Source: a virus
DNA length: 38,097 nt
Strand: one strand, 5' to 3'
Virus record (IMG/VR): IMGVR_UViG_3300048833_000397
Location: 1-38,097 of that record
Shown: piece by piece, positions 1 to 38,097 of the stretch
Numbering within the stretch: position 1 is the stretch's first letter
How the letters are laid out: each line of letters begins with the position of its first letter
Made by a program: the position numbers and the translations under genes
Notes under the pieces: generated by a model
Told to the model about the DNA's origin: nothing
The model's database searches: none
The model's input: the letters and a program-made list of their open reading frames with translations, nothing else

Positions 1-127
1 GGGGGGGGGTGCCGGTGAATCCGTCCGAGTTCAAGCGCGCCTGGCGCGACGCCGCGGTGTGCGCCGGCATGGACCCCGATCTGTTCTTCCCGCCGCGACA
101 CCAGAACGTCGACGAGCGCGCAGAGGC
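1..127. repeat. Terminal direct repeat, copy 1 (circular assembly overlap)
   Basis: The first 127 bases are identical to 37971-38097. The length equals a k-mer size commonly used by de Bruijn assemblers, so the simplest reading is that the contig is circular and its ends overlap. The copy begins with a run of nine G followed by the start region of the WhiB-like gene. It is not evidence for a biological terminal repeat. Confidence 0.95.
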
Positions 128-323
128 TGCGTGCCGGGTGTGCCCGGTCTCGGGCCCGTGCCTGGATTGGGCGCTGCGCCACGAGCGCGACGGGTTCTGG
201 GCTGGGACCACCGTGAAGCGCCGGCAGGTGCTGCGCCGCACCCTCGGCGTCCAGCTGATCGAACCCGCCCCGGCCTCCACCCTTCTGTCCGCCCTCTCGA
301 CTGCGGAGGACCTGACCGCATGA
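15..323 (+). CDS. WhiB-family Fe-S transcriptional regulator
   Basis: 102 residues, typical WhiB length. The four cluster-binding cysteines are visible at about 16, 40, 43 and 49 (C-X23-C-X2-C-X5-C), with the family motif DPDLFFP after the first. The family's G-[VI]-W-G-G turn appears as GFWAG, followed by a basic tail (KRRQVLRR) that could contact DNA. WhiB proteins hold a 4Fe-4S cluster and usually act by binding region 4 of the housekeeping sigma factor. Phage copies such as that of mycobacteriophage TM4 are known to interfere with host WhiB2. The GTG at 15 is preferred because the G-run lies at ribosome-binding distance; a GTG at 9 is the alternative. It follows the gene ending at 37968 across the circular join and overlaps the next gene by 4 bases (ATGA). 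The second, truncated copy is at the window end. Confidence 0.92.
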   Translation: MNPSEFKRAWRDAAVCAGMDPDLFFPPRHQNVDERAEAACRVCPVSGPCLDWALRHERDGFWAGTTVKRRQVLRRTLGVQLIEPAPASTLLSALSTAEDLTA

Positions 324-1309
324 CCACCACCGCCCCCACCACCCCGACCGGCCCGGTGCACCCGGCCCGGCGTCTCGACGTCGAGGCGTGGCTCACCGAG
401 CTCGGCGCCACGTGGACGTTCGACGGCGACCTTCCGCTGCACCGGATCGACCGGGCTGCATCGCTGGCGAACCAGGTGCGCCACAACCCGCTCCGCGAGG
501 ACGTCGTCGAGCGGTACGCCGCCGCGATGCTCACCGGCGCAGCGTTCCCGCCGCTGATCGTCACCCCGACCACCGGCGACCTGTACGCGCTGCTGTCCGG
601 GAACCACCGCCACGGCGCCCTCGCACAGATCTCGGCGTCGACGTTCCCCGCCTACGTCGTGACCGGCTCGGACCGGGTCCTGCTCCAGATCCGTGTCGAG
701 GACAACGCCCACCACGGGCTCGGCCTCACCGACGCCGAACGCCTCGAGCACGCGATCGCCCTGATCAGCCTCGGCCTCACCCAGAAGGCCGCCGCCGCAG
801 CCGTCGGGCTCCCGCAGCCGAAGGTGTCGATCGCCGCCGCCGTCGCGGACGCCCGCCGCCGCGCCGAGCTCCTCGACATCGACGCCCGGTTCCACCGCCT
901 CCCCCAGGCCACCCGCTACCAGCTGTCCCAGATCAGCGACGACACCGTGTTCGGCGCCGCCGCCACCCTCGTCGCCCAGACCGGCATGGCGAAGGCCGAC
1001 GTCGACAAGGTCGTCCGGGCCGTGGTCTCGGTGGACACCGTCGAGGCCCTGCGGATCATCGGCCAGGAGGAAGCCGACTTCGAGCACCAGGCCAGCGCCC
1101 GCTCCGGGAACGTGCGCAGCTCGTCGCGCACCGCCCGCGCCCGGTTCGAGGCGGCGCTCGCCGAGATCTCCGGGCTCGACCCCGCCGAGATCTACGACAC
1201 CTGCCCGAACGACGACGTCCGCGCCACCGTCGCCCAGCGGATCATGGCCACCGCGAAGGTCCTCCACACCACCCACGACCTCCTCAAGCCCCCGGCCCGC
1301 ACCCGATGA
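320..1309 (+). CDS. ParB-like N-terminal domain protein with HTH
   Basis: 329 residues from ATG 320, overlapping the WhiB stop. Residues about 38-130 resemble the ParB/sulfiredoxin fold: a segment ending in PPLIV, then GNHRHGA at 94-100 in the place of the ParB GERR-x-x-A box, and EDN at about 127-129 in the place of the ENLQR box. Residues about 151-175 (GLTQKAAAAAVGLPQPKVS) look like a helix-turn-helix. ParB domains bind CTP and/or DNA, and in phages they serve in partition, transcription control or as nucleases. No parA is seen in the window, so plasmid-style partition is unlikely. It is the first of two ParB-like genes in the early operon, and it overlaps the next gene by 4 bases. Specific role unknown. 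Confidence 0.72.
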   Translation: MTTTAPTTPTGPVHPARRLDVEAWLTELGATWTFDGDLPLHRIDRAASLANQVRHNPLREDVVERYAAAMLTGAAFPPLIVTPTTGDLYALLSGNHRHGALAQISASTFPAYVVTGSDRVLLQIRVEDNAHHGLGLTDAERLEHAIALISLGLTQKAAAAAVGLPQPKVSIAAAVADARRRAELLDIDARFHRLPQATRYQLSQISDDTVFGAAATLVAQTGMAKADVDKVVRAVVSVDTVEALRIIGQEEADFEHQASARSGNVRSSSRTARARFEAALAEISGLDPAEIYDTCPNDDVRATVAQRIMATAKVLHTTHDLLKPPARTR

Positions 1310-1638
1310 CCGCCATCACCCAGCCGCCCGGGCAGCTCCACCTCCTGCCCCCACCACCGGCGCAGGCGGCGACGTCCTACCGGGTCGTGTCCATGCCGGC
1401 CGACCCGGCCAGCACCCCCCGCTGGTCCGACACGATCCGGGACCTCCCGGTCGCCGCCTCGAGGGCCGCCCGAGCCGCTACCCGTGACGGGCAGGCGTGG
1501 CTCGTCGCCGCGGACTTCTCCGCAATCCACATCACCGCCGCCGGCGAGGTCACCTCGACGTGCGGCCCCCAGCTCTCGGGGTGGGCCGTCCTGGCCGCCC
1601 GAGTCATCACCAACCTCGAAGGGACCCCTCGCCCATGA
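1306..1638 (+). CDS. Hypothetical protein between two ParB-like genes
   Basis: 110 residues from ATG 1306 (ATGA overlap with the upstream stop), ending in a 4-base overlap with the second ParB-like gene. The N-terminus is Pro/Gln-rich (about residues 6-22). The rest is a compact alpha/beta-looking stretch with WSDTIRDLP, DGQAWLVAADFSAIHI and a C-terminal AVLAARVI helix. No membrane segment and no cysteine cluster. Position between the two ParB-like genes suggests co-expression with them, perhaps as a partner. No family recognised. Confidence 0.7.
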   Translation: MTAITQPPGQLHLLPPPPAQAATSYRVVSMPADPASTPRWSDTIRDLPVAASRAARAATRDGQAWLVAADFSAIHITAAGEVTSTCGPQLSGWAVLAARVITNLEGTPRP

Positions 1639-3200
1639 CCACCACCGCCACGGTGCACGAGCTGATCATGCTCGACCACGACCAGCTCCAGCCCCACCCA
1701 GACAACCCGCGCAAGCGGTTCGTCGACATCGCCGAGCTCGCGAAGTCGATCGCCGGCGTCGGGATCCTCGAGCCGCTCCTCGTGCTCCCCCCGAACGACG
1801 ACGGCATCCACCTGATCGTCGCCGGCGAGCGCCGCTGGCGCGCCTCCGCCAAGGCCAACCTCGATGGCCCGTTGCCGTGCGTGGTCCGGACCATGACCCC
1901 CGTCGAGGTCCTTGAGGCGATGCTCACCGAGAACCTCCAGCGCTCCGAGCTCACCCCGATCGAAGAGGCCCGCGCCTACCAGGGGCTGATCGACCTCGAC
2001 GCCACCGTCGCATCGATCGCCAAGAAGGTCGGCCGCTCCCAGCCCCTCGTGAAGTCGAGGCTCGCGCTGCTCGCGCTCCCACCCAAGGTCCTGGCCCTCG
2101 TCGAGACCGGCGACCTCACCCTCGGCACCGCCGACGAGCTCCTCGCCTACGCCGCCGACGACGACGCCATGGCCTGGTTCGCCAAGGCCCTCGCCGACGG
2201 CGAGATCCTCTTCAAGCCGGCAGGGCAGGTCGGCTCCTACATCGCCCGTCGCGACCGTGATCGCGAGGTCGAAGCGATGCGCACCCAACTCGCCGACAAG
2301 GGCCTCACCGAGTACGTCCCCAACGACAGCTACTGGTCTCCGCCCTACGAGCTGACCACCCGGGGCCCGTGCAAGCTCACCCAGCTCGGCTTCACCGCGG
2401 CAGCCCACGCCAAGGAGCCCTGCCACGCCGTGTGGCTCGAGGGCACGCGCTACGTGCACCACAAGCTGACCAAGGTCCCGCTGTGCCTCAAGCCCGGCCG
2501 CCACACCCCCACGGCGAAGCCCGCCGACCGATCCGACCTCCAGCTCGACGACGCCAAGGCCAAGAGCCTCAAGAAGGCCAAGGCCCCCGGTGTCTCGGCC
2601 GAGGAGAAGGCCCGCCAGAAGCACGAGCAGCAGCTGAAGGAGATCCGCACCGAGTTCGTGGCCAAGCTCCTCGCCGGCCCCGGCAAGGTCCCGTTCGAGC
2701 TCCCACCGATCGTCGACACGATCCTGCTGGCTCGGCCGAGCTACGAGGTGATCAAGGTCGCCGTGGCCATGGTCGGCATCGACGTCGCCAAGCTCAAGGA
2801 CACCGGCGGCGTGAACCCGGAGTGGAACGCCTGGTTCGACTTCTGCGACATCCCCCGCAACCGCGCCCGTGCCGTCGCCGCGGTCGTCCTGGCCCAGGCC
2901 GAGCACAGCTTCGCCTACGAGCCGTCGAGCTTCGACGGCATCACCGACCCCGACTACCTCGAGCTGCTCGTCGCCCACGGCTACCAGCTCTCGTCCCTCG
3001 AGGAGAAGGTCCTCGTCGACGCCGAACGCCTCGACCCGCCCGAGCCGGCCCCCGCGCCAGCGCCGACCGACGCCCAGGTCGAGCTCGCCGAGCTGACCGC
3101 CCTCTCGGCCGACATGAACGACGGCCCCGAGCTCGACCAGGTGAACGCCCGCATCGCCGAGCTCATGGGCACCCCCACCGCCGACGACGAGGAGGGGTGA
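1635..3200 (+). CDS. ParB/RepB/Spo0J family DNA-binding protein
   Basis: 521 residues. All classic ParB N-terminal boxes are present: HPDNPRKRF at about 21-29, AGERRWRAS at 63-71 (the CTP-binding box) and TENLQRSELTPIEEA at 98-112. A helix-turn-helix follows (DATVASIAKKVGRSQPLVK, about 122-140). The long C-terminal part (about 200-521) is unusual. It carries dispersed Cys/His, a Lys-rich helical linker around 300-335 (KAKSLKKAKAPGVSAEEKARQKHEQQ) and an acidic tail with Pro-Ala repeats. Many plasmid and phage ParB proteins spread on DNA from a parS site; no ParA ATPase is nearby. The role could be regulation of transcription, DNA condensation or plasmid-like maintenance. Translation is coupled: ATG 1635 overlaps the previous stop, and its own TGA shares one base with the next ATG. 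Confidence 0.88.
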   Translation: MTTTATVHELIMLDHDQLQPHPDNPRKRFVDIAELAKSIAGVGILEPLLVLPPNDDGIHLIVAGERRWRASAKANLDGPLPCVVRTMTPVEVLEAMLTENLQRSELTPIEEARAYQGLIDLDATVASIAKKVGRSQPLVKSRLALLALPPKVLALVETGDLTLGTADELLAYAADDDAMAWFAKALADGEILFKPAGQVGSYIARRDRDREVEAMRTQLADKGLTEYVPNDSYWSPPYELTTRGPCKLTQLGFTAAAHAKEPCHAVWLEGTRYVHHKLTKVPLCLKPGRHTPTAKPADRSDLQLDDAKAKSLKKAKAPGVSAEEKARQKHEQQLKEIRTEFVAKLLAGPGKVPFELPPIVDTILLARPSYEVIKVAVAMVGIDVAKLKDTGGVNPEWNAWFDFCDIPRNRARAVAAVVLAQAEHSFAYEPSSFDGITDPDYLELLVAHGYQLSSLEEKVLVDAERLDPPEPAPAPAPTDAQVELAELTALSADMNDGPELDQVNARIAELMGTPTADDEEG

Positions 3201-3838
3201 TGGACCTGACGATGACCGCCACCCCCGAGCTCGTCGCGATGGTGCGGCACATGCTCGCGCACCCCGAGGGGCTGCCCTGGTCGCTCCAGGGGTTCGGGAT
3301 GCTCCGATGCGACATCGACGGCCGCGACTACCGGCTGCACGTGTGGGACCACCGGTTCCGGGCCCCGAGCGTCGCCTCGATCCACGACCACCCGTGGGAC
3401 CTCGAGTCGCTCGTGCTGTCCGGATCGATCACGAACGTGCTCTACAAGATCGAGGAGGACACGGCTCCGGTCAGCCGGGCGAACCACTACGGCAACCTCA
3501 TCCAGCCCGGGCCCGAGGCGCGCGAGATCGAGCGTCCCCGACCGATGGTGCTCCGAGTTCTGGAGCGCTCCACCTACCGCTCCGGCGCCGGGTACGCCCA
3601 GAGGGCCGACGAAGTGCACGACACCGAGTTCACGACCGGGACCGTCACCCTGGTGCGCCGCACGAACCGCCAGACCACCGGCGCCGCCGGCGACAAGGCC
3701 CGGATCTTCTGGCCCAAGGCGCATGGACGGGACTGGCTCGATGCGACCCCGCAGGAGGCCACCCGCGAGAAGGTCAAGACGATCTGCGACGTCGCCCTGG
3801 CGATGTGGGGGCAGTACGCGCCCGAGGCCTCGACGTGA
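3200..3838 (+). CDS. Cupin-fold-like hypothetical protein
   Basis: 212 residues, ATG sharing one base with the ParB stop. The segment SVASIHDHPWDLESLVLSGS (about 55-75) carries the H-x-H plus downstream Gly pattern of cupin motif 1. A later ADEVHDTEFTTGTVTLV stretch supplies a possible third histidine and the motif 2 strands. Cupins are small metal-binding beta-barrels found as dioxygenases, isomerases or binding proteins. The substrate cannot be inferred. The C-terminus is helical (REKVKTICDVALAMWGQYA). It sits in the early operon between the ParB-like gene and small zinc-ribbon genes. Fold assignment is by motif only. Confidence 0.6.
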   Translation: MDLTMTATPELVAMVRHMLAHPEGLPWSLQGFGMLRCDIDGRDYRLHVWDHRFRAPSVASIHDHPWDLESLVLSGSITNVLYKIEEDTAPVSRANHYGNLIQPGPEAREIERPRPMVLRVLERSTYRSGAGYAQRADEVHDTEFTTGTVTLVRRTNRQTTGAAGDKARIFWPKAHGRDWLDATPQEATREKVKTICDVALAMWGQYAPEAST

Positions 3839-4032
3839 CACGGGTCTCGGTCCACCACGGCGCACCCCCGACCGGCCACCAGGTCGTGACCGAGCTCACC
3901 CGAGCCGGCCTCACCCGGCCGTGCCCCTCGACGTGCGCGCCCTCGACGGCCCCGCACCGCGACGGGGTGTGCCCCCAGTGCGCCCGCCCGTGGACCGAGA
4001 CCCCCGTCGAGCTCAGCCAGGGAGCGGCCTGA
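3835..4032 (+). CDS. Small Cys-rich (zinc-ribbon-like) protein
   Basis: 65 residues, GTG start overlapping the cupin-like gene stop by 4 bases. Two cysteine pairs, CPSTC (about 30-34) and CPQC (about 47-50), separated by HRDG suggest one zinc site. Small zinc ribbons of this sort are common in early regions of actinophages, and their roles are mostly unknown. It ends 4 bases before the next GTG. Confidence 0.6.
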   Translation: MTRVSVHHGAPPTGHQVVTELTRAGLTRPCPSTCAPSTAPHRDGVCPQCARPWTETPVELSQGAA

Positions 4033-4036
4033 CCCC

Positions 4037-4315
4037 GTGAACGTCCTCGCCGCGCTCGCCTCGTTCGACGCCACCCTGCCCGACGGGCAGCTGGTGGCGC
4101 TCGCTGGCGCGCCCGGTGTCGAGCGGGACTCGATCGTGGTCCGCTGCACGCCTCGGCGCGGTGGGCACGGGTTCCATGCCGTCACGTGGACCCAGAACGG
4201 CGTGCACCGCTCGGCGGAGGGTTCGACCCTCGGGGTGGCCCTGCGGCGCGCCCTGCGGCTGGCAGGGACCGCATCCGCCCCCGTCGAGATCACCGAGGCG
4301 GTGCCCGCACCGTGA
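4037..4315 (+). CDS. Hypothetical protein
   Basis: 92 residues from GTG 4037, with a G-rich GGGAGCGG stretch about 10 bases upstream. The sequence predicts beta strands (DSIVVRCTPR, FHAVTWTQNGVHRSAEG) and a basic helix (LGVALRRALRLAG). No cysteine motif or membrane segment. It overlaps the sigma-like gene by 4 bases (GTGA), implying coupled translation. No family recognised. Confidence 0.6.
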   Translation: MNVLAALASFDATLPDGQLVALAGAPGVERDSIVVRCTPRRGGHGFHAVTWTQNGVHRSAEGSTLGVALRRALRLAGTASAPVEITEAVPAP

Positions 4316-4947
4316 CCGCCACCGTGTCGACCGCCACCGACGAGCTGATCGCCGCCCACGAGCACCTGGTGCCCATCACCGTGCGCCGCCGCTACATGTC
4401 GCTGCTCTCGCCCCGGTACTCGTTCGAGGACGCATGCCAGGAAGGCTGGATCGGTCTCCGTCACGCTGCGCTGACCCACGACCCCGACGTGTGCACCTTC
4501 CAGTCGCATGCGATCAACCGGATCCGCAAGGCGGTCGTGCGAGGTGCTGGCCGGGTCGAGGGCATCGACTCCCGGCGAGGGCGCCCGCGCAAGGTCCTCT
4601 CGCTCGATGAGCTCGTCGTCGCGCACGCAGCGTCTGACCGCCAGACCCTCGGGGCCCGGATCCCTGACCCGGGCCCCGGGCCCGACACCGCCGCCCTCGA
4701 CCGCGCCGGCCTCACGGCTGCCGTCGACGCCGCCCGAGCGTCGGTCGATGACCTGATCGACCTGGTCGTCCTCGACTGGCTCCTGAACCTCGACGACACC
4801 CGAACCCAGGTCGGCTCGCACGAGGGGCCCTTCTGGCGCGACCTCACGCGTGGAGACTCGTGGCAGGTCTGCGATCGCCATCGTCGCCAGTACGAGACGG
4901 CAGACGATGAGTACGGCCCCTTCGAGTGGGTCGAGGTCGACGCCTGA
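4312..4947 (+). CDS. Sigma-70 region 2-like protein
   Basis: 211 residues from GTG 4312. Residues about 35-75 match sigma-70 region 2: FEDACQEGWIGLRHAALTHD followed by FQSHAINRIRKAVVR, paralleling the family pattern D-L-x-Q-E-G-x-I-G-L ... F-x-T-Y-A-x-x-x-I-R-x-A-I-x-R. That region binds the beta-prime clamp helices and reads the -10 element. The second half has helices (AAVDAARASVDDLIDLVVLDWLLNL) but no recognisable region 4 helix-turn-helix, so -35 recognition is not evident. It could redirect host RNA polymerase to phage promoters with a partner, or act as an anti-host factor. The presence of a WhiB in the same operon is suggestive. Its stop shares one base with the next ATG. Confidence 0.72.
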   Translation: MTATVSTATDELIAAHEHLVPITVRRRYMSLLSPRYSFEDACQEGWIGLRHAALTHDPDVCTFQSHAINRIRKAVVRGAGRVEGIDSRRGRPRKVLSLDELVVAHAASDRQTLGARIPDPGPGPDTAALDRAGLTAAVDAARASVDDLIDLVVLDWLLNLDDTRTQVGSHEGPFWRDLTRGDSWQVCDRHRRQYETADDEYGPFEWVEVDA

Positions 4948-6041
4948 TGCCTTGGTTCAAGATCTCCGACGACTGGCTCGACCACCCGAAGGTGCAGCGG
5001 GCCGGGAAGAACGGCCGGGCCTTGTGGGTCGCGGTCGGGAACCGGTGTGCGAAGTACTCCTCGGACGGGTGGATCGAGGGCGACCTCCTCAAGGGCATCG
5101 CCGCGCTCGCCGAGGTCCCGCTCGGACCCACGGCGCGCAAGCTCGTCGAGCTCGGCCTGTGGCACGACGCCGAGACGCTCAAGCGGTGCGAGCCGTGCCT
5201 GCGTGACATCGAGGCGATCAACGCCCACCGCCGCACCGACGGCGACCCGCTGCTGCGCCTGGCCGCCGGCGACTACTACAGCCACGACTGGGCGGCCCAT
5301 CAGCTCTCGAAGCACCGCACGGCGTCCGTGGAGGCCCGCATGGCCGAGGACCGGTCCCGGTCGCTGCGCAAGGACCCGAACCTGTGCCAGGACATCCAGG
5401 CCCGTGACCGTGGCCGCTGCCGCTACTGCGGCCGCCGCGTGAACTGGAAGGACCGGCGCGGGCCGGCGCGCGCCACCTACGACCACATCGACCCGTTCTG
5501 CTTCGCGCCGAACGGCGGGAACTTCCTCGAGGGCGTCGTCGTCGCGTGCGGGCCGTGCAACAGCGACAAGGGGCAGCGCACCGCCACCGAGTGGGAAACC
5601 GAGGGCGGCCCCACGCTCAAGCCCCCGGGATGGTCCCCCGAGGACCCCGAGCCGCCCACCGAGCCGTCCGCCGGCGCGCCGCCCGGACCTGACCCGGAAC
5701 CTGACCCGGAACCTGGCTCCGGACCTAGCCCCGATCTAATCCCACCCCCCGGTTTTTCTGACTCTGGACCTAGCTCTCCTCACGGGCACGGGCGGCCGGA
5801 CGCGCCACTCGGGCCGGGTCGGGTTGGGCCAGGTTCCGGGCCAGGTTCCGGGTCAGGTCCGGGCGGGCTCGGGCTGGCCGGGGCCGGTCCGGGTTGGGCG
5901 GGGCTGGTCCGATCCGGGTTGGGCGGGGCTGGGACGGGAGCCTCGCCGCCCACCGACGTGAGTGCTGCCGATGCCGTGGTCGGTGCTGATGAAGATCCCG
6001 CTACCGACGTGACCGAGGAGTTCCACCATGGCGCTGCATGA
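4947..6041 (+). CDS. Replication-initiator-like protein with HNH domain and Gly/Pro-rich tail
   Basis: 364 residues. Residues 1-75 (MPWFKISDDWLDHPKVQRAG...ALWVAVGNRC...DGWIEGDLL) resemble the winged-helix N-terminus of phage replication organisers. Residues about 150-215 form an HNH nuclease: CRYCGRRVNW, then YDHIDPF (the D-H pair), GGNFLEGVVVACGPCNSDKG (the Asn and the second Cys pair, zinc-ribbon type). From about 225 to 345 the protein is a low-complexity Pro/Glu then Gly/Pro tail, encoded by DNA that holds short tandem repeats and a 39-bp inverted repeat. The combination of initiator-like head, nuclease and repeat DNA in the gene resembles phages whose origin lies inside the initiator gene. 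The initiator assignment is inference; the HNH is well supported. Confidence 0.7.
   Translation: MPWFKISDDWLDHPKVQRAGKNGRALWVAVGNRCAKYSSDGWIEGDLLKGIAALAEVPLGPTARKLVELGLWHDAETLKRCEPCLRDIEAINAHRRTDGDPLLRLAAGDYYSHDWAAHQLSKHRTASVEARMAEDRSRSLRKDPNLCQDIQARDRGRCRYCGRRVNWKDRRGPARATYDHIDPFCFAPNGGNFLEGVVVACGPCNSDKGQRTATEWETEGGPTLKPPGWSPEDPEPPTEPSAGAPPGPDPEPDPEPGSGPSPDLIPPPGFSDSGPSSPHGHGRPDAPLGPGRVGPGSGPGSGSGPGGLGLAGAGPGWAGLVRSGLGGAGTGASPPTDVSAADAVVGADEDPATDVTEEFHHGAA
5681..5864. repeat. 39-bp inverted repeat with tandem iterons (candidate origin)
   Basis: The left arm 5681-5719 and the right arm 5826-5864 are inverted copies matching at 37 of 39 positions, separated by 106 bp. Each arm carries two tandem copies of a 12-base unit (left: cctgacccggaa; right: its complement with one change). 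The spacer holds the least GC-rich stretch nearby (gatctaat, ggtttttctg) and a near-repeat of 13 bases (ctccggacctagc at 5717, ctctggacctagc at 5762). The strand composition flips from C-rich to G-rich across the spacer. All of this lies inside the coding sequence of the initiator-like protein. The structure is seen directly; the origin role is inferred. Confidence 0.55.
5889..5932 (+). repeat. 19-bp direct repeat, two copies
   Basis: The 19-base unit ccgggttgggcggggctgg occurs at 5889-5907 and 5914-5932, a 25-base period, just right of the inverted repeat. It encodes part of the Gly/Trp-rich tail (GWAGLV, LGGAGT). It may be simple low-complexity drift or part of the same iteron array. Confidence 0.8.
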
Positions 6042-6810
6042 CGTGCCTCGCCGTGATCCGTTGCCGCTCGGTCGGTCGGTCGAGTCCCGTGGGTTCGTGA
6101 CCGCTGCCGATCAGGAGCTGCTGGCCCGGTTCGGTGCGTGCGTCCGTGAGCTCGGGCGGATCGATCGACGGTTGCCGGCGGCGCTGCACGTGATGCGGGA
6201 CTCGCTCGGTGGTCAGCCCAAGGCGGCCGCCTCTCACCGGGAGGGCGATGACGCCGGCGACGAGGATGCTGATCGTCGGCGCCTGTGGTGCGAGGAGCAC
6301 GAGCAGTCCCTCGATCGGTGTGACCCGACCGGGCCGTGCGAGGGGCTGCGGGATCGGGAGATCTCCGACCCGACCGGGACCGCTGCGGTGGCGTTCGATC
6401 CGGCGGCGTCGGACATGGCCACGGTGCGCAAGCGGCTCGATGGGATCGTGCGCCAGGCGGTCGAGCTGGCGGCGCTGCTCGCTGCGTACCCGACCGATGT
6501 GCAGGTGCGCGAGCAGCTCGGCCCCGATGACGAGATCGGCACGGTGTGGTGCCGGTGCTGCTGGAAGGACGACAAGTACTGCGAGCCGATCACGACCCGG
6601 TCGTCTGGGCCGAAGGCGGGGAGCCCGTACTACGTGGGGCTGTGCAGGTGGTGCGGTCAGATGAAGGCGGAGCTCGGGTTCGAGCCGCCGACGTGGATGG
6701 TGGCGATGCGGCACCGTGGCGAGCGCATCGGCCCGGGCCACGTCGAGAAGGCACTCGAGCAGCGCCCGGCCACGCCGAAGAAGAGCAAGGGCCGTGGCAA
6801 GCGGAAGTGA
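6028..6810 (+). CDS. Hypothetical Cys-rich protein
   Basis: 260 residues from ATG 6028, with a GAGGAG ribosome site 8 bases upstream; the start lies inside the previous gene (14-base overlap). N-terminal helices (TAADQELLARFGACVRELGRIDRRL) are followed by an acidic stretch around residue 75. A cysteine-rich segment lies at about 170-210, with WCRCCW and CRWCG, likely a zinc site. The C-terminus is very basic (PKKSKGRGKRK), consistent with nucleic-acid binding. A transcription or replication accessory role is possible from position beside the HNH protein, but no family is recognised. Confidence 0.68.
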   Translation: MALHDVPRRDPLPLGRSVESRGFVTAADQELLARFGACVRELGRIDRRLPAALHVMRDSLGGQPKAAASHREGDDAGDEDADRRRLWCEEHEQSLDRCDPTGPCEGLRDREISDPTGTAAVAFDPAASDMATVRKRLDGIVRQAVELAALLAAYPTDVQVREQLGPDDEIGTVWCRCCWKDDKYCEPITTRSSGPKAGSPYYVGLCRWCGQMKAELGFEPPTWMVAMRHRGERIGPGHVEKALEQRPATPKKSKGRGKRK

Positions 6811-7049
6811 TCCAGCTCCAGCTGCCGCTCGGCCCTCCGGTTGGGCGGGTGCCGTCGTTCCTCGCCGAGGACAACGCCACCCTGCTGGTCATCGCCGGGC
6901 AGGAGCGGCGCCGGCCCGGTGGTCGGCGGCAGGCGATCGCCGTGCTGCGGTGGCGAGCAACGATGGATCGTGGTGGGCGGATGCGCCGGCCGACCGCCGA
7001 GCAGCTCGCTGTGCTCGACCGGATCGAGCAGCAGCTCGGGGGCACGTGA
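6807..7049 (+). CDS. Small hypothetical protein
   Basis: 80 residues from GTG 6807 (GTGA overlap). Starts MIQLQLPLGPPVGRVPSFL, then a basic segment GQERRRPGGRRQAIAVLRWR and a C-terminal helix PTAEQLAVLDRIEQQLGG. Rich in Arg and without cysteines. Next start GTG 7046 again overlaps by 4 bases, so it belongs to the same chained operon. Function not recognised. Confidence 0.6.
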   Translation: MIQLQLPLGPPVGRVPSFLAEDNATLLVIAGQERRRPGGRRQAIAVLRWRATMDRGGRMRRPTAEQLAVLDRIEQQLGGT

Positions 7050-7198
7050 TCGGCAGCATCCACCATCCGTGTCCCCGTGCGTGTCACGCTTTCGCTATTG
7101 ATGGGCCGACGTGGTGCTGCACCACCGGCCCATCTGCGCGTTCGGGGTCGGCTCGAGGGGGCGATCCCGGACGTCGCGATCGAGGCGACCGTGGCTGA
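7046..7198 (+). CDS. Very small Cys/His-rich protein
   Basis: 50 residues from GTG 7046, coupled to the stop of the previous gene. The N-terminal half (HHPCPRACHAFAIDGPTWCC) has four Cys and three His, which suggests a small zinc-binding knuckle; the second half is Gly/Arg/Asp-rich. Its TGA overlaps the GTG start of the HNH nuclease at 7191 by 8 bases. Coding status rests on operon fit and the Cys/His pattern only. Confidence 0.42.
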   Translation: MIGSIHHPCPRACHAFAIDGPTWCCTTGPSARSGSARGGDPGRRDRGDRG

Positions 7199-7511
7199 CC
7201 GCACACCTTGGGGTGGGTCGGACCGCCGCCAACGGCTCCCGGCCGACTGGTACAAGCGAGTGCGCCCGGCGGTGCTGCGGCGGGACTTGGGGATCTGCCA
7301 GATCTGCGGGGTGCTGGCCGCCACCAAGAAGGGCGGCCGATGGATCGGCGGCGTCGTCGATCACATCGTGCCCGGAGACGATCACCGGCTGGCCAACCTC
7401 CAGACCATCTGCTCCACGTGCGACCGAGCGAAGTCGAGCGCCGAGGGCGTCGCCGCTCGCCGGCCGCCCCGACGTCGTCCATCAGCGAAGCACCCGGGCC
7501 TGATCCAGTGA
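7191..7511 (+). CDS. HNH endonuclease next to terminase
   Basis: 106 residues. GTG 7191 is chosen because GAGGCG lies 6 bases upstream and the gene overlaps the preceding stop; a longer reading from 7077 is open but lacks a comparable site. The HNH core is clear: CQICG, VVDHIVPGDDHRLANLQ and CSTCDRAKS, a zinc-coordinated DH...N fold. HNH proteins encoded directly beside the terminase are common in cos-type phages. In HK97 and related phages they are needed for terminase cleavage during packaging. That role is inferred here from gene order. Confidence 0.85.
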   Translation: MADRTPWGGSDRRQRLPADWYKRVRPAVLRRDLGICQICGVLAATKKGGRWIGGVVDHIVPGDDHRLANLQTICSTCDRAKSSAEGVAARRPPRRRPSAKHPGLIQ

Positions 7512-7664
7512 CCTTCGTTCTCACGCTGCGTGAGGGGGTGGGGGGTGACCCCCGCCCGGCCTCGCCACCATGCCCGGTCGGCATAGCGCCTGCCAGTGCG
7601 TACGGTTCGACCCAGATCGGGAGATCCTGGGTTCCGTACATCGACCACTCGGGGTGGTGAAACG
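7512..7664. promoter_or_regulatory. Intergenic region before terminase, candidate cos/packaging site
   Basis: 153 bases without a gene. Three inverted repeats lie in a row: 7520-7534 (6-base stem, 3-base loop, ctcacg/cgtgag), 7541-7553 (ggggg-tga-ccccc) and an imperfect palindrome at 7600-7639 (gtacgg...ccgtac ends, cccag/ctggg inside). It is the longest gene-free stretch in the early-to-late transition and lies between HNH and terminase, where cos or pac sites often occur. The first hairpin could instead end early transcription. No clear -35/-10 pair is seen. Confidence 0.45.
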
Positions 7665-8117
7665 ATGCCTCGGACCCCAGATCCCAACGCCCGCCGTCGC
7701 AATGCACGGCCCACCTGGTTGAAGCTCCCGAAGGACGGGTTCGACGGCGATCCGCCGGCGTTCCCCCTCGCCCGTCCCTCGAAGAGCGTGCAGGCCTTGT
7801 GGGATGACCTCTGGTCGACGCCTCAGGCGGCGGCCTGGTCGTCGATGGGTTCGGGCACGGCCCGGGTGGTGGCGCGCTACGCCAAGATGGTGCTGGCGGC
7901 CGAGAAGGCGAACGCTCCGTCGACGCTGATCTCCGAGGTGCGCCAGCTCGAGCACCAGCTCGGGCTCACGCCTCGGTCGATGCAGGCGTTGCAGTGGGTG
8001 ATCGATGACCGCGAGATCGTGACGGGCGGGGGGGCCGCGACCCAGCAGCCTGGAGGGGTCACGCACCTTGACGACTACCGAGAGCTCTACGGAGAGACCG
8101 ACACCGGCTCCGGTTGA
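7665..8117 (+). CDS. Terminase small subunit
   Basis: 150 residues from ATG 7665, preceded by GGGGTGG. The pattern VQALWDDLWSTPQAAAWSS, a helical ARVVARYAKMVLAA stretch, and LEHQLGLTPRSMQALQW is the signature of actinophage small terminases. The subunit recognises the packaging site on the DNA and loads the large subunit. Its end overlaps the large subunit gene by 50 bases, so the two are translated together. Confidence 0.9.
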   Translation: MPRTPDPNARRRNARPTWLKLPKDGFDGDPPAFPLARPSKSVQALWDDLWSTPQAAAWSSMGSGTARVVARYAKMVLAAEKANAPSTLISEVRQLEHQLGLTPRSMQALQWVIDDREIVTGGGAATQQPGGVTHLDDYRELYGETDTGSG

Positions 8118-9867
8118 ACTGCCGCCGGGCTACTACGTCGAGCCGGGCACCGGCGCGTGGCTCACGCTGCCATGGCCGGATGACCTCGATCTGCTGCCGC
8201 CGTCGCTGTTCCCTCAGATCGTCCGCTGGTCCCGAGGCCTCAAGACGCCGACGACCCCGGCGGTCGATGGGCCTCGGCTGATCCACCACCTCTACGGGCA
8301 CCCGTGGGAGTTCACCCTCGGGCAGCGGAAGTTCCTCCACCTCTGGTACGCCGTGCGCCCCGACGAACGGTGGCTGTACCGGTCGGGGGTGAAGCGGGGA
8401 GCGAAGGGCACCGGGAAGGACCCGATGCAGGCGGCGATGTCGCTGATCGCTGCGAAGGGCCCGGTGGAGCTCGACGGCTTCAACTCCGACGGGATCCCGA
8501 TCGGCCGGCCCCGCCGGCTGGCGCTGGTGCAGCTGGCGTCGAACTCCGAGGCGCAGTCGACCGACGTGCTCCGGGTGGCGAACGGCATGATCTCCGAGGT
8601 GCTCGCCAGCGAGAACGGCGCCGACCCTGGGATCCTGCGCACCTACCTGGGCGACTCTCGCATCGAGGTCGTCACCGCCTCGGTGGCCACCGCCGAGGGC
8701 GATCCGGCCTCGGACATCTTCCTCAACGAGTCCCACCACATGACCCACAGCTCGGGCGGCCAGGGCCTCGCCGGCGTGGCTCGACGCAACGTGGCCAAGA
8801 GCCCCGGTGGTCGGGCCCGGCTCTGCGAGTTCACGAACGCCCACCTGCCTGGCGAGGCCTCGGTGGCCGAGGACAGCTACCAGGCCTGGCAGGACCAGGT
8901 CGGCGGGAAGACCCGCCGGGCCGACATCCTCTACGACTCCCGGGAAGCGGCCGCTCAGCTCCGACTCCACGTCGAGGAGGAGCTGGAGCTCGGCATCGCC
9001 CAGGCGTACGCAGATTCGCCCTGGAATGACCAGGAGAGGCTCCGCGACGAGGCCCAGGACACTCGGGTCCCCGTGGCCGATTCCGTGCGCTTCTACCTCA
9101 ACTCGCTGCCCACGAACGAGACCGCCTGGGTCGACCCCCGACGGTTCGATGCCCTGTCCCGCAGCGGCGGCGATGCCACCGTCGCACGGGGCACCGCGCT
9201 GACCCTGTTCCTCGACTGCTCGAAGTCCACCGACGCCACCACCCTGGTGGGGTGCCGGGTCTCCGATGGGCACGTGCTCGCGCTCGGCGGGTGGCAGCGC
9301 CCGCACGGTGATCGTGGCACCGGGTGGCTCGCTCCCCGTGAAGAGGTCGACGCCGCGGTGCGGGCAGCGTTCGACCTGTACGACGTCCAGTGGTTCGGGG
9401 TCGACCCGTCGCCGGCGAAGGACGACGAGACCGAGGCGCTCTACTGGGCGCCGCAGATCGACGACTGGCACCGGGACTACCGGGACCAGGTCCTGCTGTG
9501 GGCCACCCCTGGGGTCGGCGGGAACTCGGTGCTGTTCGACATGCGGCTGTCCTCCCGTGGTGGCGCCGACCGGAACCGGGCGTTCACCGAGATGGCCGAG
9601 CTGACCTCCACCGAGATCGACGAGTGGGAGCCCGACGGCAAGTCGCCGGCGCCGCTCACCCACGACGGGAACCCGATGCTGCGCCAGCACGTGCAGAACG
9701 CCCGCCGCCGCCCCAACCAGTGGGGCGTGTCGCTCGGGAAGCAGTCGAGGGACTCCTCGAGGCTCGTCGACTACGCGGTGTCGATGGTCGGTGCCCGGCT
9801 CGGCCGGCGCCTGGTCCTGAACTCCGGCAAGTCCAAGAAGCCCCGCCGCACCGGCATCGTCTACTGA
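8068..9867 (+). CDS. Terminase large subunit
   Basis: 599 residues. The motor and nuclease of DNA packaging. Walker A KRGAKGTGK lies at about 109-117 and Walker B with catalytic Glu (DIFLNES) at 216-222. The RNase H-like nuclease domain shows Asp in LFLDCSKSTDATTLVG (about D383), a second Asp in WFGVDPSPA (about D446) and a C-terminal SRLVDYAV Asp. Length is typical for the class. The start is the rare TTG 8068, chosen because a strong GGAGGGG site sits 9 bases upstream and reading continues directly into the conserved domain. It overlaps the small subunit. Confidence 0.95.
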   Translation: MTTTESSTERPTPAPVELPPGYYVEPGTGAWLTLPWPDDLDLLPPSLFPQIVRWSRGLKTPTTPAVDGPRLIHHLYGHPWEFTLGQRKFLHLWYAVRPDERWLYRSGVKRGAKGTGKDPMQAAMSLIAAKGPVELDGFNSDGIPIGRPRRLALVQLASNSEAQSTDVLRVANGMISEVLASENGADPGILRTYLGDSRIEVVTASVATAEGDPASDIFLNESHHMTHSSGGQGLAGVARRNVAKSPGGRARLCEFTNAHLPGEASVAEDSYQAWQDQVGGKTRRADILYDSREAAAQLRLHVEEELELGIAQAYADSPWNDQERLRDEAQDTRVPVADSVRFYLNSLPTNETAWVDPRRFDALSRSGGDATVARGTALTLFLDCSKSTDATTLVGCRVSDGHVLALGGWQRPHGDRGTGWLAPREEVDAAVRAAFDLYDVQWFGVDPSPAKDDETEALYWAPQIDDWHRDYRDQVLLWATPGVGGNSVLFDMRLSSRGGADRNRAFTEMAELTSTEIDEWEPDGKSPAPLTHDGNPMLRQHVQNARRRPNQWGVSLGKQSRDSSRLVDYAVSMVGARLGRRLVLNSGKSKKPRRTGIVY

Positions 9868-9881
9868 AGGGAGGGCGCCTG

Positions 9882-11255
9882 ATGCTCGAGATCTCCGACC
9901 TGGTCGCCCTCACGAACGACGAGCTGCTCCCGGCGTGGCGCGAAGAGCGCAAGAAGCTCGACGTCGTCGACCGGTGGATGCGCTGGGACCACAAGGACCC
10001 GCACAAGCCGCGCCGGTCGAGCGCCGAGTACAAGGAGCTGGTCGCCCGGTCCCAGGCCCCGTGGGGTGACCTGATCGTGGGCACGGTGGCGCAGACCCTC
10101 TACGTCGAGGGCTACCGCCGTCCCGACGCCCCGGAGGACTCGCACGCCTGGGAGATCTGGCAGGCGAACGGGATGGACGGCCGCCAGGTGCCGCTGCACC
10201 GGGCCGCGCTCGGGTACGGGATCGCCTACGGGCTCGCGCTCCCCGGGACCCAGCAGCTGACCGGTCGCCCGATGCCCGAGCTCCGTGGCGTGTCGCCCCG
10301 GCAGATGATCGCCCTCTACGAGGACCCGGCGGTCGACGAGTGGCCGATCTACACGCTGTGGGTCCAGAAGGTCCGCAAGGGCTTCAAGATCTCGGTGCTC
10401 GACGAGGACACCATCCACTCGGTGCGCGTCGCTGACGTGGGCGACCCCGTCGGCTCCGACGGCTGGGCGGTGTCGGCGCACGGCGTCGGGGTCTGCCCGG
10501 TGGTCCGCTACGCCAACCGGTTCGACCTCGAGGGCCGTGCCGCCGGCGAGATCGAGCCGTTCATCCCGCTGCTGGGCCGGATCGATCAGACCGTGTTCGA
10601 CCGGCTGATGGTGCAGCGGTTCGGGGCGTGGGTCGTCCGGTACGTGACCGGCATGGACCTGTCGGCCTCGGCGTCGCAGCGAGGCGAGTCGATCGAGGCT
10701 ACGAAGCAGCGGCTCTCGATCGAGGACATGCTCGTCGCCCATGATGCCGACGCGAAGTTCGGTGCGCTGCCGGCGACGTCGATCGACGGGTACATCAAGG
10801 CCGAGGACGCCGACAAGACCGACCTCGCTGCGGTGTCGCAGACGCCGGCGTTCGAGATGCTCGGTCAGCTGGCCAACCTGTCCGCTGAGGCCCTGGCCGC
10901 GGCGAAGGCGTCGCAGACCGCGAAGTCCGACGAGCGCAAGCACACGTTCGGCGAGTCCCACGAGCAGTTCATGCGGCTCGCCTGCTCGATCGCCGGCGAC
11001 GACGACGGCGCGGCCGACTTCATGTCCGAGGTCCGTTGGGCCGACACCTCGATCCGGTCGCTCGCCCAGGCGGTCGACGCCCTCGGGAAGCTGTCCACGA
11101 TGCTCGGGTTCCCGTCCGAGCTGCTCTGGCCGAAGATCCCCGGGATGACCCGCCAGGACGTCGACGAGGCGAAGGACCTCGTCGAGTCACGTGGCGGGCT
11201 CGAGCAGTGGTTCGCCCAGCTGGCCAACGCCAACCAGCCCAACCCCACCACCTGA
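9882..11255 (+). CDS. Portal protein (SPP1 gp6-like)
   Basis: 457 residues from ATG 9882 with AAGGGAGGG 7 bases upstream. Hallmarks: the N-terminal LVARSQAPWGDLIVGTVAQTLYVEGYR stretch, a central beta-rich region, and the later RIDQTVFDRLMVQRFGAWVVR helix. A C-terminal long-helix region (FEMLGQLANLSAEALAAAKASQ) and the Pro-rich tail follow. The portal ring at one capsid vertex nucleates assembly and is the DNA channel. Gene order after terminase supports the call. Confidence 0.92.
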   Translation: MLEISDLVALTNDELLPAWREERKKLDVVDRWMRWDHKDPHKPRRSSAEYKELVARSQAPWGDLIVGTVAQTLYVEGYRRPDAPEDSHAWEIWQANGMDGRQVPLHRAALGYGIAYGLALPGTQQLTGRPMPELRGVSPRQMIALYEDPAVDEWPIYTLWVQKVRKGFKISVLDEDTIHSVRVADVGDPVGSDGWAVSAHGVGVCPVVRYANRFDLEGRAAGEIEPFIPLLGRIDQTVFDRLMVQRFGAWVVRYVTGMDLSASASQRGESIEATKQRLSIEDMLVAHDADAKFGALPATSIDGYIKAEDADKTDLAAVSQTPAFEMLGQLANLSAEALAAAKASQTAKSDERKHTFGESHEQFMRLACSIAGDDDGAADFMSEVRWADTSIRSLAQAVDALGKLSTMLGFPSELLWPKIPGMTRQDVDEAKDLVESRGGLEQWFAQLANANQPNPTT

Positions 11256-11258
11256 CCC

Positions 11259-12008
11259 GTGGCCGCCACCGAGGCCGGCCGCCAGCTGACCGAAGGCCAC
11301 CGCCTGGTCCAGGCCCGCCTGTCGGTCGCTTCGATCTCCCGCCTGCTCGACACCTGGTCGCTGCTCGACCCGACGTCGATCGACACCACCACTGCCCGCT
11401 GGCTCGCCCAAGCGCTTGCCGTCGTCGCCCAGCAGCGGGCGATCTCCGCCGAGGTCGCCCGGGCCTACCAGCGGCAATTCCGTGCGATCGAGCTCGACGA
11501 GCCGCTCGACGCCCTCCCGATCCCTCCACCGCCGCCGCTGCCCGTCGAGGCGGCGTCGACGTCGCTGCTCACCCAGGGGCCCGTGAAGCTCAAGGAGCTG
11601 ATGGGCACCGGACGCCCACTCACCGAGCTCACCGAGCTCACCGCCCGCTCGATGGCCTCCGCTGGCACCCGCCACGTCCTCAACGGCGGGCGCGAGCTCG
11701 TCATGGCTGCCGCCGACGCCGACCCCGCCGCATCGGGTGTGCGGCGGATCACCTCGCCGGGCTGCTGCTCGTTCTGCGCCCTGCTCGCCGCCCGTTCCTA
11801 CGACGGGCTGTCCGCCGAGTTCTTCAAGGTGCACGACAACTGCCACTGCGTGCCCGAGACCGCCTACACCACCGGAGCCCAGGACGCGACGCGCCAGGCC
11901 CGAGAGTTCGCCGCCCTCTACTCCGAGTCCACCGCTGATGTCGGTGGCGGGTCGAAGGCGAAGCAGAACGCGTTCCGCCGTGCCCTCGAGGCGCAGCGGA
12001 GCACGTGA
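11259..12008 (+). CDS. MuF-like head morphogenesis protein
   Basis: 249 residues from GTG 11259. The conserved C-terminal signature is present: PGCCSFCALLAARS (Cys 169, 170, 173) and FKVHDNCHCVPE (His 192, Cys 195, His 196, Cys 197), a zinc-binding type found in actinophage MuF-like capsid proteins. A Pro-rich linker lies at 87-95. MuF-like proteins are minor head components encoded after the portal and sometimes are packaged and ejected. No toxin domain is fused to it. Confidence 0.85.
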   Translation: MAATEAGRQLTEGHRLVQARLSVASISRLLDTWSLLDPTSIDTTTARWLAQALAVVAQQRAISAEVARAYQRQFRAIELDEPLDALPIPPPPPLPVEAASTSLLTQGPVKLKELMGTGRPLTELTELTARSMASAGTRHVLNGGRELVMAAADADPAASGVRRITSPGCCSFCALLAARSYDGLSAEFFKVHDNCHCVPETAYTTGAQDATRQAREFAALYSESTADVGGGSKAKQNAFRRALEAQRST

Positions 12009-12010
12009 CC

Positions 12011-12031
12011 GGTCGGGCGTGACGCCCGGCC
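12011..12031 (+). terminator. Hairpin between MuF-like and scaffold genes
   Basis: A 9-base stem (including one G-U pair) with a 3-base loop starts 2 bases after the MuF-like stop: core cgggcg-tga-cgcccg. No U-tract follows, as is common in high-GC phages. It could attenuate read-through or stabilise the 3' end of the upstream message, so capsid and portal levels may differ. Confidence 0.45.
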
Positions 12032-12078
12032 ACCCAACCCGTGATGGGACCCCCCTCAACCTCCAGGAGAACGCCGTG

Positions 12079-12684
12079 ATGGCCGACACCACCCAACCCC
12101 TCGTCATCGACGGGCACCGCTACTGGTTCGTGAACGGGCGCCTGCGCCCCTTCATCGCCGGCGGCGACGGGCCCGACGATGATCCCAAGGACGACGTCGA
12201 GAAGCTGAAGGCTGCTCTGGCGTCGGAGCGCAAGCTGAAGCGTGCCGCCGAGGCTCGCGCCGCCGAGGCCGAGGGCAAGGTGGCGGGCCTGGAGAAGAAG
12301 GGCAAGCCGGGCGACCAGGGCGGCAACGACGGCAACGACGTCGCCGCCGAGGTCAAGGAGCTCAGAGACGAACTCGCCAAGGAGCGCGTGATGCGCCTGC
12401 GTGCCGAGATCGCCGCCGAGAAGAAGCTCACCCCGGCGCAGGCGAAGCGCCTCAACGGCTCCTCCCGTGAGGAGCTCGAGGCCGACGCCGACGAGCTGCT
12501 CGAGGCCTTCCCGGTCTCGAAGAGCGACAAGGGCGACGACGACGGCAAGGACGACCGCTCCGGCGGACGCCCGCCGTCGCGCCGTCCCGCTGCCGACCTC
12601 AAGGGCGGCAGCGACCCCGACGGGGGCCAGGAGAAGGTCGAGACCGACCCGGCGAAGCTCGCCGGTTCGGTCCCGCGGTTCTGA
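12079..12684 (+). CDS. Capsid scaffolding protein
   Basis: 201 residues, ATG 12079 (or GTG 12076) with AGGAG at 12065. Almost entirely charged and helical: a coiled-coil stretch (KLKAALASERKLKRAAEARAAE, then EVKELRDELAKERVMRLRAEI), an acidic centre and a basic/acidic disordered tail, ending SVPRF. This composition and the position directly before the major capsid gene are typical of scaffold proteins, which guide procapsid assembly and are then lost. Confidence 0.88.
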   Translation: MADTTQPLVIDGHRYWFVNGRLRPFIAGGDGPDDDPKDDVEKLKAALASERKLKRAAEARAAEAEGKVAGLEKKGKPGDQGGNDGNDVAAEVKELRDELAKERVMRLRAEIAAEKKLTPAQAKRLNGSSREELEADADELLEAFPVSKSDKGDDDGKDDRSGGRPPSRRPAADLKGGSDPDGGQEKVETDPAKLAGSVPRF

Positions 12685-12761
12685 CCACCGTCGCACCACA
12701 TCACCGCACGGCACCGGCCACGGAGCCGCCGCGGACCATCACGAGCCCCTAGGAGGTTCCC

Positions 12762-13715
12762 GTGGCCAATGACTTCATCAAGGCCGAGCAGGTCGTCGCC
12801 CAGATGCTGGGCGTGCTCGAGCGCGACACCGTCCTCGCCCAGTTCACCTGGCGTGACCTCGGCGCCGATCGCTTCAAGGGCGCGAAGAACGACACCGTCA
12901 CCCTGCGGGTGCCGGCGTTCGTCGAGGCCCGCACCCGGGTGATGCGCGGCGGTCAGCCGATCGTCATCGACGGGCTGACGGAGACCTCGGTCGACGTCAA
13001 GCTCGACACCCACGTGTACAAGGCGATCGGGGTCTCCGACGAGGAGATGACCCTCGACATCGTCAACTTCGGTGAGCAGGTCACCGCCCCCGCCATGGGC
13101 GGCGTCGTCCGCAAGGTCGACGCCCTCGTCGGGGCCGAGATGGCCGGCGCCTCCCCGGAGGTCGAGGTCGCCCTCGACGAGGACGACCCGTACCTCGGCC
13201 TGGTCGACGCCCGCCTGGCGCTGAACAACCACAGCGTGCCCGCCTCGCAGCGGTTCCTGGCCGTCGGGTCCAACGTCGAGGGCGCCATCCTCAAGTCGGA
13301 CCGCCTCTCGAAGTTCGACACCTCGGGCACGAGCGAGGCGCTCCGCGAGGCCATCATCGGTCGCATCGCCGGCTTCACCGCCGTCAGCGCGATCGGCCTC
13401 GACCCCGACGTGGCGATCGCTGCGCACCAGACGGCGTTCCCGCTCGCCCTGGTGGCCCCCGACGTCCCGAACGGCGCCTCGTGGGGCGAGAAGCGCACCT
13501 ACCGCGGCCTCCAGCTGCGCACGCTGCGCGACTACGCCCCGGACGGCGAGGACGGCCCGACCGACCGCCTCCTCACCGACACCTTCATGGGCGTGGGCAC
13601 CACCCTCGACCGTGGCGTGATCGACGAGGAGACCGGTCGCTTCACGGCGTCCGAGGACGGCAAGGACGACCCGATCCTCGTGCGGGCCGTCAAGCTCACC
13701 CTCGGCGGCAGCTGA
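12762..13715 (+). CDS. Major capsid protein
   Basis: 317 residues from GTG 12762 with a perfect AGGAGG 5 bases upstream, consistent with very high expression. Sequence features fit the HK97-fold coat proteins of actinophages, P22-coat-like subgroup: NDTVTLRVPAF, the RGGQPIVIDGLTETSVDVKLDTHVYKAIGVSDEE beta stretch, then long helices (TAPAMGGVVRKVDALVGAEMAG) and a C-terminal GLQLRTLRDY strand. Position between scaffold and head-tail adaptor supports it. It is the most plausible target of the modification genes downstream, alongside the tail tube. Confidence 0.92.
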   Translation: MANDFIKAEQVVAQMLGVLERDTVLAQFTWRDLGADRFKGAKNDTVTLRVPAFVEARTRVMRGGQPIVIDGLTETSVDVKLDTHVYKAIGVSDEEMTLDIVNFGEQVTAPAMGGVVRKVDALVGAEMAGASPEVEVALDEDDPYLGLVDARLALNNHSVPASQRFLAVGSNVEGAILKSDRLSKFDTSGTSEALREAIIGRIAGFTAVSAIGLDPDVAIAAHQTAFPLALVAPDVPNGASWGEKRTYRGLQLRTLRDYAPDGEDGPTDRLLTDTFMGVGTTLDRGVIDEETGRFTASEDGKDDPILVRAVKLTLGGS

Positions 13716-13722
13716 CCCTGCC

Positions 13723-14166
13723 GTGAGCCTGGACGCGCTCGCCTCCCCATCGGAGCTCGGCACCTACCTGGGTGTCGTCATCGATGCGGAGGATGCGCGC
13801 GCCCTGCTGTTGCTCCGAGCCGCCTCGGGTCTGGTCCGCGATGCCGCGGGCCAGACCTGGGACGGCTCGGGCGACGTGGTGCCCGACACGGCGTGGTCGG
13901 TCACCCTGGCCTGCGCTGCGCGGGCGTGGGAGAACCCGACGGCCAAGACCGACCAGGCCGAGGGCCCGTTCCGTGACGGCTGGGACTCCGGTGCAGCGGG
14001 CCTGGTGCTCCTCGAGCACGAGACCGCCACCCTGGGCCGGCTCCGTGACGGCGCTGGCCCGCTCTCGGTGCTCTCGTTCACCCGGGGCCCGCTCGAGACC
14101 CCGGCCGTCGTCGACGACTACGCCCTCGACTCCGTCGAAGAGCGGGCACCCTGGGAGCTGATGTGA
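13723..14166 (+). CDS. Head-to-tail adaptor (gp6-like connector)
   Basis: 147 residues from GTG 13723, 7 bases after the capsid stop. Starts with LASPSELGTYLGVVIDAEDARALLLLRAASGLVRDAAGQTW, the usual opening of HK97 gp6/gp15-type connector proteins, followed by a helix ending in ARAWENP. The ring it forms sits under the portal. Its stop overlaps the first gene of the glycosyltransferase cassette by 4 bases, so the cassette is translated together with head genes. Confidence 0.82.
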   Translation: MSLDALASPSELGTYLGVVIDAEDARALLLLRAASGLVRDAAGQTWDGSGDVVPDTAWSVTLACAARAWENPTAKTDQAEGPFRDGWDSGAAGLVLLEHETATLGRLRDGAGPLSVLSFTRGPLETPAVVDDYALDSVEERAPWELM

Positions 14167-14792
14167 CGATCGACGCCATCCCGCGCATCGTGCACCACAT
14201 CTGGGTGGGGCCTGCGATGCCCGAGCGTCTCGTGCCCTACGTCGAGTCCTGGGAGCGGCTGCACCCGACGTGGGAGCACCGGATGTGGACGGAGTTCGAC
14301 TGGCTCGAGAACCAGGAGATCTTCGATCGGGCCGAGGTGATCACCCCGCACGTCGGGCAGCTGCGCTCTGATCTGGCCCGCTACGAGATCCTCTACCGCC
14401 ACGGTGGCGTGTACGTCGATTGCGACCTCGAGGCGCTTCGTCCGATCGACGAGCTCTGCGGCGTGGACGGGTTCGCCGGGTGGGAGGTGGACGGGGTCTG
14501 GGTGAACAACGCGATCGTCGGTGTGGTGCCTGGGCATCCGCTGATGCGAGCGCTGATCGATGAGGCGCCGGCGTCGATCCGTCGTCATCGGCGCGAGCGC
14601 CCGAACAAGATGACCGGGCCCGGGCTCGTGACCCCGCTGGCCAAGCGCTACGGCATCACCCTGCACCCGTCGGCGACGTTCTACCCGTACTCGCACGGCG
14701 AGCTCGACCGGATCGGCGGCGACTACGGCGACGCGTTCACGGCCCACCACTGGGACAACATGCGCAAGCGGAAGGGGCTCGTCGATGCCTGA
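14163..14792 (+). CDS. Glycosyltransferase with DXD motif (GT32-like)
   Basis: 209 residues from GTG 14163 (GTGA overlap with the connector stop). It opens with IPRIVHHIWVGPAMPE and carries RSDLARYEILYRHGGVYVDCDLEAL, the signature of the Och1/capsular-sugar transferase family, with the metal-binding D-C-D at 86-88. Enzymes of this family transfer a hexose from a nucleotide-sugar to a glycan or protein acceptor. No signal peptide or membrane segment, so it acts in the cytoplasm. Coupled to connector genes and three further modification genes, it probably decorates virion proteins; modification of host surface glycans is the alternative. Confidence 0.88.
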   Translation: MTIDAIPRIVHHIWVGPAMPERLVPYVESWERLHPTWEHRMWTEFDWLENQEIFDRAEVITPHVGQLRSDLARYEILYRHGGVYVDCDLEALRPIDELCGVDGFAGWEVDGVWVNNAIVGVVPGHPLMRALIDEAPASIRRHRRERPNKMTGPGLVTPLAKRYGITLHPSATFYPYSHGELDRIGGDYGDAFTAHHWDNMRKRKGLVDA

Positions 14793-15450
14793 GGTCGTGA
14801 CGATCGACGCGTTCGACCGGTCGTACCGGATCACGAACCCGGGTGCGGGCCGGGTCGGGTCGAAGCTGGCGCTCGGCGAGCCGTACGAGCGCAAGCTCCT
14901 CGTCGACGCCCACCAGCAGGGCCTGTCTGGGACGGCGTTCGATGTCGGGGCGCACATCGGGAACCACTCGCTGTACCTGGCGGCGATCTGCGGGCTGACG
15001 GTCCACGCTTGGGAGCCCCACGACGAGTCCCGTGCTCAGCTCGAAGCGAACCTGGTCCTCAACCCTGAGCTGGACGTGACCGTGCACTCGTGGGCGGCGG
15101 GCGACCGGTCGACGCGCGGTCGGTTCACGAGCGGGATGTGGCTGGAGTTCGACCCGACCCGTGAGGGCGACAAGCTGACCATCGACCGCGGTGGGGTCCC
15201 TGTCGAACGGATCGACGACCAGCTCGACGTCGACGACCTCGTGCTGATGAAGATCGACGTCGAGGGCATGGAAGCCGACGTGATCGCCGGGGCGATCGGC
15301 CACATCGATCGGTGCCGGCCGGTTATCTACAGCGAGACCCACACCGAGGCCTCGCACGACTCGGTCGCCCGGTTGCTCGAGCCGCTCGGCTACCGGATGG
15401 ACCGGGCGATCCACATGGGATCGGTGATGGAGAGGTGGCGCTGCCGATGA
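14785..15450 (+). CDS. FkbM-family methyltransferase
   Basis: 221 residues from ATG 14785, overlapping the glycosyltransferase by 8 bases. The SAM-binding motif I is FDVGAHIGNHSLYLA (52-66), the acidic residue after the next strand is in AWEPHDES (76-83), and the family signature LMKIDVEGMEADVIAGA lies at 154-170. FkbM enzymes O-methylate hydroxyls, often on sugars. With the flanking glycosyltransferases, capping of a glycan by methylation is the natural guess. It overlaps the next methyltransferase by 4 bases. Confidence 0.9.
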   Translation: MPEVVTIDAFDRSYRITNPGAGRVGSKLALGEPYERKLLVDAHQQGLSGTAFDVGAHIGNHSLYLAAICGLTVHAWEPHDESRAQLEANLVLNPELDVTVHSWAAGDRSTRGRFTSGMWLEFDPTREGDKLTIDRGGVPVERIDDQLDVDDLVLMKIDVEGMEADVIAGAIGHIDRCRPVIYSETHTEASHDSVARLLEPLGYRMDRAIHMGSVMERWRCR

Positions 15451-16007
15451 GACCTGAGGACCTGTCTGGGCTGATCGATGCCGACCAGGGCGACGTGCTG
15501 CGTGCGCTGGCTGCTGCGGTGCCGGCGGAGCTGGCGATCGTGGAGATCGGCTCGTTCCGTGGGAAGTCGACGGCGTTCCTCGCCGCCGGGGCGAAGGCCG
15601 GTGCCGGCGCCCGGGTGTGGGCGGTGGATCCGTGGGACCTGCCCGGCAACCCCTACGGCAAGCACGGGTTCTCGGCTCCGCAGGTGCGCGAGCAGTTCGA
15701 GGAGCAGATCCGGGCGTGCCGGCTGTGGTCGAGGGTGACGCCGGTGCGTGCGTTCTCGGCCGACGCTGCCGCCGCGTGGGACGGCCCGGCCGTCGGGTTG
15801 CTGTTCATCGACGGCGACCACGAGGAGGCGGCGGTGCGCGCCGATGTCGCAGCGTGGACCCCGCGTCTCGCTGCCGAGCACGTGCTCGTGTTCGACGACC
15901 TCGACACCAGGCGCAACCCTGGGGTGCGCACGGTGGTCGACGAGCTGGCCGACCGGTACGTGGTGGAGAAGGTCGCAGTCCGGTTCGGAGTGGCGAGGCC
16001 ATGGTGA
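15447..16007 (+). CDS. Class I SAM-dependent methyltransferase (Methyltransf_24 type)
   Basis: 186 residues from ATG 15447. Motif I IVEIGSFRGKSTAFLA (31-46), the acidic WAVDPW (58-63), and LLFIDGDHEEAAVRADVAAW (118-137) with the D-G-D-H signature define a short Methyltransf_24-like enzyme, often found in glycan and small-molecule biosynthesis clusters. A final HVLVFDDLDTRRNPGV stretch fits the family. It lies between FkbM and the second glycosyltransferase and overlaps the latter by 7 bases. The acceptor is unknown. Confidence 0.85.
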   Translation: MRPEDLSGLIDADQGDVLRALAAAVPAELAIVEIGSFRGKSTAFLAAGAKAGAGARVWAVDPWDLPGNPYGKHGFSAPQVREQFEEQIRACRLWSRVTPVRAFSADAAAAWDGPAVGLLFIDGDHEEAAVRADVAAWTPRLAAEHVLVFDDLDTRRNPGVRTVVDELADRYVVEKVAVRFGVARPW

Positions 16008-16705
16008 TCAGCCTGTCCGCTGCGGTCATGGCGCACCCGTCCCGGGCCGACCTCGTGGAGGACCTGCTCGGCCGTCTGGATCAGCCGGTCCCGGTGGTGT
16101 GGGATCAGGTCAACGACCGCCACGACACCGGGGTGCGGGCGCTCGCAGCGTTCGATCCGGCGGCGACGCACCACCTGGTCCTTCAAGACGACGTGCTGCC
16201 CTGCCGGGACCTGCTCGCATCGATCACCGCTGCGCTCGCCCACGTCCCTGAGGGTCACCCGGCCAGCTTCTACCTGGGACGGGTGAAGCCGTTCCGGCGT
16301 GCGGTCGAGCGGGCCGTGTCGGTGGCGGACGGCTCGGTGTCGTGGTTGACGTTCCAAGGGCCGATGTGGGGGCCGGCGATCGTGGTGCCCACCGCCGAGA
16401 TCCCCGGGCTCGTCGACTGGTGGTCGACGCCTCGAGCACGCCGGGTCCAGAACTACGACCGGCGGGTGGCGACGTGGTTCGACCGGCGGCACTGCTGGTA
16501 CTCGTGGCCGTCGCTGGTCGATCACCGAGGTGATCAGTCGCTGGTGACGGGCCACACCGCGATCCGCACCGCCCACCGGGTGGTGCCCGCTGAGGCTTCG
16601 GGCCTCGAGGTCGACTGGTCAGGGACGGTGCTGCCGTTGCGACGAGCCCACGAGCTCGATCGACAGCGCCAGGCAGCCGCCCGCCGAGCAGGCGTGGGCA
16701 GATGA
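16001..16705 (+). CDS. Putative glycosyltransferase (GT-A fold, GT25/GT2-like)
   Basis: 234 residues from ATG 16001. The N-terminus SLSAAVMAHPSRADLVEDLL and the HHLVLQDDVLPCRDLL segment (about 57-72) resemble glycosyltransferases that use an acidic LxDD motif to bind nucleotide-sugar. A FYLGRVKPFRRAV stretch and WSWPSLVDHRGDQSLV follow, comparable to the acceptor part of GT25-like proteins. Two ends of the four-gene cassette are thus glycosyltransferases with two methyltransferases between. Family assignment is weaker than for the first. Confidence 0.65.
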   Translation: MVISLSAAVMAHPSRADLVEDLLGRLDQPVPVVWDQVNDRHDTGVRALAAFDPAATHHLVLQDDVLPCRDLLASITAALAHVPEGHPASFYLGRVKPFRRAVERAVSVADGSVSWLTFQGPMWGPAIVVPTAEIPGLVDWWSTPRARRVQNYDRRVATWFDRRHCWYSWPSLVDHRGDQSLVTGHTAIRTAHRVVPAEASGLEVDWSGTVLPLRRAHELDRQRQAAARRAGVGR

Positions 16706-16721
16706 CCGGGGAGGTGCGCTG

Positions 16722-17039
16722 ATGTTCGATCTCGCGGTGTACCGGCCCGGCGCCCGGGACGAGTTCGGTGACCGCTCCGGGTCCCCGGTGCTGGTCGGCA
16801 CGTTGCGGAACTGCAAGGTGGCGCCGGCCGGGCTCGGTTCCGCTGAGCAGCGCGAGCCGTCGGTGGTCGGTGCTGATCCGGTGCGCCATGCGCTCGACGT
16901 GTTCTGCTCGGATCCGGAGGCGGACGTCGAGCACAGCGACCGGATCGTGCACCGTGGTGAGACGTTCCGGGTCGTCGGAGAGATCGACCGGTGGGGCCGG
17001 TCGGGGTGCGTGATCCATCTGGCCCGGGAGGCTGGCTGA
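16722..17039 (+). CDS. Head closure/stopper protein
   Basis: 105 residues from ATG 16722 with GGGGAGGTG 6 bases upstream. Beta-rich small protein (MFDLAVYRPGARDEFGDR, VVHRGETFRVVGEIDRWG) in the position of the head-tail stopper (SPP1 gp16 / HK97-type connector). Resumes the connector module after the modification cassette. Its stop shares one base with the next ATG. Assignment rests on size, predicted strand pattern and order. Confidence 0.7.
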   Translation: MFDLAVYRPGARDEFGDRSGSPVLVGTLRNCKVAPAGLGSAEQREPSVVGADPVRHALDVFCSDPEADVEHSDRIVHRGETFRVVGEIDRWGRSGCVIHLAREAG

Positions 17040-17335
17040 TGGCCCGGAACTTCAAGCCGGACCACAAGGGCCTCGAGGAGGTCCTGCTTTCGGCACGGGT
17101 CGCTGCGCTGGTCCAGGCGGAGGCCGACGGGATCGCTCAGGACCTGCGGGCGGCGTACCCGGATGCGCCGATCGTGGTCGATGCCTACGAGTACCGGCCG
17201 CGCCGGTTCCCTCGTGGGCGGCGTGCCGCCCGGTCGGTGACGTTCGCCCGTGCTGATGGTGAGGCCCTCCAGGCCCGGGACGGGATCATGACGAGGGCCG
17301 CTGCGGCCCGGGGCCTCGAGGTCACGGAGCGATGA
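17039..17335 (+). CDS. Neck/tail-joining protein (HK97 gp10-like)
   Basis: 98 residues. Starts MARNFKPDHKGLEEVLLSARVAALVQAEADGIAQDL, the long helix seen in small minor tail/neck proteins, followed by a basic Arg-rich loop and a final helix. It overlaps the next gene by 4 bases (ATGA). It lies between stopper and tail terminator, which is the usual place of gp10-like proteins. Confidence 0.68.
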   Translation: MARNFKPDHKGLEEVLLSARVAALVQAEADGIAQDLRAAYPDAPIVVDAYEYRPRRFPRGRRAARSVTFARADGEALQARDGIMTRAAAARGLEVTER

Positions 17336-17751
17336 AGGTCGCGGTCAACTACCCGGATCCGGAGCACCTGCTGGTGCCGGTCCTGGCCGAGCTGCTAGAC
17401 GAGCACGGCGTAGAGGCGTCGTGCGGTGTCGGTCGCCCCGATGGGTGGACACCGGCTGATGGTCTCCACGTCGAGGTGGCGTGGGACGGGACCCCCGAGA
17501 TCCGGCACCCGCTCGTGGCGTGGCCGACGGTGCGCATCGTGGTCCACGGGCCCGCCGATCAGCCGACCCTCGTGAAGGAGCTCGCGCTGCTGTGCCTCGG
17601 CGTGCTGCCCTCGCAGACCACGGTGGCGGTTCGTCCGCTCACCGGTGTCGGCCGCCCGGTCGCTGACCCTGATCGCCCCGAGGTGTACCTCGCCGCGTTC
17701 ACGTGCCGGGTCACCACCCGCGCCACCGCTCTCGAGCCGTCCGGCTCCTGA
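17332..17751 (+). CDS. Tail terminator/completion protein
   Basis: 139 residues from ATG 17332. Mixed alpha/beta: LVPVLAELLDEHGVEA, VRIVVHGPADQPTLVKELALLCLGVL, and a C-terminal AAFTCRVTTRATAL strand. Size and position directly before the major tail protein match tail terminators such as lambda gpU, which cap the tail tube and join it to the head. Followed by a 73-base gap with the strong ribosome site of the tail tube gene. Confidence 0.72.
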   Translation: MKVAVNYPDPEHLLVPVLAELLDEHGVEASCGVGRPDGWTPADGLHVEVAWDGTPEIRHPLVAWPTVRIVVHGPADQPTLVKELALLCLGVLPSQTTVAVRPLTGVGRPVADPDRPEVYLAAFTCRVTTRATALEPSGS

Positions 17752-17824
17752 TCCCGGTCCGATCCTCGGGCCGGTTACCTGCGTCCGCTGAGGCGGTCGC
17801 CCCCCAACCAGAAGGAGGTCACCC

Positions 17825-18343
17825 ATGGCTGGTGACATCGACAACACCTCCGTGTGGGACGACGCCGACGTCTTCGTCTCGTTCGACCTGGAGGCCACCC
17901 TGCCCACCGACGCCGACGACGAGTTCGGCGTCGCCTGGGAGCGCATCGGGTTCCTCGACGGTGCCGCCGGCTTCGTCGACACCCTCAACCAGTCCACGAA
18001 GTACTACAGCGTCTGGGGCGCCGGCGCGATCAAGCAGTCGGTCAAGGTGAACGAGCGCACCGTGGCGTTCACCGCCCACGAGCGCAACGAGACCACCGAC
18101 CGCCTCGCCCGCCCGGGCAAGGTGCCGGTGCTGCTCGCGCTCGAGACCCGGGAGAACGATCGGGTGTACCGCCGGATCTCCCGCCTGCCGGCGAACGTGA
18201 TGCGCAACGGTGCCATCACCGACGCCGAGGAGACCCTGACTGCCATCCCGCTGATGGCGTTCGTCGTCCCCGACACCGACATCGATGTCGAGGTCGCCGA
18301 CCAGTACTTCATCGAGCAGGACTCGGCTGCCACCGGCAGCTGA
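17825..18343 (+). CDS. Major tail protein (tail tube)
   Basis: 172 residues from ATG 17825 with AAGGAGG 7 bases upstream, one of the strongest ribosome sites in the window. Beta-rich composition with DADVFVSFDLEATLPTD, GFLDGAAGFVDTLNQSTKYYSVWGAGAIKQSVK and FTAHERNETTDRLARPG matches siphovirus tube proteins of actinophages. It polymerises into the tail tube. A strong hairpin lies directly downstream, which would make its message abundant relative to the tail chaperones. Confidence 0.9.
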   Translation: MAGDIDNTSVWDDADVFVSFDLEATLPTDADDEFGVAWERIGFLDGAAGFVDTLNQSTKYYSVWGAGAIKQSVKVNERTVAFTAHERNETTDRLARPGKVPVLLALETRENDRVYRRISRLPANVMRNGAITDAEETLTAIPLMAFVVPDTDIDVEVADQYFIEQDSAATGS

Positions 18344-18359
18344 TCGGCCCACGACCGGG

Positions 18360-18388
18360 GGTGGGCGGAGCGCGCGGCTCCGCCCACC
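18360..18388 (+). terminator. Strong hairpin after major tail protein gene
   Basis: Perfect 12-base stem (ggtgggcggagc and its complement) with a 5-base loop, 16 bases after the tail tube stop and 57 bases before the tail chaperone start. No U-tract. Likely a partial terminator or 3' stabiliser that lowers expression of the tape measure genes below the tube gene. Confidence 0.75.
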
Positions 18389-18444
18389 TCTGCGACCCGA
18401 TCCCGCGCACACCACCCCCTCGAACATCTGGAGTACCGCGCACC

Positions 18445-18729
18445 ATGACCGACACCAGCACCACCCCGGACCCCGGCGACACGATCGAGATCTCGTGGAA
18501 CGACGAGACCTGGACCGTCCCGGCCAAGGCCGACGACTGGCCGTTCCAGGCGACCGAGGCCCTCGAGCTCGGCCGCGGGGTCACGTTCCTGCGCCACGTG
18601 CTCGGCCGCGAGCAGATGCGCCGGTTCGCCGCCGGCACCCGGACGAAGACGTCCGACGCCGCCGAGCTGATGGGCCACGTGATCGACGCCGTCGGTGCGA
18701 AGTCGGCGGGGGAATCGCCGGCCTCCTGA
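18445..18729 (+). CDS. Tail assembly chaperone, upstream product
   Basis: 94 residues from ATG 18445. Contains TIEISWNDETWTVPAKADDW and WPFQATEALELGRGVTFLRHVLG, a pattern usual for the first tail-assembly chaperone (lambda gpG position) in actinophages. The last codons carry a slippery sequence (GGGGGAA at 18708-18714) where some ribosomes move back one base and continue into the downstream frame. Both products bind the tape measure during tail assembly and are absent from the virion. Confidence 0.87.
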   Translation: MTDTSTTPDPGDTIEISWNDETWTVPAKADDWPFQATEALELGRGVTFLRHVLGREQMRRFAAGTRTKTSDAAELMGHVIDAVGAKSAGESPAS

Positions 18730-19112
18730 GGCTGCTCCGGGACCACCCGGACGCCCTGGAGGCCGATCTCCTCAGCATCTACGGCGCTGCGCTCCCGGAG
18801 CGGTGGTCGTCGTGGGTGCCGTTGCGGCGGCTGCTGGTCATCTACCGGCATCGCCGCCCGACCTCGGCCATGGCTCGGGTCCTCGGTGAGGACTGGACCC
18901 GAGCCGACAGCCAGTCCGATGACATCCGTCGCGGGATCTGGGCGTTGCTCACCCGCAAGGACCAGCCGATGCACCCGGATCGGCCGCTCGCCCGCCTCAA
19001 GGCCGCCGAGCGCAAGGCGAAGGCAGAGCGCTCGGCGGCCCGTCGGGCGGCGTCGGACCGCCGAGAGGCGGCCCGTCAGGCACGTCTCCGAGCACAAGGA
19101 GGGGATCGATGA
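18445..19112 (+). CDS. Tail assembly chaperone, -1 frameshift fusion (G-T type)
   Basis: Joining 18445-18714 to 18714-19112 gives 222 residues. The zero frame reads gcg ggg gaa; after slipping back one base the reading is ggg gga then atc gcc ggc, entering the open frame that runs to 19112. The downstream part (LLRDHPDALEADLLSIYGAALPERWSSW, then a Lys/Arg/Ala-rich tail) has no start codon of its own at the junction, and its end overlaps the tape measure ATG by 4 bases. This is the conserved arrangement of lambda gpG/gpGT. GGGGGAA-type slip sites are well known in actinophages. Confidence 0.85.
18708..18714 (+). other. Programmed -1 ribosomal slippery site
   Basis: The heptamer GGGGGAA sits with the codons GGG and GAA in the P and A sites of the upstream frame. 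The P-site tRNA re-pairs perfectly after slippage. It lies 15 bases before the TGA of the upstream frame (18727-18729). It is the only slippery heptamer noticed in the short overlap of the two frames. Confidence 0.82.
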
Positions 19113-22100
19113 GCTCAGCTGGCTACTCCACTCTCCAGATCATCCCGTCGCTCCAGGGGTTCGAGGCGCGCCTCGACCGGCAGCTGGCGTCGACGCTGCC
19201 CGGCATCGGTCGCACCGCTGGCGGCCGCCTGGGCGACTCGATGTCCGACGGGTTCCAGACGTCGACGTCGAAGATGGCCGGCTACGCCCGCACCGCCGCG
19301 GCGACGGCCACGGTCGCCCTGGGCGCCGGTGCGGTCGCTGCTGGGGCGTGGGGGCTGTCGATCGCCGCTGCGAACGAGCAGGCGCAGATCAGCTTCGAGA
19401 CGATGCTGGGCTCGGCGTCGAAGGCCTCGGCGTTCCTCGGTGATCTGCGCGACTTCGCAGCGGAGACCCCGTTCGAGTTCCCGGAGCTCCAGACCGCTGC
19501 GTCGTCGCTGATCTCGGCGGGGGTGGAGGCGGGCAAGGTGATCCCGATCATGACGACGCTCGGCGACGTCACGGCCGGGATGGGCACCGGGTCGGAGGGG
19601 ATCCGCCGGGCCACGGTGGCGTTGCAGCAGATGCAGGCCGCTGGGCGGATCACCGCCGAGGACCTCAACCAGCTCCGTGACGCCGGCATCCCGGTGTACG
19701 ACCTGCTCGCCGCAGCGACCGGCCGAGCGAAGTCGGAGGTCACCGCGCTGGCGTCGGCCGGGAAGCTCGGCAAGACCGAGCTCGACCAGCTGATGGGCGC
19801 CCTGGAGTCCGGTGCTGGGCTCGAACGGTTCTCGGGGCTGATGGACAAGCAGGCCGAGTCGCTCACCGGCCTGGTGTCGACGGCGAAGGATGTGCTCGGC
19901 CAGGGCCTCGCGACGGCGATGGAGCCCGTGGTGGTGCGCCTGAAGGACCTGCTGCCGTTGGCGACCAGCTTCGGCGAGGAGGCCATGCCGAAGGTCGCTG
20001 ACGGGCTCTCGGCGGCCCTCGACGCCGGCGAGGACTTCGCTGCGTGGGTGCGCCCGATCGCGTCCGACGTCGGTGAGGCGCTGCTCCCCGTGCTCGAGGA
20101 CCTGGTGGACATCGGGCAGGACAGCCTGCCGACCGCGCTCGGGATCGCCGGGGGCGCCCTCGAGGCGGCTGCAGCGGTGATCGTGCCGCTGGCCGGTGCC
20201 GTCTCGGACGTGACCGGGTTCCTCGCCGACCACCAGGGCGTCGTGCTCGCGGTGGCTGGGGCCTACGCCGGGTCGAAGATCATCGACCTCCTGGAGGGGA
20301 CCGGGGCCGGGTTCGACCGTCTGGCGTTCCGGCTCTACGACGCGACCGGCGCGCTCGCCGGTTCCGGGCTCGGCCAGAACCTGGCGATGATCGGCTCCGG
20401 TGCACGTGAGGTCGCTGCGGATCTGTTCGCGGTGCCCGACGCTGCGCAGCGGATGACGGGCGGGGCGACTGCTGGGCTGTCGAAGATCTCGGCTGGGCTG
20501 AAGGGGGTGGCGAACACCTCGGTATCGGCATCGACGGCGTGGACGGCCGCCTTCGCTGGGATAGCGGTCGGCGCTGCGGGTGCCTCGGCGGTGCTGGACT
20601 CGTGGCGGGACAAGGGGCGCGAGCGGGCTGAGGAGCTGCTTGCTGGCATCGAGCTCGACCCGACCAACTTCGAGAACTACACGGACGGCATCCAGGAGAT
20701 GTCGAACCGCAGGGCGGAGCTGCTCGACGAGATGAACTCGGGTGGCACCGGGTTCGCTGAGGACGAGCGGCTCGAGGCGCAGATCGTCAGCATCGACGAG
20801 GCGATCGAGGCAGCGCTGCCGACCATGGAGAGGATGGGCGACGGGCTGAGCGCGTTCTCCGCTCGAACCGGTCTTACGACCGAGCAGATCGAGCAGCTCG
20901 CCTCCGCCGCCGGCGTCGACCTGGTGGGAGCGTTCAAGGCCAACGGTGAGGCGGCGCCGGCGCTGGTGTCGAAGTGGGAGGAGCTCCAGGAAGCCGCGAA
21001 GCTGACCGGCGTCGACATGGACGAGGCCCTGGCATTGGATCCGGGGGTGCTCGAGGCCAACGCGAAGGTGATCGAGGCGGCGCAGGCTGCGGTGGCAGCG
21101 GCGTTCTCCGAGTTCGGTGACGTGCTGCAGCTCACCGATGACCCGGTCGACCCGAAGCGTCTGGCCGATGCCCGTGAGGCCGTCGCTGAGGCCGAGGAGC
21201 GGTTGCGGTCGGTGCGCTCGGAGGGCGACGCCGCCGAGATCGACCAGGCACGCGAGGACCTCGAGGACGCCCGGCAGGCGGTCGAGGACCTGCTGGCCAC
21301 GGACTCGCCGCTCGATCGGGAGAAGATCGCCGAGTTCTACCGGGACGTGATCGCTGACACCGAGGAGTTCTCGGCGAACATCCAGCGGGCGATCGAGATG
21401 GGCTACGACCCGCAGCTGGTGTCTCGCCTGCTGCAGGCTGGGCCGGCTGAGGCGGGCCCGATCCTCGAGCAGCTCGTCGGTGACGTGACCGGGTCCTACG
21501 TCGAGATGGTCAACGCCGCCGAGCGCGAGATCGCCGACCTGAACTCGTTCGCGGTCGAGGCCGCCCGCCTGACGCAGATCGCGATCTCGACCACGGGTGC
21601 GCAGGGCCAGCAGATGTCCGAGGACCTCGACGAGGTCACGGCGATCTCGATCGAGATGATGCGCTCGAAGGGGCAGGCCACGATCGAGGATCTCGCCCGG
21701 GTGGCTGGGGTGTCCGAGGAGGAGGTGGTCCGGATCGCCCGCTCCTACGGCATCGAGATCGACAAGGTCCGCACGAAGACCCAGCAGCTCATCGACGAGC
21801 TCAGCCCTACGGGGCTGCTGGCTGGGCTCGCCGGCGACTACGGCGAAGGGCTGGGGAACCGGTGGGGCGGCATGTACGAGTTCGCCAAGGGTGGGATGAC
21901 CGGGGCGCAGATGCTCGGCCCGGGCCCGACGCTGTTCAAGTGGCGCGAGCCCGAGACCGGTGGCGAGGCGTTCGTGCCCCGGTTCGGTGACCAGGCCCGC
22001 TCGGAGGCGATCGTCGGTGCGGTCGCCCGGGACTGGCTCGGCGGCGAGTTCGTGCCGGCGAAGGAGCTGGCGAAGCGCACCGGTGGCGGCGGCGGGGCCG

Positions 22101-22228
22101 GGGGTGGGCGCCGGTCGAAGGGGCGTCGTGTCGCACCGCAGGAGCACCGGGTCGTGCACGAGTTCGCTGGCCGCCAGGTCCGGCGTGAGACCGGCGACGA
22201 GATCTTGTTCGGAGGTGACCGCCGGTGA
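19109..22228 (+). CDS. Tape measure protein
   Basis: 1039 residues from ATG 19109, the longest gene of the window, directly after the chaperones. The N-terminus is Ala-rich and helical. Residues about 95-270 match the conserved phage tape-measure domain: FETMLGSASKASAFLGDLRDFAAETPFEF, AGRITAEDLNQLRDAGIPVYDLLA, GLVSTAKDVLGQGLATAMEP. A hydrophobic stretch near 345-375 and a second near 475-495 are likely membrane-active segments. A coiled-coil segment lies at about 690-725. It sets tail length and is ejected into the host. At about 1.5 angstroms per residue the tail would be near 155 nm, an inference. No lytic domain (NlpC/P60, lysozyme) is recognised. The C-terminal tail is Gly/Arg-rich. Confidence 0.95.
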   Translation: MSSAGYSTLQIIPSLQGFEARLDRQLASTLPGIGRTAGGRLGDSMSDGFQTSTSKMAGYARTAAATATVALGAGAVAAGAWGLSIAAANEQAQISFETMLGSASKASAFLGDLRDFAAETPFEFPELQTAASSLISAGVEAGKVIPIMTTLGDVTAGMGTGSEGIRRATVALQQMQAAGRITAEDLNQLRDAGIPVYDLLAAATGRAKSEVTALASAGKLGKTELDQLMGALESGAGLERFSGLMDKQAESLTGLVSTAKDVLGQGLATAMEPVVVRLKDLLPLATSFGEEAMPKVADGLSAALDAGEDFAAWVRPIASDVGEALLPVLEDLVDIGQDSLPTALGIAGGALEAAAAVIVPLAGAVSDVTGFLADHQGVVLAVAGAYAGSKIIDLLEGTGAGFDRLAFRLYDATGALAGSGLGQNLAMIGSGAREVAADLFAVPDAAQRMTGGATAGLSKISAGLKGVANTSVSASTAWTAAFAGIAVGAAGASAVLDSWRDKGRERAEELLAGIELDPTNFENYTDGIQEMSNRRAELLDEMNSGGTGFAEDERLEAQIVSIDEAIEAALPTMERMGDGLSAFSARTGLTTEQIEQLASAAGVDLVGAFKANGEAAPALVSKWEELQEAAKLTGVDMDEALALDPGVLEANAKVIEAAQAAVAAAFSEFGDVLQLTDDPVDPKRLADAREAVAEAEERLRSVRSEGDAAEIDQAREDLEDARQAVEDLLATDSPLDREKIAEFYRDVIADTEEFSANIQRAIEMGYDPQLVSRLLQAGPAEAGPILEQLVGDVTGSYVEMVNAAEREIADLNSFAVEAARLTQIAISTTGAQGQQMSEDLDEVTAISIEMMRSKGQATIEDLARVAGVSEEEVVRIARSYGIEIDKVRTKTQQLIDELSPTGLLAGLAGDYGEGLGNRWGGMYEFAKGGMTGAQMLGPGPTLFKWREPETGGEAFVPRFGDQARSEAIVGAVARDWLGGEFVPAKELAKRTGGGGGAGGGRRSKGRRVAPQEHRVVHEFAGRQVRRETGDEILFGGDRR

Positions 22229-23133
22229 GCGTCGACATCGATGACCTGACCCCCGATGCGTTGACGTGGCCGGGGGTCGACCCTGCGGTGACGATCGGCG
22301 CGGTCGGTGCGGAGCTGTCGTTCGACGAGGGTGTCGAGGGCCTCGACATCCCGTCGATCGATCGGACGTCGACGCCCGCAGGGCGCGGTGGCACCTGGGG
22401 TGGCCGGCACCGGTACGGGCCCCGGCTGGTGTCGTGCGACGCGGTGCTGACCGACGAGCTCGCCACCGCCGGCGAGTTCGAGCCGCTGTGGCGCCTCGCT
22501 GAGGCGATGCAGGTGATCGAGTCCCCGGCGGGGGAGCTGCCCCTGTACTGGCGGGGCCTGATGTGGCCGGGTGCGCACTGCGTGTTCGCTCGGCCGGTGC
22601 GCTGCGAGTGGTTGACCGACGAGGACGGAGTGAAGTCCGAGGTGCCCGGGTTCGATCTGGCGTGGGAAGCGACGGACCCGACGGCGTACTCGGCGGCGCA
22701 GGCCGCCGAGATCATCGACACGGAGGACCCGCAGTCGTCGGTGACCTTCGAGGTCGCGAACGCCGGCGGCTACCGGCCCGCAGCCCGGCGGGCGTGGGAG
22801 TTCCGGATGACCGCGCACGGCACGGTGACCTCGCCTCGGATCCGGGTCGATCACGCTGATGGGTCCTGGGAGCAGGTCGAGCTGTCGGGGCTCACGATGA
22901 CCGGCGGCCAGGTCCTCACGCTCGGCCCGGATCGGGTGTTCCGGGTGCAGTCCATTCTGCGGACCGGGAACGTGCGCTCGACGACGAGCTCGTGGGTGCC
23001 CGGTGCGACGTCTCGGGCGCTGCGCATGTGGCGGCTGCTGCACTCGACGGGCTCGGACGGCAACAACGAGGTCACGATGTCGGTGGCGTCGGGTGCGTTC
23101 TCCGGGTTCTGCAAGACGAGGAGCACCTGGTAG
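22225..23133 (+). CDS. Distal tail protein (Dit-like minor tail protein)
   Basis: 302 residues from GTG 22225 (GTGA overlap with the tape measure; GGAGG 9 bases upstream). Starts with LTWPGVDPAVTIGAVG and holds a GGRHRYGPRLVSCDAVL strand region, then APGFDLAWEATDPTAYS-like wording around residue 140, typical of the first minor tail protein in actinophages. It forms the ring connecting tube and tip. The TAG stop shares a base with the next GTG. Confidence 0.82.
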   Translation: MSVDIDDLTPDALTWPGVDPAVTIGAVGAELSFDEGVEGLDIPSIDRTSTPAGRGGTWGGRHRYGPRLVSCDAVLTDELATAGEFEPLWRLAEAMQVIESPAGELPLYWRGLMWPGAHCVFARPVRCEWLTDEDGVKSEVPGFDLAWEATDPTAYSAAQAAEIIDTEDPQSSVTFEVANAGGYRPAARRAWEFRMTAHGTVTSPRIRVDHADGSWEQVELSGLTMTGGQVLTLGPDRVFRVQSILRTGNVRSTTSSWVPGATSRALRMWRLLHSTGSDGNNEVTMSVASGAFSGFCKTRSTW

Positions 23134-24857
23134 TGCCGACCCTGATCGGCCCCGCTGTGGATCCGACGCTCGGGACGGCGTTCGTCGAGGTCGACGCGCT
23201 CGAGGTGATCGATCCGGTGGCGACGCCACCGGCGATCGACCCGGACGCCCCGTGGGATCCGGTCGCCCGGGCTGAGGGGCGGATCTGCTCGGTGGTCATC
23301 GGGCGGGCGATCACCCGGGAGGTCATCGGCGCCCTGGAGACAGCGGTGGTCGAGGACTTCGACGAGGACGTCGAGATGCTCGTCGGGGGCACGGCGTCGA
23401 TCGTGGCGTCGTCGTGGGACCCGCTGTGGGAGACGGTCGCGGTGCGCCTGTGGGGCTCAGCTGATGGGCACCTGGTGGGGGAGTGGGACCCGAAGGGGTA
23501 CGTGGTGTGGATCGAGGTCGACGGAGCGACCCGCTGGACCGGGGTGTTCCGCCGCCCGATCGACATCGGTGACGGCCGGGTGATGCTCCCAGCGGTCGAT
23601 CCCTCCGTCGTGTTCCGGGAGCGGATCCTCGGCCGAGGCGAGCAGCTCGACCTCCTCGAGGACCGTGGCTCGTTCGAGGACTACGACTCGATCGACAACA
23701 TGATCGCCGACGGGTGGTCCTTCGACGAAGACGTCGAACCCGAGCTGATCACCGGCGGCGTGCGTGGCACCCAGGCGCTGCGCGTCACCGGGAACGGCTG
23801 GGTCCGCACCCCGGAGGTCACGCTCGAGGGCGCCGACGGCTACCGGCGCACGTTCGAGGCCGCCGTGTTCGGCCGGTTCCACACCGGGGTCGACCCCCGG
23901 GAACGGGTCCTGATCGCCTACTGCCGGCGCTCGGACTCCACCGACCTGTTCGACGCGGAGTTCTCGTTCGACGAGGCCGGTGTGAGGGGCAGCGACGAGC
24001 CGGGGTGGTCGAAGATCCCGGCGGTCGCCGGCGGCCGCATGTCCGAAGAGGTCGTGTCGCACCGGTGCTGGTCGGAGCTGCGCTCGTTCGACGGCGGCGA
24101 CACCGACTACGACCTGGCGACGCTGCGCCAGGGTGTGCTGACCGGGTTCCCCCCGGGTGCTGACCGGGACTGGGCGTACTACGTCGAGCGGGTCGTGCGC
24201 GACGTGAACAGCGTGTCGCTCGGTGGGTCACCGACCGGGCTCCGCACCCGCATCGAGTCGGTGACCGGGAACTCGCCGCCGGAGGCGCTGCGCTGGCCGC
24301 ACAACCAGCTGACCCCGCTGCGCGACGTGCTGTCGCAGATCCTCGACGTGGACGGCGGCCCCGAGTGCCGGATCACCCCGGGGTGGTGGATCGAGATCCA
24401 CGAGCGCCTGGGAGCGGACCGCTCGGCGTCGGTGTGCCTCGACGTCCACACGGTGGCCTCGCCGGGGTGGGCCACCGACCCGTCAGCGCAGATCGAGGAC
24501 TTCATCGCCGACACCGGCATCGGCACAGGCACGAGCCGCATCTACGCCACGGTGGCCCAGCCCTACGACCCCGACCGGCACCGCATCACCGCCGTGGTCC
24601 AGGCCCCGGTCGGCCGGTCGCTGAACGAGACGAACCTGTGGACCCTGCGCCACGCCCGGGTCGCTGCCCGCCTCCAGGCCTCAGCGCAGGTGCGGGTCCC
24701 GTGGGCGGTGGCCGAGCAGCTCGACAAGGGCGACGACCTCTGGCTCACGCTCCACGACGGGCTCTCGGGCATCGACCGTGCGATGCGCATCGTCAACATC
24801 CGGTGGCTCCCCGAGTTCGACGCCGCCGACCTCACGCTCGGAGACGCTGGTGCCTGA
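23133..24857 (+). CDS. Minor tail protein, tail tip (Tal-like)
   Basis: 574 residues from GTG 23133, with GAGGAG 9 bases upstream inside the previous gene. The N-terminal part is beta-rich (VAVRLWGSADGHLVGEWDPKGYVVWIEVDGATRWTGVFR); the C-terminal part (HRITAVVQAPVGRSLNETNLW, GDDLWLTLHDGLSGIDRAMRIVNIRW) resembles siphovirus tail-tip proteins that close the tube below Dit. No cell-wall hydrolase motif is seen. Its end overlaps the next gene by 8 bases. Confidence 0.8.
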   Translation: MPTLIGPAVDPTLGTAFVEVDALEVIDPVATPPAIDPDAPWDPVARAEGRICSVVIGRAITREVIGALETAVVEDFDEDVEMLVGGTASIVASSWDPLWETVAVRLWGSADGHLVGEWDPKGYVVWIEVDGATRWTGVFRRPIDIGDGRVMLPAVDPSVVFRERILGRGEQLDLLEDRGSFEDYDSIDNMIADGWSFDEDVEPELITGGVRGTQALRVTGNGWVRTPEVTLEGADGYRRTFEAAVFGRFHTGVDPRERVLIAYCRRSDSTDLFDAEFSFDEAGVRGSDEPGWSKIPAVAGGRMSEEVVSHRCWSELRSFDGGDTDYDLATLRQGVLTGFPPGADRDWAYYVERVVRDVNSVSLGGSPTGLRTRIESVTGNSPPEALRWPHNQLTPLRDVLSQILDVDGGPECRITPGWWIEIHERLGADRSASVCLDVHTVASPGWATDPSAQIEDFIADTGIGTGTSRIYATVAQPYDPDRHRITAVVQAPVGRSLNETNLWTLRHARVAARLQASAQVRVPWAVAEQLDKGDDLWLTLHDGLSGIDRAMRIVNIRWLPEFDAADLTLGDAGA

Positions 24858-25368
24858 GGTCCGACGCGACTCCCTCGGATCCCGGCTCGCCGTTGCCGTG
24901 GCGTCGGTGTCCCGGTCGACCATCCAAGGCGCCGGCACCGCCGTCGACACCGCCCGCATCGGGGCCCGCACCCAGATCGTGTCCACCGCCCGGGCCCGTG
25001 GCGTCGTGTTCGAGCCTCCCGCCGAAGAGTCCGCCACGGCGAGCTCGACCTTCGAGTTCACCGCTGGCGGCACCGACTCGGGGCGCTGGATCTGGAACGT
25101 GAACGTCACGGTGGCGGCCAGCGAGGGCGGGAACAGCTTCACCGGCGCCCCGAACGTGGAGTGGTCCTGCGGCGCCACTGGCGGGGTGTCGCTGCCCGGT
25201 CGGTTCGTGCTCCCGGACAACGGTGGCTCGACGTGGTCGGCCGCCGACTCCCGCAGCCCGTTCGGTGGCGGGACCCTCGCCGTGAACGTCGAGGTCCTCG
25301 ACTACGCGCTCGACGCTGGCGTCGCCGACCTGTCGACCGTCGTCACCGTGACCGCCCACCAGCTGTGA
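24850..25368 (+). CDS. Minor tail protein
   Basis: 172 residues from GTG 24850, with GGAGA 6 bases upstream; starts inside the tip gene. A short N-terminal helix (DSLGSRLAVAVASVSRST) precedes an all-beta, Ser/Thr/Gly-rich domain (TFEFTAGGTDSGRWIWNVNVTVAASEGG; AVNVEVLDYALDAGVADLSTVVTVTAHQL). It looks like a virion adhesion or tip-decoration domain. No specific family recognised. Confidence 0.68.
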   Translation: MPEVRRDSLGSRLAVAVASVSRSTIQGAGTAVDTARIGARTQIVSTARARGVVFEPPAEESATASSTFEFTAGGTDSGRWIWNVNVTVAASEGGNSFTGAPNVEWSCGATGGVSLPGRFVLPDNGGSTWSAADSRSPFGGGTLAVNVEVLDYALDAGVADLSTVVTVTAHQL

Positions 25369-25408
25369 CCCCACCGCACCTGCACGCCCCACACCACCGG
25401 AGGTCCTG

Positions 25409-26908
25409 ATGGCCGAACCGCTCACCACCCGCACCGCCGCCGGCAAGCTCGAGACCTACGACGGCACCACCCTCGGGTGGCTGATCGTCACGGCCGCCGG
25501 CGCCGCCGCAGCGGCGCGCTCGATGCAGTTCGTGTCCGAGGTGGTCGCCGAGGAGATCGACGGCGCGGAGTACGAGCGCGGCGAGATCGACGTGATCTAC
25601 GAGCAGGTCGGCGAGCAGGGGCAGCTCAAGCGCGACGGAGCGGTGCCCTCGACCGACACCACCGGCACCACGCCCGGCGGGGTGTGGTTCTTCGACCAGA
25701 CCGGCGTCGACGAGACCGAGTGGGAGCTCGTCACGTTCCTGCCCAGCCCGCCCGGGCCCGGCAGCGCCGACTGGGACATCGGCGTCGACATCATCGCGAT
25801 CGCCCAACCGCCGACCACCAGCCCTGGCGGTGGCGCGTCGGCGCTGGCGGATCTCACCGACGTGGACGTGGCCGCGCTCGTCGACACCGGGCTCCTCGTC
25901 TACAACGAGGCCGAGGGCAAGTGGCAGGCGTCGGAGTTCTTCACGATGGCGGGGATCTCGGGTGCGATCACGAACGCCAACGGGAACATCACCTCCCTCG
26001 GGTCGCTTGGCACACGGGCGGTCGAGATCCCGAACGGCGAGGGCGTCGATCACCCCGGCGGTGCTCCCTACGTGCTGGTCGGCGGCTCCAGCACGGGCGC
26101 CGCCAACGCCAACCACTTCGCCACCCCGGTGCCCACCGGCCTGGCGTTCCCCGCTGGGATGGCCGTGCTGGTCGAGGGGGCATGCCCGCTTGATGCCAGC
26201 GGCGAGACGACCTACATGGAGTACCTCTCGCACCCGACCTCCGCCGTCGACTTCGACAAGGTCGAGGTGGCCCACCTCGCCACCGCTGGGACGATCCAGG
26301 GCTTCGCCGAGTACGCCCGCATCGGCGACCCCGTGGTCTCCGAGGGCGAGTACGCCGCCGGGCGCATCTTCACCTCGAGCGGCACGACGCCCGTCGGCTA
26401 CGAGTGGGGCAAGAAGACGTCGTTCCTCTGGACCGTCGAGTGCGAGAACGGCGACGGCGTCGGCGTCGTCACATGGTGGGTTCCCACGCTCGGCACTCCC
26501 GGCCTCAGCGCGTTCGGCCGGCACTGGGTCAAGGGCCGTCAGGTCGTGCTCGATGAGCCGACCTCCATCCAGATCGACGACGAGGGCGAGTTCGTCGCCG
26601 GGTACGGGTTCGGCGACTTCGCGTTCGACTCGATCGAGGTGTACCAGTACGACGGCACCGAAGGCGCGCTCGAGCTGGCCATCCGGGCCGCCGACGTGCA
26701 GCTCGATGGCACGATCGAACCCCCGGACATCCCCGGCCAGACGTGGACCCCCGCTGGCACCGCCACGGTCGTAGATCCGCCGGCACCGTCGGGCGGTGGG
26801 ATCGCAGCAGGCGGTGACGCCACGACGCTCTGGCTCGGCGACCAGGCCGCCTACGACGCGATCGGCTCCCCCGATCTCGTCGGCACCGTCTACGTGGTGC
26901 TGACGTGA
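25409..26908 (+). CDS. Tail fibre / receptor-binding candidate
   Basis: 499 residues from ATG 25409 with CCGGAGGT 5 bases upstream. The N-terminus has a hydrophobic Ala-rich segment (GWLIVTAAGAAAAARSM) that is too short and too Ala-rich to be a clear membrane anchor. A Gly/Pro-rich linker lies near 125-148. The C-terminal motif TTLWLGDQAAYDAIGSPDLVGTVYVVLT (472-499) matches a short repeat often found at ends of phage tail fibres and minor structural proteins. Receptor recognition is inferred from position at the end of the tail operon. Confidence 0.72.
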   Translation: MAEPLTTRTAAGKLETYDGTTLGWLIVTAAGAAAAARSMQFVSEVVAEEIDGAEYERGEIDVIYEQVGEQGQLKRDGAVPSTDTTGTTPGGVWFFDQTGVDETEWELVTFLPSPPGPGSADWDIGVDIIAIAQPPTTSPGGGASALADLTDVDVAALVDTGLLVYNEAEGKWQASEFFTMAGISGAITNANGNITSLGSLGTRAVEIPNGEGVDHPGGAPYVLVGGSSTGAANANHFATPVPTGLAFPAGMAVLVEGACPLDASGETTYMEYLSHPTSAVDFDKVEVAHLATAGTIQGFAEYARIGDPVVSEGEYAAGRIFTSSGTTPVGYEWGKKTSFLWTVECENGDGVGVVTWWVPTLGTPGLSAFGRHWVKGRQVVLDEPTSIQIDDEGEFVAGYGFGDFAFDSIEVYQYDGTEGALELAIRAADVQLDGTIEPPDIPGQTWTPAGTATVVDPPAPSGGGIAAGGDATTLWLGDQAAYDAIGSPDLVGTVYVVLT

Positions 26909-27759
26909 CGGGGCTCGCGAGCGCCAAGGTCTACGTCGGTGGGAACCTCGTCATCGACGGCACAGCGCTGCGCCACCGTGGCGGCCCGCTCGGCGTGGGT
27001 GTGGTGTCGGCGAGCTCGACCCGTTCGACGTTCACCGCGACCGCCTCGGCGACGCCGCACACGGCGGGTGCGTGGGTGGAGCTGTCGGCGTCGCTGACCG
27101 AGGCGATCGACTGGATCACGTTCACGCCCACGGTGGCCACGTCGTCGAACGCTGCGGACTCGTCGACGCTGCTCGAGTTCGGGGTCGGTGGGTCTGGGTC
27201 GGAGTCGGTGATCTCGACGATCGGCGTCGGGTACATGGCGTCGTTCCGGCCGATCACCGTCCCGGGGCACGTCGCTGCTGGGTCTCGCCTGGTGGTCCGG
27301 GCCCGCTCCGCGATCTCGTCGCAGGCGGTCACCGGGTACTTCCATCTCGCCGGCGGAGCGAACCTCGGCGCTCCGGTGTCGGTCGGTGCGAGCACCGCTG
27401 CGTCGCGTGGTGCGGTGCTGACCGCGCCGAGCTCGGCGAACACGAAGAGCGCCTGGACCGAGATCACGGCGTCGACGTCGGCTGATCTTCGGGCGCTGTG
27501 CATCTCGCCGCAGGGTGGGAGCAGTGCGGCGATCGCTGCGTCGAACACGCTGCTCGACATCGCTGTCGGTGGCGCCGGCGCTGAGGTGCCGATCCTCGAG
27601 GACCTGTTCCTCGTGTCGCTCAGCACCGAGTCGTGGCAAGCGATCTCGCCGCTGACCGCCGGGGTGTCGATCCCGGCCGGGTCGAGGATCTCGGCCCGCT
27701 ACGCCCGCTCGGCCGGCCACGCCGCCACCTGTCTCGATCTGGTGCTGACCGGGGCCTGA
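26905..27759 (+). CDS. Minor tail protein with duplicated beta domain
   Basis: 284 residues from GTG 26905 (GTGA overlap). After a short strand-rich N-terminus it contains two similar domains, about 41-150 and 171-284. Paired segments are STLLEFGVGGSGSE with NTLLDIAVGGAGAE, and VAAGSRLVVRARSA with IPAGSRISARYARS. Each is Ser/Ala/Gly-rich and predicted all-beta. This duplication suggests a carbohydrate-binding or fibre-tip role, probably trimeric or tandem. It is the last structural gene before lysis. Confidence 0.72.
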   Translation: MTGLASAKVYVGGNLVIDGTALRHRGGPLGVGVVSASSTRSTFTATASATPHTAGAWVELSASLTEAIDWITFTPTVATSSNAADSSTLLEFGVGGSGSESVISTIGVGYMASFRPITVPGHVAAGSRLVVRARSAISSQAVTGYFHLAGGANLGAPVSVGASTAASRGAVLTAPSSANTKSAWTEITASTSADLRALCISPQGGSSAAIAASNTLLDIAVGGAGAEVPILEDLFLVSLSTESWQAISPLTAGVSIPAGSRISARYARSAGHAATCLDLVLTGA

Positions 27760-27811
27760 CCCCCGGGCGCGCCGCAAGGTTCCCCCCAACCCGACCCCCA
27801 GGAGGTCGACC

Positions 27812-28309
27812 ATGAACACCCATCTGAAGCACCCGCCGTTGCGGCGGGTGCTGCGAACCGCGCTCACCCTGCTGCTCGCGCTCCCGGTCCTGGTGCCCGG
27901 CGTCGTCGCGGTGCTCGCCCTGTTCGGCGTGCACGTGAACGAGGCCGCGCTGCTCGCGATCGCCGGCACCACGGTGCTGCTCGTGACCCGGGTCCGGGCC
28001 GGGATCGCCCAGGCCGGTGACGCCCCGGTGCTGCGCACCTTGGTGCAGCTGCTCCCGGCGGTCGCTGCGGTCGTGGCGTCGGGGCTCACGGACCTGCGTG
28101 CTGCGGGGTGGACCGTCGACGGTGCGAAGGTGCTCGCCGCGTTCGGTGCCGTGCACCTGCTGCTCGCTGCGATCCAGAACGCGCTCGAGGCGAAGGGCGT
28201 GGTGCCCGAGCTCGGCGCCCAGTCGGGCGCGCCTCCGTGCGTGGGGTGCGAACCGCTCGGCCCGCACGGGCAGAACCCCGAGCTCATCGACGACGGCGAG
28301 GTGCGGTGA
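27812..28309 (+). CDS. Holin-like membrane protein
   Basis: 165 residues from ATG 27812 with CAGGAGGTCGA 7 bases upstream. Four hydrophobic segments are visible at about 15-41, 44-61, 74-92 and 104-124. The N-terminus is basic (RRVLR). The soluble C-terminus has a CVGC pair. It lies directly before the endolysin (stop and start share a base), the usual position of a holin that releases the endolysin at a set time. The family is not certain; a membrane protein with another role in lysis is possible. Confidence 0.72.
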   Translation: MNTHLKHPPLRRVLRTALTLLLALPVLVPGVVAVLALFGVHVNEAALLAIAGTTVLLVTRVRAGIAQAGDAPVLRTLVQLLPAVAAVVASGLTDLRAAGWTVDGAKVLAAFGAVHLLLAAIQNALEAKGVVPELGAQSGAPPCVGCEPLGPHGQNPELIDDGEVR

Positions 28310-29109
28310 TGACGCTGTCGACGTCGCAGCTCCGCTCGGCGTGGGCGCCGGCGTGCAAGGCGAAGGGTGCGGTGCTACTCGCTGCGTTCGCTGCGCTCGA
28401 CGCCGTGCTGCAGCGGCACCGCTACGCGCCTCGCGCCCGGGACACCGGGGCGTACAACTGCCGGCGCATCACCGGGGGCACCGGGTACTCGTTGCACGCC
28501 TATGGCCCCGGTGACCGGTTCCGGTTTTGGAACGGGGTCACGATCGCGACAGCGCTGGCGGTCGACATCAACTGGACGACGAACCCCTACGGGCGGCGGC
28601 TCGTGACGGACATGCCCCGGGCGATGATCGACGACATCCTCGCCATCCGCACCGTGTCGGGCGACCAGGTCTGGCGCTGGGGTGGCGACTACCGGACGAA
28701 CAAGGACGCGATGCACTTCGAGATCGTGTGCACGCCCACGGCGCTGGCGACCGGGATCCGCCAGCCGGCGACGGCGGAGTCCATCGCTCGCGAGTGGCAG
28801 CCGGTGCGCCCGGGTGACTCCGACGCGTCGATCGCCCGCCGTGGCGGCCTCGGCACCCAGGTGACCGAGGTGCAGATGATCCTGACGCGCCTCGCCCGAC
28901 TGTGGGCCGCTCCGGAGCTCGACCCGGGTGGGATCGACGGCGAGTACGGTCCCCGCTCCCAGGTGGCCGTGCGGGCCTACAAGGCCCGGATCCGCGCCTT
29001 GCAGCAGTCGATGGGCCATGCGGTGTGGCCGAACGCTGACGAGAAGATCGGGAAGGTCACCATCGGGTCGCTGCGGTGGTGGAACGGGGTGACCGGTGAG
29101 GGCCGGTGA
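28309..29109 (+). CDS. Endolysin: M15-type peptidase plus peptidoglycan-binding domain
   Basis: 266 residues. The M15/VanY-type metallopeptidase core is visible: SLHAYG with His 63, AVDIN with Asp 86 and DAMHFEI with His 136, the H...D...H zinc set. Residues about 185-266 contain GIDGEYGPRSQVAVRAYK, the core of a PG_binding_1-like domain. Such enzymes cut the peptide stem or cross-bridge of peptidoglycan. No signal peptide, so release needs the holin. No mycolic-acid esterase (LysB) follows, which argues against a mycolate-coated host such as Mycobacterium. Confidence 0.9.
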   Translation: MTLSTSQLRSAWAPACKAKGAVLLAAFAALDAVLQRHRYAPRARDTGAYNCRRITGGTGYSLHAYGPGDRFRFWNGVTIATALAVDINWTTNPYGRRLVTDMPRAMIDDILAIRTVSGDQVWRWGGDYRTNKDAMHFEIVCTPTALATGIRQPATAESIAREWQPVRPGDSDASIARRGGLGTQVTEVQMILTRLARLWAAPELDPGGIDGEYGPRSQVAVRAYKARIRALQQSMGHAVWPNADEKIGKVTIGSLRWWNGVTGEGR

Positions 29110-29312
29110 GCCGGTCTCGGTCCGAGCAGCGGGCGGCGTTCTCGGCCGAGGTCCGCATCGAGCTGCTCGAGCAGGACGCCGACGAGCAGGAGACCGGGTT
29201 CGATCGGCTGCGTGGCGAGCTGCAGACGATCCGCCAGCTCGCCACCGGGATCCTCACCGCCCTGGTGGTGGCGTCGATCATGCTGGCGATCAACCTGGCG
29301 GTGGCCCGGTGA
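29106..29312 (+). CDS. Small coiled-coil membrane protein (XhlA-like)
   Basis: 68 residues from GTG 29106, overlapping the endolysin stop. The N-terminal half is a charged coiled coil (EVRIELLEQDADEQETGFDRLRGELQTI); residues about 46-66 form one membrane segment (LATGILTALVVASIMLAINLAV). The layout resembles XhlA-type lysis proteins, which sit beside endolysin and assist holin action. It overlaps the next gene by 4 bases. Confidence 0.68.
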   Translation: MSRSRSEQRAAFSAEVRIELLEQDADEQETGFDRLRGELQTIRQLATGILTALVVASIMLAINLAVAR

Positions 29313-29692
29313 ACCGGGTCACGGAGTGGATCCGGGGGCATGCGCCGGCGATGTCGGCCGATCAGCTGCTGCGCGCCACCGTGGTGGTGTCGGTGGTCCT
29401 GGTCGTGCTCGTCGGGGCGACCCTGGTGGTCACGATCCAGTCGAGGGCGAACCTCGACGCCACGATCCGGTCGGACGAGGTCTCGGCCTGCCGGGCTGCG
29501 TTCAACGCCGAGCTGATCACTGGTCCCACCGCTGCGGCGCTGAAGGCGATCGCCGATCACGGCATCGACTCCCGCGAGTACCAGGCGGCCGCCGACAGCG
29601 TCGACGTCGACCGCTACCTCGCTCTGACCGAGCTCTCCCGCACCGCGCCCGCCAGGTTCGTGGCGACGTGCAAGCGCGAGGCCCCGGACTGA
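29309..29692 (+). CDS. Membrane-anchored lysis-region protein
   Basis: 127 residues from GTG 29309. One membrane segment at about 22-43 (RATVVVSVVLVVLVGATLVVTI) near the N-terminus, then a soluble domain with two cysteines (SACRAAFNAEL; ATCKREAPD) that would lie outside the membrane. Last gene of the late operon. It could be a holin partner or a spanin-like component; not assigned. Confidence 0.62.
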   Translation: MNRVTEWIRGHAPAMSADQLLRATVVVSVVLVVLVGATLVVTIQSRANLDATIRSDEVSACRAAFNAELITGPTAAALKAIADHGIDSREYQAAADSVDVDRYLALTELSRTAPARFVATCKREAPD

Positions 29693-29715
29693 CCCACTGG
29701 TCCCCGGCCACGCCC

Positions 29716-29770
29716 GGAGCCCCACCCCGACACCAGGCCTTCCCCTGCCCGGTGCCCGAGGTGGGGCTCC
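29716..29770. terminator. Bidirectional terminator between late and leftward operons
   Basis: Perfect 11-base stem (ggagccccacc at 29716-29726, its complement at 29760-29770) with a 33-base loop. It lies between the last late gene and the end of the minus-strand zinc-finger gene, so it can end transcription from both sides. Confidence 0.78.
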
Positions 29771-29781
29771 TTCGGCGCGTT

Positions 29782-30132
29782 TCAGCCTCGCTTGTAGACG
29801 GTGGCGCAGGTGACGCACCGGACCTGTGTGCCCTTGGCCAACAGGGCAGCGGACGCTGCACCGGTGACCGGGAGAGCAACGAGGGCACCGATCTTGCGGG
29901 TGGCCGAGCGCTTCACCTTGAACGCCGTGCCTCCGCACTTGGGGCACGCGAGGCCAGCGGCGGTTCGATCGCCGACCTCGGAGATCTTCGAGCCTCGGGT
30001 GACTCGCTGCGGAGCGGCCGGTGCTGGTGCGCTCGAGGTGGAGTGTGCGCTCTGGATGTGCCGATCGGCGTCGGCCCAAGAGGTCGGCTGGTAGATGCAC
30101 CGAGAGCACCGTGGCGGCAGCGGTTCGTCCAT
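29782..30132 (-). CDS. Zinc-finger/zinc-ribbon protein with hydrophobic segment
   Basis: 116 residues. The N-terminus has a C-x2-C-x11-H-x4-H finger (CSRC...HIQSAH). The second half holds a zinc ribbon whose halves CPKCGG (about 63-68) and CVTC (about 106-109) are separated by a basic stretch and a hydrophobic Ala/Leu segment (IGALVALPVTGAASAALLA). That segment could span a membrane. It follows the integrase on the same strand, with 37 bases between. Expressed from the lysogenic side, it might be active in lysogens; function not recognised. Confidence 0.65.
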   Translation of the reverse strand: MDEPLPPRCSRCIYQPTSWADADRHIQSAHSTSSAPAPAAPQRVTRGSKISEVGDRTAAGLACPKCGGTAFKVKRSATRKIGALVALPVTGAASAALLAKGTQVRCVTCATVYKRG

Positions 30133-30169
30133 GGCCCGGGATACTACGAGCGCCGCCGGCGGGCGAGCG

Positions 30170-31114
30170 TCAGAACATCGAGGGCTGGGTCTGGGGTGCG
30201 CTGAGGAGCCGCACGGCGGCTCGGGCGTCCTCGTCGCTGAACTCGGTGTAGATCGCCGTGGTGGTGGGGGAGGCGTGGCCGAGGAGGCCCTGCACGGTGC
30301 GGAGGTTCTTCGAGGCGTTGAGGGTGCGGGTGCCGAACCAGTGGCGGAACTGGTGGAGGGTGGCGTCGATGCCGATGCTGTGCAGGTACACGCTGGCGTG
30401 GCGCGAGAGCAGCGCTGGGGTCCAGGCGCCGCCAGCGGGTCGGGTGAACAGGGTGCGGTTCTGGCGGGGCGTCGGCCAGCTGTCGAGCGCTTCGAGCACG
30501 ATCGGGGCCATAGGGACCATGCGGTCTCGTGCGCCCTTGCCGGTGACGTGGAGCAGCTCCTGGTCCCAGAGGACGTCGTCGCGGCGGAGATGCGAGATCT
30601 CGCCGCACCGGAGCCCGGCGTAGGCGGCGAGGATGCACCAGCGACGCTCCTGCGGTGGCGCCATGGCGATCGCCATCGCGAGGTCGGCGTCGGACACGGG
30701 TCGGGGGAGGGTGCGGCGCAGCTTCGGGCGCATGATGTCGGCGGTCGGGTCGGTGGTGAGGTGCCCGGCGCGCCGTGCCCACTCGTAGAAGCAGTGCAGG
30801 GCGGACAGCCAGGTGTATCGGGTGCGGGCCCCGATGTGCTTGGCGTCGAGGAACCGGTTCACGTCCTCGGCGGCCGCCTGGTCGAGCTGGAGGTCGTGGG
30901 CGGTGCACCACCGGATCCAGCCCCGGATCATGGTCGAGCGGCGCACGATCGTGGCGGGCATGAGGCCGCGCCGCTGCTGGTCGAGGCGCCAGCCTTCGAG
31001 GATCGCTGATGCGTTCACGCCGTGTACCTCCACCGTCTCGATCGCCGGAACGCCGCCGGGGACGGCGGCGGCGGGCGGTGAGCGTAGTGCCACAATGCGT
31101 GGCGTTGGTCGCAC
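30170..31114 (-). CDS. Tyrosine-type site-specific integrase
   Basis: 314 residues from a GTG at 31114. The catalytic set is complete: Arg 169 (AGLRCGE), Lys 193 (VTGKGARDR), His 254 and Arg 257 (LHQFRHWF), His 280 (LLGHAS) and Tyr 289 (AIYTEF). The N-terminal part (about 35-125) is the usual SAM-like core-binding domain. It catalyses recombination between attP and a host attB. It lies 2 bases downstream of the repressor on the same strand, so the two are co-transcribed. Whether the first 20 or so Pro/Ala-rich residues are translated is open, since an in-frame GTG follows at about residue 8. Confidence 0.93.
   Translation of the reverse strand: MRPTPRIVALRSPPAAAVPGGVPAIETVEVHGVNASAILEGWRLDQQRRGLMPATIVRRSTMIRGWIRWCTAHDLQLDQAAAEDVNRFLDAKHIGARTRYTWLSALHCFYEWARRAGHLTTDPTADIMRPKLRRTLPRPVSDADLAMAIAMAPPQERRWCILAAYAGLRCGEISHLRRDDVLWDQELLHVTGKGARDRMVPMAPIVLEALDSWPTPRQNRTLFTRPAGGAWTPALLSRHASVYLHSIGIDATLHQFRHWFGTRTLNASKNLRTVQGLLGHASPTTTAIYTEFSDEDARAAVRLLSAPQTQPSMF
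31089..31103. other. Short inverted repeat at repressor-integrase junction, attP candidate
   Basis: gccac-aatgc-gtggc, 5-base arms with a 5-base centre, lies within the first codons of the integrase, about 15 bases downstream of the repressor stop. Tyrosine recombinases cut core sites made of short inverted arms around a 6-8 base centre. The arms are short and may be chance. In phages such as BPs the attP lies in the repressor gene beside the integrase, the same gene order as here. Weak candidate. Confidence 0.2.
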
Positions 31115-31116
31115 CT

Positions 31117-31482
31117 TCAGGGGACAAGCATCAGGTCAGGTGTGGCTTCGTACAGCGCGAGCTCGAGCTGCCCTTCGGGTGCCTCGACCACCGCCAACGG
31201 CGAGAACCATCTACTTCTAGCCACCGCCGCATCGCCGGCCAGGAGCCAGACGAGGTTGCAGCGGGAGGCCTCCGAGATCTTCTCGGCGACCTCCTCGAAC
31301 CGTCGGGGCGAGGCACCGCTCTCCCAGTTCGCCCACGACTGTGGGTCGAGCCGGCAGGCGCGCGCCGCCTCGGCGATGTTCCAGCCCATGTGCTGTCGAA
31401 CCAGCGCTAGCCGGGCCCCGAACGTGTCTCGGGGGACCCAGGGATCGTCGCTCTGCCCGTGCTCGATCTCTGCAAGTGACAT
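31117..31482 (-). CDS. HTH (XRE-like) immunity repressor candidate
   Basis: 121 residues from ATG 31482. Residues about 20-75 form a lambda-repressor-like HTH (TFGARLALVRQHMGWNIAEAARACRLDPQSWANWESGASP). The rest is a short C-terminal domain (PLAVVEAPEGQLELALYEATPDLMLVP) with no LexA-type self-cleavage domain. Divergent from the excisionase-like gene and upstream of the integrase, it is best placed as the phage repressor. The start codon coincides with the expected transcription start, so the message may be leaderless. Confidence 0.83.
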   Translation of the reverse strand: MSLAEIEHGQSDDPWVPRDTFGARLALVRQHMGWNIAEAARACRLDPQSWANWESGASPRRFEEVAEKISEASRCNLVWLLAGDAAVARSRWFSPLAVVEAPEGQLELALYEATPDLMLVP

Positions 31483-31488
31483 GTACGC

Positions 31489-31518
31489 ACTTTAGGTCAT
31501 AACCCACAGTTTCCACAA
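31489..31518 (-). promoter_or_regulatory. Repressor promoter (leaderless)
   Basis: Read on the minus strand: -35 TTGTGG at 31518-31513, 18-base spacer, -10 TAAAGT at 31494-31489, then six bases to the ATG at 31482. Transcription would begin at or next to the start codon. The -35 overlaps a ccac-aatag-gtgg inverted repeat (31513-31525), a possible operator allowing autoregulation. Confidence 0.5.
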
Positions 31519-31526
31519 TAGGTGGG
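31503..31526. promoter_or_regulatory. Candidate repressor operator
   Basis: Inverted arms cccac (31503-31507) and gtggg (31522-31526), with a second overlapping pair ccac/gtgg at 31513-31516 and 31522-31525, lie midway between the divergent start codons. Two further cctag boxes (31551, 31562) repeat at 11 bases next to the rightward promoter. Any of these could bind the HTH repressor. Confidence 0.35.
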
Positions 31527-31538
31527 GACAACTCGCGC

Positions 31539-31569
31539 TTGACGGGACTTCCTAGGGTATGCCTAGATA
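31539..31569 (+). promoter_or_regulatory. Rightward promoter of excisionase-like gene (leaderless)
   Basis: TTGACG at 31539-31544, 19-base spacer, TAGATA at 31564-31569, and the GTG start codon at 31575. Spacer slightly long, -35 a good match to TTGACA. The predicted transcription start falls on the start codon. The gene has no ribosome-binding site upstream, in line with a leaderless message. Confidence 0.5.
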
Positions 31570-31574
31570 GTGCC

Positions 31575-31766
31575 GTGACCCCGAACGAGTACCTCTCCAC
31601 GGCGCAGGCGGCTCGCCTCCTCGGTGTGTCGGACGAGACCCTCCGTCGGTGGGCTGAGGAGCGGAAGATCCGCCACACCCGCCTGCCCTCGGGGCGTCTC
31701 CGCTTCACGCTCGAGGACATCAACGCCTCGCTCGAGGTCGTCGAGCCCGAGGTGCAGGCCTCGTGA
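31575..31766 (+). CDS. Excisionase-like HTH protein (MerR/HTH_17 type)
   Basis: 63 residues from GTG 31575. The whole protein is one winged HTH: YLSTAQAARLLGVSDETLRRWAEERKIRHTRLPSGRLRFTLEDINASLE, the pattern of the excisionase/HTH_17 family. Such proteins bend att DNA to favour excision or act as Cro-like regulators. It diverges from the repressor. A longer reading from TTG 31539 would swallow the promoter and lacks a ribosome site. Confidence 0.85.
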   Translation: MTPNEYLSTAQAARLLGVSDETLRRWAEERKIRHTRLPSGRLRFTLEDINASLEVVEPEVQAS

Positions 31767-31861
31767 TCGTCGAGCTCGACCCGTTCTCGACCGGTGGTGC
31801 GGTGTCGATCCGCCGCGATGCCGCCCACCGGTCGACCCCTCGTGCGGCGGTGGTCTCGTGA
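31763..31861 (+). CDS. Possible 32-residue peptide
   Basis: GTG 31763 overlaps the excisionase-like stop by 4 bases and gives MIVELDPFSTGGAVSIRRDAAHRS..., ending 57 bases before the convergent minus-strand gene. The coupling pattern matches the rest of the genome, but there is no recognisable domain, so this may be chance. Confidence 0.25.
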   Translation: MIVELDPFSTGGAVSIRRDAAHRSTPRAAVVS

Positions 31862-31917
31862 GCGCCGATGTCGATCGGTCGGCCGCCCTGGTAGATGAGG
31901 TTCGTGCGGGACGGTGG

Positions 31918-32235
31918 TCAGCCGGTGCGCCGCTCGAGGTCCTCGACTCGGGCGACGAGCGTGTCGAGGCCGAGCGTGAGCGCCTGGATGACCTGGATCG
32001 TGCGGGCCACGACGGCGTCGTTCGCGAGCGGGATCCCGGCTCGGGGCGTGACGAAGTCGATTTCCTCCATGAGGAGCTGCGCCGCGTCGAGCACTGGCTT
32101 CACGATCTCGTCGCGAAGCTCGCTCGGTTCGTAGCCCTCGAGCGGCCATCTGGTGGGGGCTCGCCCTGCAGGTCGGGTCGCATGGTCCTCGACGGTGCGC
32201 TTCGGCGTGTCGTCCGGGTGATCGGGAGTTGGCAT
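31918..32235 (-). CDS. Small helical hypothetical protein, convergent with excisionase
   Basis: 105 residues from ATG 32235 with AGGAAGG 8 bases upstream. The C-terminal two thirds are amphipathic helices (SELRDEIVKPVLDAAQLLMEEIDFV, ARTIQVIQALTLGLDTLVARVEDLERRTG), with a likely coiled coil at the end. This strand is preferred over the opposite frame because of the ribosome site and the natural residue composition. It faces the excisionase-like gene and could form overlapping transcripts with it. No family recognised. Confidence 0.62.
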   Translation of the reverse strand: MPTPDHPDDTPKRTVEDHATRPAGRAPTRWPLEGYEPSELRDEIVKPVLDAAQLLMEEIDFVTPRAGIPLANDAVVARTIQVIQALTLGLDTLVARVEDLERRTG

Positions 32236-32425
32236 GTGTCTGCCTTCCTGGTCGGGCTGGCGTCGGGCGGGCACCCGGCGCCGGCAAGCTCTGTTGTCCC
32301 CGGGACGGTACGCCCCGGGTCTGACAACGAGGTGTCGTCCGGTGGGGGCCGGCTGATCCGCCGCAGCCGCCCCCGCCGGTCGATGATCCGCTCGAAGCTC
32401 GACCACCGCGCTGTGCCTGTTGGCC
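32236..32425. promoter_or_regulatory. Divergent intergenic region with inverted repeat
   Basis: 190 bases between the minus-strand small gene and the rightward membrane-protein gene. The main structure is 32293-32328: gttgtc-cccggg ... cccggg-tct-gacaac, an imperfect inverted repeat around acggtacgc. It may be an operator controlling the start of the early rightward operon, or a hairpin. I could not settle on a convincing -35/-10 pair on either strand. Confidence 0.4.
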
Positions 32426-32608
32426 GTGCTCGCCCAGTCCGAGGTCACGTGGCAGGAGCTCCTCGCCCTGGGCGTGACCCTGCTGATCCTGTTCGCCCTC
32501 GCGCTGTCCACGATCGCGATGGCGATCGGCCCCGTGATGCGGGCCGAGCTGGTCCGCGACGAGCGCCGCCGCCGCCGGGCCACCGCCCGACCGCACCCAC
32601 CGTCGTGA
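32426..32608 (+). CDS. Small membrane protein
   Basis: 60 residues from GTG 32426 (TTG 32420 would add two). One membrane segment, ELLALGVTLLILFALALSTIAMAIG (about 11-35), is followed by an Arg-rich cytoplasmic tail (DERRRRRATARP). First rightward gene of the early region. Small single-pass proteins near the immunity region of actinophages sometimes act in superinfection exclusion; that is only a suggestion here. Confidence 0.55.
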   Translation: MLAQSEVTWQELLALGVTLLILFALALSTIAMAIGPVMRAELVRDERRRRRATARPHPPS

Positions 32609-32889
32609 ACGTCTGGCCGGATCCGTTCGGCCAGCACGTGGCATCCGCTGCACCTCCGCTCGAGCCCATCCCCTCCCCGGGCTCGCTGAGGGTCCCCCCG
32701 TAGCAGCGGGTGCCACGTGCTGGGTGGGCCGGGTCCACCGCCAGGACCTCTGCGGCCGCCGGTGTTCGCCCGTCCCCCTCGAGGAGCGAGCACCGACGCC
32801 GGGTCAGAGGACCAGGAGTACGAGCCCCATGTGGGGCCCCGAGCCCACCCAGCAACTGCACCTCCCAACACCCTTCCCCGGAGCTGAGC
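32609..32889. promoter_or_regulatory. Structured leader of early operon
   Basis: 281 bases without a convincing gene. Holds the 21-base inverted repeat 32631-32723 (listed separately), a 9-base stem ggtgttcgc/gcgagcacc (32761-32769 and 32786-32794) and the palindrome gcccca-tg-tggggc at 32824-32837. The density of structure just ahead of a long operon suggests control of early transcription or translation, or an origin. No clear promoter boxes recognised. Confidence 0.5.
32631..32723. repeat. 21-bp inverted repeat with nested stem
   Basis: Arms 32631-32651 and 32703-32723 match at 20 of 21 positions when one is inverted (cagcacgtggca...), separated by 51 bases. Inside lies a second stem cgagccc (32661) / gggctcg (near 32679-32685). 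As RNA this would fold into a long two-part hairpin; as DNA it could bind a dimeric protein. Confidence 0.7.
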
Positions 32890-33276
32890 GTGAACGACAC
32901 CCTTCCCGACGAGCCACTGATGGGCCCGATCCGACTGGTCGACTGGCAGCGCCTGCTGCGCCTCCTCTCGATCGCTCGCTGCGAGCTGGCCGACCACCCC
33001 AAGGGCGTGCGCTACGAGCGCCTCGAGGAGCGCGACTCCGCCATCTTCCTGACCCTCCGTCCCCCGGTCCCGGCCGTGGCCCCCGATCGCACCGTCTACA
33101 ACAGCCCCGACCGCACGAAGAACGGGCGCGGTGCCGTCATGCTCCAGGCCGTTCGGCTGTCCGCCCAAGGCCTCGACATCGTCGTCCACAGCCGAGGCGA
33201 CCACAGCGCTGCCCACGGGACCGGGTCCTGGTCCGTGGGCATCAACGACATCACGGCGATCGAGCAGGCGCTGTGA
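32890..33276 (+). CDS. Hypothetical protein, first of the chained early operon
   Basis: 128 residues from GTG 32890 with GGAG 6 bases upstream. Contains RLVDWQRLLRLLSIARCELADHPKGV (helical) and a beta-rich half (SAIFLTLRPPVPAV; VMLQAVRLSAQGLDIVVHSRG; GTGSWSVGINDITAIEQAL). No cysteine cluster or membrane segment. Its stop shares a base with the next ATG. Confidence 0.65.
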   Translation: MNDTLPDEPLMGPIRLVDWQRLLRLLSIARCELADHPKGVRYERLEERDSAIFLTLRPPVPAVAPDRTVYNSPDRTKNGRGAVMLQAVRLSAQGLDIVVHSRGDHSAAHGTGSWSVGINDITAIEQAL

Positions 33277-33755
33277 TGACCGACACCGTTCCCGACGAGA
33301 CGTCCGATCGCCCGCTGATCGAGCTGGGCGAGTTCCTCATCCCGGCCCACCAGGTCGCCGCCGACATCAGCAACTCCAAGTGGCTGATCTCCCGTGGTGA
33401 CAAGGACCCCGACGGGCCGCTGGTCGGCTACGAGGTCCGGATCCCCGAGGCCGACATGTGCGACGAGTACTGGCACGCACCGACCAACGAGTTCCGATTC
33501 GCCGGGGGTGGCAGCCCGCTCGCCGGCCGCACGCTGCGCGCCCGCTACCTGCCCACGGCCCCGGCCCGGGTCGTGGGCTCGGCCGATGCGCTGCTGTTCC
33601 TCGTAGACCTCGAGCAGAAGGGCCGGCACCGCCGGTCATCGGGTCGCCTCGCTGACGAGATCGTGGCCGCGGCGACCGGGCCGCTCGCCGGGCACCCGGA
33701 CTCGCTGTGGATGCTGGTGCTCGGCATCGAGGGCCAGGAGCTCTGGCCCCGGTGA
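33276..33755 (+). CDS. Hypothetical protein
   Basis: 159 residues. The first 55 residues contain LIELGEFLIPAHQVAADISNSKWLISRGDKD; the centre has PEADMCDEYWHAPTNEFRFAGGG and LAGRTLRARYLPTAPARV; the end is helical. The opening MTDTVPDETSDRPLIELGEF resembles the opening of the previous protein (MNDTLPDEPLMGPIRLVDW), which may reflect a shared short leader. No family recognised. Confidence 0.65.
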   Translation: MTDTVPDETSDRPLIELGEFLIPAHQVAADISNSKWLISRGDKDPDGPLVGYEVRIPEADMCDEYWHAPTNEFRFAGGGSPLAGRTLRARYLPTAPARVVGSADALLFLVDLEQKGRHRRSSGRLADEIVAAATGPLAGHPDSLWMLVLGIEGQELWPR

Positions 33756-34234
33756 ACGTCTTCCTGCCGCCCGAAGCGGTGTTCGACGAGCTCCGCCTGC
33801 TGGCTGCCGTGGAGGGCCTCGGCCGGGCCGCGGCGAACAGCCTCGAGCTTGGCTGGACCCACGACGACGGACCCCGCCCCGGCGAGTGGTACGCGTCGGC
33901 CCGGTACAAGGGCGCCCGGGTCATCGTCGAGAACCAGCACGGCCCCGATGACGCCGCCGAGGCCCTGCTGTTCAAGGTGGCCGCCGGCGGCGAGTGCGTG
34001 CACTGCGGCTCCACGATCACGGTGAGCTCGAACGGGCTCACGCTCACGATCAGCGGCCACCCCGTGCTCGACGAGGACGTCCTCGAGGAGACCGGCACCA
34101 GCGGCCTGTGCGTCTGGAAACGTGATGGCGCCCACTGGCTCCGTGGCTGCGACGGCGGCTACGGCCCGCCGCCGGCCGGGCTCAACCGTGCGCAGCGCCG
34201 CCGCCAGGCCCGAGCGAAGGCGATGCGCCGATGA
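33752..34234 (+). CDS. Hypothetical protein with zinc-binding motif
   Basis: 160 residues from GTG 33752 (GTGA overlap). Predicted zinc site ECVHCG (about 90-95) with later GLCVWKRDGAHWLRGCDGG cysteines. An alpha/beta N-terminus (ALLFKVAAGG) precedes it, and the C-terminus is very basic (NRAQRRRQARAKAMRR), suggesting nucleic acid contact. Proteins of this layout recur in actinophage early regions without known function. Confidence 0.65.
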   Translation: MNVFLPPEAVFDELRLLAAVEGLGRAAANSLELGWTHDDGPRPGEWYASARYKGARVIVENQHGPDDAAEALLFKVAAGGECVHCGSTITVSSNGLTLTISGHPVLDEDVLEETGTSGLCVWKRDGAHWLRGCDGGYGPPPAGLNRAQRRRQARAKAMRR

Positions 34235-34494
34235 CCGCCACCCGACGGGCGCGCCCCCGCCGCCACTGGTCGGAGAGCGCTGACCGGGTGACCACCGGCC
34301 GCGCTGCCGCTCACCCGCTCGTGGGGATGCTGGCCGAGGACGACAACGGCGAGTGGCTGATCCCCCTCGGCAACCTCGACGACGGCACGCCGTACTGGAA
34401 GGGCCGCTTCGATGGGCGCAACCCGTTCCACTGGCTGCCCTGGCTGCGCTCGCGCCTGACCCGTCGCTTCGCCTACGTGGTGGCGGACTCGTGA
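34231..34494 (+). CDS. Small hypothetical protein
   Basis: 87 residues from ATG 34231, chained to its neighbours by 4-base overlaps at both ends. Basic N-terminus (RRARPRRHW), then HPLVGMLAEDDNGEWLIPLGNLDDGTPYWKGRFDGRNPFHWLPWLR, rich in aromatic residues. No recognised family. Confidence 0.6.
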   Translation: MTATRRARPRRHWSESADRVTTGRAAAHPLVGMLAEDDNGEWLIPLGNLDDGTPYWKGRFDGRNPFHWLPWLRSRLTRRFAYVVADS

Positions 34495-35150
34495 CCGCTG
34501 CAGAGACGTCCGATCCGGTGGTGGCCGTGTTCTACGGGGCCGGGGTGCACCCATCGCTGCGCGCCGGGCTCGAGGCGGCGACCGACCTGGTGGCCGGCCA
34601 GCCGGGCCCGTGGCGCCTGTCGGACCCGGACCGGGCTGCTCAGTGCGAGGACATGGTCGCGCGGCTGGCGGGCGAGGGCCTCGACGTGCTCGACAAGCTC
34701 GATGCTGGACGGCAAGCCCTGTTCGACCTGCGCTCGGCGGACGTGCTGCCGATGCACATGTTGCACTTCGTCGACGACATGGAGCATCGGCTCCTGAAGT
34801 TCATGTCGGAGCACGGGCCGCAGTTGCGTTCGATCATCGCCAGCTCCGCCGCCGTCCCCACAGCGCCTACGGAGACCGAAGACGGTTCAGTCCCGGACCC
34901 GTCGGTGTTCCCGTCGATCGAGGGGGCCCTGCAGTACAAGTCACCGAAGTGGCGCGAGGTGATCGCTGAGCGAGGGCTGTCGGTCCCCGTGGTGAAGGCC
35001 GAGCTGGCCGCCCGCTGCGCAGCCGCTGGGCGGACGCCGCCGGCGACGTTGAACGACCTGCGCGGTCACCGGGACCTGGTGCAGCTGATGCTCCACGTGA
35101 TCTCGGACCAGTACCGCGCCGCCCACCCGATCCCGGGGGAGCAGCCATGA
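34491..35150 (+). CDS. Hypothetical helical protein
   Basis: 219 residues from GTG 34491. Mostly helical: RAAQCEDMVARLAGEGLDVLDKLDAGRQALFDL, LHFVDDMEHRLLKFMSEHGPQLRSIIASS, and a C-terminal VVKAELAARCAAAGRTPPATLNDLRGHRDLVQLMLHVI that looks like a DNA-binding or replication accessory region. There is a Pro-rich linker at about 125-145. No family recognised. Confidence 0.65.
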   Translation: MTAAETSDPVVAVFYGAGVHPSLRAGLEAATDLVAGQPGPWRLSDPDRAAQCEDMVARLAGEGLDVLDKLDAGRQALFDLRSADVLPMHMLHFVDDMEHRLLKFMSEHGPQLRSIIASSAAVPTAPTETEDGSVPDPSVFPSIEGALQYKSPKWREVIAERGLSVPVVKAELAARCAAAGRTPPATLNDLRGHRDLVQLMLHVISDQYRAAHPIPGEQP

Positions 35151-35650
35151 CCGCCCGCCGCATCACCGTCGACGCCGCCATGGTCGAGGTCCTCCTCGCC
35201 GCGGTCACCGCCCCCGGGTGCAACGCCGGCACCGTGGTGGCCGATCCCGACATGCTCCAGGAGGCGATCGACGAGCTCGGCACAGCAGCCGCCCTCGCCG
35301 ACACCCCCGACCCCACCGCCCAGCTGGCGTGGACCGCTGCGGCAGCGCAGGTCCGCCAGTTCACCGCGACCGACACGGCGCTGAACACGGAGGGGGCCGA
35401 CGAGATCGCCTGGCTCCGCACCGAGCTGCTCGTCCCGTACTTCGAGCGGTTCGGGCTCGACCCCGCTGACGGCCGCTCCGCCGTCGGCGCGCTCGCCGCT
35501 CTCCTCGCTGCCCTGGCGTACGCCGACCTGCGCCGAGCCCACGAACCCTCGTGGGCGGAACCGTGCTTCGACCGGCACCTCGCCCACGTGGTCCACCCGA
35601 TCGCCCTCGCGATCACCCGCGCCGCCCCCGCCGAGGTCCGCACCCCATGA
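35147..35650 (+). CDS. Hypothetical Ala-rich protein
   Basis: 167 residues from ATG 35147. Helical and very Ala-rich (AMVEVLLAAVTAPG, PTAQLAWTAAAAQVRQF, SAVGALAALLAALAYADLRRAHEP). The hydrophobic stretch near 115-127 is short and flanked by charges, so a membrane segment is doubtful. Chained to both neighbours by 4-base overlaps. Function not recognised. Confidence 0.63.
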   Translation: MTARRITVDAAMVEVLLAAVTAPGCNAGTVVADPDMLQEAIDELGTAAALADTPDPTAQLAWTAAAAQVRQFTATDTALNTEGADEIAWLRTELLVPYFERFGLDPADGRSAVGALAALLAALAYADLRRAHEPSWAEPCFDRHLAHVVHPIALAITRAAPAEVRTP

Positions 35651-36126
35651 CCACCACCCCCACCGTGCAGGCCGTGGCGCACCCGTCGCCGGCGACGATC
35701 GCCGCCCACCTCGCCGCCGCTCACCGCAACACCGGCATCACCGTCGACGACATCGCCGCCGCGACCCCCGCCGAGCTCATCGCCTGGCACGAGGTCGACC
35801 ACCGGCTCTGCTCGCCGGGCTTCCTGGGTCACACCCACACCGCCGACCACAAGGCCCCGGCGATCGTGCACACCGACCCCGACCGGCGGATCCACGCCGA
35901 CATCCTCAAGACGATCGCCGCCGGCGGCACCGTCCCCGGCCTCGAAGCGATCCTTCAGCGCGCCGCCGCAGCGTCGGCCCGGCGCGCCGCCGCTCGCCAC
36001 AACGCCGACGGCACCCGCAACCCGGGTGCCGGCCGCCTCTCCCAGCCCGACCTCGACGCCCTCGAGATCGCCAAGGCCGTCGCCGACCGCGCCGCCCACC
36101 GCTCACGCAAGGGGAGGGCCGCCTGA
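35647..36126 (+). CDS. Hypothetical His-rich helical protein
   Basis: 159 residues from ATG 35647. Contains AWHEVDHRLCSPGFLGHTHTADHKAPAIVHTD, a cluster of seven His that may bind metal, and Arg/Ala-rich helices (LQRAAAASARRAAARHNADG, KAVADRAAHRSRKGRAA). Stop shares a base with the DUF5131 start. No family recognised. Confidence 0.62.
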   Translation: MTTTPTVQAVAHPSPATIAAHLAAAHRNTGITVDDIAAATPAELIAWHEVDHRLCSPGFLGHTHTADHKAPAIVHTDPDRRIHADILKTIAAGGTVPGLEAILQRAAAASARRAAARHNADGTRNPGAGRLSQPDLDALEIAKAVADRAAHRSRKGRAA

Positions 36127-37229
36127 TGGGCACGAAGATCGAATGGGCCGACGAGACCTGGAACCCCGTGATCGGGTGCTCGAAGATCTCCGAGGGCTGC
36201 GTCCACTGCTACGCGATCGGCACCGTGCACCGGGGCCTCGTGATCCAGCACCGCGGCGTCACCACCCACACCCCCGATGCCGGCACCGACTGGACCGGGG
36301 CGATCAACCTGGCGCCGGAGGCGAAGCTCCTCGAGCCGCTCCGCAAGACCAAGCCGGTCCGGTACTTCGTCAACTCGCTGTCGGACCTGTTCCACCCGAA
36401 CCTCCCGGCCGAGGAGATCGCCCGGGTGTTCGCCGTCATGGCCCTCGCCCAGCAGCACACCTTCCAGGTTCTGACCAAGCGGCCGCAGCGCATGGCCGAG
36501 CTGCTGTGTGAGGCGAGCTTCCGCACGCTCGTGGCGCTGAAGATCGAAGCACGCATCGGTGACGCTGCCTACGAGGTGGAGAACGCCATCGCTTGGCCGC
36601 TGCCGAACGTCTGGCTGGGCACGTCGATCGAGCTCGACAAGTACTCGTGGCGAGCGAACCACCTCCGAGCGACGCCGGCCGCTGTGCGGTTCATCTCGGC
36701 CGAGCCGCTGCTCGGGCCGCTCCCGTCGCTCGACCTGACCGACATCGACTGGCTGATCGTCGGCGGCGAGTCCGGGCCAGGCGCCCGACCCATGCACCCC
36801 GACTGGGTGCGAGAGCTGCGCGACCGGGCGACTGGCGACCAGTGCCGGGAGCACCCGTGCGCAGGTCGATGCATCGGCTGCGCCGCCGACTCCGAGTCGG
36901 CGTGCACCCCTCCGTGCCGATGCGACGAGGGCCAGGACTGCTCGGCCTCCACCGCTGCGATGGCCCTGTGGACGAGGTTCTTCTTCAAGCAGTGGGGCGC
37001 CTGGCTCCCGTTCGAGCTCGATGCGCAGGCCCCGTTCTGGAACGGCCAGCACCCAGACCATCAGCTCGTCGACGGCCACAGCTTCCCGGTCGAGATCGAG
37101 GGTCACCCCGCCTGGTCGGTCGACTTCACCGGTAGCGAGCCGATGGTGTGGCGCCGCCTCCCGAAGGCCGAGACCGGGCGCGAGCTCGACGGGCGCACGT
37201 GGGACGAGTTCCCGGTGGGGCGGTCCTGA
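36126..37229 (+). CDS. DUF5131 (phage Gp37/Gp68 family) protein with Cys-rich insert
   Basis: 367 residues. The family opening TKIEWADETWNPVIGCSKISEGCVHCYA is present with Cys 18, 25 and 28 (C-x6-C-x2-C), a probable metal or Fe-S site. Further family signs are RYFVNSLSDLFHPNLP, VLTKRPQRM, NVWLGTSIE, RFISAEPLLGPL, WLIVGGESGPGARPMHPDWVRELRD and FFFKQWGAW. Between the last two lies an insert of about 45 residues with eight Cys (240-272), not usual for the family. The family resembles radical SAM or spore photoproduct-lyase-like folds, but its role is unknown. It is common in actinophages. Confidence 0.9.
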   Translation: MGTKIEWADETWNPVIGCSKISEGCVHCYAIGTVHRGLVIQHRGVTTHTPDAGTDWTGAINLAPEAKLLEPLRKTKPVRYFVNSLSDLFHPNLPAEEIARVFAVMALAQQHTFQVLTKRPQRMAELLCEASFRTLVALKIEARIGDAAYEVENAIAWPLPNVWLGTSIELDKYSWRANHLRATPAAVRFISAEPLLGPLPSLDLTDIDWLIVGGESGPGARPMHPDWVRELRDRATGDQCREHPCAGRCIGCAADSESACTPPCRCDEGQDCSASTAAMALWTRFFFKQWGAWLPFELDAQAPFWNGQHPDHQLVDGHSFPVEIEGHPAWSVDFTGSEPMVWRRLPKAETGRELDGRTWDEFPVGRS

Positions 37230-37591
37230 TGCCGCGCTTGATGTCGGTGGCGTTGACCGAGGACCAGGTCCGGGCCCGCAGCAAGTTCGTGACCCGCCGT
37301 CTCGGCTGGGAGTACTTGCGCGTGGGCGACCGGCTGTGGCTGTGCCGGAAGGTGATGGGCCGCCGCAAGGGCGAGCCGCTCGTGAAGATCACGCTGGTCG
37401 AGGTGGTGTCGGTGCGCCGGGAGCGCCTCGACCTGATCGATCAGGCCGACGTCGACGCCGAGGGGTTCCCCGACCGGGACCCGGCGTGGTTCGTCGGGTT
37501 CTTCTGCTCGAGCCACAAGGGTTGCGAGCCGGGCTCGGATGTGACCCGGATCGAGTGGAAGTACTTGGACGTTGAGGTGCCGTCGTCGTGA
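37229..37591 (+). CDS. ASCH/PUA-like domain protein
   Basis: 120 residues from ATG 37229 (stop of the previous gene shares a base). The pattern MSVALTEDQVRARSKFVTRRLGWEYLRVGDRLWLCRKVMGRRKGEPLVKI is a family widespread in actinophages with an ASCH-like (PUA-fold) core, which binds RNA or modified nucleotides. The end DVTRIEWKYL fits. Specific target unknown. Confidence 0.75.
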   Translation: MPRLMSVALTEDQVRARSKFVTRRLGWEYLRVGDRLWLCRKVMGRRKGEPLVKITLVEVVSVRRERLDLIDQADVDAEGFPDRDPAWFVGFFCSSHKGCEPGSDVTRIEWKYLDVEVPSS

Positions 37592-37968
37592 TGGTCCTGC
37601 AGCGTCTGCTGTCTCGTGTGGTGCCGGCCCGCCGTGGTTCCGTGGTGTGCCGGGTTCCTGCACTGGTCGCTGCGCCTGTTGGGCGCGCGCTGGTGTCAAC
37701 GTCACCCCCTGGTGCTGTGGAAGGTCAACGGGGGAGCGAAGGGCTCCGGCCGGCACCACACGACCCCCGCCCGACCGTTCGCCGCCGCCCGGGCGATGTG
37801 CTGCAGCGGCACCTGCTGTGCGCTGCGACCCGTCTCCACGACGAGGGCCCCGATGGGCGCTGCAAGGACTGCCTCGAGGTCCTCGACGGCGACGCTGAGG
37901 TGTGCGTGTGGGGTCCGACGCCCGGGCTCGACCAGGTCCGTCCCACCACCTGGCCGGTGCCCGGATGA
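37588..37968 (+). CDS. Hypothetical protein before WhiB, reading frame uncertain
   Basis: 126 residues from GTG 37588 (or ATG 37591), overlapping the ASCH-like stop. The C-terminal half looks genuine (LLCAATRLHDEGPDGRCKDCLEVLDGDAEVCVW, with a C-K-D-C pair). The N-terminal half is Pro/Arg/Val-rich and less protein-like. In the second frame, 37634-37790 reads FLHWSLRLLGARWCQRHP and LVLWKVNGGAKGSGRHHT, which looks more natural. The gene may thus start later (for example GTG 37795) or involve a frameshift. It ends 2 bases before the G-run that precedes WhiB. Confidence 0.45.
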   Translation: MMVLQRLLSRVVPARRGSVVCRVPALVAAPVGRALVSTSPPGAVEGQRGSEGLRPAPHDPRPTVRRRPGDVLQRHLLCAATRLHDEGPDGRCKDCLEVLDGDAEVCVWGPTPGLDQVRPTTWPVPG

Positions 37969-37970
37969 GC

Positions 37971-38097
37971 GGGGGGGGGTGCCGGTGAATCCGTCCGAGT
38001 TCAAGCGCGCCTGGCGCGACGCCGCGGTGTGCGCCGGCATGGACCCCGATCTGTTCTTCCCGCCGCGACACCAGAACGTCGACGAGCGCGCAGAGGC
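37971..38097. repeat. Terminal direct repeat, copy 2
   Basis: Exact copy of bases 1-127. It should be counted once in the circular unit of 37,970 bp. Confidence 0.95.
37985..38097 (+). CDS. WhiB-like gene, truncated by window end (duplicate of start)
   Basis: Same gene as at 15-323, seen with its true upstream context: TGA of the previous gene at 37966-37968, then gc, then nine G, then the GTG start. Only the first 37 codons are present because the window ends. Not a second gene. Confidence 0.9.
   Translation, partial: MNPSEFKRAWRDAAVCAGMDPDLFFPPRHQNVDERAE

Follow-up and report, generated by a model that had tools for sequence, protein, structure and literature searches.

Virion glycosylation has been documented in a few cultured mycobacteriophages. 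According to the literature, capsid glycosylation depends on Che8 gp110 and Corndog gp38 as essential enzymes (PMC12363180), such glycosyltransferases modify both capsid and tail-tube proteins (PMC11600133) and the glycans are located at the C-termini of both (PMC12619734). In cluster O phages (Corndog, Catdawg), for which virion glycosylation is reported (PMC12363180, PMC11600133), one O-methyltransferase gene and three glycosyltransferase genes reside between portal and capsid protease. A methyltransferase beside glycosyltransferases within the head genes is not new, being known from Catdawg and other cluster O phages (PMC11600133). Che8 (cluster F1) carries its glycosyltransferase genes (gp108-gp110) at the far right end of its genome, outside the head operon, while in the Actinoplanes phage phiAsp2 the translationally coupled genes pas33-pas35, coding for a glycosyltransferase, a Methyltransf_24-containing protein and an enzyme of the phrog_854 family, follow the tail genes.

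The locus described here lies in a virus record from IMG/VR that is 38,097 bases long (the window, i.e., the whole stretch of DNA analysed), with all features considered located on the plus strand. A sequence-only reading had placed a four-gene cassette between the adaptor and stopper genes, which was confirmed by ORF coordinates and family profiles: the head-tail adaptor Ad1 (13723..14166; phrog_137, 3e-13) is followed by a GT32-type glycosyltransferase (Gly_transf_sug; 14163..14792, 209 aa), an FkbM-family methyltransferase (14785..15450, 221 aa), a Methyltransf_24-family SAM O-methyltransferase (15447..16007, 186 aa), a GT-A-fold glycosyltransferase of the phrog_854 / Che8 gp110 / Corndog gp38 family (16001..16705, 234 aa), the stopper or head closure protein Hc1 (16722..17039; phrog_501, 2e-5) and the neck protein (17039..17335; phrog_8079, 7e-14), all four cassette genes being intact. 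The overlaps of 4-8 bases and the coupling to the adaptor stop, likewise proposed earlier, were borne out by the ORF coordinates, as the GT32 gene starts with GTG and shares the four bases GTGA with the adaptor stop, the FkbM gene overlaps the GT32 gene by 8 bases, the Methyltransf_24 gene overlaps the FkbM gene by 4 bases (ATGA) and the phrog_854 gene overlaps its predecessor by 7 bases, its end being separated from the stopper start by a 16-base gap. The GC content of the cassette is 0.698, compared with 0.713 and 0.709 for the flanks. Inside the cassette no promoter or terminator match was found, and the four proteins possess no membrane segment (top 19-residue hydropathy of 1.6 or less). 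PADLOC gave no match for the four cassette proteins, hence a defence system is not indicated; a plasmid search yielded no match, the window holds no tRNAs, and a genome scan for prophages with the capsid alignment revealed no relatives.

By homology, the fourth gene product is a member of the Che8 gp110 / Corndog gp38 virion glycosyltransferase family: it matches phrog_854 (glucosyltransferase) over residues 5-193 with 4e-31, is 31% identical to Che8 gp110 (3e-14) and has the DD and WPSLVDH motifs in common with both Che8 gp110 and Catdawg gp36. Its catalytic QDD motif is intact upon inspection, and D63 and D64 are invariant across 39 sequences. The AlphaFold2 model (pLDDT 93.5) adopts a GT-A fold, for which Foldseek identified POMGnT1, the PBCV-1 capsid glycosyltransferase and gp87 of mycobacteriophage Ardmore (4e-16) as matches, so that the fold lies close to enzymes that glycosylate proteins. 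The GT32 enzyme was assigned via PF04488 (2e-13, 51 bits with a cut-off of 23), carries its DxD motif as YVDCDLE and has relatives in Phrappuccino (37% identity) and in the phage loci L021 (47%) and L094 (55%). The FkbM protein matches PF05050 (7e-15, 56 bits vs a cut-off of 22.7) and TIGR01444 (fkbM_fam; 7e-24, 85 vs 37.7 bits), its motifs DVGAHIGNH and KIDVEGME are intact upon inspection, and its relative in L094 is 70% identical. For the Methyltransf_24 protein (PF13578, 7e-21, 75.5 bits with a cut-off of 26.3), inspection found the motifs VEIGSFRGKS and FIDGDH intact and neither a DPPY-like nor a PC catalytic motif of DNA methyltransferases; its relatives in L005 and L094 share 47% and 66% identity, and its closest and only match among solved structures is PDB 6g7d (2.5e-7), which we take to be a mycobacterial sugar 1-O-methyltransferase. 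Single-protein scans of viral contigs returned one locus for the GT32 enzyme and none for the phrog_854 enzyme, and alignments were used instead. Among 79 phrog_854 loci, Methyltransf_24 is a neighbour in 40, GT32 in 31 and FkbM in 16, and a profile search found phrog_854 in six cultured phages. A Gtr-type serotype-conversion cluster was considered and judged improbable, as it needs a flippase, a polyprenyl-phosphate transferase and an integral membrane transferase, whereas the cassette codes for four soluble enzymes.

The window shares with cluster O phages glycosyltransferases of the phrog_854 family accompanied by a methyltransferase, overlapping genes within the head operon and capsid and tail-tube proteins ending ..GS or ..DS. 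It differs from them in its site (adaptor-stopper instead of portal-protease) and in its two methyltransferases instead of one; GT32 and FkbM were not found in the Catdawg stretch searched. With Che8 the likeness extends from gp110 to the C-termini of the capsid (NKTGS) and tail-tube (YSDGS) proteins, but not to the genomic position. The phiAsp2 genes resemble the cassette in composition and coupling, but differ in location and in the annotated capsid ending ..CCP. The IMG/VR loci L094-L096 hold this four-gene set again, unchanged in order and with 55-70% identity to the window cassette; it also resides in their adaptor/stopper/neck stretch, and their capsid, tail terminator (ANSGS in L094) and tail tube end in Ser. 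There, however, the cassette is positioned directly upstream of the neck gene, leaving room for a stopper between adaptor and cassette, and capsid, adaptor, neck, terminator and tail tube are just 35-43% identical to those of the window (capsid 41%, tail tube 38%). Presence or absence in syntenic phages, named earlier as a check, turned out informative: all closest capsid relatives fetched (L005-L011, L024, L025; 59-80% capsid identity) carry islands in the adaptor/stopper/neck stretch, with differing enzymes and slightly shifted insertion points, while Attoomi has no glycosyltransferase island. This stretch is a hot spot of glycosyltransferase islands.

In phages known to glycosylate their virions, the capsid and tail-tube proteins have Ser as their final residue. 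Three window proteins likewise do, namely the major capsid protein (12762..13715; phrog_283, 2e-43; ...LTLGGS, final Ser codon 13710-13712), the major tail (tube) protein (17825..18343; ...SAATGS) and the tail terminator (17332..17751; phrog_6485, 9e-7; ...EPSGS). The first two are the proposed acceptors and the third is a possible one; the tail-tube protein was identified from its position after the tail terminator and its homology to the tail-tube candidates of L007, L009 and L010. In Douge, capsid and tail-tube proteins bear outward C-terminal Ig-like domains (PMC13033339), and as the window capsid ends where this domain starts in the Douge capsid protein (8zdh), its C-terminus is expected to face outward.

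Among 62 deduplicated capsid relatives (22 island carriers and 40 non-carriers), the capsid ends in Ser or Thr in 21/22 of the former and 12/40 of the latter (p=3e-7). The figures are 14/14 vs 10/33 for held-out loci (p=6e-6) and 14/14 vs 12/40 without the window clade (p=3e-6), while the narrower form [GAST]S (19/22 vs 4/40) was picked post hoc and does not serve as a test. For tail-tube proteins, Ser is the final residue in 8 of 10 carriers vs 6 of 34 non-carriers. The C-termini of portal, adaptor, MuF-like and terminase (TerL) proteins showed no association with islands. When corrected for the capsid tree, 6-9 well-supported independent contrasts were obtained, of which about 2-5 have Ser together with islands and essentially none the reverse (median p 0.06 or above). 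Among cultured phages that carry phrog_854, the capsid ends ..GS in Che8, Catdawg, Beakin, Fryberger and phiGD20-1, and the tail-tube proteins examined in them also end in Ser; Douge, TM4, Bxb1, Giles and Attoomi are without such endings. Exceptions are the phiAsp2 capsid as annotated (..GCCP), the tail-tube candidates of L166, L169 and L171 (..VGP) and Fionnbharth, whose capsid ends ..GSGS and which has a Methyltransf_24 protein, with two profiles finding no glycosyltransferase.

Taken with the homology to Che8 gp110 and Corndog gp38, the presence and absence of islands and the link to C-terminal Ser support the virion glycosylation suggested by the sequence-only reading, and we put at roughly three in four the probability that the cassette is a variable module which glycosylates the virion at exposed C-terminal serines and includes two O-methyltransferases for sugars. 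Such a module would be expressed together with the head operon and would use host nucleotide-sugars and SAM. Here, the phrog_854 enzyme may attach the first sugar to the exposed C-terminal Ser of the capsid protein, the tail-tube protein and perhaps the tail terminator, the GT32 enzyme would then extend the glycan, and finally the FkbM and Methyltransf_24 enzymes would methylate sugar hydroxyls, yielding a short O-linked, O-methylated glycan. In this scheme we infer the glycan with its methyl cap, the residue that accepts it, the sequence of the steps and the advantage to the phage. As relatives keep the C-terminal Ser and change the enzymes, the coat probably differs among close relatives, comparable to a surface serotype. 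Since antibodies are rarely encountered by environmental phages, the advantage is probably shielding or an altered adhesion of particles to cells and debris.

It is unlikely that the virion is glycosylated on other residues or proteins, with the C-terminal Ser inherited with the lineage instead of serving as acceptor. The sign test over independent pairs is non-significant and the 12 non-carriers with Ser/Thr endings agree with that idea, but the same ending recurs in two or three unrelated proteins within one phage, L010 has an unusual ..SA ending in both capsid and tail-tube protein, cultured phages with unrelated capsids show the Ser ending as well, and the glycans are placed at C-termini in the literature (PMC12619734). 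Somewhat less probable still is that the host envelope and not the virion is the target of the enzymes (receptor masking, superinfection exclusion, lysogenic conversion). Phages in general commonly encode glycosyltransferases that act on host surface glycans, and polysaccharide loci often contain FkbM and GT32 enzymes; against this, the cassette lacks a membrane segment, flippase or polyprenyl-phosphate enzyme, no integrase was seen among the genes scanned, its overlapping genes sit in the late head operon without an own promoter, and islands are linked to capsid and tail-tube C-termini. Hypermodification of phage DNA by a glucosyltransferase and a DNA methyltransferase, as the PHROG labels ('glucosyltransferase', 'DNA methyltransferase') and RefSeq names would have it, is very improbable: the DNA label is also attached to Fionnbharth gp95 and phiAsp2 pas34, yet Methyltransf_24 is a small-molecule O-methyltransferase type with 6g7d as sole solved match, the window protein lacks the DNA methyltransferase motifs, no base-hydroxymethylating enzyme occurs among the genes scanned, and the cassette sits in the head operon.

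Under the preferred reading of virion glycosylation at C-terminal serines, such modification appears widespread in one clade of uncultured phages whose islands vary in composition while their position and the acceptor Ser are conserved; the island hot spot with its enzyme turnover and the link of capsid and tail-tube C-terminal Ser to islands are what the data suggest as new. A tentative extension, which we hold at slightly less than even odds, is that a small residue followed by Ser forms a portable C-terminal acceptor tag on capsid and tail-tube proteins and, in some cases, on the tail terminator, served by interchangeable glycan cassettes turning over at the hot spot beside the capsid gene. 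If true, the glycan coats of many uncultured tailed phages would be genetically switchable and could be read from the final residues of two proteins. Separately, enlarged capsid proteins were observed in 1/22 island carriers vs 20/40 non-carriers, a difference confounded by one large non-carrier clade, and the start of the sole enlarged carrier capsid, that of L025, is probably over-extended.

The cassette comprises four plus-strand genes between the adaptor Ad1 gene (13723-14166) and the stopper (head closure Hc1) gene (16722-17039) in the 38,097-base record of an uncultured virus, with joining overlaps of 4, 8, 4 and 7 bases. Pfam assigned the first three to GT32/Gly_transf_sug (14163-14792, 2e-13), FkbM methyltransferase (14785-15450, 7e-15) and Methyltransf_24 (15447-16007, 7e-21); the fourth product, P0004 (16001-16705), had no Pfam match and was identified by PHROG as phrog_854, glucosyltransferase (4e-31). 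The coordinates and naming given by the sequence-only reading hold good. The enzymes' motifs are intact, the GC content is the phage's own, and a search for promoter and terminator patterns inside the cassette found none. The neighbourhood encodes a P22-coat-like major head protein, adaptor Ad1, head closure Hc1, neck and tail terminator.

P0004 aligns with phiAsp2 pas35 (39%), Che8 gp110 (31%, 3e-14) and Catdawg gp36, all four containing a DD motif together with WPSLVDH or a close variant. Che8 gp110 and Corndog gp38 were reported to be required for capsid glycosylation (PMC12363180), the targets of virion glycosylation being capsid and tail-tube proteins (PMC11600133), whose glycans locate to the C-termini (PMC12619734). 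AlphaFold2, run with 38 uncultured relatives, predicts a GT-A fold for P0004 with high confidence (pLDDT 93.5); the top solved-structure matches of the model include POMGnT1, mimivirus R655, the PBCV-1 capsid glycosyltransferase and collagen galactosyltransferase, with mycobacteriophage Ardmore gp87 as top viral match. The cassette's Methyltransf_24 protein has a single solved relative, 6g7d (2.5e-7), probably the mannoside 1-O-methyltransferase MeT1 from Mycobacterium hassiacum. MeT1 is described in PMC9883506. The name DNA methyltransferase, as suggested by PHROG and RefSeq for the cassette protein, was found to be without motif support; the same public label looks wrong for the Methyltransf_24 proteins of glyco-islands (Fionnbharth gp95, phiAsp2 pas34, phrog_2675), which appear O-methyltransferase-like. 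Among 79 uncultured phrog_854 loci, Methyltransf_24 was identified in 40, GT32 in 31 and FkbM in 16 (within ~3.5 kb), and from this co-occurrence it follows that the four families travel together.

Capsid relatives were fetched and the gene order was read for each locus, island family names being backed by Pfam for a sample. In Attoomi and most other relatives the stopper directly follows the adaptor; close relatives of the window carry islands of differing enzymes. Between stopper and neck, L005 (capsid ~79% identical) possesses Methyltransf_24 and a putative glycosyltransferase (no Pfam match, named by resemblance only), L007 and L009 (73 and 72%) five glycosyltransferase-like genes, and L010 (66%) GT4, Glyco_transf_7C-like and GT32 genes. 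Directly after the adaptor, L006 (74%) carries GT2-like and TOD1-like genes and a further reading frame, and L011 (59%) GT4, a second transferase and GT32. L024 and L025 are carriers too, a GT4 gene is present in L013, L069, L071, L074 and L076, and L047 reads capsid, GT32, FkbM, phrog_854, adaptor. Long islands with GT2-like genes immediately follow the capsid gene in L050 (8988-12964, with a methyltransferase-like frame; capsid ending TVS) and L090 (6912-13300, with a fucosyltransferase-like frame, RGGLGNQLFQYA; capsid ending TVT). The window's four-gene set recurs in the same order in L094-L096 (55, 70, 66 and 59% identical), immediately before the neck gene, despite diverged virion proteins (capsid 41, adaptor 35, neck 43, terminator 41, tail tube 38%); the four genes are thus transferred and retained together.

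The window's capsid (12762-13715), tail tube (17825-18343) and tail terminator (17332-17751) end in LTLGGS, SAATGS and EPSGS, a serine ending which its portal, adaptor, stopper, neck and tape measure proteins do not have. Che8 (capsid NKTGS, tail tube YSDGS) and Catdawg (PLVGS, IKGDS) end likewise; among cultured phages, Che8, Catdawg, Beakin, Fryberger and phiGD20-1 possess phrog_854 and capsids ending in GS, and Douge, TM4, Bxb1, Giles and Attoomi have neither. The idea of a C-terminal serine was formed on L005-L020 and then tested on further loci, with automatic gene calls and partly eye-curated glycosyltransferase status. After deduplication at 90% identity, 21/22 carrier capsids end in Ser/Thr as compared to 12/40 of non-carriers (p=3e-7), which on fragments may have transferases elsewhere, as Che8 does. 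The difference persists for previously unseen loci (14/14 versus 10/33, p=6e-6), with the window's clade left out (14/14 versus 12/40) and when non-carriers are limited to those with 5 kb or more of sequence downstream (21/22 versus 8/25). For the tail tube, a final Ser occurs in 8/10 of carriers as against 6/34 of non-carriers (p=6e-4); capsid and tail tube both have it in 10/12 versus 3/34, these three non-carriers being contigs of 3.8-7.4 kb. For adaptor, portal, MuF-like and terminase proteins no link of the island to a Ser/Thr ending was found (32/356 such ends overall). In L010, capsid (FPSA) and tail-tube candidate (IESA) both end in Ser-Ala instead of Ser, suggestive of a joint change of the acceptor tag.

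Island and C-terminal serine are both clustered on the capsid tree (9 and 11 changes). There are 6 to 9 independent pairs, with serine accompanying the island in ~2 to 5 and essentially never opposing it (median p ~0.06 at best). Exceptions are phiAsp2, whose capsid ends GCCP, the tail tubes of L166, L169 and L171, ending VGP, and Fionnbharth (L174, L182), whose capsid ends GSGS and whose gp95 is a Methyltransf_24 protein, searches for phrog_854 and GT2 giving no match; TM4, of the same subfamily, ends APAA. Half of the island-less capsids (L012, L018, L029, L035, L038, L039 and others) have an additional domain, inserted or C-terminal, that brings them to ~378-410 aa, an enlargement absent from carriers' capsids; the surface may be decorated either by a glycan or by such a domain, but the count is dominated by one clade.

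Douge gp8 (8zdh, 36%) is the one protein of known structure related to the window capsid, and Douge capsid and tail-tube proteins bear outward-projecting C-terminal Ig-like domains (PMC13033339). As the chain of the window capsid stops near the point at which the Douge capsid enters this domain, and its model closes with a short strand and a free three-residue tail, the C-terminal serine probably faces the outside of the particle.

Considering phrog_854 homology, island presence or absence and the serine link, the earlier proposal of virion glycosylation was right in outline, and the cassette probably belongs to this known phenomenon. The phrog_854 enzyme would prime the C-terminal serine, the GT32 enzyme would extend the glycan, and the FkbM and Methyltransf_24 methyltransferases would cap hydroxyl groups of the sugars. 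The priming role would not be confined to phrog_854, since islands without it (for example the lone GT4 in L074) also accompany serine ends. Modification of the host surface, the other role considered earlier, is less likely, as the enzymes are soluble, no flippase was found in the cassette, which is located in the late head operon and linked with virion proteins; that it modifies DNA is unlikely. What is new is a two-methyltransferase cassette sited in a hypervariable connector hot spot and, judged from sequence, its apparent coupling to a C-terminal serine rule, which would make virion glycosylation predictable from sequence.

Elsewhere in the window, the plus strand encodes a ParB-like partition protein (1497-3200, phrog_6218, 2e-51), a protein with matches to replication-initiation and HNH endonuclease families (4926-6041) and a DUF5131/phrog_2045 protein (36126-37229, 1e-83), which also matches the PADLOC candidate defence models PDC-M41B and PDC-M30B.

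Follow-up and report, generated by a model that had tools for sequence, protein, structure and literature searches.

The stretch of DNA analysed here, the window, is the 38,097-nt IMG/VR virus record IMGVR_UViG_3300048833_000397, and all coordinates refer to it unless a relative is named. It begins and ends with the same 127 bases (an exact direct terminal repeat, 1–127 = 37971–38097) and therefore probably represents a complete, circular genome of 37,970 bp, despite its classification as linear. Judged by its genes, which include tyrosine integrase, HTH repressor-like, MerR/excisionase-like, structural, ParB-like, sigma-like and Rep/HNH genes, the virus is a temperate phage. The closest relative of the integrase in a single scan of bacterial genomes was found in an Acidimicrobiaceae MAG (45% identity). 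Near the end of the record lies an inverted repeat that matches at 17 of 18 positions (37614–37631 / 37746–37763, 114-nt gap).

The region of interest is a gap, here called the leader, that sits at the junction between the end of the immunity region and the start of a plus-strand operon:

30170–31114, minus strand: tyrosine integrase gene
31117–31482, minus strand: HTH repressor-like gene of the immunity region
32420–32608, plus strand: 62-aa ORF with one hydrophobic stretch, a basic tail and good codon usage
32609–32889, plus strand: leader, 281 bases from the stop of the 62-aa ORF to the GTG of the first chained gene
32890–33276, plus strand: opening gene of the operon chain, 128 aa, GTG start

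The genes of this operon, presumably the early operon, are chained by overlaps of 1–4 nt, depending on the start codons chosen. Neither PHROGs nor Pfam gave a match for the 128-aa product of its first gene; the 62-aa ORF had none in PHROGs and Pfam matches below the cut-off only.

Predicted structure and coding signal of the leader

The original prediction had described four stems in the leader. Its 21-bp inverted repeat with one mismatch is present (32631–32651 / 32703–32723, arms 51 nt apart, 20 of 21 positions complementary) and exceeds chance, since 60 dinucleotide shuffles of the whole window produced no comparable repeat with more than 17 matches; the lone DNA mismatch (32644/32710) becomes a U.G wobble in plus-strand RNA. 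The nested 7-bp stem was likewise found, as the complement CGAGCCC/GGGCTCG. Two stems needed rewording: the 9-bp stem, which we assume to be the hairpin P1 below (32613–32621/32626–32634), has 9 bp as RNA, one of them G.U, and 7 bp as DNA, and the 14-base palindrome consists of 6+6 bp around a 2-nt middle and is symmetric at 12 of 14 positions. A further complement of 10 bp (32720–32729/32843–32852), unseen by the original prediction, closes a third helix, P3. The predicted plus-strand RNA fold and the adjoining features are as follows:

32613–32634, plus strand: P1, hairpin of 9 bp with a 4-nt loop and one G.U pair (32620–32627)
32635–32719, plus strand: P2, 17-bp helix 32635–32651/32703–32719 with one G.U pair (32644–32710), the core of the 21-bp inverted repeat
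32661–32685, plus strand: nested 7-bp complement in the P2 loop, with a C-rich 11-nt loop
32720–32852, plus strand: P3, long helix with inner stems, closed by 32720–32729/32843–32852
32824–32837, plus strand: 14-base near-palindrome, a small hairpin within P3
32605–32703, plus strand: candidate 32-aa leader ORF whose GTG overlaps the upstream stop as GTGA
32854–32889, plus strand: C-rich, weakly structured spacer with GGAG (read by eye as a ribosome site) at 32880–32883, 6 nt before the GTG

The three helices abut, with 0–1 unpaired nt between them, and the fold comprises 86 pairs with a mean pair probability of 0.92 (lowest 0.33). Positions 32600–32895 fold on the plus strand to −157.9 kcal/mol against −129.3 (sd 5.4) in shuffles (z −5.35, none of 200 as good), and on the minus strand with z −3.34 (1 of 200 as good). 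Among 292 plus-strand grid windows of 260 nt, each compared with 20 shuffles, 32631–32890 ranks first (z −6.63); for two windows added off the grid the scores were z −8.65 (start at 32605) and −4.83 (start at 32620). Three helices abutting in a row were counted in 7 of 5,762 strand-windows of the window and its two relatives G001 and G002; the arrangement is rare but not unique, one of the seven being the leader and six being at other places, including at least one within a gene (22281–22538). The leader is a real, non-random structured element. The second strongest fold of the grid (13651–13910, z −5.97) is located where the major head gene ends.

The strand of the element is less clear-cut. 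The z-score of the leader is better on the plus strand (−6.34 versus −5.04), as is that of P1 and P2 together (32612–32720; −6.67 versus −4.61); the absolute energy of the leader is lower on the minus strand (−155.9 versus −148.5), and P3 alone folds equally well on both (−4.93 on plus, −4.92 on minus). Taken alone, the leader therefore supports structure more firmly than strand. In favour of RNA, the helices abut, P3 is significant by itself and the mismatch of the repeat is a G.U pair in plus-strand RNA.

The statement that no gene explains the stems holds for most frames, and two, one on each strand, came out as ambiguous. On a codon score for which the off-frame 95th percentile was −0.38 and the in-frame 5th percentile −0.14 bits/codon, the candidate ORF at 32605–32703, which overlaps P1 and P2 and ends at the base of the P2 3′ arm, reached −0.10 bits/codon, between coding and noncoding, and one open minus-strand frame across P1–P2 gave −0.03 to −0.09 (windows starting at 32580–32679). 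The GC-by-frame pattern of the adjoining genes is missing across the gap, and an upstream extension of the 32890 gene was rejected, 32710–32889 scoring −0.78 bits/codon. The start region of that gene (32854–32900) is weakly structured (z +0.52).

Neither a promoter-like site nor an intrinsic terminator, sought as a G+C-rich hairpin followed by a T run, was found in 31400–33000; GC-rich hosts may use terminators that lack the T run. The leader yielded no tRNA or tmRNA. The 10-mer CTGCACCTCC occurs twice in the leader (32648–32657 and 32856–32865) and nowhere else in the window; the CACCTCC inside it resembles the anti-Shine-Dalgarno end of 16S rRNA.

Homologue searches and relatives of the locus

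Searches of phages, plasmids, viral contigs and genomes returned no homologue of the leader. Phage records had no match to 32000–34300 at E 1e-5, and with the threshold relaxed to E 10 only short pieces of the leader matched, in seven phage records, none covering 80% of it; plasmids gave no DNA match or short and weak pieces. The two-arm pattern and the P1–P2 pattern each had 0 hits in the viral contigs. Two covariance models, R1 and R2, each built from two identical rows of the leader alone and hence weak, found nothing better than E 0.48 and 2 outside the window over 90 sources; within it, beyond the leader, they returned its own opposite strand (E 0.04 and 1.7) and the positions 20412 and 18361 (E 1.4 and 2.7). 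R1 had no match in one genome, nor, with stricter filters, in 296 genomes of the class of genome G027. Rfam gave 0 matches at the gathering cut-off in the whole window and three sub-threshold ones in 32230–32950 (E 0.12–0.74).

The first operon gene had no match in viral contigs or phages, and the protein of 31918–32235 none in viral contigs; the gene at 33276–33755 was absent from 8 records and matched once in 296 genomes (E 8e-4). In the viral contigs the portal led to two loci and the integrase to four, one of which is G001 itself. The contig of the next integrase relative, L101, begins 263 bases upstream of the match, and the stretch in which a leader would lie is missing; the G002 record also appears to break at the equivalent place. 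Upstream of the integrases of two further loci, L102 and L104, the best of 134 windows reached z −5.49 (L104 2521–2720); this and one further stretch were folded and bore no likeness to the leader.

The nearest relatives are G001 (integrase about 70% and DUF5131 protein 68% identical) and G002 (DUF5131 protein 51% identical). The comparison with them involves the following structures, AUCCGCCG being a loop of 8 nt:

31787–31835, plus strand: hairpin H1, loop AUCCGCCG at 31808–31815
32334–32384, plus strand: hairpin H2, loop AUCCGCCG at 32356–32363, upstream of the 62-aa ORF
G001 (L098) 3367–3405 and 3943–3986, plus strand: two hairpins with loop AUCCGCCG
G001 (L098) 3989–4108, plus strand: three abutting hairpins (3991–4027, 4028–4063, 4064–4106)

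G001 matches 32182–32364 of the window at 74% identity, the match stopping one base past the H2 loop. For 32365–34548 no DNA match at E 0.01 was found to the compared parts of G001 and G002, and its flanks are matched by G001 before and by G002 after; this stretch is possibly a lineage-specific block that holds the leader and the first operon genes. Between the G001 counterpart of H2 and the first following plus-strand gene (at 4135) lies the run of three abutting hairpins, which folds with z −7.27 on the plus and −2.87 on the minus strand and contains six G.U pairs on the former and none on the latter. It resembles the leader in layout only, without sequence similarity. We suggest that it is a predicted structured plus-strand leader at the corresponding place, which lends indirect support to the leader of the window. 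Since the run was picked up by its fold (second and fourth of 225 G001/G002 windows, z −4.63 and −4.26), its position alone counts as independent evidence; it is absent from the three-helix scan because windows of 260 nt fold it together with its flanks.

A family of hairpins with a constant loop

The window and G001 each carry two strong AUCCGCCG hairpins beside the immunity region, on the same strand as the leaders. H1 is located where the xis-like gene (31539–31766) and the 31918–32235 gene converge, in the space between their ends, and its stem is unrelated to those of the other three. In a survey of 554 strong hairpins with 8-nt loops (502 distinct loops, from 102 partly overlapping sequences), AUCCGCCG was the sole loop that occurred at least three times and in at least two sequences; three loops had higher counts, each confined to a single sequence. 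Aligned, the four hairpins are paired in 96.4% of cells and 8 of 14 pairs are changed on both sides, neither value being reached in 500 shuffles, with the caveat that the rows were chosen by loop and stem strength, which favours pairing and makes this covariation support an upper estimate. The loop survey is the fairer measure of the family.

All four members are more stable on the plus strand; the two from G001 fold by themselves with z −1.63 and −2.73 only. A covariance model of the family, R3, recovered just these four at E < 0.3 in 95 sources. Its three matches in 247 genomes at E ≤ 0.01, two of them with the exact loop, are read as chance because they lie in stretches that are open in at least one frame and about 0.7 would be expected (at E ≤ 0.003, the E-values being rough); five weak matches in four of six further records were not credited either. 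Weaker hairpins with the exact loop (G001 29080, G002 6593 and 31314; −16 to −22 kcal/mol) and a G001 hairpin with a different loop (4577–4640) were omitted from the alignment. As a measure of chance, 3,000 randomly chosen positions of the window yielded a hairpin of this sort below −16 kcal/mol in 240 cases and below −25 in 9. At gathering scores, Rfam matched none of the AUCCGCCG hairpins of the window. A related word, GGUCCACCGC, occurs in P3 of the leader, where it forms only a weak hairpin of different shape.

Possible roles of the leader

Tentatively, we read the leader as a plus-strand, cis-acting leader RNA of the temperate phage's early operon, a model that appears plausible if still short of probable. 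In sequence it is an orphan within the collections searched, while resembling a known kind of element, the phage early leader RNA. Further support comes from the AUCCGCCG hairpins on the same strand beside both leaders, as indirect evidence, and from the position of the element, next to the integrase, repressor and xis-like genes and ahead of the chained genes. Among the four roles originally offered, those of a structured RNA or of an attenuation or antitermination site are the best supported, because of the low energy, the abutting helices, the weakly structured start of the first gene and the counterpart in G001; a second origin is weak at best, and operators are taken up below.

How such a leader might act can be proposed by analogy, with a mechanism that we regard as somewhat doubtful: it would meter early transcription by partial termination or processing, leaving a stable RNA. 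Early transcription would start upstream, at a presumed promoter, cross H2 and the 62-aa ORF and copy the leader, and P2 and P3 would form behind the polymerase. A share of the transcripts would end or be cut at P2–P3, giving rise to a stable structured RNA, and the remainder would read into the operon, the leader thus setting the amount of early mRNA. Metering may further depend on translation of the candidate ORF at 32605–32703 through P1 and P2.

The Pleft region of L5 and D29 provides a precedent for partial termination or processing, and the put RNA of HK022 a second model with the opposite effect. Small noncoding RNAs are produced in abundance by Cluster A mycobacteriophages, and for L5/D29 Pleft it is inferred by the authors that roughly 90% of early transcripts end after about 500 nt, with partial processing of the product (PMC5712189). 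The Pleft leader of L5, D29 and StarStuff is noncoding, occupies the beginning of early lytic transcription and belongs to temperate phages of an actinobacterium (PMC5712189), features that our leader would share; compared with Pleft, the leader of the window has a 62-aa ORF upstream, is known from helices rather than transcripts and shows no promoter-like site. Sequence similarity between the right end of L5 and 32000–34300 was not found in the phage records at E 1e-5. The put RNA is about 70 nt long, consists of two stem-loops and exists in two similar copies, each early promoter having one; it needs no dedicated protein to suppress termination, which it does via the zinc-binding domain of the RNA polymerase beta′ subunit (PMC9378689). 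The leader would likewise be a structured RNA built of stem-loops near an early phage transcript start, but with about 240 nt, three helices and a single copy it departs from put in stem number and in lacking a second copy, and was rejected as a member.

An unlikely alternative, on which the fold would be incidental, is a DNA site whose 21-bp arms serve as inverted binding sites for a phage regulator (the repressor, the xis-like HTH protein or the ParB-like protein). The arms exceed chance in shuffles, lie about 72 bp apart centre to centre and are near the repressor and HTH genes; each contains CACGTG, and all three copies of CACGTGGCA in the window fall in 32446–32719, a count that 2 of 100 shuffles reach. 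CACGTG itself, however, is not enriched (23 sites in the window versus 19.6 expected), and the 21-mer arm, allowing up to three mismatches, has its two copies only (0 matches in 100 shuffles). A DNA site would explain neither P1, nor P3 with its own z of −4.9, nor the abutment of these helices with P2, and the lone arm mismatch is a G.U wobble in plus-strand RNA. The repressor had no match in the compared parts of G001 at E 0.01, and the absence of the arms from G001 is therefore uninformative on operators. The ESAS elements of Cluster K phages are imperfect 17-bp inverted repeats with a shared consensus that recur at several genes, resembling the leader in their imperfect repeats, variable spacer and position upstream of phage genes (PMC3203893); measured against that description, the leader fails on copy number, its 21-bp repeat being found once in the window.

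The arrangement in phage T7 provides a precedent for another reading that we consider improbable, a processed intercistronic spacer in which RNase III-type cuts would separate the message of the 62-aa ORF from that of the operon and protect the new ends. The two cistrons are indeed separated by extended, almost perfect duplexes, of 17 bp in P2 and longer in P3, with a weakly structured start behind them; against this, no sequence feature here sets RNase III substrates apart from other duplexes, and the gap seems longer than a simple processing site would need.

Quite unlikely, in our estimate, is a two-part RNA device by which this phage clade would control its early operon, composed of boxB-like AUCCGCCG hairpins and of abutting helices, conserved in shape rather than sequence, that modify the passing polymerase. 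The constant loop on variable stems would then be read by a phage or host protein, and put or nut RNA would have its counterpart, unrelated in sequence, in the leader.

A discrete trans-acting small RNA transcribed from about 32609–32853 would fit the compact fold with its defined ends and the Cluster A precedent (PMC5712189), and is nonetheless very unlikely given that no promoter-like or T-run terminator-like site, sequence homologue or gathering-score Rfam match was found in the searches above. A replication origin or other single-strand DNA structure is highly improbable: the stems are stable on both strands, but no direct repeat within 32400–33000 occurs in more than two copies, the cumulative GC skew peaks rather than bottoms at about 32350, with small amplitude, and a better candidate origin by sequence is the 39-bp inverted repeat with tandem units (5679–5717 / 5828–5866) inside the Rep/HNH ORF 4926–6041, a stretch that recurs, with its cross-strand match, in G002 (9310–9507).

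If it is transcribed, the leader of the early operon would contribute a structured early leader from a clade of phages that has been little sampled. The AUCCGCCG hairpin family is the more general lead of the two, and it offers a cheap and concrete target: a protein that may bind a constant loop on variable stems beside the immunity region.
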